From Agromyces larvae (GTDB taxonomy: Bacteria; Actinomycetota; Actinomycetes; Actinomycetales; Microbacteriaceae), in contig NZ_CP094528.1 of assembly GCF_022811705.1 (NCBI RefSeq), positions 3,410,001 through 3,474,000 of the forward strand: a stretch of DNA of 64,000 nucleotides, read 5' to 3'. Each line of letters opens with the position of its first letter. Position 1 is the first letter of the stretch. Position numbers and translations under genes: made by a program. Below the pieces are notes generated by a model. That model did not search any database, was not told the origin of the DNA, and was given only the letters and a program-made list of their open reading frames with translations. Shown here piece after piece: positions 1 to 64,000 of this stretch.

Positions 1-2
1 AC

Positions 3-1127
3 GCCGCGTTCACCGAGCAGACCGGCGCCGAAGTCGACCTGCAGATCCAGCAGTGGGACGGCATCACGACCAAGATCAGCACGGCGCTCGCGACGTCGAA
101 TCCGCCCGACATCATCGACATCGGCAACACGCAGGTGCCGGGCTACGCCGCGAACGGCGGTCTGCTCGACCTCACGAACTACGAGGACGACCTGAAGCAG
201 GGCGCGACCTGGCTCGCCGGCCTCGAGGACCCGGCCCGCATCGACGGCTCGCTCTACGCGGTGCCCGGCTTCGCGGGCGCCCGCGCCGTCATCTACAACA
301 CGGCGATGTGGGCCGACGCGGGCGTCACCGAGGTGCCGACGACCCACGATGACCTCATCGCCGCCCTCGATGCGGTGGCCGCGGCGCACCCCGAGCCCGA
401 CTTCGCGCCGTTCTACCTGCCGGGCCAGTACTGGCAGTCGAGCATGCAGTTCGTGTGGGATGCGGGCGCCGAGATCGCGACCAGCGAGGGCGGCGAGTGG
501 ACGGGCGGGTTCTCGACGCCCGAGGGCATCGAGGGGCTCGAGCAGTTCGCCGAGTTCCAGAACACGTACTCGACCGGGGCATCCGCGACGCTCGACAACA
601 TCACGCCCGACCAGAACCAGATCTTCGCCGACGGCAAGACGTCGGCGATCCTGAGCACGGGCGGCTCGATCGCGGGCATCACGAAGGCGAACCCCGACAT
701 CACCGCCGACCAGCTCGGCACCTTCCCGCTGCCCGGTCTCTCGGGGCAGAACCAGCCCGCGATGCTCGGCGGCTCGGTCTGGGGTATCTCCGCCAAGTCG
801 CAGCACCGCGACCTCGCGCTGCAGTGGGCGAAGATCGCGGGCAGCCCCGAGATCCAGAAGGACTACGTGTTCGGCGTCGACGGCTGGATCCCGAACAGCA
901 CGCAGGCCGTCGAAGCGGCCCAGGCGAGCGGCCTGACCCCGCAGCAGGAGGGCTTCTTCGCCGCGGCGCTCAACTCGAAGGCGACTCCGGCGGCCGCGAA
1001 CTGGCCGACGATCGAGGGCGACAAGAGCATCGCCGAGCTGTTCGGCGCCGTCGCGTCGGGCTCGAAGTCGGCCGAGGACGCCGCGAATGCGATGGACGAG
1101 CACCTCGCCGACGTGCTCAACGGCTGA
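3..1127 (+). CDS. Sugar ABC transporter substrate-binding protein (5' end outside window)
   Basis: This is the C-terminal part (374 codons visible) of a family-1 extracellular solute-binding protein. The open frame runs in from the left edge at base 3, so signal peptide and lipobox are not visible. Visible family features are the DIIDIGN segment after the first lobe, the YNTAMWADAG hinge segment, and a long helical C-terminus. It should capture a sugar outside the membrane and deliver it to the two permeases directly downstream (4-nt gap to the next start). The GH20 hexosaminidase and ROK regulator in the same operon suggest an N-acetylglucosamine-containing sugar such as chitobiose. That substrate is inferred from context only. 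Confidence 0.9.
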   Translation, partial: AAFTEQTGAEVDLQIQQWDGITTKISTALATSNPPDIIDIGNTQVPGYAANGGLLDLTNYEDDLKQGATWLAGLEDPARIDGSLYAVPGFAGARAVIYNTAMWADAGVTEVPTTHDDLIAALDAVAAAHPEPDFAPFYLPGQYWQSSMQFVWDAGAEIATSEGGEWTGGFSTPEGIEGLEQFAEFQNTYSTGASATLDNITPDQNQIFADGKTSAILSTGGSIAGITKANPDITADQLGTFPLPGLSGQNQPAMLGGSVWGISAKSQHRDLALQWAKIAGSPEIQKDYVFGVDGWIPNSTQAVEAAQASGLTPQQEGFFAAALNSKATPAAANWPTIEGDKSIAELFGAVASGSKSAEDAANAMDEHLADVLNG

Positions 1128-1131
1128 GGTC

Positions 1132-2199
1132 GTGACCGTCGTCGATCCGGCCGCGCGAGCGCGGGCCGCCGGGCAGGACGCTCCTGCCCGGCGGCCCGGC
1201 CCGCCCGCGGCCGACCAGCAGGCCGGCGGGAGCGCCGGCCCGAGGCATCCGGATGCTTCGAAGCGGCCCCGCTCGAAGCGACCCGCCGGCCCGGAGCATC
1301 CGACCGCCCGCCGCCGGGATCGCGCCCCCCTCTGGCTGCTGAGCCCCGCCGGGCTCGTGATGGCCGTCGTGACGGCCGCACCGATCGTGCTGCTCGTCGG
1401 CATCTCGTTCACCGACTTCGACCAGCGGTCGCTGTTCACGGGCGCGTTCTCGTTCGTCGGACTGGAGCAGTACGCGACGGTCTTCGCCGACCCCGACTTC
1501 TGGCTCGCCCTCGCCCGCACCGTCGTCTTCACCGCGGCGATGGTGGCGGGCAGCGTGCTCGTCGGCATGGGCGTCGCCCACCTCATGACGCTGCTGCGCC
1601 CGGGCATGCGCTACCTGGTCACGGTCGTGCTGATCTGCGCGTGGGCGATGCCGAACGTGGCATCCTCGCTGGTCTGGAACTGGCTGTTCCAGCCCGGCTA
1701 CGGCGTGGTCAACTGGCTCCTCACCCAGGTGCGGGTCTTCGGCGATCTGACGGATGTCGCGTGGTCGCAGCATCCCGTACTCGCGGCGACGAGCATCTGG
1801 GCGCTCATCGTCTGGCAGGCGGTGCCGTTCATCGCGCTCACCCTCTACGCGGCGCAGGTGCAGATCCCGACCGAGTACTACGAGGCCGCCCGCCTCGACG
1901 GCGCGAGCGAATGGCGGGTCTACCGATCGATCACGCTCGTGTTCCTGCGCCCGACGCTGGGGCTCATCACCATCCTCTCGATCATCTGGGACTACAACGT
2001 GTTCAACCAGATCTGGCTCGTCTCGCAGGGCGGCCCCGACCAGGCGACGACGACGCTCGGCATCTTCACGTACAAGACGGCGTTCGTCGGGTTCGAGCTC
2101 GGCGCGGGTTCGGCGATCTCGGTCGTGACCACGCTCATCCTGCTCGTGCTCACGGCTGTCTATATCCGCAGCCTCGTGCGATCGGGGGAGGACCTGTGA
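1132..2199 (+). CDS. Sugar ABC transporter permease (MalF/UgpA type)
   Basis: A 355-residue inner-membrane permease subunit of a carbohydrate importer. About six membrane segments follow a long Arg/Pro/Ala-rich cytoplasmic N-tail of about 65 residues. The EAA loop that docks the ATPase is visible as EYYEAARLDGASEW. I chose GTG at 1132, 4 nt after the upstream stop and preceded by GAGGT. The ATG at 1087 would overlap the binding-protein gene by 41 nt. No ATPase gene lies nearby, so the importer presumably uses a shared MsiK-type ATPase, as known for many actinobacterial sugar importers. Confidence 0.92.
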   Translation: MTVVDPAARARAAGQDAPARRPGPPAADQQAGGSAGPRHPDASKRPRSKRPAGPEHPTARRRDRAPLWLLSPAGLVMAVVTAAPIVLLVGISFTDFDQRSLFTGAFSFVGLEQYATVFADPDFWLALARTVVFTAAMVAGSVLVGMGVAHLMTLLRPGMRYLVTVVLICAWAMPNVASSLVWNWLFQPGYGVVNWLLTQVRVFGDLTDVAWSQHPVLAATSIWALIVWQAVPFIALTLYAAQVQIPTEYYEAARLDGASEWRVYRSITLVFLRPTLGLITILSIIWDYNVFNQIWLVSQGGPDQATTTLGIFTYKTAFVGFELGAGSAISVVTTLILLVLTAVYIRSLVRSGEDL

Positions 2200-3050
2200 G
2201 CACCGCAGCCCAGCCACGCCGCACCGCGCGTCGGCGGCGGAGCATCCCGAACCTGATCGCGATCGCGTTCTGCGCCGTCTGGATCTTCCCCGTCTACTGG
2301 ATGGTGAACACGGCGTTCAAGCCGCGCAGCGAGATCCTGACCGCGACGCCGATCTTCTTCCCGCAGCATCCGTCGATCGACAACTTCATCGTGGCGATCA
2401 CGCAGACCGGCTTCCTGACCGACCTGCGCAACAGCCTCATCGTCGTCACCGGCACGGTGCTGCTGTCGATCGTGCTCGGGTTCTTCGCGGCGGCGGCGCT
2501 GTCGCGGTTCCGCTTCCGGGGGCGGCGTGCGGTGCTCGTCGCGATCCTGGCGGTGCAGATGCTGCCGGGCACGGCGCTGCTCATCCCGACGTTCCTGATG
2601 TTCAACAGCCTGAACCTGCTCGGCACGTTCGCCGGGCTGGTGCTCGCCTACGTCGCCGCGGTGCTGCCGTTCTCGATCTGGGTGATGCGCGGGTTCTTCG
2701 TCGCGATCCCCGCCGAGATCGAGGAGGCGGCGCGCATCGACGGGGCGAGCACCTGGGCGGTGCTGCTGCGCATCTGGTTCCCGCTCGTCGGGCCGGGTGT
2801 CATCGCGACGAGCATCTTCGCGTTCATCGCCGCGTGGAACGACTACCTCGTCGCGTACACGTTCATGAAGGACCAGGCGATGTACACCCTGCCGGTCTGG
2901 CTGGCGTCGTTCACGACGCCGACGACGGGCACTGACTTCGGCGGGCAGATGGCCGGCTCGGTGCTGTTCTCGCTCCCGGTGATCGTCTTCTTCCTCCTCA
3001 TCCAACGCAACCTGGTGACCGGCCTGTCGGCCGGCGCCGTGAAGGGCTGA
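2196..3050 (+). CDS. Sugar ABC transporter permease (MalG/UgpE type)
   Basis: A 284-residue second permease of the same importer, starting at a GTGA overlap with the preceding gene, so the two are probably translated as a pair. The EAA loop is visible as EIEEAARIDGASTW, with six predicted membrane helices. The N-terminus is short and basic, as usual for MalG-type subunits. It forms the membrane pore with the upstream permease. The next gene (GH20) starts 4 nt after its stop, consistent with one operon for uptake and hydrolysis of an amino-sugar oligosaccharide. Confidence 0.93.
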   Translation: MSTAAQPRRTARRRRSIPNLIAIAFCAVWIFPVYWMVNTAFKPRSEILTATPIFFPQHPSIDNFIVAITQTGFLTDLRNSLIVVTGTVLLSIVLGFFAAAALSRFRFRGRRAVLVAILAVQMLPGTALLIPTFLMFNSLNLLGTFAGLVLAYVAAVLPFSIWVMRGFFVAIPAEIEEAARIDGASTWAVLLRIWFPLVGPGVIATSIFAFIAAWNDYLVAYTFMKDQAMYTLPVWLASFTTPTTGTDFGGQMAGSVLFSLPVIVFFLLIQRNLVTGLSAGAVKG

Positions 3051-3053
3051 TCG

Positions 3054-4757
3054 ATGCTCGTTCCCCGACCGCGCCGCGCAGCACCCGCCGGCCCGTCGAG
3101 CGGCGGCGCCGCCGGTGCCGGCCGTGACGGACGTGCCGGCCGTACCGGCCTTGCCGCCGGTGCCGGCCGCGCCGGCTTCGAGCTCACCGCGTCGAGCGCG
3201 ATCACCGCCGACGCCGAGCTCGCGCCGGTCGCCGTCTGGCTGCAGGGCGCGCTGCGCCCGCCGACCGGGTTCGCGCTGCCGGTTCGGCCCATCGCGGGCC
3301 GGCTCACCGGGTCGATCCGGTTGGCGATCGATGATGCGCTGCCGGCCGAGGGGTACCGGCTGCGGGTCGACGCCGAGGGCGTCGACGTGATCGGCGGAGG
3401 TGCGGCCGGGGTCTTCGCCGGATGCCAGTCGCTGCTGCAGCTCTTCCCCCCGGCGATCCACCGGCGGGCGAGGGTGACGGATGCCGCGTGGCGGCTGCCG
3501 GCCGTCGAGATCGACGATGCGCCGCGGTTCGCGTGGCGGGGTGCGATGCTCGACGTCGCCCGGCACTTCCTGCCGGTGCGGGACGTGCTGCGGTTCATCG
3601 ACCTGATGGCCGCGCACAAGCTGAACCGGCTGCACTTCCACCTCACCGACGACCAGGGGTGGCGCATCGAGATCCCGCGGTACCCGCGGCTCACCGAGGT
3701 GGGCGCGTGGCGGCACGAGAGCCAGGTCGGCGCCGCCCCCGGTGCACCCGGCGACGGCCGGCCGCACGGCGGCTACTACACGCAGGACGACCTGCGCGAG
3801 ATCGTGGCGTACGCCGCCGAACGGTTCGTCACGATCGTGCCCGAGATCGAGTCGCCCGGGCACGTGCAGGCGGCGATCGCGGCATACCCCGAGTTGGGCG
3901 TCGACCGCCCCGACGTCGACGTCTGGACGGGGTGGGGCATCAGCGAGTACGTGCTGAACGCCGAGGAGTCCACGGTGCGGTTCTTCTGCGACGTGCTCGA
4001 CGACGTGATGGACCTCTTCCCCGGTCCGTACATCGGCATCGGCGGCGACGAGTGCCCGCGCGTGCAGTGGCGGGGGAGCGCACGCGTGCAGCAGCGCATG
4101 GGCGAGCTCGGCCTCGCCGACGAGGGCGAGGTGCAGGGCTGGTTCACGGGCCGGCTCGCCGAGCACCTGCGCGCCCGCGGGCGGCGGGCGTTCGGCTGGG
4201 ACGAGCTGCTCGAGGGCGAACCGCCGCACGACGTCGTGGTGGCGTCGTGGCGGGGCTCGGCGGGCATCACGATCGCCGCGCGGCTCGGGTACGACGTGGT
4301 CGCCTGCCCCGACGACGTCGCCTACCTCGACTATCGGCAGTCCGACGGCCCCGACGAGCCGATCCCGGTGTCGGTGCCGGTCACGGTCGTCGACGCGTTC
4401 CGGTTCGACCCGGTGCCGCCGGGGCTCTCGCCCGAGGAGGCGGCCCACGTACTCGGCGGGCAGGCGAACCTGTGGAGCGAGTACATGGACTCGCCGCGCA
4501 CCGTCGACTTCTTCGCCTTCCCGCGGCTCGCGGCGATCGCCGAGGCGCTCTGGTCGGGCTCGGGCGGCGACGAGGCCGGCTTCCTGCGCCGGCTCGACGC
4601 GCACCTGGCCCGCCTGGACGCGATGGGCGTCGAGTACCGGCGTGCCGACGGGCCGCGCCCGTGGCAGCGTCGCCCCGGCATCCCGGGCCGGCCCGAGACC
4701 CGCGCCGAGCGCGAGGCGAACATCGCCGCACTGGTCGCGCAGCTGCCGCGCGTGTGA
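3054..4757 (+). CDS. GH20 beta-N-acetylhexosaminidase, two-domain form
   Basis: A 567-residue glycosidase removing terminal GlcNAc/GalNAc by substrate-assisted catalysis. Residues about 42-150 match the usual small N-terminal GH20b domain, and the TIM-barrel catalytic domain begins near FAWRGAMLD. Catalytic Asp332-Glu333 sit in IGIGGDEC, and HFHLTDDQGWR lies near residue 195. No signal peptide is seen, so it probably acts in the cytoplasm on imported oligosaccharide. ATG 3054 has AAGGG about 8 nt upstream. Residues about 15-40 are low-complexity Gly/Arg/Ala encoded by GCCGGCCG-rich DNA, so the true N-terminus could lie further in. A second, differently built GH20 lies at 55762. Confidence 0.95.
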   Translation: MLVPRPRRAAPAGPSSGGAAGAGRDGRAGRTGLAAGAGRAGFELTASSAITADAELAPVAVWLQGALRPPTGFALPVRPIAGRLTGSIRLAIDDALPAEGYRLRVDAEGVDVIGGGAAGVFAGCQSLLQLFPPAIHRRARVTDAAWRLPAVEIDDAPRFAWRGAMLDVARHFLPVRDVLRFIDLMAAHKLNRLHFHLTDDQGWRIEIPRYPRLTEVGAWRHESQVGAAPGAPGDGRPHGGYYTQDDLREIVAYAAERFVTIVPEIESPGHVQAAIAAYPELGVDRPDVDVWTGWGISEYVLNAEESTVRFFCDVLDDVMDLFPGPYIGIGGDECPRVQWRGSARVQQRMGELGLADEGEVQGWFTGRLAEHLRARGRRAFGWDELLEGEPPHDVVVASWRGSAGITIAARLGYDVVACPDDVAYLDYRQSDGPDEPIPVSVPVTVVDAFRFDPVPPGLSPEEAAHVLGGQANLWSEYMDSPRTVDFFAFPRLAAIAEALWSGSGGDEAGFLRRLDAHLARLDAMGVEYRRADGPRPWQRRPGIPGRPETRAEREANIAALVAQLPRV

Positions 4758-4816
4758 CCGGCGGACGGGCCAAGATGGGAGGGCACGCCGTCGCGCGGGC
4801 GGGGAGGAGCACCCGG

Positions 4817-5941
4817 ATGAACCGGCAGGTCGGCAGCGGCGGCGCGGGCCTGCGGAGCATGAACGCCCGCGACGTGCTCGCCGCGCTGCACGGCTCCGAC
4901 GAGGCGCGCACCGTCGCGGATCTCGCGGGCGAGGTGCGGCTGACCCGGCCGACCGTCGAGGCCGCGCTCGCCGAGCTGGTGCAGATGGGCTGGGTGCAGG
5001 AGGTGCCGCCCGAGGCGGTCCCGAATCGGGCGGGCCGGCGGGCGCGCCGGTTCCGGTTCCACGCGGCGGCCGGGCTGCTCATGGGCGTGGATGTCGGGCC
5101 TCACGCCGTGACCTGCCTCATCTCCGACCTCGCCGGCGCCGTCGTGCACTCCGAGGAGGAGCGGTACGACGACCACGGCGACGCGGCGACGGCGTGGGCG
5201 GTGATCCGCGCGGTCGTCGAGCGGGCGCTCGACGCGGTGTCGGCGACCCGCGTGCTCGCGACGACGGTGGGGGTGCCGGCGGTCGTCGGCCCCGACGGCG
5301 TCATCGCGTACTCGGTCGTCGTGCCCGGCTGGCTGCGCGCCGGCATCCCGTCGCTCATCTCGTCGTCGTTCCCGTCGGACGCGACCTTCTTCGACAACGA
5401 CGTGAAGCTCGCGACCCTCGCCGAGGCCGAGTGGGGCGGGCTGCGCGACGCGCGACACGCGATCTTCCTGCTCGCCGGCCGGCAGATCGGCGCGGGGCTG
5501 ATCGTGAACGGCGAGCTCACCCGGGGTGCGAACGGCGCGGCGGGCGAGATCGGCGGGCTCGACTCGGTCGACTGGGCGTCGGCGCCCGTGCGGCTGACCG
5601 ACTCGTTCGACCCGCCCCTGGCCATCGAGCAGATCTTCGAACGGGCGGCCGAAGCCGACCCGGCGGCGGTCGGCGCCGTCGCCGTGTTCGCCCGCGACAT
5701 CGCCGAGGGCGTCGCGGCGCTGGCGCTCACGGTCGACCCCGAGGTGGTCGTCGTGGCCGGCGAAGCGGTGCTCGCCGGCGACGCGTTCCTCGTGCCGCTG
5801 AGGCGCGCGCTCTCGTCGCTCTGCCTGTCGACGCCGCGCATCGAGCCGACCTCGCTCGGCACGCGCGCGGTCGCGCTCGGCGCCCTCGCCCGCTCGCTCG
5901 AGCACGTCCGCGACGCCGTGCTGGAACTGCCGCGGCCCTGA
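4817..5941 (+). CDS. ROK-family transcriptional regulator
   Basis: A 374-residue protein with an N-terminal winged helix (residues about 15-75, recognition region RLTRPTVEAAL) and a ROK sugar-kinase-like domain starting at MGVDVG. The family segment GANGAAGEIGGLDS is present, but the Cys-rich zinc motif typical of Mlc/NagC and sugar kinases is not seen, which favours an unusual sensor. Start 4817 has GGGGAGGAG 8 nt upstream. ATG 4775 is in frame but lacks such a site. Lying last in the amino-sugar operon, it probably represses the operon and is relieved by a GlcNAc-type ligand. The ligand is inferred. Confidence 0.9.
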   Translation: MNRQVGSGGAGLRSMNARDVLAALHGSDEARTVADLAGEVRLTRPTVEAALAELVQMGWVQEVPPEAVPNRAGRRARRFRFHAAAGLLMGVDVGPHAVTCLISDLAGAVVHSEEERYDDHGDAATAWAVIRAVVERALDAVSATRVLATTVGVPAVVGPDGVIAYSVVVPGWLRAGIPSLISSSFPSDATFFDNDVKLATLAEAEWGGLRDARHAIFLLAGRQIGAGLIVNGELTRGANGAAGEIGGLDSVDWASAPVRLTDSFDPPLAIEQIFERAAEADPAAVGAVAVFARDIAEGVAALALTVDPEVVVVAGEAVLAGDAFLVPLRRALSSLCLSTPRIEPTSLGTRAVALGALARSLEHVRDAVLELPRP

Positions 5942-5992
5942 GCGCGCGGGTGCATCGCGGCTAGGCTGTCGCCACCCGACGAAGGAGCCGGC

Positions 5993-6703
5993 ATGACCGA
6001 GACGAAGCCGAACTTCGACCCGCGCTACGACCCGCGGTTCCAGCGGGGCTGGGTCGAGCCCGAGGGCGGTGCGGATGCCCCGCCCCACGCCGACCCGCCG
6101 TCGCACCGGCAGGCACCGCAGCAGGCGCGACCCGCGCGGCCCGCCCCGGAGTCCGCCGAGGATCCCGCCCACGATCCTGCTCCGGCGCGGGCCGAGGACC
6201 TGTTCGCCGAACTCATCGCCCCCGAGTCCTCCGAGCCCCGCGACCCCCGCGACCCCCGTGGCGGCCGCGAACAGTCGCAGCTCGCGCCGCGGGGCGGGGC
6301 CGGGCTGCCCGAGGTGCAGGTCGCCGGTTTCGCGCCGTCGGCGTACGGCGTGCCGGTCGAGGCATCCGACCTGGTGCCGCCCGAGTCGGTGCGGCGCGTC
6401 GCCGGGCGGTGGCTGTGGCTGGTGCTCGGGCTGTCGCTGGTGTTCGTGATCGGCGGCGCGCTCGCCTACTGGCAGTCGCTCACGGCGCAGAACCCGTACA
6501 CGGGTGCGGTCTCGACCATGGACCCCGCGACCATGCTGATCATCTCGTCGGCCGCGCCCGCCGCCGTCGAACTCGGCGTGATCGGCGTCGTCGCGAGCCT
6601 GGTCGGCTGGGCCATCATCGGGTCGACCGCGCGGACGCGCGGGGCGCCGGATGGGGCAGAGGTTCCGGATGCCTCGGCGGCAGGTCGGCAGGTGGACGCG
6701 TGA
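5993..6703 (+). CDS. Membrane protein with long Pro-rich cytoplasmic N-terminus, unknown function
   Basis: A 236-residue protein I do not recognise. Residues 1-135 are hydrophilic and rich in Pro, Ala, Asp and Arg (disordered). Two membrane helices follow at about 138-160 and 182-207. A TAGGCT -10 hexamer lies at 5962-5967, and AAGGAG precedes ATG 5993. Its stop overlaps the start of the next gene, a second small membrane protein with two helices, so the pair probably works together in the membrane. Confidence 0.75.
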   Translation: MTETKPNFDPRYDPRFQRGWVEPEGGADAPPHADPPSHRQAPQQARPARPAPESAEDPAHDPAPARAEDLFAELIAPESSEPRDPRDPRGGREQSQLAPRGGAGLPEVQVAGFAPSAYGVPVEASDLVPPESVRRVAGRWLWLVLGLSLVFVIGGALAYWQSLTAQNPYTGAVSTMDPATMLIISSAAPAAVELGVIGVVASLVGWAIIGSTARTRGAPDGAEVPDASAAGRQVDA

Positions 6704-7083
6704 GCACCGCACTCGGCCGGCGGATCACGGCGTCCCGGGTCGCGATCGTCGCCCTCGTGGTCTGCCTGATCGCCGGTGCCGCCGTCGCCCAGTGGGCCGC
6801 GCAGACCGCGACCGACCGGAACAACCAGGTCTGGAACTGGTCGGGCGAGCCGTCGGCCGAGGTGTTGCTGCAGATTAACGTGCAGCAGTACCTGTGGGCG
6901 ATCGTCACCCCGATGGCCGGCACCCTCGCCATCGCGTCGGCGTTCGGACTGCTGGTCGTCGGTTCGCGCCCGCTCGCCGTGCGGTGGTCGCACTGGGCTG
7001 CGGAACGCGCCGCGCAGCACGCCGCCGATCACGCGGCCGACGTCGCGGACACTCTGCGGCCTATTCGGCCACCCGCACGATGA
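6700..7083 (+). CDS. Small two-helix membrane protein, unknown function
   Basis: A 127-residue protein translated from a GTGA overlap with the gene before it. Helices are predicted at about 15-35 and 65-87. They flank an extracytoplasmic loop containing NNQVWNWSGEP, and the tail is His/Ala-rich. The two helices and topology mirror the partner upstream, so they may form a complex or be old duplicates. The last 23 nt overlap the 3' end of the convergent lipid-kinase gene. No function can be assigned. Confidence 0.7.
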   Translation: MSTALGRRITASRVAIVALVVCLIAGAAVAQWAAQTATDRNNQVWNWSGEPSAEVLLQINVQQYLWAIVTPMAGTLAIASAFGLLVVGSRPLAVRWSHWAAERAAQHAADHAADVADTLRPIRPPAR

Positions 7084-8086
7084 GCGAGCCGGGGTCGACC
7101 CGGAAGTCGGCGGCCACCACCGACCCGAACTCGTCGCCGTCGATCTGGAACTCCTCGGCCTCGCCGTCGATCCGGATCGACACCGACCGGCCGCGCCCGT
7201 AGACGATCTCGCGCCGGCGATCCCCGCCCGTGAGGTCGAGGAACTGCCGCCCGACCGCGGTCTTGCGCAGCACCGGGTTCTCCCACGTCACGCGCCGCCA
7301 GATGAACAGCCAGCCGAGCAGGTTCCGCGGCTGCAGCACGACGACGTCGAGACGGCCGTCGTCGATCTCGGCGTCGGGGATCAGCTCGATGTTGCCCGGC
7401 AGGTAGCCGAGGTTCGCGACCAGGATGCTCGAGGCCCGGGGCCGATGGATGCGGCCCCGGTCGATGCGGTACCTCACCCGGAACGGCTTCGACGCGGGCA
7501 GCACGCGCAGCCCGGCGTCGACGTACGCGAGCCAGCCGACCCGCTTCTTCAGGTCGGAGTTCGTGTTCGCGATCATCGACGCGTCGATGCCGACGCCGGC
7601 CATCACGAGCGATGAATGCGACTCCTCGGTGCCGTCGGCTCGCCGGATGTCGCTGACGAGCACGTCGACCGTCCGGTCGATGCCGACGAACGCGAGCACG
7701 ACGGCGTCGGCGAGATCGTTGACCGGGATCCCGATGTTGCGTGCGAAGAGGTTGCCGGTGCCGAGCGGCACGATGCCCATCGGCACCCCGCTGCCGCGCA
7801 GCCCCGCCGCGACCGACCGGACGGTGCCGTCGCCGCCCGCGGCGATCACGAGATCGGCCCCCTGCGCGAGCGCTTCGCGGGTCTGCCGTTTGCCCGGATC
7901 CTCGACCGTCGTGTCGATCCACAGACTCGGCGCGAACCCCTGCCGCTGCTCGGTCTCCTCGACGGCCGCGCGCAACCGGTCGTACCCCTGCTTCGAGGGA
8001 TTCGCGACGATCGCCGCACGCGCCCGGCCCGTGGCATCCGCCCCCTGAGCCCCTTGATCCCCACCCACGCTGCAACCGTACGACAT
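7061..8086 (-). CDS. Diacylglycerol kinase-like lipid kinase
   Basis: A 341-residue protein of the DAGK catalytic family (YegS/DgkB type). The nucleotide-binding GGDGTVR motif lies near residue 94, followed by GTGNLFARN, the substrate-side motif of the family. The C-terminal beta-sandwich is complete (IDGDEFG near residue 315). It likely phosphorylates diacylglycerol or a related lipid at the membrane surface. It is transcribed divergently from serS with only 13 bp between the start codons. Upstream starts are impossible without entering serS, but a downstream start near residue 20 cannot be excluded. Confidence 0.9.
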   Translation of the reverse strand: MSYGCSVGGDQGAQGADATGRARAAIVANPSKQGYDRLRAAVEETEQRQGFAPSLWIDTTVEDPGKRQTREALAQGADLVIAAGGDGTVRSVAAGLRGSGVPMGIVPLGTGNLFARNIGIPVNDLADAVVLAFVGIDRTVDVLVSDIRRADGTEESHSSLVMAGVGIDASMIANTNSDLKKRVGWLAYVDAGLRVLPASKPFRVRYRIDRGRIHRPRASSILVANLGYLPGNIELIPDAEIDDGRLDVVVLQPRNLLGWLFIWRRVTWENPVLRKTAVGRQFLDLTGGDRRREIVYGRGRSVSIRIDGEAEEFQIDGDEFGSVVAADFRVDPGSLIVRVAE

Positions 8087-8087
8087 C

Positions 8088-8093
8088 TAGACT
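8088..8093 (+). promoter_or_regulatory. -10 hexamer of serS (leaderless)
   Basis: TAGACT ends 6 nt before the serS GTG. Transcription starting 6-7 nt after a -10 box would begin at the start codon itself, giving a leaderless mRNA. No Shine-Dalgarno sequence is present. Confidence 0.7.
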
Positions 8094-8099
8094 TGCAGA

Positions 8100-9365
8100 G
8101 TGATCGACCCCGTGCTCCTTCGCGAGAATCCAGACCTGGTCAAGCGTTCGCAAGAGCTGCGCGGCGAACCGACCTCCCACGTCGACGACGCCGTCGCCGC
8201 CGACGCCGAGCGGCGTGCGGCGATCTCGGCGTTCGAGAACCTGCGGGCCGAGCAGAACGCGTTCGGCAAGCGGGTGGCCCAGGCATCCAAGGACGACAAG
8301 CCGGCGCTCGTCGCCCAGGCGCAGCAGCTCGCCGCCGAAGTGAAGGCCGCCAACCAGCGCGCGACCGACGCCGAGGCGGCGTTCACCGCCGCGGTGCAGA
8401 AGCTCGGCAACGTCGTCATCGACGGGGTGCCCGCCGGCGGCGAGGACGACTTCGTCGTGCTGCGCGAGGTCGGCGAGAAACCCGTGTTCGACTTCGAGCC
8501 GCGCGACCACCTCGCGCTCGGCGAACTGCTCGACGCGATCGACATGCCGCGCGGCGCGAAGGTGTCGGGCGCCCGCTTCTCGTACCTGAAGGGCGTCGGC
8601 GCGCGACTGCAGCTCGCGCTCATGAACATGGGCCTCGACCGGGCGATCGCAGCGGGGTTCACGCCGCTCATCACGCCCACGCTCGTGCGGCCCGAGGTCA
8701 TGCAGGGCACCGGGTTCCTCGGCGCGCACGCCGAAGAGGTCTACTACCTGCCCGACGACGAGCTCTACCTCGTCGGCACCAGCGAGGTCGCGCTCGCCGG
8801 GTACCACCAGGGCGAGATCCTGGATGTCTCGAAGGGTCCGATCCGGTACGCCGGCTGGTCGACGTGCTACCGCCGCGAGGCCGGGAGCCACGGCAAGGAC
8901 ACGCGCGGGATCATCCGCGTGCACCAGTTCGACAAGCTCGAGATGTTCTCGTACATCGATCCCGCCGACGCCGAGGCCGAGCACGAGCGCCTCCTCGCCT
9001 GGCAGGAGGGCATGATGCGCGACCTCGGGCTCGCGTACCGGGTCATCGACACCGCCGCCGGCGACCTCGGCTCGAGCGCCGCCCGCAAGTTCGACATCGA
9101 GGCGTGGGTGCCGACGCAGGGCACCTATCGCGAGCTCACCTCGACGTCGAATTGCACGACCTTCCAGGCGCGACGGCTCGACATCCGCCATCGCGGCGCG
9201 GGCGGCAAGACGTCGCCGGTTGCGACCCTCAACGGCACCCTCGCCACCACGCGCTGGCTGGTCGCGATCCTCGAGACCCACCAGCGGGTGGATGGCTCGG
9301 TGCTGGTGCCCGAGCCGCTGCGCGGGTTCCTCGGCGGACTCGAGGTGCTTGAGCCGATCGCATGA
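8100..9365 (+). CDS. serS: Seryl-tRNA synthetase
   Basis: A 421-residue class II synthetase charging tRNA-Ser. The N-terminal coiled-coil arm that grips the long variable arm of tRNA-Ser spans residues about 25-105. Class II motif 2 is visible as [22 protein letters not shown] and motif 3 near [13 protein letters not shown]. The length is normal for bacterial SerRS. The GTG start at 8100 is supported by the leaderless -10 box. The stop overlaps the start of the next gene (ATGA). Two tRNA-Ser genes lie 1-2.5 kb downstream. Confidence 0.97.
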
Positions 9366-10180
9366 GCTCCCCTGCCCCGCATCCCGAACCGTGGCTCGTC
9401 GCGCTCGACGTCGACGGCACGATCATGCACGAGGACGAGTCGATCGACGCGGTCGTCGTCGACGCCGTGGCATCCGCCCGTGATCGCGGCCATCACGTGA
9501 CGCTCGCGACCGGGCGCTCGTGGGCGGGCACCTCGCCGGTGCTCGGCCGACTCGGGCTGCGCCCCGATTACGTGGTGTGCTCGAACGGCGCGGTGACGCT
9601 GGGTCGCAACGACGCGGTCGAGGGCGGGTACGAGCGGGTGCACGTCGAGACCTTCGACCCGACCGAGGTGCTCGAGCGCATCCGCGGTGTGCTGCCCGCC
9701 GGCAACTTCATGGTGGAACTCGCCGACGGATTCCGCCTCTACACGGCGACGATGGGCGACTGGCTGCTCGACAACGCGCGCGAGGTGGTCTTCGAGGACC
9801 TGCTCGACCAGCGGGCGACCCGCGTCGTCGTGACCAGCGACGAGCACGACCTCGACGGGTTCTTCGGCATCGTCGACCGCATGGGCCTGCACCACGTCTC
9901 GTACGCGATCGGGTGGACGGCCTGGCTCGACATCGCCCCCGACGGCGTGAACAAGGCGACCGCGCTCGAACGGGTGCGCGGATGGCTCGACCACCCCCTC
10001 GACCGCGTCGTGGCGGTCGGCGACGGCCGCAACGACATCGAGATGTTCACCTGGGCGGGGGTCGCGGGTCGCGCCGTGGCGATGGGCCAGGCCCCCGACG
10101 AGGTCAGGTCGGCGGCCAACGAGGTCACCGCGCCCGTCGCCGAGGCCGGGCTCGCGGCGGTGCTCGACTCGCTGCCCTGA
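9362..10180 (+). CDS. HAD-superfamily hydrolase, Cof type
   Basis: A 272-residue phosphatase of HAD subclass IIB. Motif I is ALDVDGTI (nucleophile Asp near residue 17), and motif IV is [12 protein letters not shown] near residue 217. The cap domain lies between. Such enzymes dephosphorylate sugar phosphates or nucleotide cofactors, and the substrate cannot be told from sequence. The gene is translationally coupled to serS by an ATGA overlap. Confidence 0.92.
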
Positions 10181-10260
10181 CGCCGGCCGCGAGGCATCCG
10201 GCGACGCGATTCAGCGCCCTCACAGGCGCCGCTGGAAGGCTGGTGAAGTTGCGTGTCGGC

Positions 10261-10266
10261 TAGACT
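10261..10266 (+). promoter_or_regulatory. -10 hexamer upstream of tRNA-Ser(UGA)
   Basis: TAGACT, the same hexamer seen before serS and tRNA-Arg in this window, 63 nt upstream of the mature tRNA end. Confidence 0.55.
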
Positions 10267-10329
10267 CTGAGCCAAACCGCCCGACGACGGTCTCTGCGAA
10301 ACCCTCGCAGAGCTCGAGGCGTGCGGCAG

Positions 10330-10414
10330 GGAGGGCTGTCCGAGCGGCCGATGGAGCTGGTCTTGAAAACCAGTGGGCAGCAATGCCTCGTGGGTTCGAA
10401 TCCCACGCCCTCCG
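10330..10414 (+). tRNA. tRNA-Ser(UGA)
   Basis: An 85-nt cloverleaf with a perfect 7-bp acceptor stem (GGAGGGC / GCCCTCC), anticodon loop CTTGAAA giving UGA, a long variable arm typical of class II tRNAs, and T-loop GTTCGAAT. The discriminator is G, as expected for serine. CCA is not encoded. It reads UCA and, by wobble, UCG. Confidence 0.97.
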
Positions 10415-10451
10415 CGCAACTGCCGGTACGACGACAGACGGAAGGAGCCCG

Positions 10452-11747
10452 GTGAACGAAGCACTGCCACCCAGCTCGCGCCGAGCCGCGAAGTCGCCGT
10501 CAGTGGCCCGCCACGGGCGCCTGAAGCGGCACACCCTCTGGAAGACGCTCGCGAAGGGCGCCGCCTCCGTGCTCGCTGTGCTGCTCGTCTCCGGCACCGC
10601 CGTCGGCGCGTACGCCGCACTCGACCTCGTGCAGACGGCGAAGCCCACGGTCAAGCTCGAGAGCGAGAAGGTGCTCGAGGGCGTCCCCGACATCGGCGCC
10701 ATCGACGGCGGGGTGAACCTGCTCGTCATCGGCAGCGACAGCCGCCAGGGTCAAGGCATGGCATTCGGTGACCCCGACGAAGAGACCGCCGTGCTCAACG
10801 ACGTGACCATGCTGCTGCACATCTCGCAGGATCACACGCACGTCGAGGTCATCAGCTTCCCCCGCGACATGCTCGTGTCGGTGCCAGAGTGCCCCGATCC
10901 CGAGGATCCCGAGGACCCGCTCTCACCCCTGTCGAGCGTGAAGATCAACACCGTGCTCTCCTACGGCGGCATGGACTGCGTCGTGAAGACGGTCGAGAAC
11001 CTCGTGGGCATCACCATTCCGCTCGCCGGGGTCGTGCAGTTCATGGGTGTCGCGGGCCTGTCCGAGGCGGTGGGCGGCGTCGACGTCTGCGTCGCCGAGC
11101 GCATCGAGGACGAGTACACCGGCATCTTCCTCGACCCGGGCGTGCACACCCTGTCCGGCGTGCCCGCCCTCCAGTTCCTCCGCACCCGGCACGGCGTCGG
11201 CGACGGCTCCGACCTCGGTCGCATCTCGAACCAGTATGTGTTCCTCTCGGCGCTCGCACGCAAACTCCAGGCCGACGGCACGCTCAACAACCCGGCGACG
11301 CTCTTCGGCATCGCGAAGGCCGCGCTCGACAACATGACCCTGTCGAACGCGCTCGCCAACCCGACGTACATGATCTCGATCGCGAAGGCGATGAAGGACG
11401 TCGACCTGTCGAAGATCGCCTTCATCCAGTACCCGACCGCGTATGTCGAGGGCGGCGGTGCGGTCGCTCCCACAGCTTCAGCCGATGCCGTGAACCTGGC
11501 GCTTCAGCAGGACGTTCCCGTCCAGTTGGATGCTGCGGGCCAGGACAACGCATTCACGTCTGCGACTGACCCGAACGCGGCTCCGCCCGCGGATCCGTCC
11601 GCCGAGGAGGCGCCAGCGGCCGAGGCGCCCGCTGCTGAGGCGCCTGCCGCCGAAACTCCTGCGGCGCCGCCCGTCGAGACCTTGCCGTCTGATGTGACGG
11701 GCCAGTCGGCAGCAGAGGTTCGCTGCTCCGTCGCGAACGACGGGTGA
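10452..11747 (+). CDS. LCP-family (LytR-CpsA-Psr) cell-wall polymer ligase
   Basis: A 431-residue membrane-anchored enzyme that attaches wall polymers to peptidoglycan from lipid-linked precursors. A cytoplasmic basic tail is followed by one membrane helix (about 36-57). The extracellular LCP domain shows IGSDSRQG, the Arg/Asp motif SFPRDMLVSVP and the catalytic-site segment LRTRHGVGDGSDLGR. The C-terminal about 80 residues are Pro/Ala/Glu repeats (EAPAAEAPAA), a probable wall-spanning linker. GTG 10452 has GAAGGAG upstream; earlier in-frame starts fall inside tRNA-Ser. It ends about 110 nt before the next tRNA-Ser. Confidence 0.94.
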   Translation: MNEALPPSSRRAAKSPSVARHGRLKRHTLWKTLAKGAASVLAVLLVSGTAVGAYAALDLVQTAKPTVKLESEKVLEGVPDIGAIDGGVNLLVIGSDSRQGQGMAFGDPDEETAVLNDVTMLLHISQDHTHVEVISFPRDMLVSVPECPDPEDPEDPLSPLSSVKINTVLSYGGMDCVVKTVENLVGITIPLAGVVQFMGVAGLSEAVGGVDVCVAERIEDEYTGIFLDPGVHTLSGVPALQFLRTRHGVGDGSDLGRISNQYVFLSALARKLQADGTLNNPATLFGIAKAALDNMTLSNALANPTYMISIAKAMKDVDLSKIAFIQYPTAYVEGGGAVAPTASADAVNLALQQDVPVQLDAAGQDNAFTSATDPNAAPPADPSAEEAPAAEAPAAEAPAAETPAAPPVETLPSDVTGQSAAEVRCSVANDG

Positions 11748-11825
11748 GGCTTGCTGGTGCGGGCAGTTCGCGCTGTCCTCACCCAATGCCGCCGCCTCGA
11801 ATCGTGTTTCGGGCGGTCGGCAGGT

Positions 11826-11831
11826 TATGAT
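11826..11831 (+). promoter_or_regulatory. -10 hexamer upstream of tRNA-Ser(GCU)
   Basis: TATGAT, a near-consensus -10 box 29 nt upstream of the mature tRNA. The region otherwise lacks AT-rich hexamers. Confidence 0.55.
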
Positions 11832-11860
11832 GGCAACCGCGTGCGCGCAGGCGTTCGCAT

Positions 11861-11949
11861 GGAGACGTCGCATAGTCCGGTCGAGTGCACCACCCTGCTA
11901 AGGTGGAGTCCCCTCACGGGGACCGCGGGTTCAAATCCCGCCGTCTCCG
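11861..11949 (+). tRNA. tRNA-Ser(GCU)
   Basis: An 89-nt class II tRNA with acceptor stem GGAGACG / CGTCTCC, anticodon loop CTGCTAA giving GCU, and a long variable arm with the TCCCCTCACGGGGA hairpin. The T-arm is GCGGGTTCAAATCCCGC and the discriminator is G. CCA is not encoded. It reads AGC/AGU. A near-copy of its last 27 nt lies at 13798-13824. Confidence 0.97.
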
Positions 11950-12038
11950 CTGAAATAACCGGTGAGAGCCCATTTCTTGCGGCTCCACGGCGGGACGGGA
12001 TCGGAGCGCGACTTCGTCCCGAGCGTGCAGTCGGCGGC

Positions 12039-12959
12039 TCACTCTGGGGCGCCGCGCCGACGCTCGGATCCGGCGCGGGCGGATGACGTCGGCTGCCGTC
12101 CGGTCGGCTGCGTCGTCTCGGTGAGCGACTGCGTGCCGAGCACGATGGCCAGTTGCAGGCGATCAGCGTCGGCGGAGCCGGGCTCGGCGGTGTACATCAT
12201 GATGCGCAGGTCGTCGCCGGTGACGACGAGGATGTCGCAGTCGAGGGCGATGGGGCCGACGTCGGGGTGGTCGATGATCTTGTGGCGGGATTGCACGGCC
12301 GGCGGCGAGTCGGTGCCGCCCTCCCAGAGTTCGGCGAACCTCGGACTCGCGGCGCGCAACTCGGCGACGAGCCTGCGCAATCGCCCGTCGTGGGGGTAAC
12401 GCGCCGCCGTGACTCGCAGATCGGCGACGAGGGCGGCGACCTGGTCGTCGCGCTCCTCGGGCGTCTGTCTCGCACGCGAGCCCGGGCCGACGGCGTTGCG
12501 CCACACGCCGTTCCGTTCGTTCCCGCGAAGCGCCGAGGTGGGGCCCATGAGGGCGTCGTAGGCTGCGTTGGCGACGACGAGTGTCCAGGCGGCGTCGTAG
12601 ACGGCGACGGGGATACCGGTGAAGCGGTCGAGCAGCCGCTGCACGCTCGGGGAGAGCCGCGTGGGAACGACGCCGGAACCCGGTGCGGCCCGGCCTGCGA
12701 GGCGGAAGAGGTGCTCGCGCTCGGCGTCGCCGAGCCGCAGTGCGCGGGCGAGCGACTCGACGACCTGCTCCGACGGCGACGTGGCCCGGCCCTGCTCGAG
12801 ACGCGTCAGATAGTCGACCGAGATGCCGGCGAGGCCGGCGAGCTCCTCCCGGCGCAGCCCCGATGCTCGACGCCGACCACTCGTGGGGATCCCGACGGCC
12901 TCGGGCGGGACACGGTCGCGCCAGCGCCGAACGGCACGCCCGAACTCCCACGTCTCCAT
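12039..12959 (-). CDS. XRE-type regulator with MmyB-like ligand-binding domain
   Basis: A 306-residue one-component regulator. The N-terminal helix-turn-helix (residues about 25-85) contains RREELAGLAGISVDYLTRLEQGR, a hallmark of this actinobacterial subfamily. The C-terminal MmyB-like PAS-type domain (about 110-275) likely binds a small hydrophobic ligand. It is transcribed divergently from the SDR gene at 13061 with about 100 bp between starts. This is the common arrangement in which such regulators repress a neighbouring dehydrogenase. The last about 25 residues are low-complexity and possibly dispensable. Confidence 0.92.
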   Translation of the reverse strand: METWEFGRAVRRWRDRVPPEAVGIPTSGRRRASGLRREELAGLAGISVDYLTRLEQGRATSPSEQVVESLARALRLGDAEREHLFRLAGRAAPGSGVVPTRLSPSVQRLLDRFTGIPVAVYDAAWTLVVANAAYDALMGPTSALRGNERNGVWRNAVGPGSRARQTPEERDDQVAALVADLRVTAARYPHDGRLRRLVAELRAASPRFAELWEGGTDSPPAVQSRHKIIDHPDVGPIALDCDILVVTGDDLRIMMYTAEPGSADADRLQLAIVLGTQSLTETTQPTGRQPTSSARAGSERRRGAPE

Positions 12960-13060
12960 GCCTCCAGTCTGCGCGCACGCGGGCTGGATGTCGTGGTACC
13001 GGCAGTCCTACGAACACCGGACGACTGCCTCCGAGCTCTCCCTGACGCGAACCTGGATGC

Positions 13061-13777
13061 ATGACAACCACCCTCATCACCGGGGCGAACAAGGGCCTCG
13101 GCAAGGAAACCGCCCGTGCCCTCATCGCAGCGGGGCATACGGTCTGGATCGGCACCCGAGACGAGACCCGCGGCCGCGAGACGGCCGGCGAAGTCGGCGG
13201 ACGCTTCGTACAGCTCGACGTCACGGATGACGCGTCCGTCGCCGCCGCGTTCGCGACCGTCGCAGCCGCCGGCACCGGCCTGGACGTGCTCGTCAACAAT
13301 GCCGGTATCGCCAAGCGCAACGGCGGCGCGAGCACGAGCGAAGACCTCGATGGGCCGAGCGTGCTGGAAGTGTTCGACACGAACGCGGTCGGCATCGTTC
13401 GGGTGACCGAGCAGGCCCTGCCGTTGCTGAAGCAGTCCGCCAACCCGGTCGTGGTGAACGTGTCGAGCGCGCTGGGATCGTTCTGGGCGACGCACGAGCC
13501 GTCCCGTCCCGCGTCGCACTTCGTGTCGCTCGTCTACGGCTCCAGCAAGGCGGCCGTCTCGATGCTCACCGTCCAGTACGCCAAGGCGCACCCCGACGTG
13601 AAGTTCAACGCGGTCGAGCCCGGCATCACGGCCACCGAACTCGGCGGCGGCGATCCCGGCAGCCACCCCGGCCGCCCCGCCGCGGTCAGCGCCCGCATCG
13701 TCGCCGATCTCGCGACGATCGGGCCGGACGGACCGACCGGGACATTCCGGGAGGACGGGGGAGTGCTCGGCTGGTGA
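13061..13777 (+). CDS. SDR-family oxidoreductase
   Basis: A 238-residue classical short-chain dehydrogenase. It has the Rossmann cofactor motif TGANKGLG at residues 7-14, NNAG near residue 82, and the active-site pair YGSSK (Tyr-x-x-x-Lys) near residue 156. A Thr/Arg-containing second strand suggests NADP(H). The substrate is unknown. It is divergent from the MmyB-type regulator, which probably controls it. Both genes lie between the complete tRNA-Ser(GCU) and a partial copy of a tRNA-Ser 3' end, so they may have arrived together. Confidence 0.92.
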   Translation: MTTTLITGANKGLGKETARALIAAGHTVWIGTRDETRGRETAGEVGGRFVQLDVTDDASVAAAFATVAAAGTGLDVLVNNAGIAKRNGGASTSEDLDGPSVLEVFDTNAVGIVRVTEQALPLLKQSANPVVVNVSSALGSFWATHEPSRPASHFVSLVYGSSKAAVSMLTVQYAKAHPDVKFNAVEPGITATELGGGDPGSHPGRPAAVSARIVADLATIGPDGPTGTFREDGGVLGW

Positions 13778-13797
13778 GCGTTCATCCCGGTGCTCGG

Positions 13798-13824
13798 CCG
13801 CGGGTTCGAGTCCCGCCGCCTCCG
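13798..13824 (+). repeat. Remnant of a tRNA-Ser 3' end (att-like duplication)
   Basis: These 27 nt cover the T-arm, the 3' acceptor strand and the discriminator of a tRNA-Ser. They match 11923-11949 of tRNA-Ser(GCU) at 24 of 27 positions. No 5' half exists nearby, so this is not a gene. Such a partial copy is what integration of an element into a tRNA leaves behind. The segment enclosed (11950-13797) holds only the regulator/SDR pair and no integrase. Confidence 0.6.
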
Positions 13825-13849
13825 CGATGCGCCTCGACGCGGCGCACCG

Positions 13850-14626
13850 TCAGGTCGCGCGGCGCCCGTCCGCCCCACCGGCCCCCGGCCGCGTGCGCAC
13901 CGGCCCCAGCCCCACCGCGACGAGCACACCGGTGATCGCGCCGGCGGCGAGGATCGACGCGAGCACGATGAGCTGGAACCGGCCCGCCTCGACCGGCGAG
14001 ATGCCGGCGAAGATCGCGCCGACGAACGCGCCGGGCAAGACCACGAGTCCGGTCGTTCGGGTCTGATCGACGGTCGGCACGAGCGCCTCGCGGACCGCGT
14101 CACGCGCGAGCGCCCGCGTCGACTGGCGCGGCGTCGCGCCGAGCGACAGCCACGCCTCGACCTCGCCCCACCGTTCGCCGACCGCGCCGACGAACCGGCG
14201 GCCGGTGAGGGTCGCGATCGACATCGCGTTGCCGATCACGATCGCCCCGAGTGCGAGCACGTACCGGGTCGAGAACTCCAGTGCACCGGTCGCGAACACG
14301 GCGACGCCCGCGACGGCCACGCCGGCGGCGATCGAGCCGCCGATCGTCACGGCATGCGGCACGGACCATCCGATGCGGCCCGTCGCGACCGCCATCGCGA
14401 CCGCGACCATGACGCCCAGCGCGACCGTGATCCAGCCCGGGCTCGAGATGATGCCGGTGAGGATGAGGCTCACCGCCGCGAGTTGCACCGCGGCACGCAG
14501 GATCGCGATCGCGGGCGCCCACCTGGCGCGGACCCGGAACCACCACAGCGCGGCCGTCGCGATCGCGGCCAGCAGCACGACGCCCGCGATCGTGGGGATG
14601 AGCTGCGCGGCGAGATCGTCGGCCAT
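13850..14626 (-). CDS. UPF0014/FetB-type ABC transporter permease
   Basis: A 258-residue protein with about seven membrane helices and the family segments IGNAMSIATL and LPGAFVGAIFAG. In E. coli the homologue FetB works with the ATPase FetA in iron export. No ATPase partner is adjacent here, so its role is uncertain. I chose ATG 14626 because the hexamer TACGCT ends 6 nt before it on this strand (leaderless pattern) and the protein then begins with MADDLAAQLIPTI at the first helix. The reading frame is open further upstream without a better start. Confidence 0.88.
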   Translation of the reverse strand: MADDLAAQLIPTIAGVVLLAAIATAALWWFRVRARWAPAIAILRAAVQLAAVSLILTGIISSPGWITVALGVMVAVAMAVATGRIGWSVPHAVTIGGSIAAGVAVAGVAVFATGALEFSTRYVLALGAIVIGNAMSIATLTGRRFVGAVGERWGEVEAWLSLGATPRQSTRALARDAVREALVPTVDQTRTTGLVVLPGAFVGAIFAGISPVEAGRFQLIVLASILAAGAITGVLVAVGLGPVRTRPGAGGADGRRAT

Positions 14627-14687
14627 GCGGGAAGCGTAGCCGGGCGCGGCATCCGAGCGTGAGGATGCTCCGCTCAGTGCGCTCCGC

Positions 14688-16421
14688 TCAGTGCCCCTCG
14701 CGGGCCGGCCGCAGGCGGGTCTCCTCCAGGTCGAGCATGGACTGCGCCTGCGCGAGGATCCGCGACGGGTACGCGCCGTGACTGCGCGCCTCGGCGAGCG
14801 CGGCGCGTTCGGCGTCGACGATCGCGAGGCGGAGCTGCCGGTATTCGTGGTGCGGGGCGGCGTCGAGCACGTCGACACCGTCCTGGTCGTCGTGCGCCGC
14901 CTCCCACGCCGATTCGGCGCGGAGGAACGACGCCTGCCGGGCGCGCTCGATCACGTCGGGTGCCGGGTCGACCCCGGCGTTCGCCAGGGGGTCGTCGAGC
15001 GCGGCGAGCCCCGCGTATCCGAGCTCGTCGAGCAGGCTCGCGAGGGATCGGCGGTCTTCGAGCTCGTCGCGTCCGCTGATCCGCAGCAGTCGGATGAGCA
15101 GCGGCAGGGTGCCGCCCTGCACCACGATCGTGAGCACGGCGACGGTGAACGCGATGAGTACGAGTTGCTCGCGGTACGGCGTCGAGGGCGGCAACGACTG
15201 CGCCGCGGCGAGGGTGACGACCCCGCGCATGCCCGACCAGCCGAGCACGACGCCGCCGCGCCAGTCGATGTGCTCCCGTCGCAGCTCGTCGAGGTCGGCC
15301 CGCCTGCGCTCGTAGAACCGCCGAGCCCGTTCGCGGCGGCGCGCTTCGGCCGCGTTCGCGGGCGGGTGGTCGCGAGCGGCCAGCAGTGCCAGATGCATCC
15401 GATAGACCGACACCTCGGCGCGCTGCGCATCCCGCCCCATGAAGAAGAGCATCGGGAACACCCAGGCGAACCGCACGGCGACCAGGATGACCGAGATGAG
15501 GGCCCCGACGCCGATGGCGGCCGACACGCCGAACTCCGTCGAGTGCACGTGCTCGACGAGCGAGCGGATCTCGAGCCCGATGAGCAGGAACACCGCGTTC
15601 TCGAGCACGAACTGGATGGTCCGCCAGTTGATGCGATCGCTGATGCGGGCCTGCGCCGAGAACGCGGTGGGGCTCGCGTGACCCGTGTAGAGGCCCGCGA
15701 CCACGACCGCCAGCACACCCGATGCATGCAGTTGCTCGGTGGGCATGAACGCGACGAACGGCACGACGATCGACACCGCGGTGTCGAGCACCGGATCGAC
15801 GAATCGGCTGCGCACCCGCACCGTGAGCCAGCCGACCGCGAGACCGATCACGATCGCGACGACGACCGCGTAGAGGAAGTCGATGCTGATCTCCCACGGG
15901 CTGAGCATGCCGCCCGCCGCCGCGGCGACGGCCGAGCGCAGCAGCACGAGCGCGGTCGCGTCGTTCACGAGCCCCTCGCCCTCGAGCACCGTGAGGATGC
16001 GCGGCGGCAGGCCCAGCCGGCGACCGATCGAGGTCGCGGCGACCGCGTCGGGCGGGCTCACGATCGCGCCGACGGCCAGCGCGACCGCGAAGCCGACGGG
16101 GATGATCGCATTCAGCACCAGACCGATCACGAACGCGGACACGATGACGAGCGCGACCGAGAGGCTCGCGATCGTCGAGAAGTTGCGGCGGAAGTCGATC
16201 GTCGGCACCGAGATCGCGGCCGCGTACAGGATGGGCGGCAGCAGCCCGTCGAGGATGAGTTCGTGCGGCACCTCGAACGACGGCAGCGTGGGGATGTACG
16301 AGATGCCGATGCCCACGAGCACGAGGATGATCGGCGCCGCGATGCCGAGCCGTTTCGAGAAGGCCGTGACCGCAACGATCACGGCGACGCCGAGTACCGC
16401 GATCACACCGAAGTCGAGCAT
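14688..16421 (-). CDS. Na+/H+ antiporter, CPA1 (NhaP) family
   Basis: A 577-residue cation/proton antiporter. About twelve membrane helices occupy residues 1-430, including SPPDAVAATSIGRRLG and EGEGLVNDATALVL, which contain the conserved ion-binding Asp/Asn residues of the family. A hydrophilic cytoplasmic tail of about 150 residues follows, probably regulatory. It exports Na+ in exchange for H+. Start 16421 gives MLDFGVIAVLG at the first helix. GAAGG lies unusually close (1 nt) to the ATG, so the start is moderately certain. The frame stays open upstream but gives an unlikely hydrophilic extension. Confidence 0.92.
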   Translation of the reverse strand: MLDFGVIAVLGVAVIVAVTAFSKRLGIAAPIILVLVGIGISYIPTLPSFEVPHELILDGLLPPILYAAAISVPTIDFRRNFSTIASLSVALVIVSAFVIGLVLNAIIPVGFAVALAVGAIVSPPDAVAATSIGRRLGLPPRILTVLEGEGLVNDATALVLLRSAVAAAAGGMLSPWEISIDFLYAVVVAIVIGLAVGWLTVRVRSRFVDPVLDTAVSIVVPFVAFMPTEQLHASGVLAVVVAGLYTGHASPTAFSAQARISDRINWRTIQFVLENAVFLLIGLEIRSLVEHVHSTEFGVSAAIGVGALISVILVAVRFAWVFPMLFFMGRDAQRAEVSVYRMHLALLAARDHPPANAAEARRRERARRFYERRRADLDELRREHIDWRGGVVLGWSGMRGVVTLAAAQSLPPSTPYREQLVLIAFTVAVLTIVVQGGTLPLLIRLLRISGRDELEDRRSLASLLDELGYAGLAALDDPLANAGVDPAPDVIERARQASFLRAESAWEAAHDDQDGVDVLDAAPHHEYRQLRLAIVDAERAALAEARSHGAYPSRILAQAQSMLDLEETRLRPAREGH

Positions 16422-16596
16422 GCCTTCGACGGTATCGACAGATCGGGCTGCACGCCGAATCGGGCGCAGCATCCGACCGGGCGGTGACTCCACCCTGCCC
16501 GCTGTGAGTGCGCGCAGCGGATGCCTGCCATCTGCGCAATCCCCATGTCGGGGGTCACGGATAGACTGACCCCAAACCACAACCTGGGAGACCAAC

Positions 16597-17031
16597 ATGC
16601 ATCGGTTCACCATGCCCGCAGCTACCGCCGCCATCGCGGGCGCCCTGCTGCTCGCCGGATGCGCCTCGACCGACGGATCGTCGGAGGCGAGCTCGTGCGA
16701 CGTGATCAAGGTCGAGGTCCGCGACATCTCGAACGGCGCGCAGAACACCCTCGCCGCTGAAAGCGACCCCGCCGCCCTGTCCGACTACCTGTCGGGCCTG
16801 TCCGAGCGCGTCACCACGCTCGAGAGCGAGGCGCCGAACGACGACGTGAAGTCGGCCCTCGGCGACTTGAGCACGAGCATCGAGAACGCGGCGGGCTGGG
16901 CCGACGAGCAGCCGACCCCCGACCCTGAGGCCGAAGAGCCCGAGGGCCTCGACGCCGACGGCATCGCCGCCCAGCAGGAGTCGATCCAGGCTGCGGCGGT
17001 CAAGGTCACCGAGGTCTGCACGACCGACTGA
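16597..17031 (+). CDS. Small secreted lipoprotein, unknown function
   Basis: A 144-residue protein with a lipoprotein signal: basic start, hydrophobic core and lipobox LAGC at residues 19-22. The mature part is acidic, mostly helical, and contains two further Cys residues (SSCDV near residue 34 and VCTTD at the end) that could form a disulfide. A TAGACT -10 hexamer lies at 16562-16567, and GGGAGA precedes the ATG. It stands alone between two minus-strand genes. Function is unknown. Confidence 0.85.
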   Translation: MHRFTMPAATAAIAGALLLAGCASTDGSSEASSCDVIKVEVRDISNGAQNTLAAESDPAALSDYLSGLSERVTTLESEAPNDDVKSALGDLSTSIENAAGWADEQPTPDPEAEEPEGLDADGIAAQQESIQAAAVKVTEVCTTD

Positions 17032-17047
17032 CGCACCGTCGACGGGT

Positions 17048-17071
17048 GGCAGGCGGCATCTGCCGCCTGCC
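17048..17071 (+). terminator. Perfect hairpin after the lipoprotein gene
   Basis: A 10-bp perfect stem (GGCAGGCGGC / GCCGCCTGCC) around an ATCT loop, 17 nt after the stop, between convergent genes. No T-run follows, as is common in high-GC actinobacteria. It could serve both strands. Confidence 0.65.
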
Positions 17072-17100
17072 GCTCGGCCACGGCGAAGCGGGGCCGCGTC

Positions 17101-18066
17101 CTAGGACGCGGCCTTCTTCTTCGCCGCAGGCTTGCGCTTCGGCGCTGGCTCGTCCGCGGCATCCGATCGCTTCGAGGACTTCGACGAAGTCGAGGTCTTC
17201 TTCTTCTTCGTCGCCGAGCGCTTCGGTTGCGCGCCCTCTTCCTCGTCGGTGGCCGCTTCGCCGGCCGCGCCGCTGCTGCCGCCGCCGCGCTTCGCGGCGA
17301 TCGAGCGCCGCAGCGCCTCCATCAGATCGATGACCTCGGCGCCGCCCTCCTCGGGCTGCTCGCCGAACGTCGCGGCCGTGTCGATCGCGTCGCCCTGCTC
17401 GAGCTTCGCCTGAATCAGGGTGCGCAGTTCCTGCTGGTACTCGTCGACGTACTGCGTCGGATCGAAGTCGGAGACCAGGCTCTCGACCAACTGCTTCGAG
17501 AGCTTCAGCTCGTTGTCCGAGATCTTGACCTTCTCGTCGAGCGCCGGGAACTCGGCGGCGCGCACCTCGTCGCTCCAGAGCAGCGTCTGCACCATGAGCA
17601 CGTCGCCGTGCACGCGCAGCGCCGCGAGCCGGGTCTTCTGCCGCAGCGCCATCCGCACGATCGCGGTTCGGTCGGTCGACTCGAGCGTCTCGCGCAGCAG
17701 CACGTACGCCTTCGACGACGCCGAATCGGGTTCGAGGTAGTAGCTGCGGTCGAACATGATCGGGTCGATCTGCGCGGTCGGCACGAACTCGACGACCTCG
17801 ATCTCGCGGCTGCGCTCGGCGGGCAGCTGCTTCAGATCCTGGTCGGTGATGACGACGGTGCGCTCGCCGTCGTCGTAGGCCTTGTCGATGTCCTGGTAGG
17901 CCACGACCTCGCCGTCGATCTCGCACACGCGCTGGTACCGGATGCGTCCGCCGTCGGCGGCGTGCACCTGATGCAGGCTCACGTCGTGGTCCTCGGTGGC
18001 GCTGTAGAGCTTCACGGGCACATTGACGAGGCCGAATGTGACCGCCCCTTTCCAGACGGCTCGCAT
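17101..18066 (-). CDS. ku: Ku protein, non-homologous end joining
   Basis: A 321-residue bacterial Ku, which forms a homodimeric ring on DNA double-strand ends and recruits LigD. The core Ku fold is at residues 1-255 (start MRAVWKGAVTFGLVNVPVKLYSA is diagnostic). A C-terminal Lys/Ser-rich tail (about 270-321) is typical of actinobacterial Ku and binds DNA. Start 18066 is chosen because TGTACT ends 6 nt upstream of the ATG. The longer frame upstream would run into the intergenic repeat. It is divergent from ligD, and a palindromic repeat sits between the two starts. Confidence 0.96.
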   Translation of the reverse strand: MRAVWKGAVTFGLVNVPVKLYSATEDHDVSLHQVHAADGGRIRYQRVCEIDGEVVAYQDIDKAYDDGERTVVITDQDLKQLPAERSREIEVVEFVPTAQIDPIMFDRSYYLEPDSASSKAYVLLRETLESTDRTAIVRMALRQKTRLAALRVHGDVLMVQTLLWSDEVRAAEFPALDEKVKISDNELKLSKQLVESLVSDFDPTQYVDEYQQELRTLIQAKLEQGDAIDTAATFGEQPEEGGAEVIDLMEALRRSIAAKRGGGSSGAAGEAATDEEEGAQPKRSATKKKKTSTSSKSSKRSDAADEPAPKRKPAAKKKAAS

Positions 18067-18140
18067 CCCCCCAGTACACACCCCCGGATGCCCCGTGGGA
18101 ACCCCTCGCGGCCCACGCCCCGCCCTCCCGCCCCGCCCAT

Positions 18141-18226
18141 GTACGCAATTCAGGTACGGAGGTGTGTCGTGCGGCGATTCGGGCTCCGAAACGACGACAC
18201 GCCGAGGGGGAGCCTGAATTGCGTAC
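18141..18226. repeat. Palindromic intergenic repeat, copy 1 (86 bp)
   Basis: Ends GTACGCAATTCAGG and CCTGAATTGCGTAC are exact inverted repeats. Inside, GTGTGTCG pairs partly with CGACACGCC. It lies between the divergent ku and ligD starts, flanked by a C-rich tract on the left and a G-rich tract on the right that could extend the stem. Further copies are at 25540, 28978, 53075 and 57433. Confidence 0.9.
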
Positions 18227-18301
18227 AGGATGGGCGCACGGGATGGCGGGCGAGGCGGGGCGGCCGGGCGCGGCGGGGCGGGCGGGTGCGAGGATGGGCG
18301 C

Positions 18302-20746
18302 ATGGCCGCGGGGGAGGAACGCCAGACGGTCGAGGTCGACGGGCGGATGCTGCGCCTCACGAACCTCGGCAAGGTCATGTATCCCTCCACGGGCATGACC
18401 AAGGGCGAGGTCGTGTCGTACTACGCGCAGATCGCGCCGGTGATGGTTCCGGTGGTCGCGGGCCGGCCGGTCACGCGCAAGCGCTGGGTGCACGGGGTCG
18501 GAACCGCGGATGCCCCGGGCGACGTGTTCTTCGAGAAGAACCTCGCCGAGCACGCACCCGAGTGGGTGCGGCGCGGCACCATCCGCCATTCCGACGGCCC
18601 GAAGGACTACCCGATCGCCGACGACCGGGCGACCCTGGTGTGGCTCGCGCAGCAGGCGTCGCTCGAGGTGCATGTGCCGCAGTGGCGGTTCCGGCCCGAC
18701 GGGTCGGCGGGCGACCCCGACCGGTTGGTGTTCGACCTCGATCCGGGCGAGGGCATGGGTTTGGTCGAGTGCGCCGAGGTGGCGCGGCTGGTGCGAGACA
18801 TCCTGCAGCCCATCGGGCTCGACCCGATCCCGGTGACCAGCGGCAGCAAGGGCATCCACCTGTACGCGGCGCTCGACGGTTCGCAGACCTCGCAGCAGGC
18901 GTCGGAGGTCGCGCACGAGCTGGCCCGCGCGCTCGAGGCCGACCACCCCGACCTCATCGTGTCGAGCATGCGCAAGACGCTGCGCACCGGCCGGGTGCTC
19001 ATCGACTGGAGCCAGAACAACGCGAACAAGACCACGATCGCCCCGTATTCGCTGCGCGGCCGGTTGCGGCCGACGGTCGCGGCCCCGCGCACCTGGGACG
19101 AGCTGGATGACCCGGGGCTGCGCCAACTCGAGTGGACGGAGGTGCTCGCCCGAGTGGCCGACGGCGTCGACCCGTTCGCGCCGATCTCGCGGGTGGGCGG
19201 CGGGGGTCCGCTTGCGACGTACCTCGCGATGCGCAGCGCGGATGCCACGCCCGAGCCCATGCCCGCATCGGCATGGGCGGTGCCGAACGACGGAACCCCG
19301 CGGTTCACGATCCAGGACCACCACGCGAGGGCGCACCACTTCGACCTGCGGCTCGAGCGCGACGGCGTGCTGAAGAGCTGGGCGGTGCCGAAGGGCGTGC
19401 CCGAGACATCCGGCACGAACCATCTGGCGGTGCAGACCGAAGACCACCCGATCGAGTACCTGACGTTCGAGGGAACGATCCCGACGGGCGAGTACGGCGC
19501 CGGCTCGATGACGGTGTGGGAGACCGGTACGTACGATGCCGAGAAATGGCGCGACGACGAGATCATCGCGACGCTGACCGGGCGCCCGGGCGGGCCGCTC
19601 GGCACGGTGCGGCTCGCGCTCATCCGCACCGACGGCGAGGGCGAGAAGTCGAGCTGGCTGCTGCACCGCATGAAGGAGCAGCCCGCGGCACCGGCGGTCG
19701 GGCGCCCTTCGACCAGCTCAGGGAGCCCTCGACCGAAGCCCGCCGAGCCGTCGAAGCCCGCTGAGCCTGTCGAAGCGGAGCCGCACCCGACGCTGCGGCC
19801 GATGCTCGCCACACCGGGCACGGCGGGGCTCGTGTCGGGCGGCGGGTGGGCGCTGGAGTGGAAGTGGGACGGCATCCGGGTGCTCGCCCGGGTCGAGGAC
19901 GGCGAGGTGCGGCTCACCAGCCGCAGCGGCCGGGACGAGACGGCGCGCTACCCCGAACTCGCTGGGCTCGCCGACGCGCTGCGCGCCGACGCGGTCGTCG
20001 ACGGCGAGCTGGTCGCGCTCGACGAGAAGGGTCGGCCGAGCTTCGAGCGGATGCAGCCCAGGATGAACGTCGTCGACGCGCGCGAGATCGCGGGGCTCGT
20101 GGCATCCGTGCCGGTTCGTCTGCTGCTCTTCGACGTGCTCGAGATCGCGGGAATCCCGACGGTCGACGAACCGTACGAGCAGCGCCGCGCACGCCTCGAG
20201 AAGCTGCTGCGCCGCCGCCCCGAGGTGCCCGTCGAGGTGCCGCCGCAGGCCGACGGCACGCCGGCCGACGCGCTCGCCGAGGCCGCCCGACGGGGATACG
20301 AGGGCGTCGTCGCGAAACGGCTCGGGTCGCGGTACCGCCCGGGCGTGCGCAGCCCCGACTGGGTGAAGCTGAAGCTCAGCCGCACGCAGGAGGTCGTCGT
20401 CGGCGGGTACCGGCGGGGCATCGGCTCCAGGACGGGCAAGATCCGCTCGCTGCTCGTCGGCATCCCCGGCGAGGACGGCCGGCTCGAGTACGTCGGCCGG
20501 GTGGGCAGCGGCATCGGCGAGCGGCAGTCCGCCGAGCTGCTCGCCACGCTGCGCGAGCTCGAGACGGATGCCTCGCCCTTCGTCGTGGTGCCCGCCGCCG
20601 ACGTCGCCGACGCGCAGTGGGTGGAACCGGTGCTCGTCGGCGAACTCGAGTTCGGGGAGTGGACGAGCACCGGGGTGGCGAGGCATCCGCGCTGGCGGGG
20701 TCTGCGGCCCGACAAGTCGCCCGGCGACGTCGTGCGCGAGACCTGA
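18302..20746 (+). CDS. ligD: ATP-dependent DNA ligase LigD (polymerase-phosphoesterase-ligase)
   Basis: An 814-residue multifunctional end-joining enzyme. The N-terminal AEP-type polymerase domain (residues about 10-290) has the metal-binding pair in VFDLDPG (Asp145, Asp147). The 3'-phosphoesterase domain (about 325-440) shows HHARAHHFDLRLE. The ligase domain has adenylated Lys521 in EWKWDGIR, and an OB fold follows. The domain order is that of mycobacterial LigD. The Pro/Ser-rich linker at about 460-500 is encoded by a GCTCAGG/TCGAAG palindromic repeat. ATG 18302 has GAGGAT 6 nt upstream; upstream frame sequence is G-rich non-coding DNA. Confidence 0.96.
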   Translation: MAAGEERQTVEVDGRMLRLTNLGKVMYPSTGMTKGEVVSYYAQIAPVMVPVVAGRPVTRKRWVHGVGTADAPGDVFFEKNLAEHAPEWVRRGTIRHSDGPKDYPIADDRATLVWLAQQASLEVHVPQWRFRPDGSAGDPDRLVFDLDPGEGMGLVECAEVARLVRDILQPIGLDPIPVTSGSKGIHLYAALDGSQTSQQASEVAHELARALEADHPDLIVSSMRKTLRTGRVLIDWSQNNANKTTIAPYSLRGRLRPTVAAPRTWDELDDPGLRQLEWTEVLARVADGVDPFAPISRVGGGGPLATYLAMRSADATPEPMPASAWAVPNDGTPRFTIQDHHARAHHFDLRLERDGVLKSWAVPKGVPETSGTNHLAVQTEDHPIEYLTFEGTIPTGEYGAGSMTVWETGTYDAEKWRDDEIIATLTGRPGGPLGTVRLALIRTDGEGEKSSWLLHRMKEQPAAPAVGRPSTSSGSPRPKPAEPSKPAEPVEAEPHPTLRPMLATPGTAGLVSGGGWALEWKWDGIRVLARVEDGEVRLTSRSGRDETARYPELAGLADALRADAVVDGELVALDEKGRPSFERMQPRMNVVDAREIAGLVASVPVRLLLFDVLEIAGIPTVDEPYEQRRARLEKLLRRRPEVPVEVPPQADGTPADALAEAARRGYEGVVAKRLGSRYRPGVRSPDWVKLKLSRTQEVVVGGYRRGIGSRTGKIRSLLVGIPGEDGRLEYVGRVGSGIGERQSAELLATLRELETDASPFVVVPAADVADAQWVEPVLVGELEFGEWTSTGVARHPRWRGLRPDKSPGDVVRET

Positions 20747-20844
20747 CCCCCGAACGGGCGGGAAGAGGTGATCGAAAGACACCACCGTCATCCGCTTTCG
20801 AACGGGGGACAGATGTTCGGATGTCTCGGGGGTACCATGCGCAC

Positions 20845-21246
20845 ATGGGAACCCTCTATTACGGCGACTCCGGCACCCCGATCGGCATCGAGGATCGAGC
20901 GCTGGCGCACCTCAAGGTCGCGATCGTGACCAAGCTCCGGCGGGGGGAAGCCTTCACACTGTCCTGGCGTCACCCCGATGACCAGCCGCGCGGGCGCAGC
21001 ACGCTGTGGATCCACCAGTCGATCCCGCTGCGGTTCGTCTTCGATACGCCCGTGACCCCCGAGCTCAGCCGCGAGTGGATCGAGGAGCTGATGCGGTCGG
21101 CCAACTCGACGGGTGGCATCCAGCTCATCGAGGAGCACATCGACACCGAGCCGATTCCGGCGGTCGAGACGCAGCCCGTGCTGTCGACGGGCGCACCCGA
21201 CACCCCGGTCGGTCTGGTCGCGGTCGATCCGGCGACGACCAGCTGA
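20845..21246 (+). CDS. Small protein of a Microbacteriaceae-type family (DUF7882-like), unknown function
   Basis: A 133-residue protein. It is clearly paralogous to the 107-residue product at 24016-24339: both share the pattern DR.LAHL..AI..KLRR.E.F and IP L.FVF and end the core with SANSTGG. I recall this family as DUF7882, often mislabelled as a DNA ligase because of neighbouring ligase genes. No catalytic motif is evident. TACCAT at 20833-20838 lies 6 nt before the ATG, supporting a leaderless start. The C-terminal 35 residues are a Pro/Thr-rich tail absent from the paralogue. Confidence 0.85.
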   Translation: MGTLYYGDSGTPIGIEDRALAHLKVAIVTKLRRGEAFTLSWRHPDDQPRGRSTLWIHQSIPLRFVFDTPVTPELSREWIEELMRSANSTGGIQLIEEHIDTEPIPAVETQPVLSTGAPDTPVGLVAVDPATTS

Positions 21247-21274
21247 GCGGCCGCCGCACCCGTCGGCGGCGGGC

Positions 21275-22276
21275 TCAGCCGACCGTCACGGTCGCTTCGT
21301 CGACCGCGAGCAGGTCGAGCAGCGCCCGCTCCGGTGCCCCGCGGCGCGACAGCACCCGGCCGGCCTCGTACGCGCTGACGATGCGCGGGTCGACGTAGCT
21401 CGCCTTCGCGATCGCGGGCGTGTTGCCGAGCACGGTCGAGGCGGCGATGATCGCGTCGCGCACCGCCGCGGCTCTCGCCCGGGCCGTGGGCGCGGTGCCG
21501 ATCTCGGCGAGGGCTCCCGCGGCGACGAGCGTGCCCCGCAGCGTCCGGAAGTCCTTCGCGGTGAACTCGCCCCCGGTGCGGGCGCGGAGGTCGTCGTTCA
21601 CCTCGGCGGCGCCGAGCGCGCGCATCCGTCTCGCGTCCGTCCCCACGTCGCCGTGCCAGGCGTACAGCCGGGACGCCGGCGAGCGTCGGCCCGAACGCTC
21701 GACGAACGCCGCGAGCGGGGCATCCGCGATCTCGACCCGCTGGGCGATGCCGCCCTTCGCGCGGAACCGCAGTTCGACGACGTCGTCGGCGACGGCGGCG
21801 TTGCGCACCAGCAGGGTGGTGAGCCCGCGGCTGCGGGCGCCCGCGAGCGACTCCTCCGAGCCGATGCGGATGGCACCGAGATCCAGCGTGCGGAACGCCG
21901 CCGCCAGCGCGCGCTCGCGCGGCAGCTCGCCGAGCGCGAGGTCGCGCACCACCGTGCGACGCGCCGCCGGCAGGGCGAGCGCGAGTCGAGTCATCCGCTC
22001 GAACTTCTCGAGATCCTGCCGTTCGCGCCAGGCCGGGTGGTAGAGGTACTGGCGCCGGCCCGCCGCGTCCACGCCGACCGCCAGCAGGTGCGCGTTCGGG
22101 GCATCCGAGATCCAGACCTCGGTCCATGCGGGCGGCACCGCGAGTTCGGCGATGCGCGCCCGTTCGGCGCGACCGGCGAGCCCGCCGTCGGTGTGCACGT
22201 AGGCGAACCCGGTGCCCCGGCGAACCCTGCGGTAGCCCGGCGACGCGTACGGCTCGACCCGGCGCAGGCGCGGCAT
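21275..22276 (-). CDS. DNA topoisomerase IB
   Basis: A 333-residue poxvirus-like type IB topoisomerase that relaxes supercoils through a 3'-phosphotyrosine intermediate. The N-terminal beta domain is followed by the catalytic domain with RAKGG (near 172), TAKDFRTLRGT (near 246) and the nucleophile Tyr294 in KASYVDPR. The gene starts 5 nt after the stop of the Rho-N-type protein gene, so translation is probably coupled. The family is frequent in actinobacteria and accessory to gyrase/TopA. Confidence 0.94.
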   Translation of the reverse strand: MPRLRRVEPYASPGYRRVRRGTGFAYVHTDGGLAGRAERARIAELAVPPAWTEVWISDAPNAHLLAVGVDAAGRRQYLYHPAWRERQDLEKFERMTRLALALPAARRTVVRDLALGELPRERALAAAFRTLDLGAIRIGSEESLAGARSRGLTTLLVRNAAVADDVVELRFRAKGGIAQRVEIADAPLAAFVERSGRRSPASRLYAWHGDVGTDARRMRALGAAEVNDDLRARTGGEFTAKDFRTLRGTLVAAGALAEIGTAPTARARAAAVRDAIIAASTVLGNTPAIAKASYVDPRIVSAYEAGRVLSRRGAPERALLDLLAVDEATVTVG

Positions 22277-22281
22277 GCGCG

Positions 22282-22548
22282 TCAGTGGTTGCGCAGCGCG
22301 CTGATCAACTCGGACTTGCGCTTCGAGCTGTAGCCCTTCAGGCCGAGCTCCTTCGCGCGCTTCTTCAGCCGGTCGACCGTCCAGTCGTCGTAATCGCCCG
22401 ACTTGCCGCCCTTGCGTCCGACGGCGCTGCGACCCTTCGCGGCGGCCGCGTTCGAGATGCGCGCGGCCTTCTCCTTCGAGTCGCCTTCGTCGCGGAGCTT
22501 CTCGTAGAGCTCGGGGTCCTTCAGCGAACGGTTTCGTGAGCCTGGCAT
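22282..22548 (-). CDS. Small basic protein with Rho-N/SAP-like C-terminus (DUF7218-like)
   Basis: An 88-residue, Lys/Arg-rich protein. The N-terminal half (DPELYEKLRDEG...KEKAARISNAAA) is a conserved module. The C-terminal half (WTVDRLKKRAKELGLKGYSSKRKSELI) matches the helix-extended-loop-helix of Rho-N/SAP domains, which bind nucleic acid. AAGGAGG stands before the ATG. It heads a two-gene unit with topoisomerase IB, which fits a chromatin or DNA-topology role. That role is an inference. Confidence 0.85.
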   Translation of the reverse strand: MPGSRNRSLKDPELYEKLRDEGDSKEKAARISNAAAAKGRSAVGRKGGKSGDYDDWTVDRLKKRAKELGLKGYSSKRKSELISALRNH

Positions 22549-22597
22549 GGCTTCCTCCTTCTCGATCTGCTTCTCGGCTTGGTGTGCGCGGCTCCGC

Positions 22598-23482
22598 TCA
22601 GAGCGGGCGGCCGCCCGTGACCGGCAGGATGGCGCCCGACACGTACGACGCGTCGTCGGAGGCGAGGTACACGTACGCGCCCGCGAGCTCGGCGGGCTGC
22701 CCCGCCCGGCCGAGCGGCGTGTTGTGCCCGAACTCGGGCAGCTTGTCGGGCCATCCGGTCGCCGGGATCAGCGGCGTCCAGATCGGGCCGGGAGCGACCG
22801 CGTTCACCCGGATGCCTCGCGGCCCGAGTTCCTCCGCGAGCGCCTTCGTGAAGGCGACCAGCGCGGCCTTCGTCATCGCATAGTCGACCAGCGAGCTCGA
22901 CGGGTCGAACCCCTGGATCGAGGTCGTCGTGATGATCGACGACCCGCCGCGCAGGTGCGGCACCGCCGCCCGGGTCAGGAAGATCGGCGCGAACAGGTTC
23001 ACCCGCATCACGGTCTCGAAGTCGTCGGTCGGGATCTCGTCGATGCCGCCGCGGTTGCGCTGGTGCGCCGCGTTCAGCACGAGCAGGTCGATGCCGCCGA
23101 ACGTTGAGCGCACCCGCGCGACCAGGTCGTCGCAGAACGACTCGTCGCGCAAGTCGCCCGGCACCATGAGCGGCATCCGGCCGGCGTCTTCGATCCAGCG
23201 CGCGGTCTCTTCGGCGTCGGCCTCCTCCTCGGGAAGGTACGAGATCGCGACATCGGCCCCCTCGCGCGCGAACGCGATCGCGACGGCGCGACCGATGCCC
23301 GAGTCGCCGCCGGTGATGAGCGACTTGCGCCCGACGAGGCGGTTCGCCCCGCGGTAGCTCTGCTCGCCGTGATCGGGCAGCGGATGCATCTGGTCGGTGA
23401 GTCCCGGAGGGCGCTGCTCCTGGCGGGGGAACGGTTCGGTCGTGTGCTTGGTGGTCGGATCGATGAGGTGGTCGTTGTGCAT
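22598..23482 (-). CDS. SDR-family oxidoreductase, YghA/stress type
   Basis: A 294-residue short-chain dehydrogenase with the roughly 45-residue N-terminal extension typical of the YghA/YdaD group. Cofactor motif is TGGDSGIGRAVA near residue 57, NAAH replaces NNAG, and the catalytic YAMTK is near residue 203. The C-terminus ends in SGAILPVTGG. GGGAGGA precedes the ATG. Relatives are often stress-induced. The next gene downstream on this strand is the small Rho-N-type protein, 49 nt away. Confidence 0.92.
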   Translation of the reverse strand: MHNDHLIDPTTKHTTEPFPRQEQRPPGLTDQMHPLPDHGEQSYRGANRLVGRKSLITGGDSGIGRAVAIAFAREGADVAISYLPEEEADAEETARWIEDAGRMPLMVPGDLRDESFCDDLVARVRSTFGGIDLLVLNAAHQRNRGGIDEIPTDDFETVMRVNLFAPIFLTRAAVPHLRGGSSIITTTSIQGFDPSSSLVDYAMTKAALVAFTKALAEELGPRGIRVNAVAPGPIWTPLIPATGWPDKLPEFGHNTPLGRAGQPAELAGAYVYLASDDASYVSGAILPVTGGRPL

Positions 23483-23737
23483 GGCGGATCCTCCCTCTTC
23501 GCCCGACGGTAGGCCCCGGGGGTCATGCCATCAAAGGGTTGACACGCCCTCGCCGGAGCGTGCCGGGCGCGCCGCCGCGCTCGCGACTAGCACCGCTCGG
23601 GAGCGGCGGTCAAGGCCTATCCGACGTGGACGCCCCGCCGTAGCGTCGAGGACGTGGGAGCTGAACGCGCCCTCCGCCCGGCCCGAGCGGCCGGCCCGAT
23701 CCGCCACCGCGGGCCGGGACTTCCCAAGGAGAATGCC

Positions 23738-23905
23738 ATGAACATCCTCATCGCCATCATCGCCATCGTCGCCATCGTCCTGCTCTTCACGGGCGGGTTC
23801 GTGCAATCGCTGAACTTCCTGCTCTGGGTCGGGATCGCACTGCTGGTGATCGCCGCGATCGTGTTCCTCGTGCGCTACATCTCAGGGGGCAAGAAGGCGG
23901 TGTAG
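23738..23905 (+). CDS. Small two-helix hydrophobic membrane protein
   Basis: A 55-residue protein made of two membrane helices (about 2-22 and 27-48) and a basic end SGGKKAV. AAGGAG lies before the ATG. The 255 bp upstream (23483-23737) contain no other gene. They hold TTGACA at 23539 without a clear -10 partner. It is followed by a strong terminator. This type of short hydrophobic protein is common next to stress genes in Microbacteriaceae; function is unknown. Confidence 0.8.
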   Translation: MNILIAIIAIVAIVLLFTGGFVQSLNFLLWVGIALLVIAAIVFLVRYISGGKKAV

Positions 23906-23940
23906 CCAGCGCTCCGGGTCCTCGGCCCGCGTCGACGCTC

Positions 23941-23970
23941 GAAGGGGCGCCCCGTGAGGGGCGCCCCTTC
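23941..23970. terminator. Strong bidirectional hairpin terminator
   Basis: A perfect 13-bp stem (GAAGGGGCGCCCC / GGGGCGCCCCTTC) around a GTGA loop, placed between the convergent genes 23738 (+) and 24016 (-). Confidence 0.85.
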
Positions 23971-24015
23971 GCCATGCCGCCGCGGCACTCGTGCGCGGCA
24001 TCCGCGCGTGACGGC

Positions 24016-24339
24016 TCAGTCGCCGTCGAACTCCTCCTGCTGCTCGGGCTCGGGCACCCAGTGCAGACCGCCCGTGCTGTTCGCGGAGAGCAGGAACTGC
24101 TCGACCCACAGCCGGTTCAGCTTCGGCTGGCGATTGCCGCTGAACACGAACTGGAGCGGGATCGACTCGTGCAGCCAGATCGTCGTGCGCCCGCTGCCGT
24201 TCTCGAGTCCGTGCTCCCAGGTCATGGCGAAGCTCTCGGAGCGGCGCAGCTTGTTCAGGATCGCCACCCGCAAGTGGGCGAGCGTGCGGTCGTCGATCTC
24301 GAGCTCGCGCGCGGAGGAGTTGTAGATGAGCTTGCCCAT
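24016..24339 (-). CDS. Small protein, paralogue of the 20845 product (DUF7882-like)
   Basis: A 107-residue protein of unknown function sharing its whole core with the product of 20845-21246 (LAHLRVAILNKLRR, IWLHESIPLQFVF, SANSTGGL). It has a short acidic end instead of the Pro/Thr tail. Start 24339 is supported by TACGCT ending 6 nt upstream of the ATG on this strand. The much longer open frame upstream is a shadow of the LacI gene. Two copies 3 kb apart suggest a local duplication or a paired role. Confidence 0.85.
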   Translation of the reverse strand: MGKLIYNSSARELEIDDRTLAHLRVAILNKLRRSESFAMTWEHGLENGSGRTTIWLHESIPLQFVFSGNRQPKLNRLWVEQFLLSANSTGGLHWVPEPEQQEEFDGD

Positions 24340-24447
24340 GCAGGAAGCGTAGTTCGTCGCGATGCGCGACGGCGCAGCCGTGGAAGCGCACCGGTACCCG
24401 GAGGCAGATTGTCGTGTTCTTGCGTCCAGCGTCCTACGATTGCAGCC

Positions 24448-25455
24448 ATGTCGAGACGACTTGCGGATGTCGCGCGGAAGGTCGGAGTCAGCGAGGCCAC
24501 GGTCAGCCGCGTGCTGAACGGCAAGCCCGGCGTCTCCGCCTCCACCCGCGAAGCGGTGCTCACCGCGCTCGACGTGCTCGGCTACGAACGACCCACGAAA
24601 CTGCGAGGCGAACGGGCGCGCCTGGTCGGGCTGGTGATGCCCGAGCTGCAGAACCCGATCTTCCCCGCGCTCGCCGAGGCGATCGGCGGCGGGCTCGCGC
24701 AGAACGGCTTCACCCCGGTGCTGTGCATCCAGACCGCCGGCGGCATCTCGGAGTCCGACTACGTCGAGCTGCTGCTGCACCAGCAGGTGTCGGGCGTGAT
24801 CTTCGCGGGCGGCGCGTACACGCAGGCGGACGCCGGCCACGAGCACTACGAGCGGCTGCGCGAGCTGAAGCTGCCGACGGTGCTGGTCAGCGCACCGATC
24901 GACGGCATCGGGTTCGCGACCGTGTCGTGCGACGACGCGGTGTCGATGGAACAGGCGTTCGGGCACCTCGTGCAGCTCGGGCACGAGCGCATCGGCATCC
25001 TGCTCGGCCCGAGCGACCACATGCCCTCGCGGCGCAAGTACGAGGCCGCCCTGCGCATGGCCGAACGTCACGGCCTCGAGCTCGGCGAGGACCGCATCGT
25101 GCACTCGTTCTACTCGCTCGAATCGGGGCAGACCGCCGCGGCGAAACTGCTCGCGGCGGGCGTCACGGGCATCGTGTGCGCGAGCGATCCGATGGCGCTC
25201 GGCGCGGTGCGGGCCGTTCGCCGGGCGGGCCTTCGGGTGCCCGAGGACGTCTCGGTCATCGGGTACGACGACTCGGCGCTGATGAACTGCACCGAGCCGC
25301 CGCTCACCACCGTGCGCCAACCCATCGAGGCGATGGGCAAGATGGTGATCGAGCTGCTCATGCGCCAGATGTCGAGCGAGCGCCGCATCGGCGACGAGGT
25401 GCTCTTCGCACCCGAGCTCGTGGTCCGCGCGTCCACGGCCCCCGCGCCGCGCTGA
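24448..25455 (+). CDS. LacI-family transcriptional regulator
   Basis: A 335-residue repressor. The N-terminal helix-turn-helix LADVARKVGVSEATVSRVLNG is at residues 5-25, the hinge helix near 50, and the periplasmic-binding-protein-like sugar sensor at about 60-330. TACGAT at 24435-24440 is 7 nt before the ATG (leaderless pattern). Its position just upstream of the GH13/ABC operon, whose promoter region carries repeated GCAAGT boxes, suggests it controls alpha-glucoside uptake in response to the sugar. Confidence 0.93.
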   Translation: MSRRLADVARKVGVSEATVSRVLNGKPGVSASTREAVLTALDVLGYERPTKLRGERARLVGLVMPELQNPIFPALAEAIGGGLAQNGFTPVLCIQTAGGISESDYVELLLHQQVSGVIFAGGAYTQADAGHEHYERLRELKLPTVLVSAPIDGIGFATVSCDDAVSMEQAFGHLVQLGHERIGILLGPSDHMPSRRKYEAALRMAERHGLELGEDRIVHSFYSLESGQTAAAKLLAAGVTGIVCASDPMALGAVRAVRRAGLRVPEDVSVIGYDDSALMNCTEPPLTTVRQPIEAMGKMVIELLMRQMSSERRIGDEVLFAPELVVRASTAPAPR

Positions 25456-25539
25456 CCCCACCCCGCGCTCCGCGCCGCGCGCCCCCGGCGCCCGGCGCGC
25501 CGCCGGCGCGCCCCGCCGCCCTGCGGCCCGCCCGCGACT

Positions 25540-25625
25540 GTACGCAATTCAGGTTCGCGCACGGCGTGTCGCCCTCCGGGGCAGCATTCGGATGCCCGAC
25601 ACACCTCCGAACCTGAATTGCGTAC
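25540..25625. repeat. Palindromic intergenic repeat, copy 2 (86 bp)
   Basis: Exact inverted ends GTACGCAATTCAGG / CCTGAATTGCGTAC, extended inward by GTTCG and CGAAC. The internal boxes are GGCGTGTCG and CGACACACC. It begins 84 nt after the lacI-type stop. It is preceded by a C-rich and followed by a G-rich tract. Confidence 0.9.
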
Positions 25626-25661
25626 GAAGCGGGGTGGGGGCAGGGGTGCGCGTGGGGCGGG

Positions 25662-25743
25662 CTTGCGCGGAATCTGCAAGTGACATCCGCAAGTTCACGC
25701 AAGTCGTCGCAAACTGATGCTTGATTGTTGAATAGTTGCATCA
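25662..25743 (+). promoter_or_regulatory. Probable operator/promoter region of the alpha-glucoside operon
   Basis: An inverted pair CTTGC-N9-GCAAG (25662-25680) is followed by GCAAGT at 25676, 25689 and 25699 and GCAAAC at 25709. The spacings are 13, 10 and 10 bp. The AT-rich stretch 25711-25765 is the likely promoter. TGATGC/GCATCA at 25715 and 25738 form a second inverted pair. The likely binder is the adjacent LacI-family protein. Confidence 0.5.
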
Positions 25744-25835
25744 TTCTGTTGCTCTCATTACGTTGACGGGCATCGACGCCGTCGTCCTCCGATCGGTGTC
25801 GCGCGAACCCCTTCCGACACGAGGAGCGACCAAGC

Positions 25836-27521
25836 GTGACCATGCCACTCACCGGTGCCCGCCCGGTTCCCCCGGCCCTCACCGAGGACCCGCTGTGGTG
25901 GCGCAGCGCCGTCATCTACCAGGTGTACGTGCGCAGCTTCGCGGACTCCGACGGCGACGGCACGGGTGACCTGCGCGGCGTGCGCAGCCGGCTCGGCTAC
26001 CTGAAGGAGCTCGGCGTTGACGCGCTCTGGTTCAACCCCTGGTACCCGTCGCCCCTCGCCGACGGCGGCTACGACGTCGCCGACTACCGGGACATCCACC
26101 CCGCCTTCGGCACCCTCGAGGACGCCGAGCAGCTCATCGCCGAAGCCCTCGAGCTGGGCATCCGCACGATCATCGACATCGTCCCCAACCACATCAGCTC
26201 GGAGCATCCGTGGTTCCAGGCCGCCCTCGAAGCCGGCCCCGGCAGCCCCGAGCGCGAGCGCTTCTGGTTCCACCCGGGCAAGGGTCCGAACGGCGACGAG
26301 ATGCCGACCCGCTGGGTCTCGAACTTCCAGGGCGACACGTGGACCCGCACCACCGACCCCGACGGCACGCCGGGGGAGTGGTACCTGCACCTGTTCACCC
26401 CCGAGCAGCCCGACCTGAACTGGAACCACCCCGACGTGCGCGCCGAGCACGAGGACATCCTGCGGTTCTGGTTCGACCGCGGCGTCGCGGGCGTGCGCAT
26501 CGACTCCGCCGGCCTGCTCATCAAGGACCCGACCCTGCCCGAGGTGCCCGAGTCGGTCGCTCCCGGTCAGCACCCCACCGAGGACCGCGACGAGGTGCAC
26601 GACGTCTACCGGTCGTGGCGGCGCATCGCCGACGAGTACGAGGGCACGCGCGTGCTGGTCGGCGAGGTCTGGGTGCCCGACGCGGCCCGCTTCGCCGCGT
26701 ACCTGCGCCCCGACGAGATGCACACGGCCTTCAACTTCGATTTCATGTCGCGAGCCTGGGATGCCACGGAGCTGCGCACCTCGATCGATCTGATGCTCGC
26801 GGCGCACGCACCGGTCGGCGCCCCCAGCACCTGGGTGCTCTCGAACCACGACGTGACCCGGCCCGTCACCCGGTACGGCCGTGAGGACTCGTCGTTCGCG
26901 TTCGCCAAGAAGCGGTTCGACACGCCGACCGACCTCGAGCTCGGCGCGCGCCGCGCCCGCGCCGCCGCGCTGCTCACGGCCGCCCTGCCCGGGTCGCTGT
27001 ACCTCTACCAGGGCGACGAGCTCGGCCTGCCCGAGGTCGAGCTGCCGCGCGAGGTGCTCGAGGACCCGATGCACTTCCGCTCCGGCGGAGTGGACCCCGG
27101 TCGTGACGGATGCCGCGTGCCGCTGCCGTGGCGCGGGTCGTCGGCGCCGTTCGGGTTCAGCCCCGACCGCACGCCCGACGGCGAAGCATCCGCGCAGCCC
27201 TGGCTGCCCCAGCCCGACGCGTGGGCCGCGCTCAGCGTCCAGGCGCAGGAGGCCGACCCGTCCTCGATGCTGTGGCTGTACCGCCAGGCGCTGCGCATCC
27301 GCAAGCGCGAGGCCGCGCTCGGCGACGGCACGCTCGCGTGGCTCGACAGTGCGCCCGACGTGCTCGCGTTCCGACGCGGCGACGACCTCGTCTCGGTCAC
27401 CAACCTCGGCGCCGAGCCGATCGACCTGCCCGACCACGAGAGCATCCTGCTCTCCAGCACGCCGCTCGCCGGCGGCCTGCTGCCCACCGACTCGACCGTC
27501 TGGCTCCGTACGACGAGCTGA
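25836..27521 (+). CDS. GH13 alpha-glucosidase (oligo-1,6-glucosidase type)
   Basis: A 561-residue cytoplasmic glycosidase that splits glucose from alpha-linked oligosaccharides. The TIM barrel shows IYQVYVRSFADSDGDGTGD (region typical of GH13 alpha-glucosidases), nucleophile Asp223 in GVRIDSAG, acid/base Glu277 in VGEVWVP and transition-state Asp339 in SNHDVTR. There is no signal peptide. GTG 25836 has GAGGAG 9 nt upstream; ATG 25842 is the alternative. It is the first gene of an uptake operon with the binding protein and two permeases, so import and hydrolysis are coupled. Confidence 0.95.
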   Translation: MTMPLTGARPVPPALTEDPLWWRSAVIYQVYVRSFADSDGDGTGDLRGVRSRLGYLKELGVDALWFNPWYPSPLADGGYDVADYRDIHPAFGTLEDAEQLIAEALELGIRTIIDIVPNHISSEHPWFQAALEAGPGSPERERFWFHPGKGPNGDEMPTRWVSNFQGDTWTRTTDPDGTPGEWYLHLFTPEQPDLNWNHPDVRAEHEDILRFWFDRGVAGVRIDSAGLLIKDPTLPEVPESVAPGQHPTEDRDEVHDVYRSWRRIADEYEGTRVLVGEVWVPDAARFAAYLRPDEMHTAFNFDFMSRAWDATELRTSIDLMLAAHAPVGAPSTWVLSNHDVTRPVTRYGREDSSFAFAKKRFDTPTDLELGARRARAAALLTAALPGSLYLYQGDELGLPEVELPREVLEDPMHFRSGGVDPGRDGCRVPLPWRGSSAPFGFSPDRTPDGEASAQPWLPQPDAWAALSVQAQEADPSSMLWLYRQALRIRKREAALGDGTLAWLDSAPDVLAFRRGDDLVSVTNLGAEPIDLPDHESILLSSTPLAGGLLPTDSTVWLRTTS

Positions 27522-27593
27522 CCCGAGAAGCCGCGGCGAACCGCGGCTGCACCCCGCAACACCACCTCAACACAGCACCGAAAGGACTGGACA

Positions 27594-28961
27594 ATGAAGT
27601 CACCACGCAAGGTCGCGATCGCGGGGCTCACCGCGCTCGTGATGGCGGGCACGCTCGCCGCGTGCAGCCAGGGCGGCGACGACGCGTCGAGCGGCAAGAC
27701 CGAGCTGCGCGTCGCCACGTTCCCGCCCGGCGCCGACGCAGCGGCGTACGAGGCCTTCGCCGAACAGGAGAAGCAGTTCGAGAAGGCCAACCCCGACATC
27801 GACATCATCGGCGTCGAATACGAGTGGGAGGGCCCGACCTTCGCCGTGCAGCTCGCCGGCGGCAGCCTGCCCGACGTGTTCACCGTGCCGTTCACCGACT
27901 CGAAGACCCTGCTCGAGAACGGCCAGCTGATGGACGTGACCGACGAGATCACCGAGCTCGGCTACGCCGACTCGTTCAACCCGATCATCATCGAGGAGGT
28001 CACCGACGCGAACGGGCACATCTTCGGGTTCCCGCGCCAGGCGTACGCGATGGGTCTGCACTACAACCGCGACCTGTTCGAGGAGGCCGGGCTCGACCCC
28101 GACAGCCCGCCGACCACGTGGGACGAGGTGCGCGCCGCAGCGAAGACCATCGCCGAGAAGACCGGCAAGGCCGGGTACGCCCAGATGGCGATGAACAACA
28201 CGGGCGGCTGGCAGCTCACCGCGGCGACCGCCGCGCGCGGCGGCCGGATCCAGGAGGCGAACGGCGACGGCACCTACACGTCGACGATCGACAACGACGC
28301 CACCAAGGCGGCGCTGCAGTTCCTGCACGACCTGCGCTGGGAGGACAACTCGTTCGGCGCGAAGTTCGACCTCGACTGGGGCACCATCAACCAGGAGTTC
28401 GCGGCCGGCAACATCGGCATGTACACCTCGGGCTCCGACGTCTACACCGCCCTGGTGCGCGACTTCGGCATGCCCTCCGAGCAGTACGGCCTCACCGTCG
28501 TGCCGCTCGAGGGCGACGACCCGGGCACCCTCGGCGGCGGCGACATCGCCGTGATGAGCCCGACGCTCGACGACGAGACCAAGGCCGCCGGCGTCAAGTG
28601 GATCGACTGGTACTACATGCAGAAGCTGCTGAACGAGGACGCCGCCGTGCTCGACGCCCAGACGCTCGCCGCGAGCGACCAGGCCGTCGGCACCCCGCTG
28701 CTGCCGGTCGTCAGCCGTGAGCAGTACGAGCAGTCGCTGATCTGGATCGAGGACTACATCAACGTGCCCCGCGACCAGATGGCGCCGTTCATCGACGGCA
28801 TCTGGGACCAGACGCCCGTCGGCGAGCCGAAGGGCAAGACGCAGGAGATCTACGCCCTGCTCGACCCGGTGGTGCAGGCCGTGCTCACCGACCAGAACGC
28901 CGACATCGACGCCCTGCTGACGCAGGTCAACGACGAGGCGCAGGCGCTGCTGGACAACTAG
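27594..28961 (+). CDS. Alpha-glucoside ABC transporter substrate-binding lipoprotein
   Basis: A 455-residue extracellular solute-binding protein with lipobox LAAC (Cys near residue 23) after a hydrophobic leader. The mature protein has the family-1 two-lobe fold, with hinge segments such as YAMGLHYNRDLFEEAGLD. GAAAGGA precedes the ATG. It follows the GH13 gene by 72 nt and is separated from the first permease gene by palindromic repeat copy 3. The likely substrate is an alpha-glucoside such as maltose, trehalose or isomaltose (inferred from GH13). Confidence 0.93.
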   Translation: MKSPRKVAIAGLTALVMAGTLAACSQGGDDASSGKTELRVATFPPGADAAAYEAFAEQEKQFEKANPDIDIIGVEYEWEGPTFAVQLAGGSLPDVFTVPFTDSKTLLENGQLMDVTDEITELGYADSFNPIIIEEVTDANGHIFGFPRQAYAMGLHYNRDLFEEAGLDPDSPPTTWDEVRAAAKTIAEKTGKAGYAQMAMNNTGGWQLTAATAARGGRIQEANGDGTYTSTIDNDATKAALQFLHDLRWEDNSFGAKFDLDWGTINQEFAAGNIGMYTSGSDVYTALVRDFGMPSEQYGLTVVPLEGDDPGTLGGGDIAVMSPTLDDETKAAGVKWIDWYYMQKLLNEDAAVLDAQTLAASDQAVGTPLLPVVSREQYEQSLIWIEDYINVPRDQMAPFIDGIWDQTPVGEPKGKTQEIYALLDPVVQAVLTDQNADIDALLTQVNDEAQALLDN

Positions 28962-28977
28962 GCAGCCCACCCGCCCT

Positions 28978-29064
28978 GTTCGCAATTCAGGTTCGCGCTC
29001 GGCGTGTCGGCCCGGCACGCCGAGCGCGGCCGGCGACACGCCGGGCGCATCCTGAATTGCACAC
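28978..29064. repeat. Palindromic intergenic repeat, copy 3 (87 bp), inside an operon
   Basis: Ends GTTCGCAATTCAGG and CCTGAATTGCACAC, slightly decayed. Internal boxes GGCGTGTCG and CGACACGCC are intact, and the centre adds a CGGCACGCCGAGCGCGGCCGG-like stem. It fills the gap between the binding-protein stop (17 nt before) and the permease start (24 nt after). Confidence 0.9.
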
Positions 29065-29088
29065 CGCGCAGATCGAGAAGAGGACCTC

Positions 29089-30069
29089 ATGACGCTCACC
29101 GCCGAGCCGCCGCCGGCCGCTCCCGACACCGCCGAGCAGGTGTCCGAGGCATCCGCATCGCCGCGTCGTCGGCGCACCCGCAACCCGCGCACCTGGCTGC
29201 AGGGCGGCGGCCTCGCGAACCTGGTGTTCGTGCTGCCGATGCTCGTCGTCTTCGGCATCTTCAGCTGGTCGCCGATCGTGCAGTCGGTGATCATGAGCTT
29301 CCAGAAGACGAACCTCATCACCAGCGAGTTCGTCGGGCTCGACAACTTCATCAACGTGCTCGAGGACCCGCTGCTCGGTCGCGCGGTCCTCAACACCCTC
29401 TACTTCGCGGTGCTCGCGCTGCTGTTCGGGTTCCCGCTGCCGATCTTCATGGCCGTGCTGATGAGCGAGGTCAAGCGCGGCAAGGGCCTGTACTCGGCGC
29501 TCGCGTACCTGCCCGTCGTGGTGCCGCCCGTCGTCGCGGTGCTGCTCTGGAAGGTCTTCTACGACGCCAGCCCCACCGGCGTGTTCAACACGGTGCTCGG
29601 CTGGGTCGGCATTCCGCCGCAGCCGTGGCTGCAGAGCCCCGACACCGCGATGCCCTCGCTCGTGCTCGAGGCGACCTGGGCCGCCGCCGGCGGATCGATC
29701 ATCATCTACCTCGCCGCCCTGCTCGCGGTGCCGCCCGAGCTCTACGACGCCGCCGAGGTCGACGGCGCCACCATCTGGCAGAAGATCTGGCACGTCACCC
29801 TGCCGCAGCTGCGGGGCATCCTCTTCATCATGCTCATCCTGCAGGTCATCGCGACCGCGCAGGTCTTCCTCGAGCCGTTCCTGTTCACCGGCGGCGGGCC
29901 GAACAACGCGACCGTCACCGTGCTGCTGCTCATCTATCGCTACGCATTCCAGAACTCGCTGGGCGGCAACTACGGCGAGGCGACCGCGCTGTCGGTGATG
30001 CTCGCCATCGTGCTGGCCCTGCTGAGCTGGCTGTACTTCAAGCTGACCGACCGCTGGAGCACCTCATGA
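29089..30069 (+). CDS. Sugar ABC transporter permease (MalF type)
   Basis: A 326-residue inner-membrane permease with a Pro/Ala/Arg-rich cytoplasmic tail and six predicted helices. The ATPase-docking EAA loop is visible as ELYDAAEVDGATIW. AGAGGA precedes ATG 29089. It pairs with the next permease through an ATGA overlap. No ATPase gene is present, so a shared MsiK-type ATPase is likely. Confidence 0.93.
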   Translation: MTLTAEPPPAAPDTAEQVSEASASPRRRRTRNPRTWLQGGGLANLVFVLPMLVVFGIFSWSPIVQSVIMSFQKTNLITSEFVGLDNFINVLEDPLLGRAVLNTLYFAVLALLFGFPLPIFMAVLMSEVKRGKGLYSALAYLPVVVPPVVAVLLWKVFYDASPTGVFNTVLGWVGIPPQPWLQSPDTAMPSLVLEATWAAAGGSIIIYLAALLAVPPELYDAAEVDGATIWQKIWHVTLPQLRGILFIMLILQVIATAQVFLEPFLFTGGGPNNATVTVLLLIYRYAFQNSLGGNYGEATALSVMLAIVLALLSWLYFKLTDRWSTS

Positions 30070-31061
30070 CGACCACCACCGGCTCCGCGTCGGAGCTCAC
30101 CCGCAAGGAGGGCTCGCGGCGCTCGCTGGCAGCGCTGCGGCCCCGCCGCCGCCCCAAGCGCGTCGACCCCGACTCGGTCGGCGACCGCGGCATCGTCTCG
30201 GAGTTCGACCGGCGCAAGGGCTCGACCCGGGTCGGCATGTCGGCGGTGCACGTGTTCCTGCTCGTCGGGCTCGTGGTCGCCGGCCTCGGGCCGATCCTGT
30301 GGCTCGCGAAGGCCGCGGTCACCCCCACGCAGGACACGCTGCGGCAGCCGTTCGCGCTCTGGCCGAACGGCATCGACTGGGAGAACCTCTCCACCGCGTG
30401 GAATGACATCCACATCGACCAGTACTTCTTCAATACGCTCGTCATCGCGGCAGGTGCGTGGTTCTTCCAGCTGCTCGTCGCGACGACCGCGGGCTACGCG
30501 CTGTCGGTGCTGCGGCCTGCGTACGCGAAGGTGCTGAACGGACTCGTGCTCGCGACGCTGTTCATCCCGTCGGTGGTGCTGCTCGTGCCGCTCTACCTCA
30601 CGATCGTGAATCCGCCGCTGTTCGGCCGCGACTTCTCGCTGCTGAACAACTACGCCGCGGTGTGGCTGCCGATGGCGGCGAACGCGTTCAACATCCTGCT
30701 CGTGAAGCGGTTCTTCGACGGGCTGCCGCGCGAGGTGTTCGAGGCGGCGCGCACCGATGGCGCAGGCCCGTTCCGGTTGTTCTGGTCGGTGGTGCTGCCG
30801 ATGTCGAAGCCGATCCTCGGCGTGGTCTCGGTGTTCGCCGTGATCGCCGCCTGGAAGGACTACCTCTGGCCGATGCTGGTGCTGCCGAACCCCGCCGTGC
30901 AGCCGCTGTCGGTGCGGTTGCCGGCGGTGCAGTCGCAGACCGAGCTCGACGTGTTCCTGGCCGCACTGGCGATCGCGACGATCATCCCGATCGCGCTGTT
31001 CCTGGTGTTCCAGGGGGTGTTCCTGCGGTCGGCGGGCCTCGGGGGAGCGGTCAAGGGGTGA
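30066..31061 (+). CDS. Sugar ABC transporter permease (MalG type)
   Basis: A 331-residue permease starting at an ATGA overlap with its partner. A hydrophilic, basic N-tail of about 75 residues precedes six helices; MalG proteins usually have a much shorter tail. The EAA loop is EVFEAARTDGAGPF. The protein ends GGAVKG, typical of the family. It is the last gene of the alpha-glucoside operon before tRNA-Arg. Confidence 0.93.
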   Translation: MTTTTGSASELTRKEGSRRSLAALRPRRRPKRVDPDSVGDRGIVSEFDRRKGSTRVGMSAVHVFLLVGLVVAGLGPILWLAKAAVTPTQDTLRQPFALWPNGIDWENLSTAWNDIHIDQYFFNTLVIAAGAWFFQLLVATTAGYALSVLRPAYAKVLNGLVLATLFIPSVVLLVPLYLTIVNPPLFGRDFSLLNNYAAVWLPMAANAFNILLVKRFFDGLPREVFEAARTDGAGPFRLFWSVVLPMSKPILGVVSVFAVIAAWKDYLWPMLVLPNPAVQPLSVRLPAVQSQTELDVFLAALAIATIIPIALFLVFQGVFLRSAGLGGAVKG

Positions 31062-31123
31062 TGCCGGTCAGGATGCCTCGCCGGCACGTCGGCACCGATT
31101 CGCGTTCGGCGGCCGTCGTGGGT

Positions 31124-31129
31124 TAGACT
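31124..31129 (+). promoter_or_regulatory. -10 hexamer upstream of tRNA-Arg(ACG)
   Basis: TAGACT, identical to the box before tRNA-Ser(UGA), 44 nt upstream of the mature tRNA. Confidence 0.6.
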
Positions 31130-31173
31130 CTCGTGGTTGCCTGATCGCAGACGAAGCGGCAGGCACGACCCAT

Positions 31174-31246
31174 GCGCCCGTAGCTCAATGGATAGAGCAT
31201 CTGACTACGGATCAGAAGGTTGGGGGTTCGAGTCCCTCCGGGCGCG
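31174..31246 (+). tRNA. tRNA-Arg(ACG), attachment site of the prophage
   Basis: A 73-nt cloverleaf with acceptor stem GCGCCCG / CGGGCGC, D-arm AGCTCAATGGATAGAGC, anticodon loop CTACGGA giving ACG (inosine at the wobble position, reading CGU/CGC/CGA), and T-arm GGGGGTTCGAGTCCCTC. The discriminator is G and CCA is not encoded. The 3' half from the second anticodon base on is part of the phage-supplied att core, so the gene stays functional in the lysogen. Confidence 0.98.
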
Positions 31247-31507
31247 CGAGATAGCGGCTCCAGTTTCGACTGGGGCCGCTTCGTCGTTAACGCCGAACCG
31301 CAGCCACTCGTAGGGCACGTCGAGGACGACCGAGAGCGCGAGAGCGCTTCGCTTGTCCATCGGCGAGCGACCGGTTGTCAGGTTCGTGATCGTGTTCCGG
31401 GCGACTTCGAGTTCGTCGGCAAGTTCGCCAACCCCGATGCCTCTCACCTGCATCACCTTCCGCAGCCGATCTCCGGCCTGGAAGGTCATCTCTTCGACGA
31501 TGGTCAT
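31205..31507 (-). CDS. Phage immunity repressor (XRE type), 3' end formed by attL
   Basis: A 100-residue helix-turn-helix protein (residues about 9-75; VGELADELEVARNTITNL is the DNA-binding helix pair). The last 13 codons, RARRDSNPQPSDP, are the antisense of the tRNA-Arg att core, and the stop TAG lies just beyond the core in host DNA. In the circular phage the frame would continue 23 codons (EPIGLVAMLWLALTIQ...) to 47590, giving 123 residues. I chose ATG 31507 because the ATG at 31546 would place the operator 31519-31535 inside the gene. The TATTGT within that operator is the likely -10 box, implying autoregulation. Confidence 0.8.
   Translation of the reverse strand: MTIVEEMTFQAGDRLRKVMQVRGIGVGELADELEVARNTITNLTTGRSPMDKRSALALSVVLDVPYEWLRFGVNDEAAPVETGAAISRARRDSNPQPSDP
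31208..31247. other. attL core (40 bp)
   Basis: Identical base for base to 47662-47701; the flanking bases differ on both sides (A/C left, G/A right). It spans the tRNA-Arg 3' half from the anticodon, and also encodes the last 13 codons of the repressor on the opposite strand. Confidence 0.95.
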
Positions 31508-31518
31508 GTCGTCATCTT

Positions 31519-31535
31519 CGCACAATAGTTGTGCG
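31519..31535. promoter_or_regulatory. Operator 1 of the prophage switch
   Basis: A perfect 17-bp palindrome CGCACAA-TAG-TTGTGCG just upstream of the repressor start. It shares the pattern YGCRCAA-N3-TTGYGCR with operator 2 and overlaps the likely repressor -10 box. Confidence 0.75.
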
Positions 31536-31589
31536 ACACGCCGCATTCAATCCCAGGCAACGTGCCGCGTGGTCTCGATGGTTGGGCCA

Positions 31590-31606
31590 TGCGCAACCGT
31601 TGCGCA
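31590..31606. promoter_or_regulatory. Operator 2 of the prophage switch
   Basis: A perfect 17-bp palindrome TGCGCAA-CCG-TTGCGCA, 16 nt before the first rightward early gene and 71 bp (centre to centre) from operator 1. Binding here would block rightward lytic transcription. Confidence 0.75.
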
Positions 31607-31622
31607 ATCCAAAGGGGTTGAA

Positions 31623-31886
31623 ATGGCAAAGCAGATTGTGGTTCTCCAGCGTGGCTGGGTCGTCGTCGGTGACGTGAAGCTCGGGGAGTCGCTCGACGAG
31701 CTCGTGATCGAGGACGCGGCGGTCATCCGGCGCTGGGGTACGACGAAGGGTCTCGGCGAGCTCGTCGACGGGCCGACGGAGTCGACGGTTCTCGACAAGG
31801 CCGGCACGGTGCGGGTGCACCCGCTCGCGGTCGTGCTGTCGATCGACGTGAACGAGGCGAAGTGGACTCCGGCGGCGACGGCGTGA
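31623..31886 (+). CDS. Phage early protein, unknown function (DUF6948-like)
   Basis: An 87-residue small beta-rich protein, MAKQIVVLQRGWVVVGDV..., followed by VIRRWGTTKGLGEL and a hydrophobic end VVLSIDV. I recall similar short proteins near the switch region of actinobacteriophages and plasmids (DUF6948), without a known activity. AAAGGGG lies before ATG 31623. As the first rightward gene after the operators it occupies the place of cro, but it shows no helix-turn-helix. Confidence 0.75.
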   Translation: MAKQIVVLQRGWVVVGDVKLGESLDELVIEDAAVIRRWGTTKGLGELVDGPTESTVLDKAGTVRVHPLAVVLSIDVNEAKWTPAATA

Positions 31887-32131
31887 CGTTCGCCGTGCAG
31901 TCGGGCGACGTTCGCCCGTCGGCGCTGTCGCTCGTCGAGGTCGGTCACCGCCTGGTGATGGATCGCGGCGACGGCTACGGCTACGGCTACGGCGACGGCG
32001 ACGGCTACGGCTACGGCTACGGCTACGGCTACGGCGACGGCGACGGCGACGGCTACGGCGACGGCGACGGCGACGGCTACGGCTACGGCTACGGCTACGG
32101 CTACGGCGACGGCGACGGCTACGGCTACTGA
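31883..32131 (+). CDS. Gly-Tyr/Gly-Asp repeat protein
   Basis: An 82-residue protein. A 28-residue N-terminal part (VTFAVQSGDVRPSALSL...) is followed by 27 consecutive Gly-Asp or Gly-Tyr dipeptides to the C-terminus. GTG 31883 overlaps the previous stop (GTGA). Every Gly is GGC and every Asp/Tyr is GAC/TAC, so the tract is a pure 6-bp repeat with a single variable base. The alternating acidic/aromatic pattern suggests a flexible, possibly condensate-prone or adhesive tail. Function is unknown. Short Gly-Tyr-Asp proteins occur in other actinophages (from memory). Confidence 0.7.
   Translation: MTFAVQSGDVRPSALSLVEVGHRLVMDRGDGYGYGYGDGDGYGYGYGYGYGDGDGDGYGDGDGDGYGYGYGYGYGDGDGYGY
31967..32128 (+). 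repeat. 27 x 6-bp GGC(G/T)AC tandem tract
   Basis: 162 bp of perfect hexamers differing only at position four (G or T), coding for Gly-Asp or Gly-Tyr. Slippage would change protein length in steps of two residues without frameshift. Confidence 0.95.
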
Positions 32132-32193
32132 TCCTCGCGGCCCGGTCGCTGACGCTGGCGACCGGGCCGCCCTGCTCTTGGAGAACACACCAA

Positions 32194-32892
32194 ATGACCA
32201 TCGACAGCGACGGCGAGCTGATCCGCGATCGGCTCTGGTTCGAAGACGGGTTCGTGACGGTTCCGAACTCGTGGGCGCGTGATCCGATGATCACGCACCA
32301 GGCGCGCGGCCTGCTGCTGCAGATCACGAGCCACAAGCCCGGGTTCCAGGTCTCGATCCGAGCCCTGGTCAGCGGCGCTATCAACGGCCGCGACGCGATC
32401 CAGGCGCAACTCAACGAACTCATCCGGGCCGGGTACATCGTGCGCGAGGAGCGCCGTGTGCACGGCATGAAGCGCTACCGCTACCGCCTCTGCGACCCGC
32501 ATGCGCCTGTGGATAACTCCGGTCAGGCATCGTTCGACCTCGACACGATGGCCGACGAAAACCCCAGGTCGGCCCCACGTCCGGGTTTTCAGGACACGGA
32601 AAACCCGGACACGGAAAACCAGATCCTGAAAACCCGGACACTTAAGAAGAACTATCTAAAGAACACTTCTACTGGTTCTGTTCCAGAGGTAACCACAGAG
32701 CAGCCTGTGGATAACTCGCCGGAGTCGGCTGGCGTTCAAGGCGATGCGGAGGCGCAAAGCGCCACTCCCTCCGACGCGCTCCCAGCCGAATGGGCGTGCC
32801 CGAGGCGGCGCGGCACCCAGCCGCACGTCTGGCTTGAATCCGGGTACTGCCGCGACTGCGGCACCCGCGTCCCCGAGGTGGTGCACGCGTGA
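32194..32892 (+). CDS. Probable phage replication initiator (winged helix, C-terminal zinc-type motif)
   Basis: A 232-residue protein. Residues about 10-100 form a winged helix-turn-helix (HQARGLLLQITSHKPGFQVSIRAL, then LNELIRAGYIVREERR and a wing), as in DnaD/RepA-type phage initiators. The middle is a disordered linker. The C-terminus has CPRRRG...YCRDCG, a possible zinc knuckle. The linker is encoded by iteron-like repeats and an AT-rich stretch (32556-32675), the arrangement of lambda O with its internal origin. GGAGAA precedes the ATG. It is the only replication-type gene in the prophage. Confidence 0.65.
   Translation: MTIDSDGELIRDRLWFEDGFVTVPNSWARDPMITHQARGLLLQITSHKPGFQVSIRALVSGAINGRDAIQAQLNELIRAGYIVREERRVHGMKRYRYRLCDPHAPVDNSGQASFDLDTMADENPRSAPRPGFQDTENPDTENQILKTRTLKKNYLKNTSTGSVPEVTTEQPVDNSPESAGVQGDAEAQSATPSDALPAEWACPRRRGTQPHVWLESGYCRDCGTRVPEVVHA
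32556..32675. other. Candidate phage replication origin inside the initiator gene
   Basis: Five iteron-like boxes on the consensus TGAAAACCCGGAC: GAAAACCCCAG at 32556, an inverted exact box at 32579-32591, direct boxes at 32599-32612 and 32627-32640, and a partial box at 32613-32620. They are followed by the AT-rich stretch 32641-32675, the most AT-rich segment of the prophage and a plausible unwinding element. Confidence 0.5.
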
Positions 32893-33029
32893 GTCGCCGA
32901 CGCACCACATGGCGTCCGGTGCGCGAGCCGTTCGAGTCGCCTACCGCTCAGGCCGCGTTCATCGCGACCGGCACCCTCATCGCCGTGCTCCTCGCGGCAT
33001 CCGTTCTCGCATGGCTGGGAGGCATCTGA
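32889..33029 (+). CDS. Small phage membrane protein (46 aa)
   Basis: A 46-residue product starting at GTG 32889 in a 4-nt overlap with the initiator gene and ending in a TGATG overlap with the next gene. A basic start (VSRRRTTWRPVREP) precedes one membrane helix at about 22-43. Its tight coupling on both sides and G/C-rich third positions support translation. Function is unknown. Confidence 0.6.
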   Translation: MSRRRTTWRPVREPFESPTAQAAFIATGTLIAVLLAASVLAWLGGI

Positions 33030-33373
33030 TGACGAAGACCCGCAAGTGGCGCGTCGAGCGCGCAGGCGCACCGACCGGAGGCTTCCTCCGGGGGTGGCTC
33101 GCGACGAGCGGCGACGGCGTCGGCGCGTACTTCACGACGTGGCCCGAAGCGATCGACTTCGCCACGAGGCAGGCCGACGAGGCCTTCGCCCGTGAGATGC
33201 ACGCAGCAGCAGCAGCAGCAGCAGCAGTGACGACCCTCGTGCGCCGCGAGCTCGCGCTCACCGGCATCGCATGCCGGTATGACCTGCACAAGCTCTGCAC
33301 CCTCACCACATGTGACTGCGACTGCCACCGTGCCGTGACCAGCGGCCCCGAGATCGAGGAGACCGCAGCATGA
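33029..33373 (+). CDS. Phage protein with Ala tract and Cys/His end, unknown function
   Basis: A 114-residue protein. The N-terminal WRVERAGAP and WLATSGDGVGAYFTTWPEAIDFATRQADEAF resemble small nucleic-acid-associated phage proteins. Eight consecutive Ala codons are read from a (CAG)n run near 33200. The end CRYDLHKLCTLTTCDCDCH has five Cys and two His, a probable metal site. It starts in a TGATG overlap. Function cannot be assigned. Confidence 0.7.
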   Translation: MTKTRKWRVERAGAPTGGFLRGWLATSGDGVGAYFTTWPEAIDFATRQADEAFAREMHAAAAAAAAVTTLVRRELALTGIACRYDLHKLCTLTTCDCDCHRAVTSGPEIEETAA

Positions 33374-33387
33374 TGACGCTCGACGAG

Positions 33388-33585
33388 CTACCGCCCCTCG
33401 TTCTGCTCCCACCAAGCCTTGGTGCGTGGTTGCTCTACGGCGTCGTGGTGTTCCGAGAGCGACGCGCGGCGCGGGCGATCGTGGTCGCGCAGCGCGTGGA
33501 GCACGCCGAGGCGGATCACGAGGTAGAGGGCGAGGAGACCGAGCACAAGCCCGACGATCCAGCCGAGGATCAGCATGATGTCCAT
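33388..33585 (-). CDS. Antisense small membrane protein, probably expressed from the prophage
   Basis: A 65-residue protein on the strand opposite to the lytic genes: one long membrane helix (MDIMLILGWIVGLVLGLLAL) followed by a charged cytoplasmic tail ending WWEQNEGR. TACCAT at 33592-33597 (minus strand) ends 6 nt before the ATG, the same leaderless pattern as at host genes such as 20845. Third positions are strongly G/C in this frame. A gene oriented like the repressor and carrying its own host-type promoter could be a lysogenic-conversion or superinfection-exclusion factor. The opposing plus-strand frame 33370-33606 is the competing reading. Confidence 0.55.
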   Translation of the reverse strand: MDIMLILGWIVGLVLGLLALYLVIRLGVLHALRDHDRPRRASLSEHHDAVEQPRTKAWWEQNEGR

Positions 33586-33602
33586 GCCCGGATGGTAGCG
33601 CC

Positions 33603-33899
33603 ATGAGCCAGCACCACCGTCGCACGAAGCACACGACCCACGCGCCGAAGGTCCGCGAGCAGATCGCCGCCCGCCTCCCGCTCCCGTGCGTCGAGTGCGG
33701 CCATCCGGTCCATGCCGAGCAGTCGTGGCATGTGGCACACATCGTGCCGGCATCCCAGGGTGGACGCACCACGATCAGCAACTGCGGCCCCGCGCACAGC
33801 ATCTGCAACCTCAAGTCGGGCGGGCGCATGGGCGCGGCCGTCACGAACCGACGCCGTCGGGCGGTCCGCGACTCGGGCGAAGGGATCAGGAAATGGTGA
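33603..33899 (+). CDS. Phage HNH endonuclease
   Basis: A 98-residue HNH protein: CVEC zinc pair near residue 30, His-rich catalytic segment WHVAHIVPASQGG, Asn in SNCGPAHSICN and the second zinc pair in C..H..C. HNH proteins beside the large terminase take part in DNA packaging cleavage in many HK97-like phages. Its stop overlaps the terminase start. Confidence 0.9.
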   Translation: MSQHHRRTKHTTHAPKVREQIAARLPLPCVECGHPVHAEQSWHVAHIVPASQGGRTTISNCGPAHSICNLKSGGRMGAAVTNRRRRAVRDSGEGIRKW

Positions 33900-35578
33900 G
33901 CGCGACTCCGGTTTTTGAGGACGGCTCCCGAACCTCCGCCTACGGCAGCAAGGAATTCTCTCTCGAATTGTGGGATCGCGTCCGAAACCGCGGAATCGCG
34001 CCCACGTTCGCCGGCCCCCTCTCGGATGACCCCGAACTTCGCCTCGAGTTCCTCGTCGGGGCCCGGGACTTCGGCTTCGAGCTCGTCGACCTCGACGATG
34101 AAGCCGAAGTCGCACGCCTTCGGGCGATGTCGCCGCCGAGATTCCCGTTGCAGCCGCAACAGCTGCTCATCGCGGACGCGCTGAACGCCGCCGTCGACGA
34201 GGCCGCGATCGAGATCGTGCGTCGCGGCTCGAAGACGACGAGCATCATGATCTGGTGTCATGGCCGATGCAAGTGCCGGCCCGGATACCAGGTCACGTTC
34301 TCCGCGCAGTCGGGCGTGAAGGGCTCCGCCCGTCTTCGGGAGTGGAAGACGCGCCTCGACGCCGTCACCCCGCCCGATGACCAGGACCTGCCGCCGTGGC
34401 TCCGGAACCGTGGCCCGCGACAGACCCGGCAGCAGACGCGCGCGGCCACCCTGTTCGACATCGAGCTACCACGCGACGAACCGACTCGACGTGGGTTCAA
34501 GATCATGCTCGGCGAGGTCGGGAAGGGCATCTACTACGAGAACGGGTCGACGTTCCTCGTCCTCAAGCCCGACGCGGAGGCGTACCGCGGCGAGGCCGGC
34601 GACGTGTCATGGATCGACGAGATGCAGGAGCTCGACCCCGAGGCCGGCGCCGACCTCATGGCCGGCCTCGTCCCGCTCCAAGACACGAAGGAGGGCGGTC
34701 TAATCGTGTGCTCGGGCACCGCCGGCGAGGCCCGCGTCGGCCCGTTCTGGGAGCGCGTCGAACGCCTCCGACGCGGCGACGGCATCGGCGGCCTCGACTT
34801 CTGCGCCCCCGAGGACACGCCGTGGGAGCTTGTCGAGGACGAAGAGCGCGCGATGGAACTTCTCCAGACGGTGCACCCGGGCATCGGGACGCTCACCACG
34901 CTCGAGAAGATGCGCAAGAACTGGCACAAGCTCGACAAGCCGAAGTGGGCACGCGAGTACCTCTCGCTGTGGCCCGAGACGTTCGGTGTCCGCGCTGTGC
35001 CGGCCGAGCAGTGGGCCGACGCGGCGATGTCGCGGCGGGTCCCGATCCCGCAGCGTGTCGCGTTCGGCATGGCGATCAAGCCCGGCGGCGGCGTCGCGGC
35101 GATCGTCGCCGCATGGCGCAACGCGAAGGGCGTCGCGTACATCGAGGTCGTCGAGCACCGCTCCGGAACTGCGTGGATGCCCGAGCGCGCCGCCGAGCTC
35201 ACGACCAAGTACCGCGGCTCGACGATCGCCTACGACGACATCGCCGAGGGCAAGGCCACCGCAACCGAGATGCTCACCCTGCCGCGCCGGCCGAGACTGC
35301 GGATGCAGACGTACCGCGAGACCGCGGCGGGCTGTGTCCAGATCCTCCGCGACCTCGAGCGCGGCAAGCTCCGCCACTTCGACCAGACCGGGCTGAACGC
35401 GGCCGCCGCGCGCGCCGCGAAACGTGAGACACGCAACGACCAGGGTGTGTGGCTGTGGACACCGGCCGAACGCGGCGAGGACATCACCTGCCTCGACGCC
35501 GCCACCCGGGCACTGCGCAACTGGGACCAGCACTTCGGCACCCGCCGAGCATCGACAGGAGTAGTGATCGCAGCATGA
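33893..35578 (+). CDS. Phage terminase large subunit
   Basis: A 561-residue packaging motor and nuclease. The ATPase part has a deviant Walker A RRGSKTTS near residue 108, a Walker B region DVSWIDEMQ at about 237-245 and a coupling segment VCSGTAGEA near 278. The RNase H-like nuclease part follows, with YDDIAEGKATATEML near residue 445. ATG 33893 overlaps the HNH gene. AGGGATCAGGA stands upstream. No small subunit is recognisable; the HNH protein or the 68-residue protein downstream might take that place. Confidence 0.9.
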   Translation: MVSATPVFEDGSRTSAYGSKEFSLELWDRVRNRGIAPTFAGPLSDDPELRLEFLVGARDFGFELVDLDDEAEVARLRAMSPPRFPLQPQQLLIADALNAAVDEAAIEIVRRGSKTTSIMIWCHGRCKCRPGYQVTFSAQSGVKGSARLREWKTRLDAVTPPDDQDLPPWLRNRGPRQTRQQTRAATLFDIELPRDEPTRRGFKIMLGEVGKGIYYENGSTFLVLKPDAEAYRGEAGDVSWIDEMQELDPEAGADLMAGLVPLQDTKEGGLIVCSGTAGEARVGPFWERVERLRRGDGIGGLDFCAPEDTPWELVEDEERAMELLQTVHPGIGTLTTLEKMRKNWHKLDKPKWAREYLSLWPETFGVRAVPAEQWADAAMSRRVPIPQRVAFGMAIKPGGGVAAIVAAWRNAKGVAYIEVVEHRSGTAWMPERAAELTTKYRGSTIAYDDIAEGKATATEMLTLPRRPRLRMQTYRETAAGCVQILRDLERGKLRHFDQTGLNAAAARAAKRETRNDQGVWLWTPAERGEDITCLDAATRALRNWDQHFGTRRASTGVVIAA

Positions 35579-35781
35579 CCGTCCGCCACGACAAGAGCAC
35601 CACCTCGATCGTCACGACGTGCACCGAATGCCCGTACTGGTACGCGTTCAATTTCGAGGCCGAGCTCGCCGAAGCCGCCGCGATCCGGCACAAGATGACA
35701 GTGCACGACATGCCCGAAGCGAAGGCTCGGAAGGCCGAGCGCGAACGCGCACGTCGGATGCGACACGCCGCCGCAGTCTGA
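35575..35781 (+). CDS. Small phage protein with Cys pair
   Basis: A 68-residue protein in an ATGA overlap with the terminase gene. It has one CTEC pair (residues 16-19) near aromatic residues PYWYAF, then a charged helix rich in Lys/Arg/Glu. It could be a half zinc finger or a packaging accessory. I do not recognise the family. Confidence 0.65.
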   Translation: MTVRHDKSTTSIVTTCTECPYWYAFNFEAELAEAAAIRHKMTVHDMPEAKARKAERERARRMRHAAAV

Positions 35782-35812
35782 AACGTGGTCGATTCTGCGG
35801 AGCATTCTTCCC

Positions 35813-36877
35813 GTGGGAATCTTCAACGGCTTTCGTTTCGCATCCGGTGTAGCCGGCTCGAACGTCGTGCCGTTCCCGAAGCGCCCGTCGATGGGCATCG
35901 TCTCGCCGTGGACGGACAACACCGGCGTGCTGGAGCAGCTCGTCGCGAAAGACATCCTCGGCGTGACTCTCCCGACTGTGACTCGTGCGCAGGCGATGAA
36001 GGTGCCGGCCGTCGTGAAGGCGCGCGCGCTCCTGCACGCGGTCATCGCGACCCGGCCTCTCCGCGCCTACCGCGGCGATGAGCTCCGCCCCGAGCCCGAG
36101 CAGCCGACGTGGCTCTACCGCTCGGACTCGTACATCGCGCCTCGGCTCCGCACGAAGCTGATCCTCGACGACCTGATCTTCGACGAGGCATCCCTGCTCC
36201 GGGTGACGCGCGGCGCCGAGAACGCGATCCTCGACGCAGTCCACGTCGACTACTCGCGCTGGGAGGTCGACGAGACCGGCATCATCTCGATCGACAAGCA
36301 GCCCGTCGACCGCGACGAAGTGATCTGGATTCCCGGCCCCGGCCCCGGCCTACGCCGGATCGCGGCCGACACGATCGACGCCGCCCTCTCGACCGAGGCC
36401 GCGTGGAAGCAGCGCGTGCGCAACCCGTTCCCCGCGATGGTCATCTTCCAGGAAGAGGACGTGCAGCTCGAACCCGAAGAGGTCAAAGACATGGTCGACT
36501 CCGTCGCCGCTGCACGCCGCAGCATCGACGCGGCGGTCATGTTCGTGCCGTACGGGAACCGGATCGAGTCGCACGCGGCCGACACCACCGACCTGTTCGA
36601 GTCGGGCCGCAACGCGATCCGCATCGACTTCGCGAACTTCTTCAACATGCCGACCGCGCTCCTCGACGGATCGGTCGCCGAGGCATCCCTGACGTACTCG
36701 ACGCAGGAAGGCCGCCGCAACGACTTCCTCGACCTCACCGTGCCGTACTGGTCCGGCCCCATCGAGGATGCCCTCTCGCTCGACAACGTCGTCCCGCGCG
36801 GGCAGCGCGTTCGGTTCGACTTCTCCGACCTCATCACGCCGACCGCGTCCCCGGCCGGCCCCACCGTGGAGGATTGA
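35813..36877 (+). CDS. Phage portal protein (HK97-like, short)
   Basis: A 354-residue portal, forming the dodecameric DNA gate of the head. Family features are the start AMKVPAVVKARALLHAVIATRPLRAYRG, the stem/wing segment AADTIDAALSTEAAWKQRVRNPFPAMVI and the helix near FANFFNMPTALLDGSVAEASLTYSTQEG. GTG 35813 has GGAG about 10 nt upstream. At 354 residues it is shorter than typical 400-500-residue portals, in line with the compact genome. Confidence 0.9.
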   Translation: MGIFNGFRFASGVAGSNVVPFPKRPSMGIVSPWTDNTGVLEQLVAKDILGVTLPTVTRAQAMKVPAVVKARALLHAVIATRPLRAYRGDELRPEPEQPTWLYRSDSYIAPRLRTKLILDDLIFDEASLLRVTRGAENAILDAVHVDYSRWEVDETGIISIDKQPVDRDEVIWIPGPGPGLRRIAADTIDAALSTEAAWKQRVRNPFPAMVIFQEEDVQLEPEEVKDMVDSVAAARRSIDAAVMFVPYGNRIESHAADTTDLFESGRNAIRIDFANFFNMPTALLDGSVAEASLTYSTQEGRRNDFLDLTVPYWSGPIEDALSLDNVVPRGQRVRFDFSDLITPTASPAGPTVED

Positions 36878-36879
36878 CC

Positions 36880-38682
36880 ATGACCGACAACCTGATCGAG
36901 TTCGAGGGCGGCGATGTGCTCGCCAACCTCGACGAGCGCACCATCACCGGTCTGCTCATCCCGTTCGGCGAGGAAGGCCGCACGAACATCGGCCGGTTCC
37001 AGGTCGAGGCATCCGCCGTCGCCCTGCCCGCCGACCCGGCCGTCGTCGGCATCAACCGCGACCACATCCGCTCCGACGTCGTCGGCCGTGCCGTGCGCAT
37101 CTGGGAAGAGCCCCGCGGCGTCATGGCGTCGTTCAAGATCGCAAACACCCCCGAGGGCGACGCCGCCCTCGCCGACCCCACCCGGCGCAAGCTGTCCGCC
37201 GAGTTCGGGCCTGCCGTCATCAAGGCAGGCCGACTCGTCGCCGGACACGCGAAGCTCTGGGGCGCCGCGCTCGTCCCGGCCGGCGCGTTCCCGTCCGCGC
37301 AGGTGCTCGCCGCCGACACCGACACGGTCGAGGTCGAAGGGTACGAGCGGCCCGCGCACACCGAGAGCTCGTCGAGCTACTCGTCGAGCTTGGACAACGG
37401 CCACGAGTACGCCGACGAGACGACCACCGTCGAAGACATCGAAGACCTCGGCGACGGCAAGAAGCGCATCACCCGCACGGTCACCACCGTGACGGAGATC
37501 ACCGAACCTGCATCCGCCCCGGATGAGGACAACACCGAAGGAGAGTCCACCGTGACCGACACGAACACCGAGGTGCTCGCCGGGGCGCAGCCCCGACCCG
37601 TCGCGCAGGCCGCTGGCCTCATCGCGACGACCCCCGCGACCGCCTCGCCCCGCCCCACCGAAGCCCGCCAGGTCTTCGCCGCGATCGCCGCTCTGAAGGC
37701 GAACCCGTTCGACCGAGACGCCGAGCAGGTGCTCGCCGCCCTCGCCGACGTGAACGTCAGCGGCAACGGCTCGCTCCCGACCGGCGCGAACGGCACCGCC
37801 TCGGTCATCCCGCCCAACTGGGTCGGGCAGCTGTACCAGGGCATCGAGTACACGCGCGAGTACATCCACCTGATGACGCTCGGCACCGACATCACCCTCA
37901 CCGGCAAGAAGGGCTATGGCCTCTTCCGCCGCGCCGCGACGACCGGCACCACCGAGATGGCGCTCGCAGCGACCGGATCCGGCTCGGGCACGTGGGCCGG
38001 CAACAAGACCGAGCTCCCGTCGCACTCCGGCTTCACCGCGCCGAAGACCTCGTCGCTTCGCCGGTTCGCGCGCGGCAACGACTTCGCCCGCGAATGGGTC
38101 GACCTGCCCGGCGGCGAGGAGATGGTCGAGTCCTACATCCGCCTCCTCATCGAGGAGCACGCGTACTGGTCCGACCAGAACGCCTTGGCGGACATCGTCA
38201 CCGCCGCCGGCACGCCCGTCGCACCCGCGACCGCCCTGTTCCCCGACGACTACCCCGACGCGCTCGGCATGCTCATCCAGGGCATCCTGGCCGTCAAGAA
38301 GCGCAAGCCGAACAACCAGCGCCGCGACACCCCCACGTTCGCGATCGCGAACGAGGTCGCGTTCGCGCAGCTGGTCTACGCGGCCGGCGGCGACCAGAAC
38401 CTCCCCGCGTTCGTCAACATCGCCGTCTCCTCCGACCGCACCGGCACGGTCGACGGCACCGTCACCGTCGTGCAGGGCGAGACGGGCATCGACGACACCG
38501 CCTCGGTCATCGTCGGCGACAAGCGCGCGATCGAGTTCGACGAGCTCCCCGGCGGCCCGCTCCGCATCGACGCCCTCGAACTCGCCAAGGGCGGCATCGA
38601 CCGGGCCGTGCACGGCTACCTCCAGACCTTCGAGGTTCGCCCCGAGGCCGTCGTCCTCGTCGGCACCGCCGACGAGGCGTAA
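36880..38682 (+). CDS. Fused prohead protease and HK97-type major capsid protein
   Basis: A 600-residue polyprotein. Residues about 10-150 are an HK97-family prohead protease with catalytic His62 (NRDHIRSD) and Ser105 (KLSAEFGPA). A Ser/Glu/Thr-rich linker (about 155-225) may act as scaffold. Residues about 265-600 are the major capsid protein (VIPPNWVGQLYQGIEYTREYIHLM start, DALELAKGGIDRAVHGYLQTFEVRPEAV end). There is no stop or frameshift between the parts. A downstream internal start such as GTG/ATG near 37550 cannot be excluded. Confidence 0.92.
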   Translation: MTDNLIEFEGGDVLANLDERTITGLLIPFGEEGRTNIGRFQVEASAVALPADPAVVGINRDHIRSDVVGRAVRIWEEPRGVMASFKIANTPEGDAALADPTRRKLSAEFGPAVIKAGRLVAGHAKLWGAALVPAGAFPSAQVLAADTDTVEVEGYERPAHTESSSSYSSSLDNGHEYADETTTVEDIEDLGDGKKRITRTVTTVTEITEPASAPDEDNTEGESTVTDTNTEVLAGAQPRPVAQAAGLIATTPATASPRPTEARQVFAAIAALKANPFDRDAEQVLAALADVNVSGNGSLPTGANGTASVIPPNWVGQLYQGIEYTREYIHLMTLGTDITLTGKKGYGLFRRAATTGTTEMALAATGSGSGTWAGNKTELPSHSGFTAPKTSSLRRFARGNDFAREWVDLPGGEEMVESYIRLLIEEHAYWSDQNALADIVTAAGTPVAPATALFPDDYPDALGMLIQGILAVKKRKPNNQRRDTPTFAIANEVAFAQLVYAAGGDQNLPAFVNIAVSSDRTGTVDGTVTVVQGETGIDDTASVIVGDKRAIEFDELPGGPLRIDALELAKGGIDRAVHGYLQTFEVRPEAVVLVGTADEA

Positions 38683-38757
38683 CCCCCCGAACTCCGGGGC
38701 CGCGCGCGTAACCCCACACGCGCGGCCCCGGAACCCAACCAGAAGGGAGGCGATGAC

Positions 38758-39360
38758 GTGGCCTTCTACATCGGGGACGCCCCCGCACAGCCGTTCGTGA
38801 TCGAACCTCCCGACACGATCGACCTCGACGAGTTCGACACCGTCACCGCCGTGCTCGTCGACCCTGCGGGCGGCACCGAAACGATGGAATCACTCTTCGA
38901 CGAAGAGGCCGGCGCGATCCTCGTCGACATCGACGCACCCCTCAACCTGGAGGGCATCTACCGGCTCCGGCTCGTGCTCGACGGTGACGGCGGCGTGAGG
39001 ATGCTCCCCGAGATTCGGCTCGTCGTCCAGGACCCCGACAGCAAGTGGCACACCCTCGACACCGCTCGCGCCGAATGGGCCGACGCCGAACACCTCGCAG
39101 ACCCGGTGCTGTACGAGCTCCTCGAGGTCGCCAAGGGCGAGGTGCTCGAGTTCGCCCCGGCCCTCGCCGAGGACGCCCCGGTCCCGATCCGATACCGGAA
39201 GGGGCAGCTGATGCAGGCCCGCAACATCCTGAACGCGGCCGGCGTCGACCCATCCACCGGCGACGACGGTGCCGGATCGTTCGTGATCCGCCCGTTCCCC
39301 CTGGACTGGCAGGTGAAGCAGACGCTTCGCCCCAAGCACGGAATCCCGGTGTTCGGATGA
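38758..39360 (+). CDS. Head-tail connector protein
   Basis: A 200-residue protein. The N-terminal half is a beta-rich domain (MAFYIGDAPAQPFVIEPP...). The C-terminal half, starting DTARAEWADAEHLADPVLYELLEVAKGEVLEFAP, is the helical head-completion module of HK97 gp6-like proteins. AGGGAGG lies 7 nt before GTG 38758. Position after the capsid and overlap with the next gene support a neck role. Confidence 0.75.
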   Translation: MAFYIGDAPAQPFVIEPPDTIDLDEFDTVTAVLVDPAGGTETMESLFDEEAGAILVDIDAPLNLEGIYRLRLVLDGDGGVRMLPEIRLVVQDPDSKWHTLDTARAEWADAEHLADPVLYELLEVAKGEVLEFAPALAEDAPVPIRYRKGQLMQARNILNAAGVDPSTGDDGAGSFVIRPFPLDWQVKQTLRPKHGIPVFG

Positions 39361-39725
39361 CCGCCCCCCGCACCGTGCTCGCCGCATCGCTCAAGCCGAT
39401 CCTCCCGAAGTCGTGGGCGATCGTCGAAAGCGCCCGCACCGTCGACGACATCCCGACCACCGTCGTCCAGATCATCCAGCGCACCATCACCCGGCTCCCG
39501 GCCGCGCCGATCGGACGCCACTTCGTCGGGATGACGCTCATGATCAGCGTTCCCGAGCAGTCGATGAAGCACGCAGAAGACACCCTCGACGAGCAGGTCG
39601 ACGACTTCATCCACGCGCTCGACAGCATCGGCATCGCATGGTCGAACGCCGAGAAGGTGCAGACCAAGGGCTCCAAGCGCATCGCCTACCAGATCACCGT
39701 CAACGTCATCTCGAACAAGGAGTAG
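39357..39725 (+). CDS. Head-tail joining/tail terminator-like protein
   Basis: A 122-residue protein starting in an ATGA overlap. SWAIVESARTVDDIPTTVVQI and DDFIHALDSIGIAWSNAEKV fit the alpha/beta fold of tail-terminator (gpU-like) proteins that cap the tail tube. Placement between connector and tail tube supports this. Sequence alone is not decisive. Confidence 0.65.
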   Translation: MTAPRTVLAASLKPILPKSWAIVESARTVDDIPTTVVQIIQRTITRLPAAPIGRHFVGMTLMISVPEQSMKHAEDTLDEQVDDFIHALDSIGIAWSNAEKVQTKGSKRIAYQITVNVISNKE

Positions 39726-39727
39726 AA

Positions 39728-40150
39728 ATGGCTTCCGTCGATGTCAACCCGTTCCTCATGAAGGACTGCCTCTTCCAGGTCGAGGCAGACCAGTACGAGG
39801 CGCACGTTTCCCAGGTGCAGTTCTCGCCCACGTCGCAAACCGTGACGTGGAAGGGACTCACCCCGGCCGCCGTGTTCAGCTTCGGCACCGCAGCGACGTG
39901 GGTCGCGAACCTCACGTTCGCGCAGGACTGGTCCACAGCCGACTCGCTCTCGCGCTACCTGTACGAGCACGAGGGCGAAGAGATCGACGTGACCTTCGAG
40001 CCCGTGGCAGGCGGCCCCGGCGTGACGGCGACCCTCATCGTCGCGCCCGGCGCGATCGGCGGGCAGGTCGACCAGGTCGCTACCGCGCAGGTCTCGCTCG
40101 GCGTGAAGGGTAAGCCGGTGCTCGACCCCATCGTCGATCCGGAACCCTGA
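39728..40150 (+). CDS. Major tail protein (tail tube)
   Basis: A 140-residue beta-rich protein. MASVDVNPFLMKDCLFQV, SFGTAATWVANLTFAQDW and the end TATLIVAPGAIGG...VATAQVSLGVKGKP are typical of siphophage tube subunits. It lies between neck genes and the tape measure. It starts 2 nt after the preceding stop. Confidence 0.8.
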   Translation: MASVDVNPFLMKDCLFQVEADQYEAHVSQVQFSPTSQTVTWKGLTPAAVFSFGTAATWVANLTFAQDWSTADSLSRYLYEHEGEEIDVTFEPVAGGPGVTATLIVAPGAIGGQVDQVATAQVSLGVKGKPVLDPIVDPEP

Positions 40151-40668
40151 TGGCCCCCAGGAGCCGGCACGGCATCGTGAGCGCAGAGGCCGCCGCCGAC
40201 CTCCAAGCCGTCACTCGCGCCGTCCGGGCCGCTCCTGCGGAACTCGCTCGGCTCCTCGACGCGACCGCCCGCGAGCAACTCTCGGGCGTCTGGGGTGAGG
40301 AACTCGGGAAGCGGCCCGCGAGCGGCGCGCAGCAGAAGTTCGTGCTCGCCGAGGCCGAGGCGATCCCGAACGCCGCCGGCCTCACCGTCACGACCGGCGA
40401 CGACTGGGGGCACAACGCACCGTTGCCCCGGATCTACGAGTTCGGCACGAAGAACCGCGACAAGACCACGACCTACCGGCGCCGCATCCCCGGCACCCGA
40501 CGCACCACGTCCGTGACCCGACGCACTCGCCGTCAGCTTCCCGAACGGCGGGCACAGGGCTGGATTGCGTACCCGGCCGCGAACGCGACCGGAGCCCGCG
40601 TGTTCCGCATGTGGGCCCAACTCGTGCACAAGGTCACCCACGACTGGATGGAGGGAAAGCTTGGCTGA
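40150..40668 (+). CDS. Tail assembly protein, HK97 gp10-like
   Basis: A 172-residue basic protein starting in a TGATG overlap. LQAVTRAVRAAPAELARLLDA (helix) followed by PLPRIYEFGTKNRDKTTTYRR and the Arg-rich stretch are typical of gp10-like neck/tail-completion proteins. Its place after the tube gene is where tail chaperones usually lie, but there is no slippery site or frameshift extension. Confidence 0.6.
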   Translation: MAPRSRHGIVSAEAAADLQAVTRAVRAAPAELARLLDATAREQLSGVWGEELGKRPASGAQQKFVLAEAEAIPNAAGLTVTTGDDWGHNAPLPRIYEFGTKNRDKTTTYRRRIPGTRRTTSVTRRTRRQLPERRAQGWIAYPAANATGARVFRMWAQLVHKVTHDWMEGKLG

Positions 40669-41896
40669 CATCACCGTCAACCTCCGCGCCGACCCGACCG
40701 CGTTCGACGCGGGCGTGAAGCAGGCCGAGCAGGCCATCGACGAGTGGGAGGCCTCCTCCGGTGACTCCGCCGAGGTCGTCGCACGCAAGCTCGAGGAGGT
40801 CATCCGTGCGGTCGTGAAGCTCGGCACCCAGTCGGGCAAGACCAAAGACGACATGGTTCGCGACCTGCGCAACTTCGGCCTGTCTGCCGAGGACGCCGAA
40901 CGTGCAGTGCACGCCGTCTGGGATGAGATGGGTGAGGGGCAGCGCGCCGCCCGCGAGGTCGAGAAGGCCGCCACCGCGTACGAGGAAGTCGAAGAGAAGG
41001 CTGACGGTGCGGCCGACGCCGCGAAGGCGGTCGGTGACGAGTCGGAGAAGACCGGCACCAAGGTCGAATCCCTCGGCGATATCGCGAAGTCCGTGCTCGA
41101 GGGCGACTTCGGCGGCGCGGCCGAGTCCGCGATCGGTGCACTCTCCGCGCTCGGCCTGTTCGCCGGCGCGGGTGGCGCGCTCGCGGCCGCGATCGGCGAG
41201 GGCATCTCGGGCATCGTCGGCAACTGGGTCGAGTCGTGGGACGACGCCGCGAAGGAGTCTGAGCAGCGTGTGTCTCGCATGTTCGACGCGATGCTCGAGT
41301 CGGGCAACAAGTACCTCCAGGCCGACTTCATCTCGAAGGAAGTCGCCCGACTCGCCGACGACACCGATTCGTGGAACGAGGCGCAAAAGCGCGCGCAGGA
41401 TACAGGCCTCGAAATCGGGACTGTGCTCCGCGCGATGGCGGGCGATCAGTCGGCGATCTCGGCAACTCAAGACGAGCTCAACCGGAAGCGGCAAGAAGAG
41501 CTCGACCTGATCGACCGGTCGAGCAAGGCCGGCGAGGAGCGCGCGGCGGCGATCGACGCCGTGAATCTGGAGTACGCAGAGACGACGGACTGGCTCCGAC
41601 AGATTCAAGCTGACACCGACACTGCCGCTGAGAAGACGAAGGCCGTGCAGGGTGCCGTGGAGCAGGTCACCCGGAAGGAGGCCGAGAGCGCGCAGCGGGG
41701 CAAGGATGCGATCGCTGAGCGCGGGAAGGCGCTCGAGGAGTACTACAAGAAGGCCGCGAGCCCTCCTGAGGTTCGTGTCCCTGTCACCGCCGACACGTCT
41801 GCCGTTGACCGCGAGCTCGAGGCGCTCCGCCGGCGCGCGGCGAGCATCGACCTGACCGTGACGGTGAACCAGCGCCGTGGGACCCAGGTGATCTAA
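40661..41896 (+). CDS. Tail tape measure protein (short)
   Basis: A 411-residue, mostly helical coiled-coil protein with a central hydrophobic segment ESAIGALSALGLFAGAGGALAAAIGEGISG (about 160-190), as in tape measures. The TTG start at 40661 is supported by GGAGGG about 6 nt upstream, an 8-nt overlap with the previous gene and the sensible start (L/M)ADITVNLRADPTAFDAGVK. At about 0.15 nm per residue the tail would be about 60 nm long, short for a siphophage. Confidence 0.85.
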   Translation: MADITVNLRADPTAFDAGVKQAEQAIDEWEASSGDSAEVVARKLEEVIRAVVKLGTQSGKTKDDMVRDLRNFGLSAEDAERAVHAVWDEMGEGQRAAREVEKAATAYEEVEEKADGAADAAKAVGDESEKTGTKVESLGDIAKSVLEGDFGGAAESAIGALSALGLFAGAGGALAAAIGEGISGIVGNWVESWDDAAKESEQRVSRMFDAMLESGNKYLQADFISKEVARLADDTDSWNEAQKRAQDTGLEIGTVLRAMAGDQSAISATQDELNRKRQEELDLIDRSSKAGEERAAAIDAVNLEYAETTDWLRQIQADTDTAAEKTKAVQGAVEQVTRKEAESAQRGKDAIAERGKALEEYYKKAASPPEVRVPVTADTSAVDRELEALRRRAASIDLTVTVNQRRGTQVI

Positions 41897-42249
41897 TGGC
41901 GATCCTCACGAACGGCACCGACACCATCACCCCCGACCTCATCGACGGGTACGAGTCGACGAGCGAGGCGCGCAACGTCGTGCACCCGATCCTTGGCAGC
42001 GAGGACGTGGACGTTGTGCTTCGCCCCGCGACCCTCCCGACCGGGACGATGGTCCTCGTCATGGGCAACGAGGCGAGCGCCGCCGCCGCCGAGGACGCCC
42101 TCAGGGGCGCTCACGTGTGGAGCCTCGTCACCGACCGGGGCACTGTCGACATGTCGTTCATCGTCGCCGAGCGCATCACACGCACCCTCGACCGCGACAC
42201 GCGCGACGTGTGGCTCGTCAGCTTCGGGTGGCAGGAGGTCGACGCGTGA
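41896..42249 (+). CDS. Distal tail-like protein
   Basis: A 117-residue beta-rich protein, MAILTNGTDTITPDLIDGY..., ending VWLVSFGWQEVDA. It starts at a 1-nt overlap (TAATG) with the tape measure gene. The position directly after the tape measure and the fold-like pattern fit a distal tail/baseplate hub adaptor. Confidence 0.65.
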   Translation: MAILTNGTDTITPDLIDGYESTSEARNVVHPILGSEDVDVVLRPATLPTGTMVLVMGNEASAAAAEDALRGAHVWSLVTDRGTVDMSFIVAERITRTLDRDTRDVWLVSFGWQEVDA

Positions 42250-43955
42250 CGATCACCCGCGACGGCATCACGGCAACCCTCGACGGCACGACCGACCTCG
42301 GCCGCGTCGAGGGGCAGGCGACGCTCGATGAGTCGTGGGCTCCGCATGTGCAGGCCGAGCTCACGATCGCGCTGCCCGATGAGGCGACCCTGGAAGACCT
42401 CGACCCGCGCAGCGCGCACCGCGTCACGATCGCCGCGAGCGCGACCTACCCGGGCAGCTTCATCCCCGACCGATCGCGCAGCTTCGATCTGGGGCTCCGT
42501 GACCGGGTCATCGACCACGAGCGCGCCGAGGTGCGTCTCTCGCTGGCCTCGGATGAGGCGCTGCTCATGGATGACGTGCTCACCGACGACGAGCCCGACT
42601 ACAGCGCGACCCTGAATCAGGCATCGCTCCGCACGATCGTCGATGGGATGCTCGACCGCATCGGCGCATCCCTCGAACCCGGGAGCGCGGACGCGACCTT
42701 CTACGTCCTCGAAGACGCGACCAACCTGAACCCGAACCCCTCGATCGAGACGAACACGACCGGCTACACCGCCGGTGGCTGCGCGATGACCCGAGCGGCA
42801 GCGACGTTCGGCACTGGGGCATGGGCGCTCCAGCTTGTCGGCAACGGCACGGCCGACAGCTTCGCGACGATCGGCTCGGGCTTGATGGGGATGCAGGCGG
42901 GCAGGCGATACACGCTCGCGGCGACAGGGCGAGTCGTGACTGCGCTGTCGGGTGTCGCCGACACGAACGGCCGCGAACGCGGTCTGTACGTGGCCGTAAC
43001 AGCCGGGAGTACGACGACGTATCAGTCGGCGAAGCTGGCTAACGTCAACGGCACAACCGACCGCGTCTCGATCACATTCGACGTGCCAGCCGGTGTCACT
43101 GGGATCATTCTGCGCGCCTACCTCGGCCGTACTGCGGGAACGATCCAGTGGGACGACGTTACCCTCGTCGAAAACCGCGGTACCGTCGGCATCGACTACG
43201 AGGAATCCTTCAGCGGAGACACGGCCGACACGACCGACTACGGGTACACCTGGACGGGCACCCCCAACGCGAGCACCAGCGCCCGCATCGCGCTCGTCGA
43301 CCGATCGCCCGACCTGCTCGCCTGGCAGCCCGGAACCTCGGCGTGGAGCTTCTTGCAACCGTTGTTCCAGTCGGTCGGGCTCCGCCTCTTCTGCGACGAG
43401 CAGCGGAAGTGGTGGCTCGTGGACGGCTCCACGTTCGTCGCTGACGGCGTGCTGCAACTCACGATGCCGGGGAACCTCCACACCGCGACCGACACGACGA
43501 GCCGGGACGTTGAATGGCACGACGCGGCGGTCGTCCGCTACCGCTGGCGGGCACCTGACGGCACACAGCAGGAGCGCATCGACTCCTACGCCCCGCCCGG
43601 CTACACGAAGGTCAGGCTCTTCGAGCTCGAGCGCGCCTATCCTGGCCCCGGCTTCGCCGCCTACGCCGTCAAGCGGGCCGAAGGACGCGGCCGCACCGTC
43701 GACCTCGACGCCCTCGCCGACCTCACCGTGAAGCCCTCCCAGGTGCTCCGCGTGAACCTTCCCGACACCCCGGCCCTGCTCGGCGTCGTGCGCGCCGTCG
43801 TCTACGACCTCACGGCCGGCGCGATGCGCGTCGCTTCGCGTGGCCTCACCGACGTTCCCGACGGCTCGTGGCTCGTGCTCGGCTTCGCATCCGATGAGAC
43901 CTTCGCCGACCTCGCCGCCGACACACTCACGATCCTGGAGGACATCACCCCATGA
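42246..43955 (+). CDS. Minor tail protein with inserted carbohydrate-binding-like module
   Basis: A 569-residue tip protein starting in a GTGA overlap. The N-terminal part (residues 1-150) and C-terminal part (about 340-569, with DLLAWQPGTSAWSFLQPLFQSVGLRLFCDE) form a tail-hub-type scaffold. Residues about 155-310, beginning NLNPNPSIETNTTGYT and ending TIQWDDVTLVE, are a jelly-roll resembling CBM4/9 modules. They probably bind host wall sugars. The insertion looks modular, and codons in it are a little less G/C-biased than in the flanks. Confidence 0.75.
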   Translation: MTITRDGITATLDGTTDLGRVEGQATLDESWAPHVQAELTIALPDEATLEDLDPRSAHRVTIAASATYPGSFIPDRSRSFDLGLRDRVIDHERAEVRLSLASDEALLMDDVLTDDEPDYSATLNQASLRTIVDGMLDRIGASLEPGSADATFYVLEDATNLNPNPSIETNTTGYTAGGCAMTRAAATFGTGAWALQLVGNGTADSFATIGSGLMGMQAGRRYTLAATGRVVTALSGVADTNGRERGLYVAVTAGSTTTYQSAKLANVNGTTDRVSITFDVPAGVTGIILRAYLGRTAGTIQWDDVTLVENRGTVGIDYEESFSGDTADTTDYGYTWTGTPNASTSARIALVDRSPDLLAWQPGTSAWSFLQPLFQSVGLRLFCDEQRKWWLVDGSTFVADGVLQLTMPGNLHTATDTTSRDVEWHDAAVVRYRWRAPDGTQQERIDSYAPPGYTKVRLFELERAYPGPGFAAYAVKRAEGRGRTVDLDALADLTVKPSQVLRVNLPDTPALLGVVRAVVYDLTAGAMRVASRGLTDVPDGSWLVLGFASDETFADLAADTLTILEDITP

Positions 43956-44713
43956 GCGACCCCGTATGGTTCCCGACCGCCGGCGACGACGCAGCGTCGG
44001 CAGGCATGGACACAATGACCGGCCTGGAGAAGCGCAAGGACGTGTGGCGGTGGATCAACCACGCCCTCGACTACATCGCCCAGCGCACGAGCGCGATCCT
44101 CAGCATCGCGATGGGCGGCACCGGCGCCAGCACCGCGGCAGGCGCGCGCACGAACCTCGACGTGCCGAGCACTGGCGACCTCACCGCCGGGCTCGCCGGA
44201 AAGGCGAACACTTCGCACACGCACTCGTACCCGCAGATCGGCCCCGGCGCGATCAACAACGGCGGCTTCGGGCTCACGGTGGGCGCCGCGAACATCACCG
44301 GGAATCTCACCAACTTGCCCGGCCGGAACACGCCGGTCACATCCTCCTACGTGTCTGCCTACTTCAACGCCGACGGGCGGCTCGGCGCCGATCCCTCCGC
44401 CGCGCGGTTCAAGCAAGACATCGACGCGCACGGGTACACCCTCGACCAGCTACTCGCGATCAACATCGTCACCTACCGGCTCCGTGCCGCCGTCGACGAG
44501 CTCGGCGACGAAGCGGACACCCTCGTCGGTGTCATCGCCGAGCAGCTGGTCGACGCGGGCCTCGCCGAGTTCGTGAACTTCGACCCGGACGGCGAACCAT
44601 TCAACGTCGCCTACGAGCGACTCGCGCTCGTCGCGATCGGCGCGCTCCAAGACCTCGCGCGCCGATTCGACGATTTCGAGGCCCGCCTCTCCGCCCTCGA
44701 AGGAGCAGCATGA
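43952..44713 (+). CDS. Tail fibre/tip protein with S74-type chaperone end
   Basis: A 253-residue protein overlapping the previous stop (ATGA). The segment AMGGTGASTAAGARTNL is a classic fibre repeat. The C-terminus, ADPSAARFKQDIDAHGYTLDQLLAINIVTYRLR then GVIAEQLVDAGLAEFVNFDPDGEPFNVAYERLALVAIGAL, matches the intramolecular chaperone (peptidase S74) that trimerises the fibre and is cut off at a Ser. It is the likely receptor-binding component. Confidence 0.8.
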   Translation: MSDPVWFPTAGDDAASAGMDTMTGLEKRKDVWRWINHALDYIAQRTSAILSIAMGGTGASTAAGARTNLDVPSTGDLTAGLAGKANTSHTHSYPQIGPGAINNGGFGLTVGAANITGNLTNLPGRNTPVTSSYVSAYFNADGRLGADPSAARFKQDIDAHGYTLDQLLAINIVTYRLRAAVDELGDEADTLVGVIAEQLVDAGLAEFVNFDPDGEPFNVAYERLALVAIGALQDLARRFDDFEARLSALEGAA

Positions 44714-45366
44714 CGTACGAGAACGTGAACCGGTTCGTCGTCATCCTCGCGGACGACCGCGACCCCGACGTCTCATGGCAGCACCACCTCGACCGCGGCT
44801 CGGCCGGCGGTGTCGACTGCGTCGCCCCGATGCGCACCCCGGTCTACGCGCCCACCGACGGGCGACTCGACTCGGCATGGCTCGGAACCGGCGGCCTCAC
44901 CGCCCGACTCTGGCAGGCGGGAGGCTGGCGTGACGAGTTCATGCACATGGACCAGGTCGCCATCGCCGGCGACGTGAAGCAGGGCGACCTCATCGGCTAT
45001 TCGGGTCGCTCGGGCGGCGACTACGCGCCGCACGTGCACTGGCACCGAGTCGACTCGAAGGGCGCCCGCCGCAACCCCTGGCACTACTTCAGCTCGTCGC
45101 CCGCCGGCGGCGACACCACCCCCATCAAGGACACCCCGCAGGAGGACACCATGCGCATCTACTCGAACACTGACGAGGGCGGGGCCTGTTACCTGTTCTT
45201 CGATACCGGCTGGCAGCACATCTCCGACCCGCAGGAGGCGAAGCATCTCGCGCTCATGCTCAACGGCACGCCAGCCGCCACGAAGGTCAACGGTTACCAG
45301 ATCAACTGGTTGAAGAGTCGATGCGACCGCAACCGTGCCGCGCTCGTCAAGGCGCTCACGGCATGA
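44710..45366 (+). CDS. Endolysin, M23-type peptidase
   Basis: A 218-residue lysin. The M23/lysostaphin-like domain has the metal ligands in HHLDRGSAGGVDC (His26, Asp36) and HVH at 108-110. It cleaves peptide cross-bridges of the host wall. The C-terminal about 85 residues (after the GGDTTPIKDTP linker) are a small domain with WQHISDPQEAK, probably wall binding. It starts in an ATGA overlap and is followed directly by the holin-like gene. Confidence 0.88.
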   Translation: MTYENVNRFVVILADDRDPDVSWQHHLDRGSAGGVDCVAPMRTPVYAPTDGRLDSAWLGTGGLTARLWQAGGWRDEFMHMDQVAIAGDVKQGDLIGYSGRSGGDYAPHVHWHRVDSKGARRNPWHYFSSSPAGGDTTPIKDTPQEDTMRIYSNTDEGGACYLFFDTGWQHISDPQEAKHLALMLNGTPAATKVNGYQINWLKSRCDRNRAALVKALTA

Positions 45367-45722
45367 GATTGGACGACCCCCAGATGAACAAGACGTTGAT
45401 CACCCTCGGCTTCCTCATCCTTATCCTCGGCGCGATCGTCGGCGACATCGTGCTCTCGGTCGTCCGGCCCGAGGCGCTCGACACGTTCAACGGCTCGGTC
45501 GTGACGATCCTCGGCGTCGGCACCGCGGCCGTCGTCACCTTCTACGGACTCGGCACGCAGGGGGAGAAGCTCAAGAAGATCGAGTCGAACACGAACGGCA
45601 CCCTCTCGACCCTCGTCGAGGAGAACAAGCGCCTCACGTTGCTCCTGCAGGAGCGAGGCGTCGACACGACCGAGATCCAGGTGCAGCACTCGGCCGACGA
45701 CCCGGGCAGGCACGTCGCATGA
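45363..45722 (+). CDS. Holin-like membrane protein
   Basis: A 119-residue protein with two membrane helices (about 12-33 and 44-64) and a coiled-coil, charged C-terminus (LKKIESNTNGTLSTLVEENKRLTLLL). Together with its overlap with the endolysin gene this fits a holin. It is the last rightward gene of the prophage, and its stop abuts the 3' end of the leftward integrase block. Confidence 0.75.
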   Translation: MRLDDPQMNKTLITLGFLILILGAIVGDIVLSVVRPEALDTFNGSVVTILGVGTAAVVTFYGLGTQGEKLKKIESNTNGTLSTLVEENKRLTLLLQERGVDTTEIQVQHSADDPGRHVA

Positions 45723-45968
45723 TCAGGCGGCAGGCCGTCCCCATCTGGCGTGGGCGGCCTGCCGCGTCGTGCCGGTTGCCCTGGCGATACCGGCCCACGA
45801 GACGCCCCGGGCGCGCTGACCCTCGACGGCGGTCGCGATTGCCTGATCGAGTTCCTCTCGGAGTTCGATCAGGGTCGCGAGCTCGGGCTCGTCGGCGTCA
45901 GCCACACGGCGGGCGGCGGCGCGCAGCATGCGCCGCACCATGCTCAGAAACTCCGTCGTCTCGACCAT
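45723..45968 (-). CDS. Small helix-turn-helix protein downstream of integrase
   Basis: An 81-residue protein. The N-terminal two thirds are helical. The C-terminus GVSWAGIARATGTTRQAAHARWG is a clear helix-turn-helix. It starts in a TGATG overlap with the integrase gene, so it is made together with it. The likely role is excision directionality or control of integrase. Similar short proteins also exist on chromosomes, so this is uncertain. Confidence 0.65.
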   Translation of the reverse strand: MVETTEFLSMVRRMLRAAARRVADADEPELATLIELREELDQAIATAVEGQRARGVSWAGIARATGTTRQAAHARWGRPAA

Positions 45969-46852
45969 CAGTGCATCGCCACCGTTCGCGATTCCAGTGT
46001 CAAGGGGTCCTTGACAAGCGGGTCGCCGGATCGCGACGCGCCCTCGACGATGCGGCGCAGCCGGCCGTCGGGCTGAGCGACGTACACGCGCACCATGTTG
46101 AGGTTCGCCCACCCCATGAGGTCGGCGACCGCGTACGGGTCGCCGTCTGCGAGCACCCAGAACCGGGTAGCGGCGCGATGCCGAAGCTTGTGCATCGTGT
46201 AGTCCCCGGCGAGTAGCCGGCCGACCCGCTTCCCGAGCCACCGCGGCGAGACATGCCCGCCGTCCTCGCCCGGGAACAGGAACCCCGGCCCCCGTTCGAG
46301 GAGCGCTCGCGCCATTGGCCGGGTGAGAGGCACCGTGCGAAGCTTGCCGCCCTTGCCGTGCACGATCAGGTCATGCCCGAGGAGGGTCGGCACGATGTCG
46401 TTCGAGTGGATGCCGGCGACCTCGGCTCGGCGGAGGCCGTGCTCGGCGGCGAGGTCGATCCAGAGCGCTTCGTCGGCGTCGGCCCGGATCAGCGCTTCGA
46501 GGTAGACCCGGTCGGGCACCGGTCGCGGCATCGGCTCGGCGGGTCGCAGCGGCACGAGCTCGTCAGCGGGGGATGCCTCGACGTGCCCACGGCGCACGGC
46601 CCACGCGTAGAAGCCGGCTATGCCCGCTGAGCGGGAGCGGCGCGTCTCACGCGCCCACTCTTGGGCGCCGAGGTAGTCGGTCAGGCCGTCGGCGTCGAGC
46701 GCCCACGGGCCGACCTCGACGCGGCGGGCGAGGTGCTGCAACTGCTCGCGGCGAGCCCGCACGGTCGTCGCCGAGCGGCCGACGGAGCGGAGGTACGCGA
46801 GGTAGGCGTCGATCGCCGACGCCCAATCATCCGAGATACACATGAGCGGCAT
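45968..46852 (-). CDS. int: Tyrosine recombinase (phage integrase)
   Basis: A 294-residue integrase with a SAM-like core-binding domain (residues 1-105). The catalytic domain has Arg141 (GLRRAEVAG), Lys170 (GKGGKLRTVPL), His221/Arg224 (HKLRH), Trp248 in place of the second His, and nucleophile Tyr257. The arm-binding domain seems absent, as in short XerC-like integrases. It must recombine the 40-bp core in tRNA-Arg. In the circular phage it would lie downstream of the repressor in one leftward operon. Confidence 0.95.
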   Translation of the reverse strand: MPLMCISDDWASAIDAYLAYLRSVGRSATTVRARREQLQHLARRVEVGPWALDADGLTDYLGAQEWARETRRSRSAGIAGFYAWAVRRGHVEASPADELVPLRPAEPMPRPVPDRVYLEALIRADADEALWIDLAAEHGLRRAEVAGIHSNDIVPTLLGHDLIVHGKGGKLRTVPLTRPMARALLERGPGFLFPGEDGGHVSPRWLGKRVGRLLAGDYTMHKLRHRAATRFWVLADGDPYAVADLMGWANLNMVRVYVAQPDGRLRRIVEGASRSGDPLVKDPLTLESRTVAMH

Positions 46853-46854
46853 CC

Positions 46855-47379
46855 TCAGCCGCGAAGCGGAGAGTCGCTGTCAGGATGCCCCGGGCACCGG
46901 CTCGCGAGTTCGTCGACGATGCTCAGCAGCGGCACGCCGCACCGCTCGCAATGCCCGCACGGGGCGAGTCGATGCACACCGTCGGCACATGCCTCGAACC
47001 AGATAACCCAATCGCGAACGGCCGGCTCCGGGGCGGCGGTCGGATCAAAGAACCGGCACGTCGAGTTACGGCATCCCGTCGCGCCCCACAGCGTCGAGTG
47101 ACATCCGACGCACTCGGCGCGGCGCTCGAACGCGTACCGTTGGGCGAGGCAGTAGCCCGAGAGATACCCGGACGGCGACCCGTGCACTTCCTGGAACTCC
47201 CACGCGTTGCGCTCGACCTCGCCGCACCAGGGGCACCGCATCTCCAGGCACTCGGCGATGTGGTCGAGGTCGGCCCGGTCGAACCGCTCGTGTCGCCCGC
47301 ACGGGAGCATCTGCCGCGCTCGAGGCGGCAGGATGTCGCCGGTCGCGAGGTCGACGTCGAACAGGGTTGGCCCGCTCAC
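46855..47379 (-). CDS. Cys-rich zinc-binding phage protein, unknown function
   Basis: A 174-residue protein with at least ten Cys in pairs (RCPWCGE, ECVGCH, GCRNSTC, PCGHCERCG) plus His, suggesting two or three zinc knuckles. It begins MSGPTLFDVDLATGDILPPRARQMLPCG. It is coupled by ATGA overlap to the gene upstream and ends 2 nt before the integrase start. It could be a DNA-binding accessory of the integration module. I do not recognise the family. Confidence 0.7.
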   Translation of the reverse strand: MSGPTLFDVDLATGDILPPRARQMLPCGRHERFDRADLDHIAECLEMRCPWCGEVERNAWEFQEVHGSPSGYLSGYCLAQRYAFERRAECVGCHSTLWGATGCRNSTCRFFDPTAAPEPAVRDWVIWFEACADGVHRLAPCGHCERCGVPLLSIVDELASRCPGHPDSDSPLRG

Positions 47380-47597
47380 GCCGCAGCCTCAGAGACGAAC
47401 TCGGCATGCTCCAGTACGGGGCGTCGCTTGCCAGCGACCGTCCGCGCGCACGGCGAGCACGTCACGTAGCAGCACCACAGCAGCCAGTTCGCCCGAACCC
47501 ACGACCCCGCCCGGATCGGCTGCCGGCACATGCTGCAAAGCTCGATCTCTTCGCTCGGGGTATCGGGCGGGTACACGAGGCGGAGACGCTCAGCCAC
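47376..47597 (-). CDS. Small Cys-rich phage protein, unknown function
   Basis: A 73-residue protein with CSMC, CCYVTC and SPC motifs, a probable single zinc site (LCSMCRQPIRAGSWV...). The GTG at 47597 lies 8 nt inside the end of the extended repressor frame (stop at 47590-47592). In the circular phage it would therefore be translationally coupled to the long repressor. In the lysogen that upstream gene is missing and the nearest upstream sequence is host DNA. Confidence 0.65.
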   Translation of the reverse strand: MAERLRLVYPPDTPSEEIELCSMCRQPIRAGSWVRANWLLWCCYVTCSPCARTVAGKRRPVLEHAEFVSEAAA

Positions 47598-47661
47598 GAC
47601 GAGTTACCATCGACTGAATCGTCAGCGCCAGCCACAGCATCGCGACGAGCCCGATCGGCTC

Positions 47662-47701
47662 CGGATCAGAAGGTTGGGGGTTCGAGTCCCTCCGGGCGCG
47701 C
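47662..47701. other. attR core (40 bp)
   Basis: Exact copy of 31208-31247. To its right begins the original downstream flank of tRNA-Arg, including its terminator. To its left, on the minus strand, lie the 23 codons that would extend the repressor in the circular phage. Confidence 0.95.
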
Positions 47702-47739
47702 ACTGCATCTGCAGAACGAACTGTGTTGAGACAGTAGCG

Positions 47740-47766
47740 AAAGCCCCGGCCGATGGCCGGGGCTTT
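47740..47766 (+). terminator. Original terminator of tRNA-Arg, displaced by the prophage
   Basis: An 11-bp stem AAGCCCCGGCC / GGCCGGGGCTT with a GAT loop and flanking A/T, about 40 nt after the attR core. Before integration this would have been the tRNA-Arg terminator. The tRNA is now 16.4 kb away from it. Confidence 0.85.
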
Positions 47767-47907
47767 CTGCATACCCGCCCGCTCGCCCGCCGCTGTGAAT
47801 CGGCTGAGGATCGTTCGGTTCGCGCCGCATCGGGCTTGCTGTCGTGTCGGGGGCGGCGGTTAGGCTCGGGACATCTGATTCCCGGATTCGAGAGTCGGGT
47901 GAGGGGA

Positions 47908-49281
47908 ATGCGCGCCGGCCGAGGCCTGCCAACGTCATCCCGGGGGATTCGCGTCACTGGCCTCTCCTCCGGCGCAGCCGGTCGTCACGAGCACGACCGG
48001 CGCTGGGCGCTGCTCGGGGATCTGCTCGCGGTGTCGCGCCCGGGCCACTCGCTCGCCGCACTGCGGCGGCTGCTCGCGCTGCTCATCGGCATCGGCGCCG
48101 CCACCGCGTTCGCCGCTGCCCCGCCCCGGCTCCTGTCGGTGCGGACCGAGGTGCCGATCGAGTGGGCGCTGCCGGGTGCGGTCGGCGGCGTCGGCATCGC
48201 GGTGCTGCTGTTGTCGGCGTCGGCGTCGCAGGACGCGGTGGCGCGGGTCGCCGCGAGCGGTCTGCCGACCCTTCCGAACCGGGTGCGGGCGATCTCGAAC
48301 GGCGCGGTCTGGGCGGGTATCGCGATGCTCGCGGTGGCGTACACGGCCCCGGCGTTCGCGGCGTGGCCCGGTGGGGCGCCCGCGGTCGGGCTGATCCTCG
48401 GCAGCGGACTCGGCGTGCTGACGGCGCGGCTGCACCGTGTGGCGCTGGCGCACGAGTCGTACCGCACCTTCAACCTCGTGGCGATGCTGCTGGCGATCGG
48501 CAGCCTGGCGAGCATGTCCATCACCCCGACCGGGGAGTGGTGGACCGTCAACTTCTCGACGCTCGGCACCTCCGACGACCTCGCCGCGGCGTACTTCAAC
48601 GTCGCCATCGTCGTCGCGGGGCTCGGCATGGCGAGCCTTGCGCCCGTGCTGAGCCGTGATCTTGCCGAGCGCAGGTTCGCGCCGCGCCCGAGCGGGGTGC
48701 TGGTGCTGCGCGGCCTCATCGTGGTGATCGGGCTGAGTCTCGCGGGCGTCGGTCTGGTGCCGATCGATCGCGACCCGACGGTGCACAACGTGTTCGCCTG
48801 TGCGGCGGCCGCGGCATTCGCGATCGCGACCATCGGCATGGCGTGGTGGGTGCGGCGGCCGCCGAAGCGGTTCCTCGTGTGGTCGTATGCGTCGCTGGCG
48901 ATCGAGATCGCGGCGATGGTCGGGTACGACGGCCTCGACCTGTTCAACCTCACGGTCTTCGAGATCGTCGCCTTCTCGCTCGTCTTCGCCTGGCTGATCG
49001 CGATGGTCGCCACGACCGCGGGGCATCCGCGATCGGGTCGACGGTCGGTTCGGCGCAGCAGTCGCGGTCGTGCCGCCCGGCGAGATTCGGTGCACCGGAT
49101 GACACGACGCACGGTCGTCGGTCGCCAGGCGCTCGCCGTCCGACGGACACGACCGTCGCCCCGCGAGCATGCCGCGGTGCGCCGGCGACGGATCGTCCGG
49201 TCGCGAGGGCGCCGCACGCGCCGCGCGCCCGCCGAGGAGCCTCCTGATCGACGCGCGCGGCCGACGGGTCGGGCAGGATGA
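47908..49281 (+). CDS. Multi-pass membrane protein (DUF998-like), odd Arg-rich C-terminus
   Basis: A 457-residue open frame. Residues about 50-375 carry roughly ten hydrophobic segments, reminiscent of DUF998 proteins (RTFNLVAMLLAIGSLASM; WLIAMVATTAG). TAGGCT at 47861-47866 and GAGGGGAATG support start 47908. From about residue 375 on, the frame is an 80-residue Arg-rich stretch (RSGRRSVRRSSRGRAARR) whose codons lose the usual third-position bias. It looks like read-through after a lost stop or frameshift, so the functional protein probably ends near 49030. Confidence 0.75.
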   Translation: MRAGRGLPTSSRGIRVTGLSSGAAGRHEHDRRWALLGDLLAVSRPGHSLAALRRLLALLIGIGAATAFAAAPPRLLSVRTEVPIEWALPGAVGGVGIAVLLLSASASQDAVARVAASGLPTLPNRVRAISNGAVWAGIAMLAVAYTAPAFAAWPGGAPAVGLILGSGLGVLTARLHRVALAHESYRTFNLVAMLLAIGSLASMSITPTGEWWTVNFSTLGTSDDLAAAYFNVAIVVAGLGMASLAPVLSRDLAERRFAPRPSGVLVLRGLIVVIGLSLAGVGLVPIDRDPTVHNVFACAAAAAFAIATIGMAWWVRRPPKRFLVWSYASLAIEIAAMVGYDGLDLFNLTVFEIVAFSLVFAWLIAMVATTAGHPRSGRRSVRRSSRGRAARRDSVHRMTRRTVVGRQALAVRRTRPSPREHAAVRRRRIVRSRGRRTRRAPAEEPPDRRARPTGRAG

Positions 49282-49325
49282 GGGAACGGGTCCGTGCCGA
49301 CCGCAGGCCGCCGAGGGGGAACGAC

Positions 49326-49619
49326 ATGAGCGACATCGTCCGCAACGACGAACGACACCGGTACGAGCTGCGGGTCGACGGCGACCGTGCCGGCTTCGCG
49401 GTGTTCCGCGAGGAGCCCGGGCGCATCGTCTTCACCCACACGGTGGTGCTGCCGGCCTACGAGGGTCGTGGGCTCGGCGGGCGCCTCGCGAAGTTCGCGC
49501 TCGATGACGCGGTGGCCCGCGGGCTCGAGATCGTGCCCGAGTGCCCGTTCATCGCCGCCTATCTGCGCCGGCATCCCGAGTACGCCGACTCGGTCGTCGG
49601 CGCGTCGCCCGCGGAGTGA
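49326..49619 (+). CDS. GNAT-like N-acetyltransferase (YjdJ type)
   Basis: A 97-residue minimal acetyltransferase of the DUF4442/Yjdj-like GNAT group. It has beta strands RYELRVDGDRAGFAVF and FTHTVVLPAYEGRGLGGRLAKFALDDA with the acetyl-CoA loop GRGLGG, and the end CPFIAAYLRRHPEY. It probably acetylates a small molecule or protein; the substrate is unknown. GAGGGGGA lies before ATG 49326; the in-frame upstream ATG 49278 lacks a ribosome site. Confidence 0.88.
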   Translation: MSDIVRNDERHRYELRVDGDRAGFAVFREEPGRIVFTHTVVLPAYEGRGLGGRLAKFALDDAVARGLEIVPECPFIAAYLRRHPEYADSVVGASPAE

Positions 49620-49938
49620 CGCGGCTCGCCCCCTCAATGGGGGCGATCGAGGTGAGCCCCGCTCGGATTAAGATCTGAACCAACCCGAGTCGACCCGATC
49701 GGCCGCACCGCTTCGCGCGGAGTGCTCGTCGTGATCTCGATCACGACGACCGGGATCTGGCTCGCCGGGCTCAGTTCGGGTCGCCCGGCGAGGTGGCCTC
49801 CTTGCGAGGCCGCGGCGGAGCGGGAGGTAGGGTTCCCGCTCCGCCGTCTCGTGCGCGTCGGAGCCGTGCCCCGATGGTGCGTCGACGCGACCGCGCGCGG
49901 ATCACCGGGCGGCTCGTGGAGCGCCTGGCAGGCGCGCC
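49620..49938. other. Intergenic region with a perfect palindrome
   Basis: About 320 bp without a convincing gene between two convergent genes. It holds a 22-bp perfect palindrome CGTCGTGAT-CTCG-ATCACGACG at 49727-49748 and a short AT-richer patch near 49665 (TTAAGATCT). The palindrome may be a terminator or an operator. I see nothing else. Confidence 0.5.
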
Positions 49939-50388
49939 TCAGTTCGTGTCGCCGGCGACCGAGCTGCGGAGGCGATCGCAGAGCTCCGCCAACGTCGTGA
50001 GGTCATCGTCGTCGAGCGCGCCGCCCACGTGCCGGGTGATGGCATCCATGTGCGAGACGGCGACGCCCCGGAACAGTTCGAACCCCTCGGGTGTGATGGC
50101 GACGATGGTGCCGCGCCCGTCGGTCGGGTCATCCGTCTTGCGCACCAGGCCGCGCGCGGCCAACCGGTCGACCAGCCGGCTGACGCTGGGCTGGGTGATG
50201 AGCACCGTGCGGTTCAGATCGCGAAGTCGCAGTTGCCGGCCGGGTGCGCGCGTGATGTTGAACAGCACGTCGTACTCGTTCAGCGAGATGCGGTCGGATG
50301 GGAACTCCGCCGCCAACGCACGCATCACGGTGACCTGCGCGCGGAACAGCGATTCCCACGCAGTGACGGTGCGGGCGCGTTCGGACAC
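49939..50388 (-). CDS. MarR-family transcriptional regulator
   Basis: A 149-residue winged-helix regulator. The recognition region is LNRTVLITQPSVSRLVDRLAARGLVRKTDDPTDGR, with the wing and dimerisation helices at both ends. GTG 50388 has CGAGGGGG about 6 nt upstream. The frame remains open upstream but that part crosses hairpins. TATTCT at 50436-50441 (minus strand) is the likely -10 box. The target is unknown; such regulators respond to phenolic compounds or oxidants. Confidence 0.92.
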   Translation of the reverse strand: MSERARTVTAWESLFRAQVTVMRALAAEFPSDRISLNEYDVLFNITRAPGRQLRLRDLNRTVLITQPSVSRLVDRLAARGLVRKTDDPTDGRGTIVAITPEGFELFRGVAVSHMDAITRHVGGALDDDDLTTLAELCDRLRSSVAGDTN

Positions 50389-50435
50389 ATGACCCCCTCG
50401 AAGACCAGCGGGCTTTCGCCCGATCGATGTCTCCC

Positions 50436-50441
50436 AGAATA
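50436..50441 (-). promoter_or_regulatory. -10 hexamer of the marR-type gene
   Basis: TATTCT on the minus strand, about 48 nt upstream of GTG 50388. A small hairpin (CGGGC-TTTC-GCCCG) lies in the resulting leader, just before the ribosome site. Confidence 0.5.
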
Positions 50442-50457
50442 GGGGCCGGACACGGTT

Positions 50458-50491
50458 GAGGGCCGGTCGTAGAGGCTGACGACCGGCCCTC
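50458..50491 (-). terminator. 13-bp hairpin terminator
   Basis: GAGGGCCGGTCGT / ACGACCGGCCCTC with an 8-nt loop, about 140 nt downstream of the winged-helix gene on the minus strand and upstream of the marR-type promoter. It probably separates the two units. An AT-rich patch (TATATAAC) lies at 50566-50573, between the hairpin and that gene. Confidence 0.7.
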
Positions 50492-50633
50492 TCCCTTGCA
50501 CCAAGAGTGTCCTGCAATCACATTCCGCATCGGCCGCCACAGCAAACAGCCGATGCACTACCGAATATATAACAGATCGGTAACAGGCGCTAGTCGAACT
50601 GGAAGCGATTTCCGTGCGGCCGGAGGAAGGCGA

Positions 50634-51407
50634 TCAGAAGACGTCGGGGCTGGGCGTCGAGGCCTGGCGGATCGAGACATCCGCGTGACGATCGAACCGG
50701 TAGCCGACGCCGCGCACGGTGCGCACGATGTCCTGGTAGTGGGCGAGCTTCGACCGCAGCCGGCGCACGTGCACGTCGATCGTGCGCTCGCTCGGCGCCT
50801 CCTCGTCGTCGGCCCACAGGCGCTCGATGAGCTCGTGCCGGTCGATCGTGCGACCCTCGCGCAGCACGAGGTACTGCAGCAGCTCGAACTCCTTGTAGGT
50901 GAGGCCGGCGGGCTCGGCGTCGAGCAGCACGCGCTTGCGCGAGATGTCGATGATCACGCCGTTCGGGTGCCGGTCGGTGTCGTCGTGACCGGTCTGCTCG
51001 CGCTGCTTCGCGAGCGCGGCCGGGTCCTGCAGGGCGAGGCGCACGACGTCGACGTCACGGCCGCCGGCGCCCTCGGGAGCGAGAGCGACCGCGGCGTACG
51101 TCTCGGCCGACGGCGCGACCTCGGCGGTCAGCTTGCGCAGCGCCTCGACGATGCGGTGCAGCGTGGTGCCGTCGGCGACGGCCTTGGCCTCGTCGATGCC
51201 GACGTACAGCACGAAGCCGCGGGCCTCGGTGCCGTCGGGCACGGCGCGGACGCGGGGTGCGGCGGGCTGCGCAGCGGCGGGCGCGGTCTGGGCGGGCGCC
51301 GCCTGCGCGGTCGAGACGCCGGCGATGCGGCGCAGGGCACCCGGCGCGACGGGCGTCGGGTTCGAGACGGTGGGAGCGGTGCGGATCGGAGCGAGCGCGA
51401 GAGACAT
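50634..51407 (-). CDS. Winged-helix regulator with OmpR/PhoB-type DNA-binding domain
   Basis: A 257-residue protein lacking a receiver domain. Residues 1-55 are Ala/Pro-rich, and 60-140 form a small alpha/beta domain (GFVLYVGIDEAKAVADGTTLHRIVEALRK). The PhoB-type winged helix is at about 155-245 (LTYKEFELLQYLVLREGRTIDRHELIERLW, RTIDVHVRRLRSKL, VRTVRGVGYRF). Orphan regulators of this build are frequent in actinobacteria. TAGGAC ends 7 nt before the ATG (leaderless pattern). A possible Cys-rich leader peptide lies 170 nt upstream. Confidence 0.9.
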   Translation of the reverse strand: MSLALAPIRTAPTVSNPTPVAPGALRRIAGVSTAQAAPAQTAPAAAQPAAPRVRAVPDGTEARGFVLYVGIDEAKAVADGTTLHRIVEALRKLTAEVAPSAETYAAVALAPEGAGGRDVDVVRLALQDPAALAKQREQTGHDDTDRHPNGVIIDISRKRVLLDAEPAGLTYKEFELLQYLVLREGRTIDRHELIERLWADDEEAPSERTIDVHVRRLRSKLAHYQDIVRTVRGVGYRFDRHADVSIRQASTPSPDVF

Positions 51408-51576
51408 GACGGAAGTCCTAACGGAGGGTGCGTTGACCGGCCCCGAGCGGCGGGGCCGAGAACGAATGGCCGGCGGTGGCCTGGCGAACCTGAGTCGGTT
51501 CAGAACCTGAGCGGTTCAACGGAGCCCGGCGACCTGGATGTGGTCGGCGGCGGGACTCGGCGGGAGGGGTCGCGGG

Positions 51577-51678
51577 TCAGCGGCACATTCGACAACACAT
51601 CGACGCGCGCGCCGGCATCATCATGCCGGTCGTCCTGAGAGCCTCGGCGGCGATCAGGGTGCGTGCGTTGTCAGTCAT
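51577..51678 (-). CDS. Possible leaderless Cys-rich leader peptide (33 aa)
   Basis: MTDNARTLIAAEALRTTG followed by the Cys cluster SMCCRMCR and stop. TTTACT at 51686-51691 (minus strand) ends 7 nt before the ATG, so the peptide would be translated from the very 5' end of a transcript running toward the winged-helix gene. Cys-rich leaderless peptides act as cysteine-sensing attenuators in mycobacteria. This one is too short to prove by sequence alone. The rest of the 507-bp gap 51408-51914 contains only scattered GAAGGAT words. Confidence 0.4.
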   Translation of the reverse strand: MTDNARTLIAAEALRTTGMMMPARASMCCRMCR

Positions 51679-51914
51679 GGGCGTCAGTAAAACCGAGTCG
51701 CGCGGGTGTGTCAATTCATGACGCCCCGATGACGCCGAGTGACGTCGCACGCGGTGCGCGATGGGTCGCGGCATCCGGAAGGATCCCCTCGAAGGATGCC
51801 ACCCTTCGCAGCATCTTCGTCAGTAGGTCAATTTGAAGAATCTTCTCGCTTCGTTTCGCGGCACGGCGTGTCGAGGGTTGAAGGATCTTCGCCGCCGCCG
51901 GGGCCGACCCGCGC

Positions 51915-52547
51915 TTATACCGTGCCGTAGAGCCGGTCGCCCGCGTCGCCGAGGCCCGGCACGATGTACCCGTGCTCGTTCAGCCGCTCATCGACGGCAC
52001 CGACGACGATCGACACATCGAGCCCGTGCAGCGCCTGTTCGACCGCCGCGAGCCCCTCGGGCGCGGCGAGGATGCAGATGGCCGTGACATCCGTCGCCCC
52101 GCGGTCGAGGAGGAACCTGATCGCCGCGCTCAGCGACCCGCCCGTGGCCAGCATCGGGTCGAGCACGAAGCATTGCCGATCGCTCAGGTCGTCGGGCAGC
52201 CGCTCGGCGTACGTGGTCGGCTGCAGAGTCTCCTCGTTGCGCGCCATGCCGAGGAACCCCACCTCGGCGCTCGGCAGCAGCTTGACCATGCCCTCGAGCA
52301 TGCCCAGGCCCGCCCGCAGGATCGGCACGATGAGCGGCTTCGGATCGGCGATGCGCACCCCCGTGGTCGGCGCGACCGGGGTGACGATGTCGACCGGCTC
52401 GACTCGCACGTTGCGCGTGCCCTCGTACGCGAGCAGCGTCATCAGCTCCTCGACGAGCGACCGGAACACCGGCGACGGGGTCTTCACGTCGCGGAGCACC
52501 GTCAACTTGTGCGTGATCAGCGGGTGGTCGGCAACGTGGACTCGCAT
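51915..52547 (-). CDS. upp: Uracil phosphoribosyltransferase
   Basis: A 210-residue enzyme converting uracil plus PRPP to UMP in pyrimidine salvage. Characteristic segments are [20 protein letters not shown] at the start, [12 protein letters not shown], the PRPP loop [15 protein letters not shown] and the uracil-binding end [26 protein letters not shown] at 52555-52560 (minus strand) ends 7 nt before the ATG, fixing a leaderless start. It is divergent from tadA with 43 bp between starts. Confidence 0.97.
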
Positions 52548-52590
52548 AGGCTCGAGTCTAGTTCGCGGGGCTGTCGGAATGAGGGGGCGG

Positions 52591-53052
52591 ATGCATCGGA
52601 GCGAGCACCTCGATTGGATGCGCCGCGCGCTCGCCGAGGCGCGGCTCGCGTCCGACTCCGCCGACGTCCCGGTCGGGGCGATCGTGGTGGATGCCACGGG
52701 GTCGGTCATCGGCCGCGGACACAACGAGCGCGAGCTGCGCCACGACCCCACTGCGCACGCCGAGGTGCTCGCGATCCGCGAAGCGGCGGCGACGACGCAG
52801 GACTGGCAGCTGCCCGGCTGCACGCTCGTCGTCACCCTCGAGCCGTGCGTGATGTGCGCCGGTGCGATCCTCGCCGCCCGCATCCCCACCGTCGTGTTCG
52901 GAGCGTGGGACGAGAAGGCCGGCGCTGCCGGCAGCGTCTACGACGTGCTGCGCGACCGTCGCCTCAACCACCGCGCCGAGGTGTTCGGGGGAGTGGACGC
53001 CGAGGCATCCGCCGCCCTGCTGCTCGACTTCTTCCAGGCCCGCCGCACCTGA
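52591..53052 (+). CDS. tadA: tRNA adenosine deaminase / nucleoside deaminase
   Basis: A 153-residue CDA-fold zinc deaminase with [11 protein letters not shown] (His ligand and catalytic Glu) and [10 protein letters not shown] (two Cys ligands). Start [17 protein letters not shown] has GAGGGGG just upstream; ATG 52579 is an in-frame alternative. TadA converts A34 of tRNA-Arg(ACG) to inosine, the very tRNA used as the phage attachment site here. Adjacency to upp is common in actinobacteria. Confidence 0.93.
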
Positions 53053-53074
53053 CCAAACCCCTCCCGCCCGCACT

Positions 53075-53161
53075 GTACGCAATTCAGGTACGGAGTCGGC
53101 GTGTCCGCCCGACACGCTGTACGCCGTGGCGCGACACGCACTCCGCTCCTGAATTGCGTTC
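53075..53161. repeat. Palindromic intergenic repeat, copy 4 (87 bp)
   Basis: Ends GTACGCAATTCAGG and CCTGAATTGCGTTC; internal GGCGTGTC and GCGACACGC boxes, plus a second CCGACACGC in the centre. It starts 22 nt after the tadA stop and lies between convergent genes. Confidence 0.9.
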
Positions 53162-53196
53162 CCCGCGTTCGGGAACTGGGTTGCCCGTCGCGGGGG

Positions 53197-53937
53197 CTAC
53201 TCGACCGGGGAGGACGCGCGGGGCGGCGCGATGCCGTCGAGGTACTCGTTCAGCAGTGCGGCCGATGCGGCGGCCGCACGCGGGCCTTCGGCCGCCTGGG
53301 CGTCGAGCATGCGCTCGCGAGTCCAGCCGTAGGCGGGCAGTTCGTCGCCCCACGCGGCGAGCCAGTCGGCATGGATGCGCTCGTCGACCTCGGGATGGAA
53401 CTGCACCGCGAGCAGCCAGTCGCCCCGGCGGTACGCCTGGTTCGGGTACTGCGCGCTCGACGCCAGCAGTTCCACGCCCTCGGGCAGCTCGTAGTGGTCG
53501 CCGTGCCACTGCACGGTCGGCACGCCCGCGAAGTGGCGCACCGGCGAGTCGGCGCCGGCGTCGGTCGGCGTGACCTCGAGCCATCCGACCTCTTTGCGTT
53601 CGCCGCGGTAGACCCGAGCACCGAGCGTCGCCGCGATGAGCTGCGCGCCCAAGCACACCCCGAACACGGGCGCCTCGGCCGCGATGCGCGAACGCAGCAG
53701 CGCGATCTCGTCGGCGAGGTAGGGGTGGCGGTCGGTGTCGTACGCGGCCTCCTCGCCGCCGAGCACGACGACCAGGTCGGGGGCGAGGGCGTCGAGCTGC
53801 GAGACATCCGTCTGCGGGGTGTCGACCACCCGCACGTCGAAGCCGCGCCCGCGCAGCACGGGCTCGAGGTTGCCGAGCCCGATCGCAGGGTCGTGTCGCA
53901 GCACGAGCGCGACCGGCGCACCCGCGCCTGCGCTCAC
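53197..53937 (-). CDS. Class I glutamine amidotransferase
   Basis: A 246-residue stand-alone amidotransferase domain. Nucleophile Cys lies in GVCLGAQLIAA (near residue 97) and the His/Glu dyad in LLAVQFHPEV (near 180). Such GMP-synthase-like proteins (YfeJ type) may cleave gamma-glutamyl amides; the actual substrate is unknown. It starts in a GTGA overlap with the CDF transporter gene, so the two are one operon. Confidence 0.9.
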   Translation of the reverse strand: MSAGAGAPVALVLRHDPAIGLGNLEPVLRGRGFDVRVVDTPQTDVSQLDALAPDLVVVLGGEEAAYDTDRHPYLADEIALLRSRIAAEAPVFGVCLGAQLIAATLGARVYRGERKEVGWLEVTPTDAGADSPVRHFAGVPTVQWHGDHYELPEGVELLASSAQYPNQAYRRGDWLLAVQFHPEVDERIHADWLAAWGDELPAYGWTRERMLDAQAAEGPRAAAASAALLNEYLDGIAPPRASSPVE

Positions 53938-54896
53938 TCGAGACCCTTGATGACGATCGCGTCGGTGGGCGGGGCCGCCTGGTTCGGGTCGACGTACACG
54001 TCGGGCTCGATGTAGATGACGCGGGCTGCCGGCACCGCCGCGCGGATGCGCTGTTCGATCACGTTCGTGGCCGCCGCGACCTCGAGCAGCGGCTGGTCGG
54101 CCACGAACCCGACCTTCGCCGCCACGAGCAGCTCGTCGGGGCCGAGGTAGAGGGTCTTCATGTGGATGAGCCGCTCGATCTCGGGGCCGTCGACGATCGC
54201 CCGTTCGATGGCCGCGGCATCCTCCTCGTTGGCGCCCTCGCCGACCAGTAGGCTCTTGGTCTCGACGCCGAGCACGATCGCGACGAGCACCAGCAGCGTG
54301 CCGATCATGAGGGTTCCGACGGCGTCGAACACCGAGTTGCCGGTGATGACGGTGAGGCCGACGCCGAGCAGGGCGAACACGAGGCCGGTGAGCGCCGCGA
54401 CGTCTTCGAGCAGCACGACGGGAAGCTCGGGCGCCTTCGCGCGGCGCACGAACTGCACCCAGTTCTGCTTGCCGCGCACGTGGTTCGACTCCTTCACCGC
54501 GGTGCGCAGCGAGAACGACTCGAGCACGATAGCGATGGCGAGCACCAGCAGCGGCAGCCAGGCGTTCTCGAGCTCGTGCGGGTGGGTGAGCTTGTCGACG
54601 CCCTCGTAGATCGAGAACACGCCGCCGACCGAGAACAGGATGATCGCCACGACGAACGCGTACACGTACCGCTCGCGGCCGTAGCCGAACGGGTGCTCCT
54701 TGTCGGCGGCGCGGGCCGCGCGGCGACCGCCGAGCATGAGCAGCAGCTGGTTGCCCGAGTCGGCGACCGAGTGGATCGCCTCGGCCAGCATCGACGCCGA
54801 CCCCGAGAAGAACCACGCGATGAACTTCGTGATCGCGATGCCCAGGTTCGCGAGGAAGGCCGCCACGATCGCTTTGGTGCCGCCGGATGCGCTCAT
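53934..54896 (-). CDS. Cation diffusion facilitator (CDF) transporter
   Basis: A 320-residue divalent metal/proton antiporter. Six helices include EAIHSVADSGNQ (metal-binding His/Asp of helix 2) and the loop HPFGYGRERY. The partner site in helix 5 reads LEDVAAL, where CDF proteins usually have HxxxD. With Glu-Asp instead of His-x3-Asp the metal choice may differ from zinc. The C-terminal cytoplasmic domain (about 210-310) is present. TAGGAT ends 7 nt before the ATG; the box is shared with proC. Confidence 0.92.
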   Translation of the reverse strand: MSASGGTKAIVAAFLANLGIAITKFIAWFFSGSASMLAEAIHSVADSGNQLLLMLGGRRAARAADKEHPFGYGRERYVYAFVVAIILFSVGGVFSIYEGVDKLTHPHELENAWLPLLVLAIAIVLESFSLRTAVKESNHVRGKQNWVQFVRRAKAPELPVVLLEDVAALTGLVFALLGVGLTVITGNSVFDAVGTLMIGTLLVLVAIVLGVETKSLLVGEGANEEDAAAIERAIVDGPEIERLIHMKTLYLGPDELLVAAKVGFVADQPLLEVAAATNVIEQRIRAAVPAARVIYIEPDVYVDPNQAAPPTDAIVIKGLE

Positions 54897-54903
54897 GCGC
54901 CCA

Positions 54904-54913
54904 ATCCTAGGAT
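54904..54913. promoter_or_regulatory. Shared palindromic -10 element of proC and the CDF gene
   Basis: The 10-bp palindrome ATCCTAGGAT supplies TAGGAT to both strands. It ends 6 nt before the proC ATG (plus) and 7 nt before the CDF ATG (minus). The start codons are only 23 bp apart, so both mRNAs would be leaderless and the promoters mutually exclusive. Confidence 0.65.
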
Positions 54914-54919
54914 GGCTGC

Positions 54920-55765
54920 ATGAGCGCCGTTGACCCCGTGACCCTGCCCCCGATCGCCTTCCTCGGAGCGGGCTCGATGGCCCGGGCCATCCTGTCGGGG
55001 CTGCTGCGACCCGAGGTCGACGCGCCCGACATCCGAGCCACGAATCGGTCGGCCGAGAAGGCCGCCTCGCTCGCCTCCGACGGGGTGGTCGCGTACGCGA
55101 CCGAGACGGATGCCGCGGCGAACCGCCGCGCGGTCGCAGGCGCGAAGCTCGTCGTCGTGGCGGTCAAGCCGCATATGGTGCCCGACCTGCTGCGCGAGAT
55201 CGCCGACGCGCTCGAACCCGGCGCGATCGTGGTGTCCGTCGCCGCCGGCGTCACCGTCGCCACCTTCGAACAGCTGCTTCCCGAGCACGTCGCCGTCGTG
55301 CGCACCATGCCGAACACGCCGGCGGTCGTCGGGCGGGCGGTCACGGGGGTGTCGGCCGGCACCCGGTCGACCGACGACGACGTCGCGCTCGTCGTCAGCC
55401 TGTTCGAGACGGTCGGCGAGGTGCTGGTCGTGCCCGAGTCGCAGCTCGACGCGCTGTCCACGATCTCGGGATCGGGGCCGGCGTACGTCTTCTTCCTGAT
55501 CGAGCAGCTCACGGCGACCGCGATCGACCTGGGGTTCACGGCCGAGCAGGCGGCGCTGATGGTGCAGGGCACCTTCCGCGGAGCATCCGAACTGCTCGCC
55601 CACTCCGGCGAGGAGCCGGCCGAGCTGCGCCGCCGCGTGACCAGCCCGAAGGGCACCACCGAGCGGGCGATCGCGGTGCTCGACGAGGCATCCCTCAAGC
55701 AGACCTTCGACCGCGCGACGCAGGCCGCGCTCGCGCGGGCGCGCGAGCTCGCCGCGGGCGCATGA
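54920..55765 (+). CDS. proC: Pyrroline-5-carboxylate reductase
   Basis: A 281-residue NAD(P)H enzyme making the last step of proline synthesis. The Rossmann start is IAFLGAGSMARAILSGLL. VVAVKPHMVPDLL and the signature near VTSPKGTTERAIAVLDEASLKQTF are typical. Length is normal. The ATG is 6 nt after TAGGAT (leaderless). The stop overlaps the next gene start (ATGA), linking proC to the second GH20. Confidence 0.97.
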   Translation: MSAVDPVTLPPIAFLGAGSMARAILSGLLRPEVDAPDIRATNRSAEKAASLASDGVVAYATETDAAANRRAVAGAKLVVVAVKPHMVPDLLREIADALEPGAIVVSVAAGVTVATFEQLLPEHVAVVRTMPNTPAVVGRAVTGVSAGTRSTDDDVALVVSLFETVGEVLVVPESQLDALSTISGSGPAYVFFLIEQLTATAIDLGFTAEQAALMVQGTFRGASELLAHSGEEPAELRRRVTSPKGTTERAIAVLDEASLKQTFDRATQAALARARELAAGA

Positions 55766-57378
55766 GCGGCGAGCCCGCTGGTACGTCGCTCGCTGAGCTT
55801 GTCGAAGCGGGTGCGGGTCCCTTCGACGGGCTCAGGGAGCCTGCGGGTGTCCCGCTCGCTGAGCTTGTCGAAGCGGGTGCGGGTCCCTTCGACGGGCTCA
55901 GGGAGCCTGCGGGTGTCCCGCTCGCTGAGCTTGTCGAAGCGGGTGCGGCTCCCTTCGACGGACTCAGGGAGCCTGCGGGTGTCCCGCTCGCTGAGCTTGT
56001 CGAAGCGGGTGCGGCTCCCTTCGACGGGCTCAGGGAGCCGGTGGGTACGTCGCTCGCTGAGCTTGTCGAAGCGGGTGCGGCTCCCTCCGACCGGGTCAGG
56101 GAGCTGCGGCTCGACGGCGAGCCCGCGTACGCCTGGCGCGGGGTCATGCTCGACGTGGCGCGGCGGTTCCGCCCGCTGCCCGAGCTGCGCCGGTTCGTCG
56201 ACCTGCTCGCCGCGCACGGGCTGAACGTGCTGCAGCTGCACCTCACCGACGACCAGGGCTGGCGTATCGAGGTGCGCGCGTTCCCGCGACTCGCCGAGGT
56301 CGGCGGCCGGCGGTCGCAGACGCAGCTCGGGCACGGGCCGGATGCCACGCTCGACGGCGTGCCGCACACCGGGTGGTACACGCAGGCCGAACTGCGCGAG
56401 CTCGTCGCCTACGCGGCGGCCCGGGGCATCCGGATCGTCCCCGAGGTCGACCTGCCCGGGCACGCGACCGCGATCCTGGCGGCGTATCCCGAGCTCGGCG
56501 TCGGCGGCGCCGAGGCGGTGCGGGCTCGCGTGGCGGAGCCGTGGACGCGGTTCGGCGTCTCCGAGGAGGTGCTGAACGTCGAGGAGTCGACCGTGGCGTT
56601 CGCGTGCGCGGTGCTCGACGAGGTGTGCGACGTGTTCGATTCCGACGTGATCGGCATCGGCGGGGACGAGGTGCGCAAGGAGCGCTGGCGCGGCGACGCG
56701 CGCACGCAGCGGCTGATGCGCGAGCGCGGCCTCGTCGACGAGCGCGAGCTGCAGGCGTGGTTCCTCGGGCGGGTGGCCGCGCATCTCGCCGCCCGCGGAC
56801 GCCGGGTGCTCGGGTGGGACGAGATGCTCGAGGGCGCGGATGCCTCGCACCTGCCCGGTGACGCGATCGTCGCCTCGTGGCGCGGGCCGGTGGGCGCCGA
56901 GCTCGGCGCCCGCCTCGGGCACGACGTCGTGCTCTGCCCCGACCTGTGGACCTACCTCGACTACCGGCAGTCGGATGATCCGCGCGAGCCGATCCCGGTC
57001 GGCACGGTGCTGGCGCTCGAGGACGTCGCGTCGTTCGATCCGCTCGCCGGGGCGTCGGCCGCGCTTCGTTCGCACGTCGTCGGGGTGCAGGCGAACGTGT
57101 GGTGCGAGCATCTCGACTCGCGCGAGCGGCTCGACTACGCGGTGTTCCCCCGGCTCGGGGCGTTCGCCGAGGTCGCTTGGAACGGCGGCCCGCTCGACTG
57201 GGACTCGTTCACCGAGCGGCTGCCCGGCTACCTCGCGTGGCTCGAGTCGCGCGGGGTCGACTTCCGCCCGCTCGACGGCCCGCGCCCCGACCAGCAGCGG
57301 CCCGGCGTGCCCGGCGTGCCGCGCGACCGGGCGTCGCGCCTCGCCGAACTCGCCCGCCTCACCGCCGACCTCCTCTGA
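55762..57378 (+). CDS. GH20 beta-N-acetylhexosaminidase whose N-terminus is a palindromic repeat array
   Basis: A 538-residue frame. Residues 4-113 are five 22-residue repeats (EPAGVPLAELVEAGA...), translated from a 66-bp nucleotide repeat. The catalytic TIM barrel begins abruptly at YAWRGVMLDVARRF (about 121), with LQLHLTDDQGWRIE near 157, catalytic Asp302-Glu303 in IGIGGDEV and GWDEMLEG near 353. The usual N-terminal GH20b domain, present in the 3054 homologue, is missing. Either the repeats replaced it or translation starts further in. All core active-site motifs are intact. It is coupled to proC by an ATGA overlap. Confidence 0.85.
   Translation: MSGEPAGTSLAELVEAGAGPFDGLREPAGVPLAELVEAGAGPFDGLREPAGVPLAELVEAGAAPFDGLREPAGVPLAELVEAGAAPFDGLREPVGTSLAELVEAGAAPSDRVRELRLDGEPAYAWRGVMLDVARRFRPLPELRRFVDLLAAHGLNVLQLHLTDDQGWRIEVRAFPRLAEVGGRRSQTQLGHGPDATLDGVPHTGWYTQAELRELVAYAAARGIRIVPEVDLPGHATAILAAYPELGVGGAEAVRARVAEPWTRFGVSEEVLNVEESTVAFACAVLDEVCDVFDSDVIGIGGDEVRKERWRGDARTQRLMRERGLVDERELQAWFLGRVAAHLAARGRRVLGWDEMLEGADASHLPGDAIVASWRGPVGAELGARLGHDVVLCPDLWTYLDYRQSDDPREPIPVGTVLALEDVASFDPLAGASAALRSHVVGVQANVWCEHLDSRERLDYAVFPRLGAFAEVAWNGGPLDWDSFTERLPGYLAWLESRGVDFRPLDGPRPDQQRPGVPGVPRDRASRLAELARLTADLL
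55771..56100. repeat. Five tandem 66-bp units, each a hairpin, inside a coding region
   Basis: Each unit carries CTGAGCTTGTCGAAG facing CTTCGACGGGCTCAG, a near-perfect 15-bp inverted pair separated by about 14 nt. Units 2-4 are nearly identical; units 1 and 5 are more diverged. 66 is a multiple of three, so unit gain or loss keeps the frame. Confidence 0.95.
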
Positions 57379-57432
57379 GCACCCCGCCCCACCCCGCCCC
57401 ACACCCCGCCCCGCCCAGCCCCGCCCCGCCCT

Positions 57433-57519
57433 GCACGCAATTCAGGTACGGAGGGCGTGTCGCGCCTCGGGCGACGGCGTGTCGCGACGACACGCCGACT
57501 CCTCTCCTGAATTGCGTTC
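57433..57519. repeat. Palindromic intergenic repeat, copy 5 (87 bp)
   Basis: Ends GCACGCAATTCAGG and CCTGAATTGCGTTC; internal GGCGTGTCG occurs twice and CGACACGCC once. It starts 54 nt after the GH20 stop, behind a CCCCGCC-rich tract. The remaining part of the 251-bp gap before 57630 shows no other feature except a GGTGGTG(G) word pair. Confidence 0.9.
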
Positions 57520-57629
57520 CGGTGGTGGCGGAGTGCGTTCCGGTGGTGTCGACTTCTGGGGCGCGAGTTCGTCACCATGGTGTGACGAACCTCGTCACGG
57601 CCCCGCGGGGTGCTGACCAAGGAGTTGCC

Positions 57630-58016
57630 ATGACCGATACGTACGCCTTCCTCATCCACGAGCCCGACTGGGACTCGGACGCGTTCCTCGGCGGCGGCGG
57701 GGTGCCCGGCGGGAACCCCGAGATGAACTTCCCCGAGCACAAGGCGTTCCAGGCGGCGGTCGCGAAGCTCGGCGCCCGCATCGTCGGAGCCGCCGCACTG
57801 CAGAACGCCCGATACGGCGGCCGGGTGACGCCGGGCTCGGGCGACCGCGCCGTCGACGACGCGGTCTACTCCGACGGGCCCTACCCCGACACGAGCGAGG
57901 TCGTCTCGGGGTTCTACCTCGTCGAGGTCGCCGACGAGGCGCAGGCTCGGCACATCGCCGCGCTCGTGCCGACCGGCGGCCACATCGAGTGGCGCAAGGT
58001 GTTCCCGACGCCGTGA
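57630..58016 (+). CDS. YCII-related (DGPF-type) protein linked to an ECF sigma factor
   Basis: A 128-residue dimeric alpha/beta-barrel protein of the YCII family. The family motif DGPF appears as SDGPYPDTSEVVSGFYLVEV. AAGGAG lies before ATG 57630. Its stop overlaps the sigma factor start (GTGA). YCII/DGPF genes are the standard partners of ECF42-type sigma factors. The protein may be a sensor or a target; biochemical activity is unknown. Confidence 0.9.
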   Translation: MTDTYAFLIHEPDWDSDAFLGGGGVPGGNPEMNFPEHKAFQAAVAKLGARIVGAAALQNARYGGRVTPGSGDRAVDDAVYSDGPYPDTSEVVSGFYLVEVADEAQARHIAALVPTGGHIEWRKVFPTP

Positions 58017-59320
58017 CCGATCCGATCGCCGACCTGGGCGAGGACTTCGTCGACGCCTGGCCGCGGATCGTGCGCTCGCTGGCCGCCTACACGGGCAGCC
58101 TCGACGACGCGCAGGAGTACGCGGCCGAGGCGATCGTGCGCGCCGTCGCCCGGGTCGGCCACGACGAGCGGCCGCTCGGGTCGCTCGCGGCCTGGTGCAC
58201 CGCCGTGGGCAAGCGGGCGTGGATCGACGACCGGCGGCGCGCGGCCGTCGAGCAGCGCCACGCGGAACGTCTCGCGGGCGAGCTGCGCGGCGAAGCGGGT
58301 CGAGTGGATGTCTCGGACGAGGCATCCGTGCTCGACGCCCCGCTCGGCGACGCGCTCGACGACCGCGTGGCCCTCTTGTTCGTGGCCTGCGATCCCGCAC
58401 TGACCGAGCAGGCCCGGCTCGTGCTCGCCCTGCGGGTGGTGTGCGGCCTGGACGTGGCGCGCATCGCCGCGCACCTCGGCGTGTCGCCGTCGACCGCGGC
58501 GGCGCGCCTCACCCGGGCCAAGCGCGCACTCGCCGAGGCGCGCGGTCGCTTCCACGTGCCCGAGGCGCCCGAACGCCGGGTTCGGCTGCCGGTCGTGCTG
58601 GCGAGCGTGGCCGGCATGTTCACCGTCGCGCACCGCGACATCCTCGACCCGCAGAGCGCGCTCGACGACCTGGGCCGGCAGGCGCTGTCGATCGCCGATG
58701 CGCTCGTCGCCGAGTACCCCGACGACGCCGAGGTGCGGGGGCTCCGCGCCGTCATCCGGCTCGGGCTCGCGCGTCGGCCCGGCCGGCTCGACGACCGCGG
58801 TGCGGCGATGCCCCTCGACGAGGTCGATCGGCACCGATGGGACCGACGCTTGATCGAGGCCGGACTCGACGACGCCGCGGCCGCGGCCGATCGCGGCGAC
58901 GGGCGGTTCGTGCTCGAGGCCGCGATCGCCGGGCTGCACACGTCGGCGCCGAGCTTCGCCGAGACCGACTGGGATCGGGTGATCGCGTTCTACCTGGCGC
59001 TCGAACGCGTGTGGGGCTCGCCGTCGGTCACCGCGGGCCGGCTCGCCGCGGAACTGCACCGCAGCCTGCTCGCACCCGAGTCGGGCGAGCGCACCGCGTC
59101 GCTGCGCACGATCGAGCTCGAGCTGCGCCGACTCGCTCGCGGCTCCGCGCCGTACGCGGCACTCGACGCGAGCCTCGCGCTCGCCGACCTCGCGTGGCGC
59201 ACCGGCCGCCGCGAGGAGGCCGCGACGGAGTACGCGCGCCTCGCGGACCTCGTGCCGACCGACCCGGTCCGCCGGTTCTGCCTGGCCCGCGCCGGTTCGC
59301 CCCCGCCGCCCGACGCCTGA
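58013..59320 (+). CDS. ECF sigma factor with long C-terminal extension (ECF42/DUF6596 type)
   Basis: A 435-residue sigma factor. Region 2 covers residues about 12-80 and region 4 about 125-180 (ALRVVCGLDVARIAAHLGVSPSTAAARLTRAKRAL). The rest (about 185-435) is the helical DUF6596/TPR-like extension that replaces an anti-sigma factor in this group. It directs RNA polymerase to a small regulon, usually including its own YCII partner. No membrane anti-sigma gene is adjacent, consistent with the group. Confidence 0.93.
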   Translation: MTDPIADLGEDFVDAWPRIVRSLAAYTGSLDDAQEYAAEAIVRAVARVGHDERPLGSLAAWCTAVGKRAWIDDRRRAAVEQRHAERLAGELRGEAGRVDVSDEASVLDAPLGDALDDRVALLFVACDPALTEQARLVLALRVVCGLDVARIAAHLGVSPSTAAARLTRAKRALAEARGRFHVPEAPERRVRLPVVLASVAGMFTVAHRDILDPQSALDDLGRQALSIADALVAEYPDDAEVRGLRAVIRLGLARRPGRLDDRGAAMPLDEVDRHRWDRRLIEAGLDDAAAAADRGDGRFVLEAAIAGLHTSAPSFAETDWDRVIAFYLALERVWGSPSVTAGRLAAELHRSLLAPESGERTASLRTIELELRRLARGSAPYAALDASLALADLAWRTGRREEAATEYARLADLVPTDPVRRFCLARAGSPPPPDA

Positions 59321-59377
59321 GCGCGCGTCGCGTTCTTCGGGCGGGGTCCGGCCCCTGAAGAAACCGGGGTGGAGGCG

Positions 59378-60511
59378 TCAGGAGCGGGCGAGAAGCGTCA
59401 TGACCTCGAAGTGGGTGGTCTGCGGGAACATGTCGAAGACGCGCGCCCGCACCGGCCGCAGCGACGGCATCGCGGCCAGGTCGCGAGCCAGCGAGGCCGC
59501 GTTGCAGCTCGAATAGAGCACGTGCGACACGTCGGATGCCTCGAGCCAGCGTGCGAGCTCGGGCCCGATGCCGCGGCGGGGCGGGTTCACCACCACGAGC
59601 GCCGGCGCCTCGTGCGGCGCCGCGCCGAGCGCGAACGCGGTGGCGTCGCCCGCTTCGAACCGCACACGCTCGAGCGCGGCATCCGATCGGCTCAGCTCGG
59701 CGCTCGCGACCGCTTCGACGCTCGTCTCGATGCCCGTCACCCGCGCGCCGCCCGCGGTCGCGAGGTGCAGCGCGAAGCCGCCGACCCCCGAGTACAGGTC
59801 CCAGGCGGAGTCCGGCGCAAGGTCGCGGATCCAGTCGCGCGCCTCGGCGTACAGCGCCGCCGCGATCGCCGTGTTCGTCTGGAAGAAGCTCTGCGGGCGC
59901 AGGTGCATGGTCACGTCGTTGAGGCGCATCGGCAGCGTCTGCTGATCGGTGAGCATGATCTCGTGCTCGCCCTCGAGCACCGCCTTGTGCTCGGGCAGGA
60001 TGTTCGCCGACACGACCCGTGCCTGCGGCAGCTCGGCCAGCAGTGCGGGCAGATGCTTGCGGATGCGGGCGACCGGCTCGGTCGAGCGCAGCACGAACCG
60101 GATCATCAGCTCGCCGTCGGGCGACTCGGTGACGATGAGGTGCTTCAGCTCGCCGCGGCGCGACGCGACCTCGTACGGCGCGATGCGGGCGAGCGCGATG
60201 AACCGCGCCAGCACCGGGAACGCCGCCCGGTGCCCGGGCGAGCAGATGCCGCACGCCTGCAGGTCGACGCCGTACCCGTCGGCGTCGAGGATGCCGATGG
60301 TCGGCGCATCCACGGTGCCGCCGACCACCATCTTCGCCTTGTTGCGGTAGTCGCGCTCGCCGGATGCCACGGGCGGATGCCACGTGCCGACGCCGAACGG
60401 CGCGAGCAGCTGCTCGGCGTGCCGCTGCTTGCCCGCCAGCTGCGCGTCGTACGGGTCGCCCATGAGCGAGCACGACCGGCACACGCCGGCGTCGAAGTAC
60501 GCGCAGTCCAC
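59378..60511 (-). CDS. rlmC: 23S rRNA m5U methyltransferase, RlmC-like
   Basis: A 377-residue SAM-dependent RNA methyltransferase. The N-terminal iron-sulfur cysteines are in CAYFDAGVCRSCSLM and CGICSPGHR. The SAM-binding WDLYSGVGGFALHLA is near residue 232, the catalytic region VNPPRRG near 308, and the nucleophile Cys in LYSSCNAASLARDL. Length matches RlmC. GTG 60511 is chosen because TACCCT at 60518-60523 (minus strand) ends 6 nt before it, and the first Cys follows directly. The target position (U747) is inferred from the family. Confidence 0.85.
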   Translation of the reverse strand: MDCAYFDAGVCRSCSLMGDPYDAQLAGKQRHAEQLLAPFGVGTWHPPVASGERDYRNKAKMVVGGTVDAPTIGILDADGYGVDLQACGICSPGHRAAFPVLARFIALARIAPYEVASRRGELKHLIVTESPDGELMIRFVLRSTEPVARIRKHLPALLAELPQARVVSANILPEHKAVLEGEHEIMLTDQQTLPMRLNDVTMHLRPQSFFQTNTAIAAALYAEARDWIRDLAPDSAWDLYSGVGGFALHLATAGGARVTGIETSVEAVASAELSRSDAALERVRFEAGDATAFALGAAPHEAPALVVVNPPRRGIGPELARWLEASDVSHVLYSSCNAASLARDLAAMPSLRPVRARVFDMFPQTTHFEVMTLLARS

Positions 60512-60641
60512 CGTTCCAGGGTAGGCGCCGCCACGTTCTCGGAGATCTGCGCAACCGCGGATCAGACGAGGGGGCCGGCTCCGATCCGACGCGGATCTCC
60601 GAACGCACGGTGAGCGCGCAGCCCGGGCGTAGGCTCGGCGC

Positions 60642-61220
60642 ATGCGTCCGAACGACCTGCACGCCGGCACCCCGGTGCGCGTGCGCGTCACGAAGTGGGA
60701 CGGCTCACCGCACTGGGCGTTCGACGGCATCTGGCTCGGCGCCGACCGGCACGGCGACTGGCTCGGATTCCCGCCGGGCACGAGCTATGCCCGCCCCGGC
60801 AAGTCGTTCGTCGCCGACTGGCCGGCGGTCGGGATGTTCCCGCGTGCCGGCTGGGCCCCCGCGTTCAACGACGGCCATCCGCGCGGACTCGGCATCTACA
60901 TCGACCTCGCCAGCGTGCCCGAGTGGCGGTTCGACGTCGGCACCGACGGGCACGGCGTCTGGACGATCACGTACATCGACCTCGACCTGGACGTCGTCGA
61001 GCGCGCCGGCGCGCCCGCGTACATCGACGACGAGGACGAGTTCGCCGACCACGCCGTCGCGTTCGGGTACCCGGCCGAGGTGGTCGCGCGCGTGCGAGCG
61101 GACGCCGACGCGGTGCTCGCCGCGGTGCGCCGGCGCGAGCCGCCGTTCGACGGCGCGACGGCGGCGGGCTGGCTCGCTCGACTGCGCGCCCTCGCGGGGG
61201 AGTCGACCACGGCCGAGTGA
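60642..61220 (+). CDS. DUF402-domain protein (FomD-like)
   Basis: A 192-residue protein with the DUF402 beta-barrel: VTKWDGSPHWAF, PAFNDGHPRGLGIYIDLASVPEW and the acidic YIDLDLDVVER...YIDDEDEF, which bind metal in relatives acting as nucleotide phosphatases. TAGGCT ends 6 nt before the ATG (leaderless). It probably hydrolyses a nucleoside phosphate; the substrate is unknown. It is divergent from the rlmC-like gene. Confidence 0.88.
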   Translation: MRPNDLHAGTPVRVRVTKWDGSPHWAFDGIWLGADRHGDWLGFPPGTSYARPGKSFVADWPAVGMFPRAGWAPAFNDGHPRGLGIYIDLASVPEWRFDVGTDGHGVWTITYIDLDLDVVERAGAPAYIDDEDEFADHAVAFGYPAEVVARVRADADAVLAAVRRREPPFDGATAAGWLARLRALAGESTTAE

Positions 61221-61244
61221 CCCGCCGCCCGCTACGCTCGGCTC

Positions 61245-61643
61245 GTGCCCGCACTCGACGTCATCGGCCTGCTGCTCGAGGTGCTGAGCTGGGTCGGCCT
61301 CGGAGCCGGCGCGGTGCTGGGGATCGCGTGGATCGCGGCGCGCAGTGCCGACGGCGGGTGGCGCGAGGTCGAGGTCGTGGTCGTGCCCGGGATCGGGCAG
61401 GATGCTCCGGTCGCACGCTGGTTCGCGGGCGACGAACTGCACGAGCGCCCGCTCGAGGACGACGAGCTGGCGAAGCTCGAGGCGGTCGGTGACGACGCGG
61501 TCGCCTGGGCCAGCGGCGGGCGGCTGCGGTTCGAGCGTCGCAGCCACGCGGCGAGGGTGCTGGGTCTGCTCGCCCTCATCCTGCTCGCCGTCGGCGCGGT
61601 GGCGCTCGCCGCAGGGCTGATCCTGTCGCTCACGGTCGGCTGA
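61245..61643 (+). CDS. Small membrane protein, unknown function
   Basis: A 132-residue protein with membrane helices at about 9-31 and 105-128. A hydrophilic domain between them (WREVEVVVVPGIGQDAPVARWFAGDELHERPL) contains an acidic loop. TACGCT at 61233-61238 ends 6 nt before GTG 61245 (leaderless), although the gene follows the DUF402 gene by only 24 nt. It thus has its own start even if partly co-transcribed. Confidence 0.82.
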   Translation: MPALDVIGLLLEVLSWVGLGAGAVLGIAWIAARSADGGWREVEVVVVPGIGQDAPVARWFAGDELHERPLEDDELAKLEAVGDDAVAWASGGRLRFERRSHAARVLGLLALILLAVGAVALAAGLILSLTVG

Positions 61644-61679
61644 GGCATCCGGGTCCGCGTCGGGCGGAGCATCCGGCCC

Positions 61680-62156
61680 TCAGGCCTCGCGCTCCGTCTC
61701 CCACTCGGCCAACAACTCGGGCATCTTCTGCTCGACGAACCGGTAGAACCGCGCCATGTCGCGCGCCCGCCGCGCACCGTGGTGCGCCTCGTCGCCGATG
61801 GCGTCCGCCGCGCGGTCGCCGAGGTCGGCGATCACGCCGTAGATCGAGCTCTTCGACACGAGTGCCGCGTACCACGCGTCGTCGAGGAACTCCCAGCGGT
61901 CGCGGCGGCTGCCCGCCACCGGGACACGATGCAGGATGCCGAGCTGCTCGAGGTAGCGCACCGCCCCCGAGATGGCCGCCGCGCTCACCCCGACGCGCTC
62001 GCCGAGCTCGGAGGCGGTGAGGCCGCCGTCCTCGACGAGCAGGGCCATCAGCACCCGTGCGGGCATGCGCGGGAACCCGGCGGCGGTGAGCACCGCGGCC
62101 GACTGGTCGACCGCGGCCTTCAGCGCGCGTTCGTCTCGGGGCTGGCTGCGGGGCAT
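61680..62156 (-). CDS. GbsR/MarR-type transcriptional regulator
   Basis: A 158-residue winged-helix regulator. The DNA-binding part is LTASELGERVGVSAAAISGAVRYLEQLGILHRV at about 47-80, followed by a helical dimer/ligand domain. Position beside the ABC-2 exporter genes (13 nt upstream) and same strand suggest it is the local repressor of that exporter, a frequent pairing in actinobacteria. Confidence 0.9.
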   Translation of the reverse strand: MPRSQPRDERALKAAVDQSAAVLTAAGFPRMPARVLMALLVEDGGLTASELGERVGVSAAAISGAVRYLEQLGILHRVPVAGSRRDRWEFLDDAWYAALVSKSSIYGVIADLGDRAADAIGDEAHHGARRARDMARFYRFVEQKMPELLAEWETEREA

Positions 62157-62169
62157 CCGGGCCAGTCTC

Positions 62170-63792
62170 TCACCCGCCCGTCGCGAGTTCGCGACGGCGC
62201 ATCGACCACACCGCGAGCCCGCCCGCGACCAGCCCGATGCCGAGCAGCCACCATCCGCCCGACCAGTCGGTGTCGTCGCCGGCGGGCACGGGCGAGTGCG
62301 CGAACGGCGAGAGGTCGACGATCCAGTCGGGCAGCCCGAGGATCGGCCCGCACAACCCGAGGATCGCGCCGAGCCCGACGAGCGCCCACCCGAGCGGGAC
62401 GGTCGCCTGCGGCAGGTACGCGAAGACGAGCAGCGTGAGGCCGAGGAACACCAGGCAGGCGGGCAGTTGCGCGAGCGCGGCCTCGAGCACGTTCGGCACG
62501 AGCGCCTCGGCGTCGCTCGCGTTCACCGCGCCGACCAGCCCGGCGGCGGCGGAGGCGCCCAGCACGACGACGATCACGATCACCCCGACGATCCAGTACT
62601 CGAGCAGCCAGCGCACCCGCGGCACGGGGGTGGCGAGCACGGGTTCGGCGGTGCCGTGCGCCTCCTCCTGGCGGGCGCGGATGCCCACCTGCACCGCGCA
62701 GCAGGCCGCGAGGATGCCGACCAGCCCGTAGAACGTCGCCACGAACGCCTGCTCGAGCGTCGCGTCGTCGCCGACCATCGCCTTCAGCGTCTCGGCGACC
62801 TGCGGGGTGCTGCCGGCGATCTCGCCGATGATCGACGACAGCGAGGTGGCGAGCAGGCCCGTCGCGATGCCGCCGACGGCCCAGGCGGCCAGGATCGACG
62901 TGTTCAGCCGCCACGCCAGCCCGAACGAACTCGACAGGCCGGCCCGCGCGTCGGCGCGCCCGACCCGACCGGGCAGCAGGCTCGCCCCCTGATCGCGCAC
63001 CGACTGCAACCCGAACACGCCCGCGACGACGAGCACCGCGAACCCGACCGGTACGAGCAGCGGTGCGAGATCGTTCTCGACGAACGCGCCGGTGAACTGC
63101 CCGTACCCGATCGGCGACAGCCAGGTCGGCCAGGCCGGCGTCAGGTGCAGCAGGTCGTCGGACGGCGTGCCGGCGGCGTCGCCGATGCCGCGCAGCAGGT
63201 AGGCGGCGAGCACGAACGCCACCGACAGGCTGTTCGCGCCCCGGGAGGTGCGGAACAGCTGCGCGGCGAACAACCCGAACGCGAGGAACGCGATGCCCGG
63301 CGCGGCGATCGCCGCCCCGGTCACGAGCGAGCCCGTGGCATCCAGCCCGTTGCCGATGAACGCGAGCGCGATCGCGAGGCCCAGCGCCAGGTTGGCGAGC
63401 ACCCCGTGCGCGACCGTCGCGACGGTCGGCAGCACCCGCCCGGCGGGCGTGGCCGAGACCAGCTCGGTGCGGCCCTGTTCCTCCTCCATGCGGGTGTGCC
63501 GCACGGCGAGGAACGTGCTCATCAGGCCGCCCATGAGCGCCAGCCAGGCGTAGATCAGGAAGAACGCGAACGCGCCGTCGTCGACGCCGTTCGGCGTGCC
63601 GCGGAAGATCAGGATGGTGCGGGTCGCGATCGCGACGGCCAGGATGTCACGGCGATCGTCCTCCGAACCGTACGTGTCGAACACCGCGGCGACCGACGCG
63701 TAGGCCAGCAGCGCCGTGCCGATGATCCACAGTGCGAGTTGCAGCCGGTCGCGGCGGATGCGCTGCCGCAGCAGCACGAGGAAGGTGCTCAC
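62170..63792 (-). CDS. ABC-2-type exporter permease (TipA/antibiotic-exporter-like)
   Basis: A 540-residue permease with about twelve helices in two similar halves (each with a segment of the type RTRMEEEQGRTELVSATP and RARQEEAHGTAEPVLATPV), an internally duplicated ABC-2 permease. Family members export polyketides, detergents or dyes. It starts in an ATGA overlap with the ATPase gene. The GbsR-like regulator gene downstream would control it. Confidence 0.9.
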   Translation of the reverse strand: MSTFLVLLRQRIRRDRLQLALWIIGTALLAYASVAAVFDTYGSEDDRRDILAVAIATRTILIFRGTPNGVDDGAFAFFLIYAWLALMGGLMSTFLAVRHTRMEEEQGRTELVSATPAGRVLPTVATVAHGVLANLALGLAIALAFIGNGLDATGSLVTGAAIAAPGIAFLAFGLFAAQLFRTSRGANSLSVAFVLAAYLLRGIGDAAGTPSDDLLHLTPAWPTWLSPIGYGQFTGAFVENDLAPLLVPVGFAVLVVAGVFGLQSVRDQGASLLPGRVGRADARAGLSSSFGLAWRLNTSILAAWAVGGIATGLLATSLSSIIGEIAGSTPQVAETLKAMVGDDATLEQAFVATFYGLVGILAACCAVQVGIRARQEEAHGTAEPVLATPVPRVRWLLEYWIVGVIVIVVVLGASAAAGLVGAVNASDAEALVPNVLEAALAQLPACLVFLGLTLLVFAYLPQATVPLGWALVGLGAILGLCGPILGLPDWIVDLSPFAHSPVPAGDDTDWSGGWWLLGIGLVAGGLAVWSMRRRELATGG

Positions 63793-64000
63793 GCGCGGGC
63801 CCCCGCCCGGTCGGCCGGGGCCGCCGCCTCGTCGGCGGCGATCTCGTCGCCGTAGTGCCTGAGGAACAGCTCCTCGAGCGAGGGCGGCGCGATCGTGAGC
63901 CCCGTCACGCCGAGCCGCCCGAGTTCGGGCAGCGTGCCCGACACCTCGTCGGAGTCGACGGTGAAGCTCACCCGCCCGTGATCGACGCGCACGTCGTGGG
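63789..64000 (-). CDS. ABC exporter ATPase subunit, C-terminal part (cut by window end)
   Basis: The last about 70 residues of a DrrA-type ATPase: GRVSFTVDSDEVSGTLPELGRLGVTGLTIAPPSLEELFLRHYGDE is the typical accessory domain end (PSLEELFLRHY). Nucleotide-binding motifs lie outside the window. A short Ala/Asp-rich tail follows. The stop overlaps the permease start, so the two form one exporter. Confidence 0.88.
   Translation of the reverse strand, partial: HDVRVDHGRVSFTVDSDEVSGTLPELGRLGVTGLTIAPPSLEELFLRHYGDEIAADEAAAPADRAGARA

Follow-up and report, generated by a model that had tools for sequence, protein, structure and literature searches.

The small prophage in the Agromyces larvae window (the whole 64,000-nt stretch of DNA that was analyzed, to whose positions all coordinates refer) carries its phage attachment site inside its repressor gene. 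Taken as a whole, the system is best explained as an integration-dependent immunity switch, and this reading is likely because it combines the layout, the conservation of the repressor tail, and integrase and repressor relatives in phage clusters that use such a system. The architecture itself is well supported at the sequence level. Integration-dependent immunity is a known class; the variant with a hydrophobic, non-ssrA tail is new, and a role for attP as an immunity-swapping joint is plausible. The principle of integration as a switch would thus extend to prophages of the Microbacteriaceae.

The Prophage and Its Attachment Site

The prophage spans 31208..47701 and has a size of 16.4 kb. It is bounded by an exact 40-bp direct repeat, the att core, with the left junction (attL) at 31208..31247 and the right junction (attR) at 47662..47701; the identity of the two copies extends over exactly 40 bp. 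The attB target is the tRNA-Arg(ACG) gene located by ARAGORN at 31174..31247 (+), whose 3' part forms the core, and overlap of attB with a tRNA 3' end is a feature of integration-dependent immunity systems. A terminase, portal, major head protein, and tyrosine integrase recognized by PHROGs and Pfam, together with an HNH nuclease and a replication-initiator-like protein, mark the element as small and siphovirus-like. A tailless-virus capsid at 42117-43955, suggested by a weak Pfam match (E 0.032, below the cut-off), was dropped; the terminase, portal, and major head protein are of tailed-phage families. A megablast search with the prophage returned one phage and ten plasmid records, and the matches listed were tRNA-sized only.

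A Repressor Gene That Crosses the Core

The repressor is read on the minus strand. From ATG 31507 its frame runs for 100 codons, antisense through the left core (31205..31507, -), and encodes an HTH body of ~86 aa followed by 13-14 core-encoded residues. The HTH is of the CI type (Phage_CI_repr, E 4.5e-6). The frame is closed by a TAG at 31205..31207 (-), which comes from the host tRNA gene, lies directly outside the core, and truncates the prophage form at attL. In the attP joined in silico, the core lies inside the repressor reading frame and 23 further codons follow (EPIGLVAMLWLALTIQSMVTRRG), giving a virion form of 123 aa in total. These codons occupy 47593..47661 (-) and end at the stop codon 47590..47592 (-); the tail region was characterized by attP joining and by shuffle, library, and codon comparisons. 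An earlier note on this DNA had described both the 100-residue frame with its stop in host DNA and the 23-codon extension, and its coordinates and lengths are correct. An alternative start, ATG 31546, lies 13 codons upstream and would lengthen the two forms to 113 and 136 aa. Either ATG could be the start, because candidate operator 1 (see below) falls between them. No close relative of the repressor head is encoded in the viral contigs searched.

Downstream on the same strand lies a tyrosine integrase of 294 aa (45968..46852, -; Phage_integrase, E 1.5e-14). Two Cys-rich ORFs separate it from the repressor tail: the small orf73 (47376..47597, -), which has no PHROGs or Pfam family match, and orf174 (46855..47379, -), which has no family match and whose close relatives are absent from the viral contigs searched. 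The predicted minus-strand order in the circular phage is repressor, core, tail, orf73, orf174, integrase, and integration parts the repressor head from everything beyond the core in this series. The stop codon of the virion form overlaps a possible GTG start of orf73 by 8 nt (GTGGCTGA), which hints at co-transcription of repressor and integrase. A consensus scan of 31100-31700 found no sigma-70-like promoter. The first divergent (early) ORF encodes 87 aa (31623..31886, +) and has no PHROGs or Pfam family match. Near this early region, at 31862-32131 (+), there is a short ORF of GY/GD dipeptide repeats (GYGYGDGDG...).

The Same Layout in Relatives

Relatives were collected by integrase search. 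Among 60 genomes of the genus (E 1e-30), five more loci were found, four in other genomes and a second in the window's own. Among 398 genomes of the family (E 1e-60), matches were found in eight genomes besides the window's own, two of which had already been found. One further locus lies on a GTDB contig. All 13 loci, the window included, were examined. Named from their protein records, the elements include G053 (Agromyces sp. G08B096) and G016 (Agromyces sp. S2-1-8), which share the genus of the window genome, as well as G122 (Microterricola gilva), G185 (Protaetiibacter larvae), and G396 (Agreia sp. VKM Ac-1783).

A direct repeat of 25-40 bp is present at 10 of the 13 loci, with one copy upstream of the integrase and the other 14.6-17.4 kb beyond the integrase start. 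All ten are at a tRNA-Arg(ACG) gene. The att-in-repressor layout, which the earlier note had thought worth seeking in related phages, is observed at nine of the 13 loci, again counting the window. In the nine antisense elements, the first base of the prophage-form stop falls in the range from 2 nt before to 0 nt after the end of the core. The tenth repeat-bearing element, G448 (Microbacteriaceae bacterium PS02068), has the tRNA inverted and on the integrase side, and its repressor reads the core in the sense direction. Its repressor ends at a TAG inside its own core copy; since the other copy has TGG (regions L046/L047), the host allele appears to supply the stop.

No att repeat was found at G404, G020, and G000b. 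G404 has a T-arm-like site upstream of the integrase, and the integrase matches of G020 and G000b lie within longer frames with several recombinase-like segments. In the window's own genome, G000:C1:1258486-1259310 (L014) is a long open frame that contains several recombinase-like segments and closes with an integrase-like part, 41% identical to the prophage integrase.

Reading Frames through the tRNA

Repressor homologues were gathered by two profile searches. The first query lacked the core; the second included frame-A cores and scored only the 7995 candidates sharing most words with it. Together, the best 120 of 135 (E 1e-8) and the best 120 of 200 (E 1e-12) comprise 183 distinct homologues. 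Peptides encoded by the tRNA core, recognized by loose patterns, are present in 153 of the 183 listed, 118 in frame A, 24 in frame B, 1 in frame C, and 10 in the sense direction, with none recognized in the other 30; a somewhat different pattern set gave 148/183. In the first search, 92 of the best 120 of 135 carry a core peptide (A 59, B 23, C 0, sense 10). Of the 82 antisense-frame carriers among these, 48 terminate no more than 5 aa from the core and the other 34 are tailed.

In every one of the nine antisense elements, frames A and B meet a stop between -10 and +5 nt relative to the core end. Frame C runs 48-363 nt past the core in seven of them and closes 27 nt before the core end in two. 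No probability is attached to the frame counts, because related sequences were counted and the second query contained frame-A cores. The frame choice among the listed homologues fits a need for a stop supplied by the tRNA. The layout suggests a reason for placing the site in the repressor: the stop would come from the tRNA, and phages may exchange immunity specificities at the joint.

The Hydrophobic Tail

By itself, the bare layout is weak evidence. A 23-codon tail seems unremarkable in GC-rich DNA, and of the three antisense frames through this tRNA end, two reach a stop no more than 7 nt from where the core ends. The comparisons are strong evidence: the recurrence of the layout at nine of 13 integrase loci, the match of the tail to that of G053, and its hydrophobicity. 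The tail is hydrophobic and ends in -VTRRG, and its 11-residue mean is 2.55 in the repressor frame and at most 1.11 in the other five. Of 2000 stop-free nucleotide shuffles, 0.35% are at least as hydrophobic (p 0.0035). The same test gives p < 0.01 in four of the nine antisense elements (the window, G323, G280, and G016), p 0.05-0.08 in G053, G122, and G396, and p 0.15-0.16 in G185 and G017; in G017 another frame is more hydrophobic than the repressor frame. With p < 0.01 in only four of nine, the hydrophobic tail is not universal.

The tail is also conserved. Its best match in a library of 79 tails is that of G053, with a score of 50 (LVAMLWLALTIQSMVTRR vs. LAGMLWLGLALRSIVSER), which none of 1000 shuffles reached anywhere in the library. 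The next tails, P0169 (...GLYLLLTIRNAMVTR), P0017 (...GLFLILALRQAVTR), and P0028, have p 0.002-0.003 each, uncorrected for the 79 comparisons. The block shared with G053 contains eight identical residues. The codons differ for all four Leu residues and are the same for Ser and Val; for Met and Trp no difference is possible. The core is read in frame B in the window and in frame A in G053, which gives unrelated core peptides (RARRDSNPQPSDP vs. VRPEGLEPPTF) followed by the same tail, so selection appears to keep the tail and not the core peptide. Judged by residues and codons, the tail is a real coding sequence, conserved at the protein level.

The C-terminus does not resemble a tmRNA tag. The host ssrA tag is ANKKQSDFALAA (-DFALAA), to which the window tail is dissimilar; the tail lacks an -AA or -LAA end, and the integrase ends in -SRTVAMH, with no ssrA-like tag. 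The unlikeness of the tail to the host tag, an integrase without the -AA of some integrases of the class, and the two ORFs between repressor and integrase count against the switch as the best explanation; so do the lack of a promoter match, tail hydrophobicity at p 0.01 or less in only four of nine elements, and the failure to see the window palindrome type (see below) upstream of the relatives' repressors. Among the 75 tail-bearing homologues of those listed, 29 end in Ala and 15 in Arg, and 26 of the 29 Ala-ended tails pass a loose rule of ssrA-likeness.

Twenty-four tails were labeled hydrophobic by hand. A cut of 1.9 on the 11-residue mean gave 27, from which hand labeling dropped P0049, P0068, P0143, and P0167 and to which it added P0028 (1.89). 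The last residue of these 24 is Arg in 9, every one of which comes from the protein database; it is Ser in 4, Ala in 3, and some other residue in 8. An Arg end was therefore rejected as the defining mark of the type; the window tail ends in Gly. A single origin was rejected as well. On a tree of 80 heads the type requires 15 changes, compared with 20.9 in shuffles (1/500 as low), and although the tree is poorly resolved (44/75 inner branches open), its starred branches force at least 4 changes. The type is thus clustered and not one clade. The earlier note had called the tail hydrophobic, which is right; by these comparisons of sequence, such a tail is moreover a recurrent type in the repressor family, though not universal.

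In the AlphaFold model of the hydrophobic-tailed homologue P0033, the HTH has high confidence, the linker and core-encoded stretch have block means of 46-54, and the tail is a low-confidence helix (52-63). The tailed, virion-form repressor of P0033 is encoded on a chromosome-sized contig of 3,979,341 bases and may belong to a prophage that is in tandem, defective, or misjoined; a search of the 398 family genomes found no close copy. An FW(S/A)I(V/I) motif marks a second recurrent tail type, found in G185, G448, P0049, P0125, P0130, P0136, and P0174. A Cys-rich segment precedes the motif in some of these tails, and all seven end in Ala.

Comparison with Known Systems

The founding paper of integration-dependent immunity is reportedly that of Broussard et al. 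(2013). The best phage integrase matches listed are 41-46% identical to the window integrase; the closest include those of cluster G (BPs-type) mycobacteriophages, and the repressor matches repressors of cluster P phages. Clusters G, I, N, and P are reported to use integration-dependent immunity (PMC4557955). In BPs, the C-terminal tag is reported to cause degradation, and both repressor forms bind DNA similarly (PMC4557955). The cluster G phages BPs and Angel resemble the window prophage in having the attP core in a tRNA-Arg 3' end within the repressor gene, long virion and short prophage forms, and a tyrosine integrase downstream on the same strand (PMC4557955, PMC9262239). They differ in the tail, which has 33 residues in BPs. 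That of Angel also has 33, is polar, and ends in -KAS, with the repressor abutting the integrase, whereas the window has 23 hydrophobic residues ending in -TRRG and two ORFs in between.

Gordonia cluster CW (GRU3, GMA5, Jeanie, and McGonagall) consists of 17-kb temperate siphoviruses described as having integration-dependent immunity, and GMA5 likewise has an extra ORF between repressor and integrase (PMC5559632). Unlike the window prophage, these phages target tRNA-Lys, and the GRU3 repressor ends in Val-Thr-Ala-Ala. The Mycobacterium abscessus elements MabC/N/O/H have attP in the repressor and no -AA tag, and other degradation signals are presumed by the authors; BPs itself is among the repressors reported to lack such a tag, and in some M. 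abscessus prophages the integrase is 3-5 genes away (PMC8092301). The remark in the earlier note that the tail has no AA-type tag therefore stands, but as a contrast with known systems it is weaker than was supposed.

Two isolated phages, Barebow (Curtobacterium, 18.3 kb) and PensacolaC28 (Microbacterium, 16.7 kb), encode related integrases, each preceded by a repressor-like HTH gene. Barebow has a tRNA 3'-end-like core inside the HTH gene and differs in its polar tail ending in -RRAS. PensacolaC28 (L005:14315-14728) differs in that it seems, by eye, to read the tRNA in sense; the annotation splits its integrase into two pieces. Similar features are described for Bifidobacterium prophages (PMC6109161). 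Arthrobacter phage Galaxy is reported to have a similar gene order with attP outside the repressor (PMC5513430). The term integration-dependent is absent, by term count, from a survey of Microbacterium phages (PMC7302621). A literature search covering titles, abstract openings, and few subscription papers found no account of such a system in phages of Agromyces or Microbacterium and none of a class of hydrophobic tails.

Proposed Mechanism and Alternatives

As long as the phage is free, a promoter at ~31510-31620, between the divergent genes, would drive a leftward operon of the 123-aa repressor, orf73, orf174, and the integrase. At the repressor C-terminus, the last 23 residues would make up a hydrophobic segment, probably helical and attached through a flexible linker, that keeps the protein inactive, most likely through degradation by a non-ssrA degron. 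Int would recombine attP, inside the repressor gene, with the tRNA-Arg gene and so cut the tail codons and its own gene from the head. The tRNA gene would give a stop right after the core, and the resulting 100-residue repressor, presumed stable, would bind two palindromic operators and silence the early genes. Integration itself would set up immunity and take the integrase away from its promoter. By analogy with the known systems, the long form would be inactive and only the short form active. The recurrent non-ssrA-like tail type adds a direct lead to a protease or membrane partner.

The tail could instead be a membrane tether that holds the virion-form repressor at the membrane, away from its operators, until integration frees it, which is considered unlikely. 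The 19-residue Kyte-Doolittle mean of 1.65 for the window and 1.4-2.1 for 13 hand-picked hydrophobic tails, compared with -0.1 to 0.4 for BigNuz, Angel, and Barebow, is in line with such a tether, and the membrane insertion sums are borderline (+0.76 for the window). Against it, the hydrophobic run is short and only marginally membrane-like, and the mechanism reported for BPs is proteolysis (PMC4557955). Other tails of the family are polar, acidic, or Cys-rich, so tethering cannot serve as the general mechanism. A non-ssrA degron is tentatively favored over a tether because tail types vary and the layout is constant.

It is distinctly improbable that the tail is an activator or oligomerization element that gives the long form a separate role in early infection, e.g., activation of its own promoter. 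A modest rise in Prep activity is described by the authors for the stabilized long form of BPs (PMC4557955), but tail types differ greatly between similar heads, a pattern more in keeping with interchangeable inactivation signals than with a specific contact.

Least probable of the alternatives is chance read-through, with a repressor that ends functionally before the core, neutral core and tail residues, and tail conservation that reflects integrase-binding DNA: the core-encoded residues are tRNA antisense and of low confidence in the P0033 model, two of three frames stop near the core regardless, and tail hydrophobicity is not significant at p 0.01 in 5/9 elements, but the window/G053 tail is conserved in amino acids despite its differing Leu codons and core frames, hydrophobicity in the window is limited to the repressor frame, and frame C is nearly unused (1/183 listed homologues; 0/82 in the first search).

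Candidate Operators

Two palindromes are observed beside the repressor start. Candidate operator 1, GCACAATAGTTGTGC, is at 31520..31534, and candidate operator 2, GCGCAACCGTTGCGC, is at 31591..31605. Their shared motif, GCRCAANNNTTGYGC, has 2 exact sites in the 64 kb, and 2 sites occurred in 0/100 shuffles. Short CACA/TGTG palindromes lie upstream of the repressor in G122 (TTCACATTGTGAA) and G396 (TCCACAATGTGGA). The window palindrome type is not among the inverted repeats listed upstream of the repressors of the nine relatives, and the operators were rejected as a family feature.

Possible Exchange of Heads and Tails at attP

With attP in the repressor, a phage would carry two exchangeable cassettes, a head that sets operator specificity and a tail plus integrase that govern inactivation and integration. 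If co-infecting or tandem phages recombined at the core, probably through Int, a new immunity specificity would arise in one step, and inactivation tails, the hydrophobic type included, would be interchangeable modules. This proposal is tentative and somewhat short of an even chance. Exchange at the core would be possible because the ten prophages share one tRNA target. In tandem prophages, repressors are reported to use different frames of one core, and an in-frame fusion would inactivate the repressor; head exchange is not proposed in the passages of that source consulted here (PMC9934374).

Comparison of 82 heads and tails gave examples of both kinds of mismatch. Tails are shared between different heads in P0138/P0164 (tail similarity 0.97, heads 33% identical), L065/L066 (1.0, 39%), P0049/P0179 (0.88, 44%), and G280/P0121 (0.80, 42%). 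Similar heads carry different tails in P0122/P0168 (heads 86%, tail 0.21), G122/P0121 (82%, 0.13), and G185/P0037 (84%, 0.13). In some pairs, e.g., P0174/P0175, head and tail are both alike.

Tails would be expected to track integrases, because the two sit together on one side of attP. A Mantel test of 26 elements did not support this linkage (tail-integrase rho 0.11, p 0.15; body-integrase rho 0.28, p 0.02). The set held 31 elements before near-identical integrases were removed and drew on 21 of the 27 loci with a repressor-like match, excluding L064 (no core), L005, L134, and the near-copies L111-L113. Among the ten prophages alone, the values were 0.10 (p 0.21) for tail-integrase and 0.05 (p 0.32) for body-integrase, and integrase and head identity are uncorrelated (rho 0.03, 45 pairs). 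Since the Mantel test gave no support, the case for shuffling rests on the individual head/tail pairs and one DNA breakpoint.

The breakpoint is seen in two viral contigs. L065:3452-8272 and L066:152-4972 are 99.96% identical over 4,821 bp, starting within a few bp of the core, and have no comparable alignment upstream of it, where L066 has only ~150 bp. The pair is a candidate case of immunity heads swapped at attP; a junction between tandem prophages, or an assembly joined at the core, could look alike.

The integrase and tail of the window prophage are closest to those of the G053 prophage, which has a 71% identical integrase, a homologous hydrophobic tail, and the same tRNA-Arg(ACG) target. 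G053 differs in its core frame (A, with B in the window) and in its head, which is only 42% identical, and it has no match to the window terminase, portal, or head protein at E 1e-4. These three window proteins match G396, PensacolaC28, and G448 better than G053. The gene order of G053 is also more compact than that of the window, with the tail stop and the integrase match 4 nt apart.
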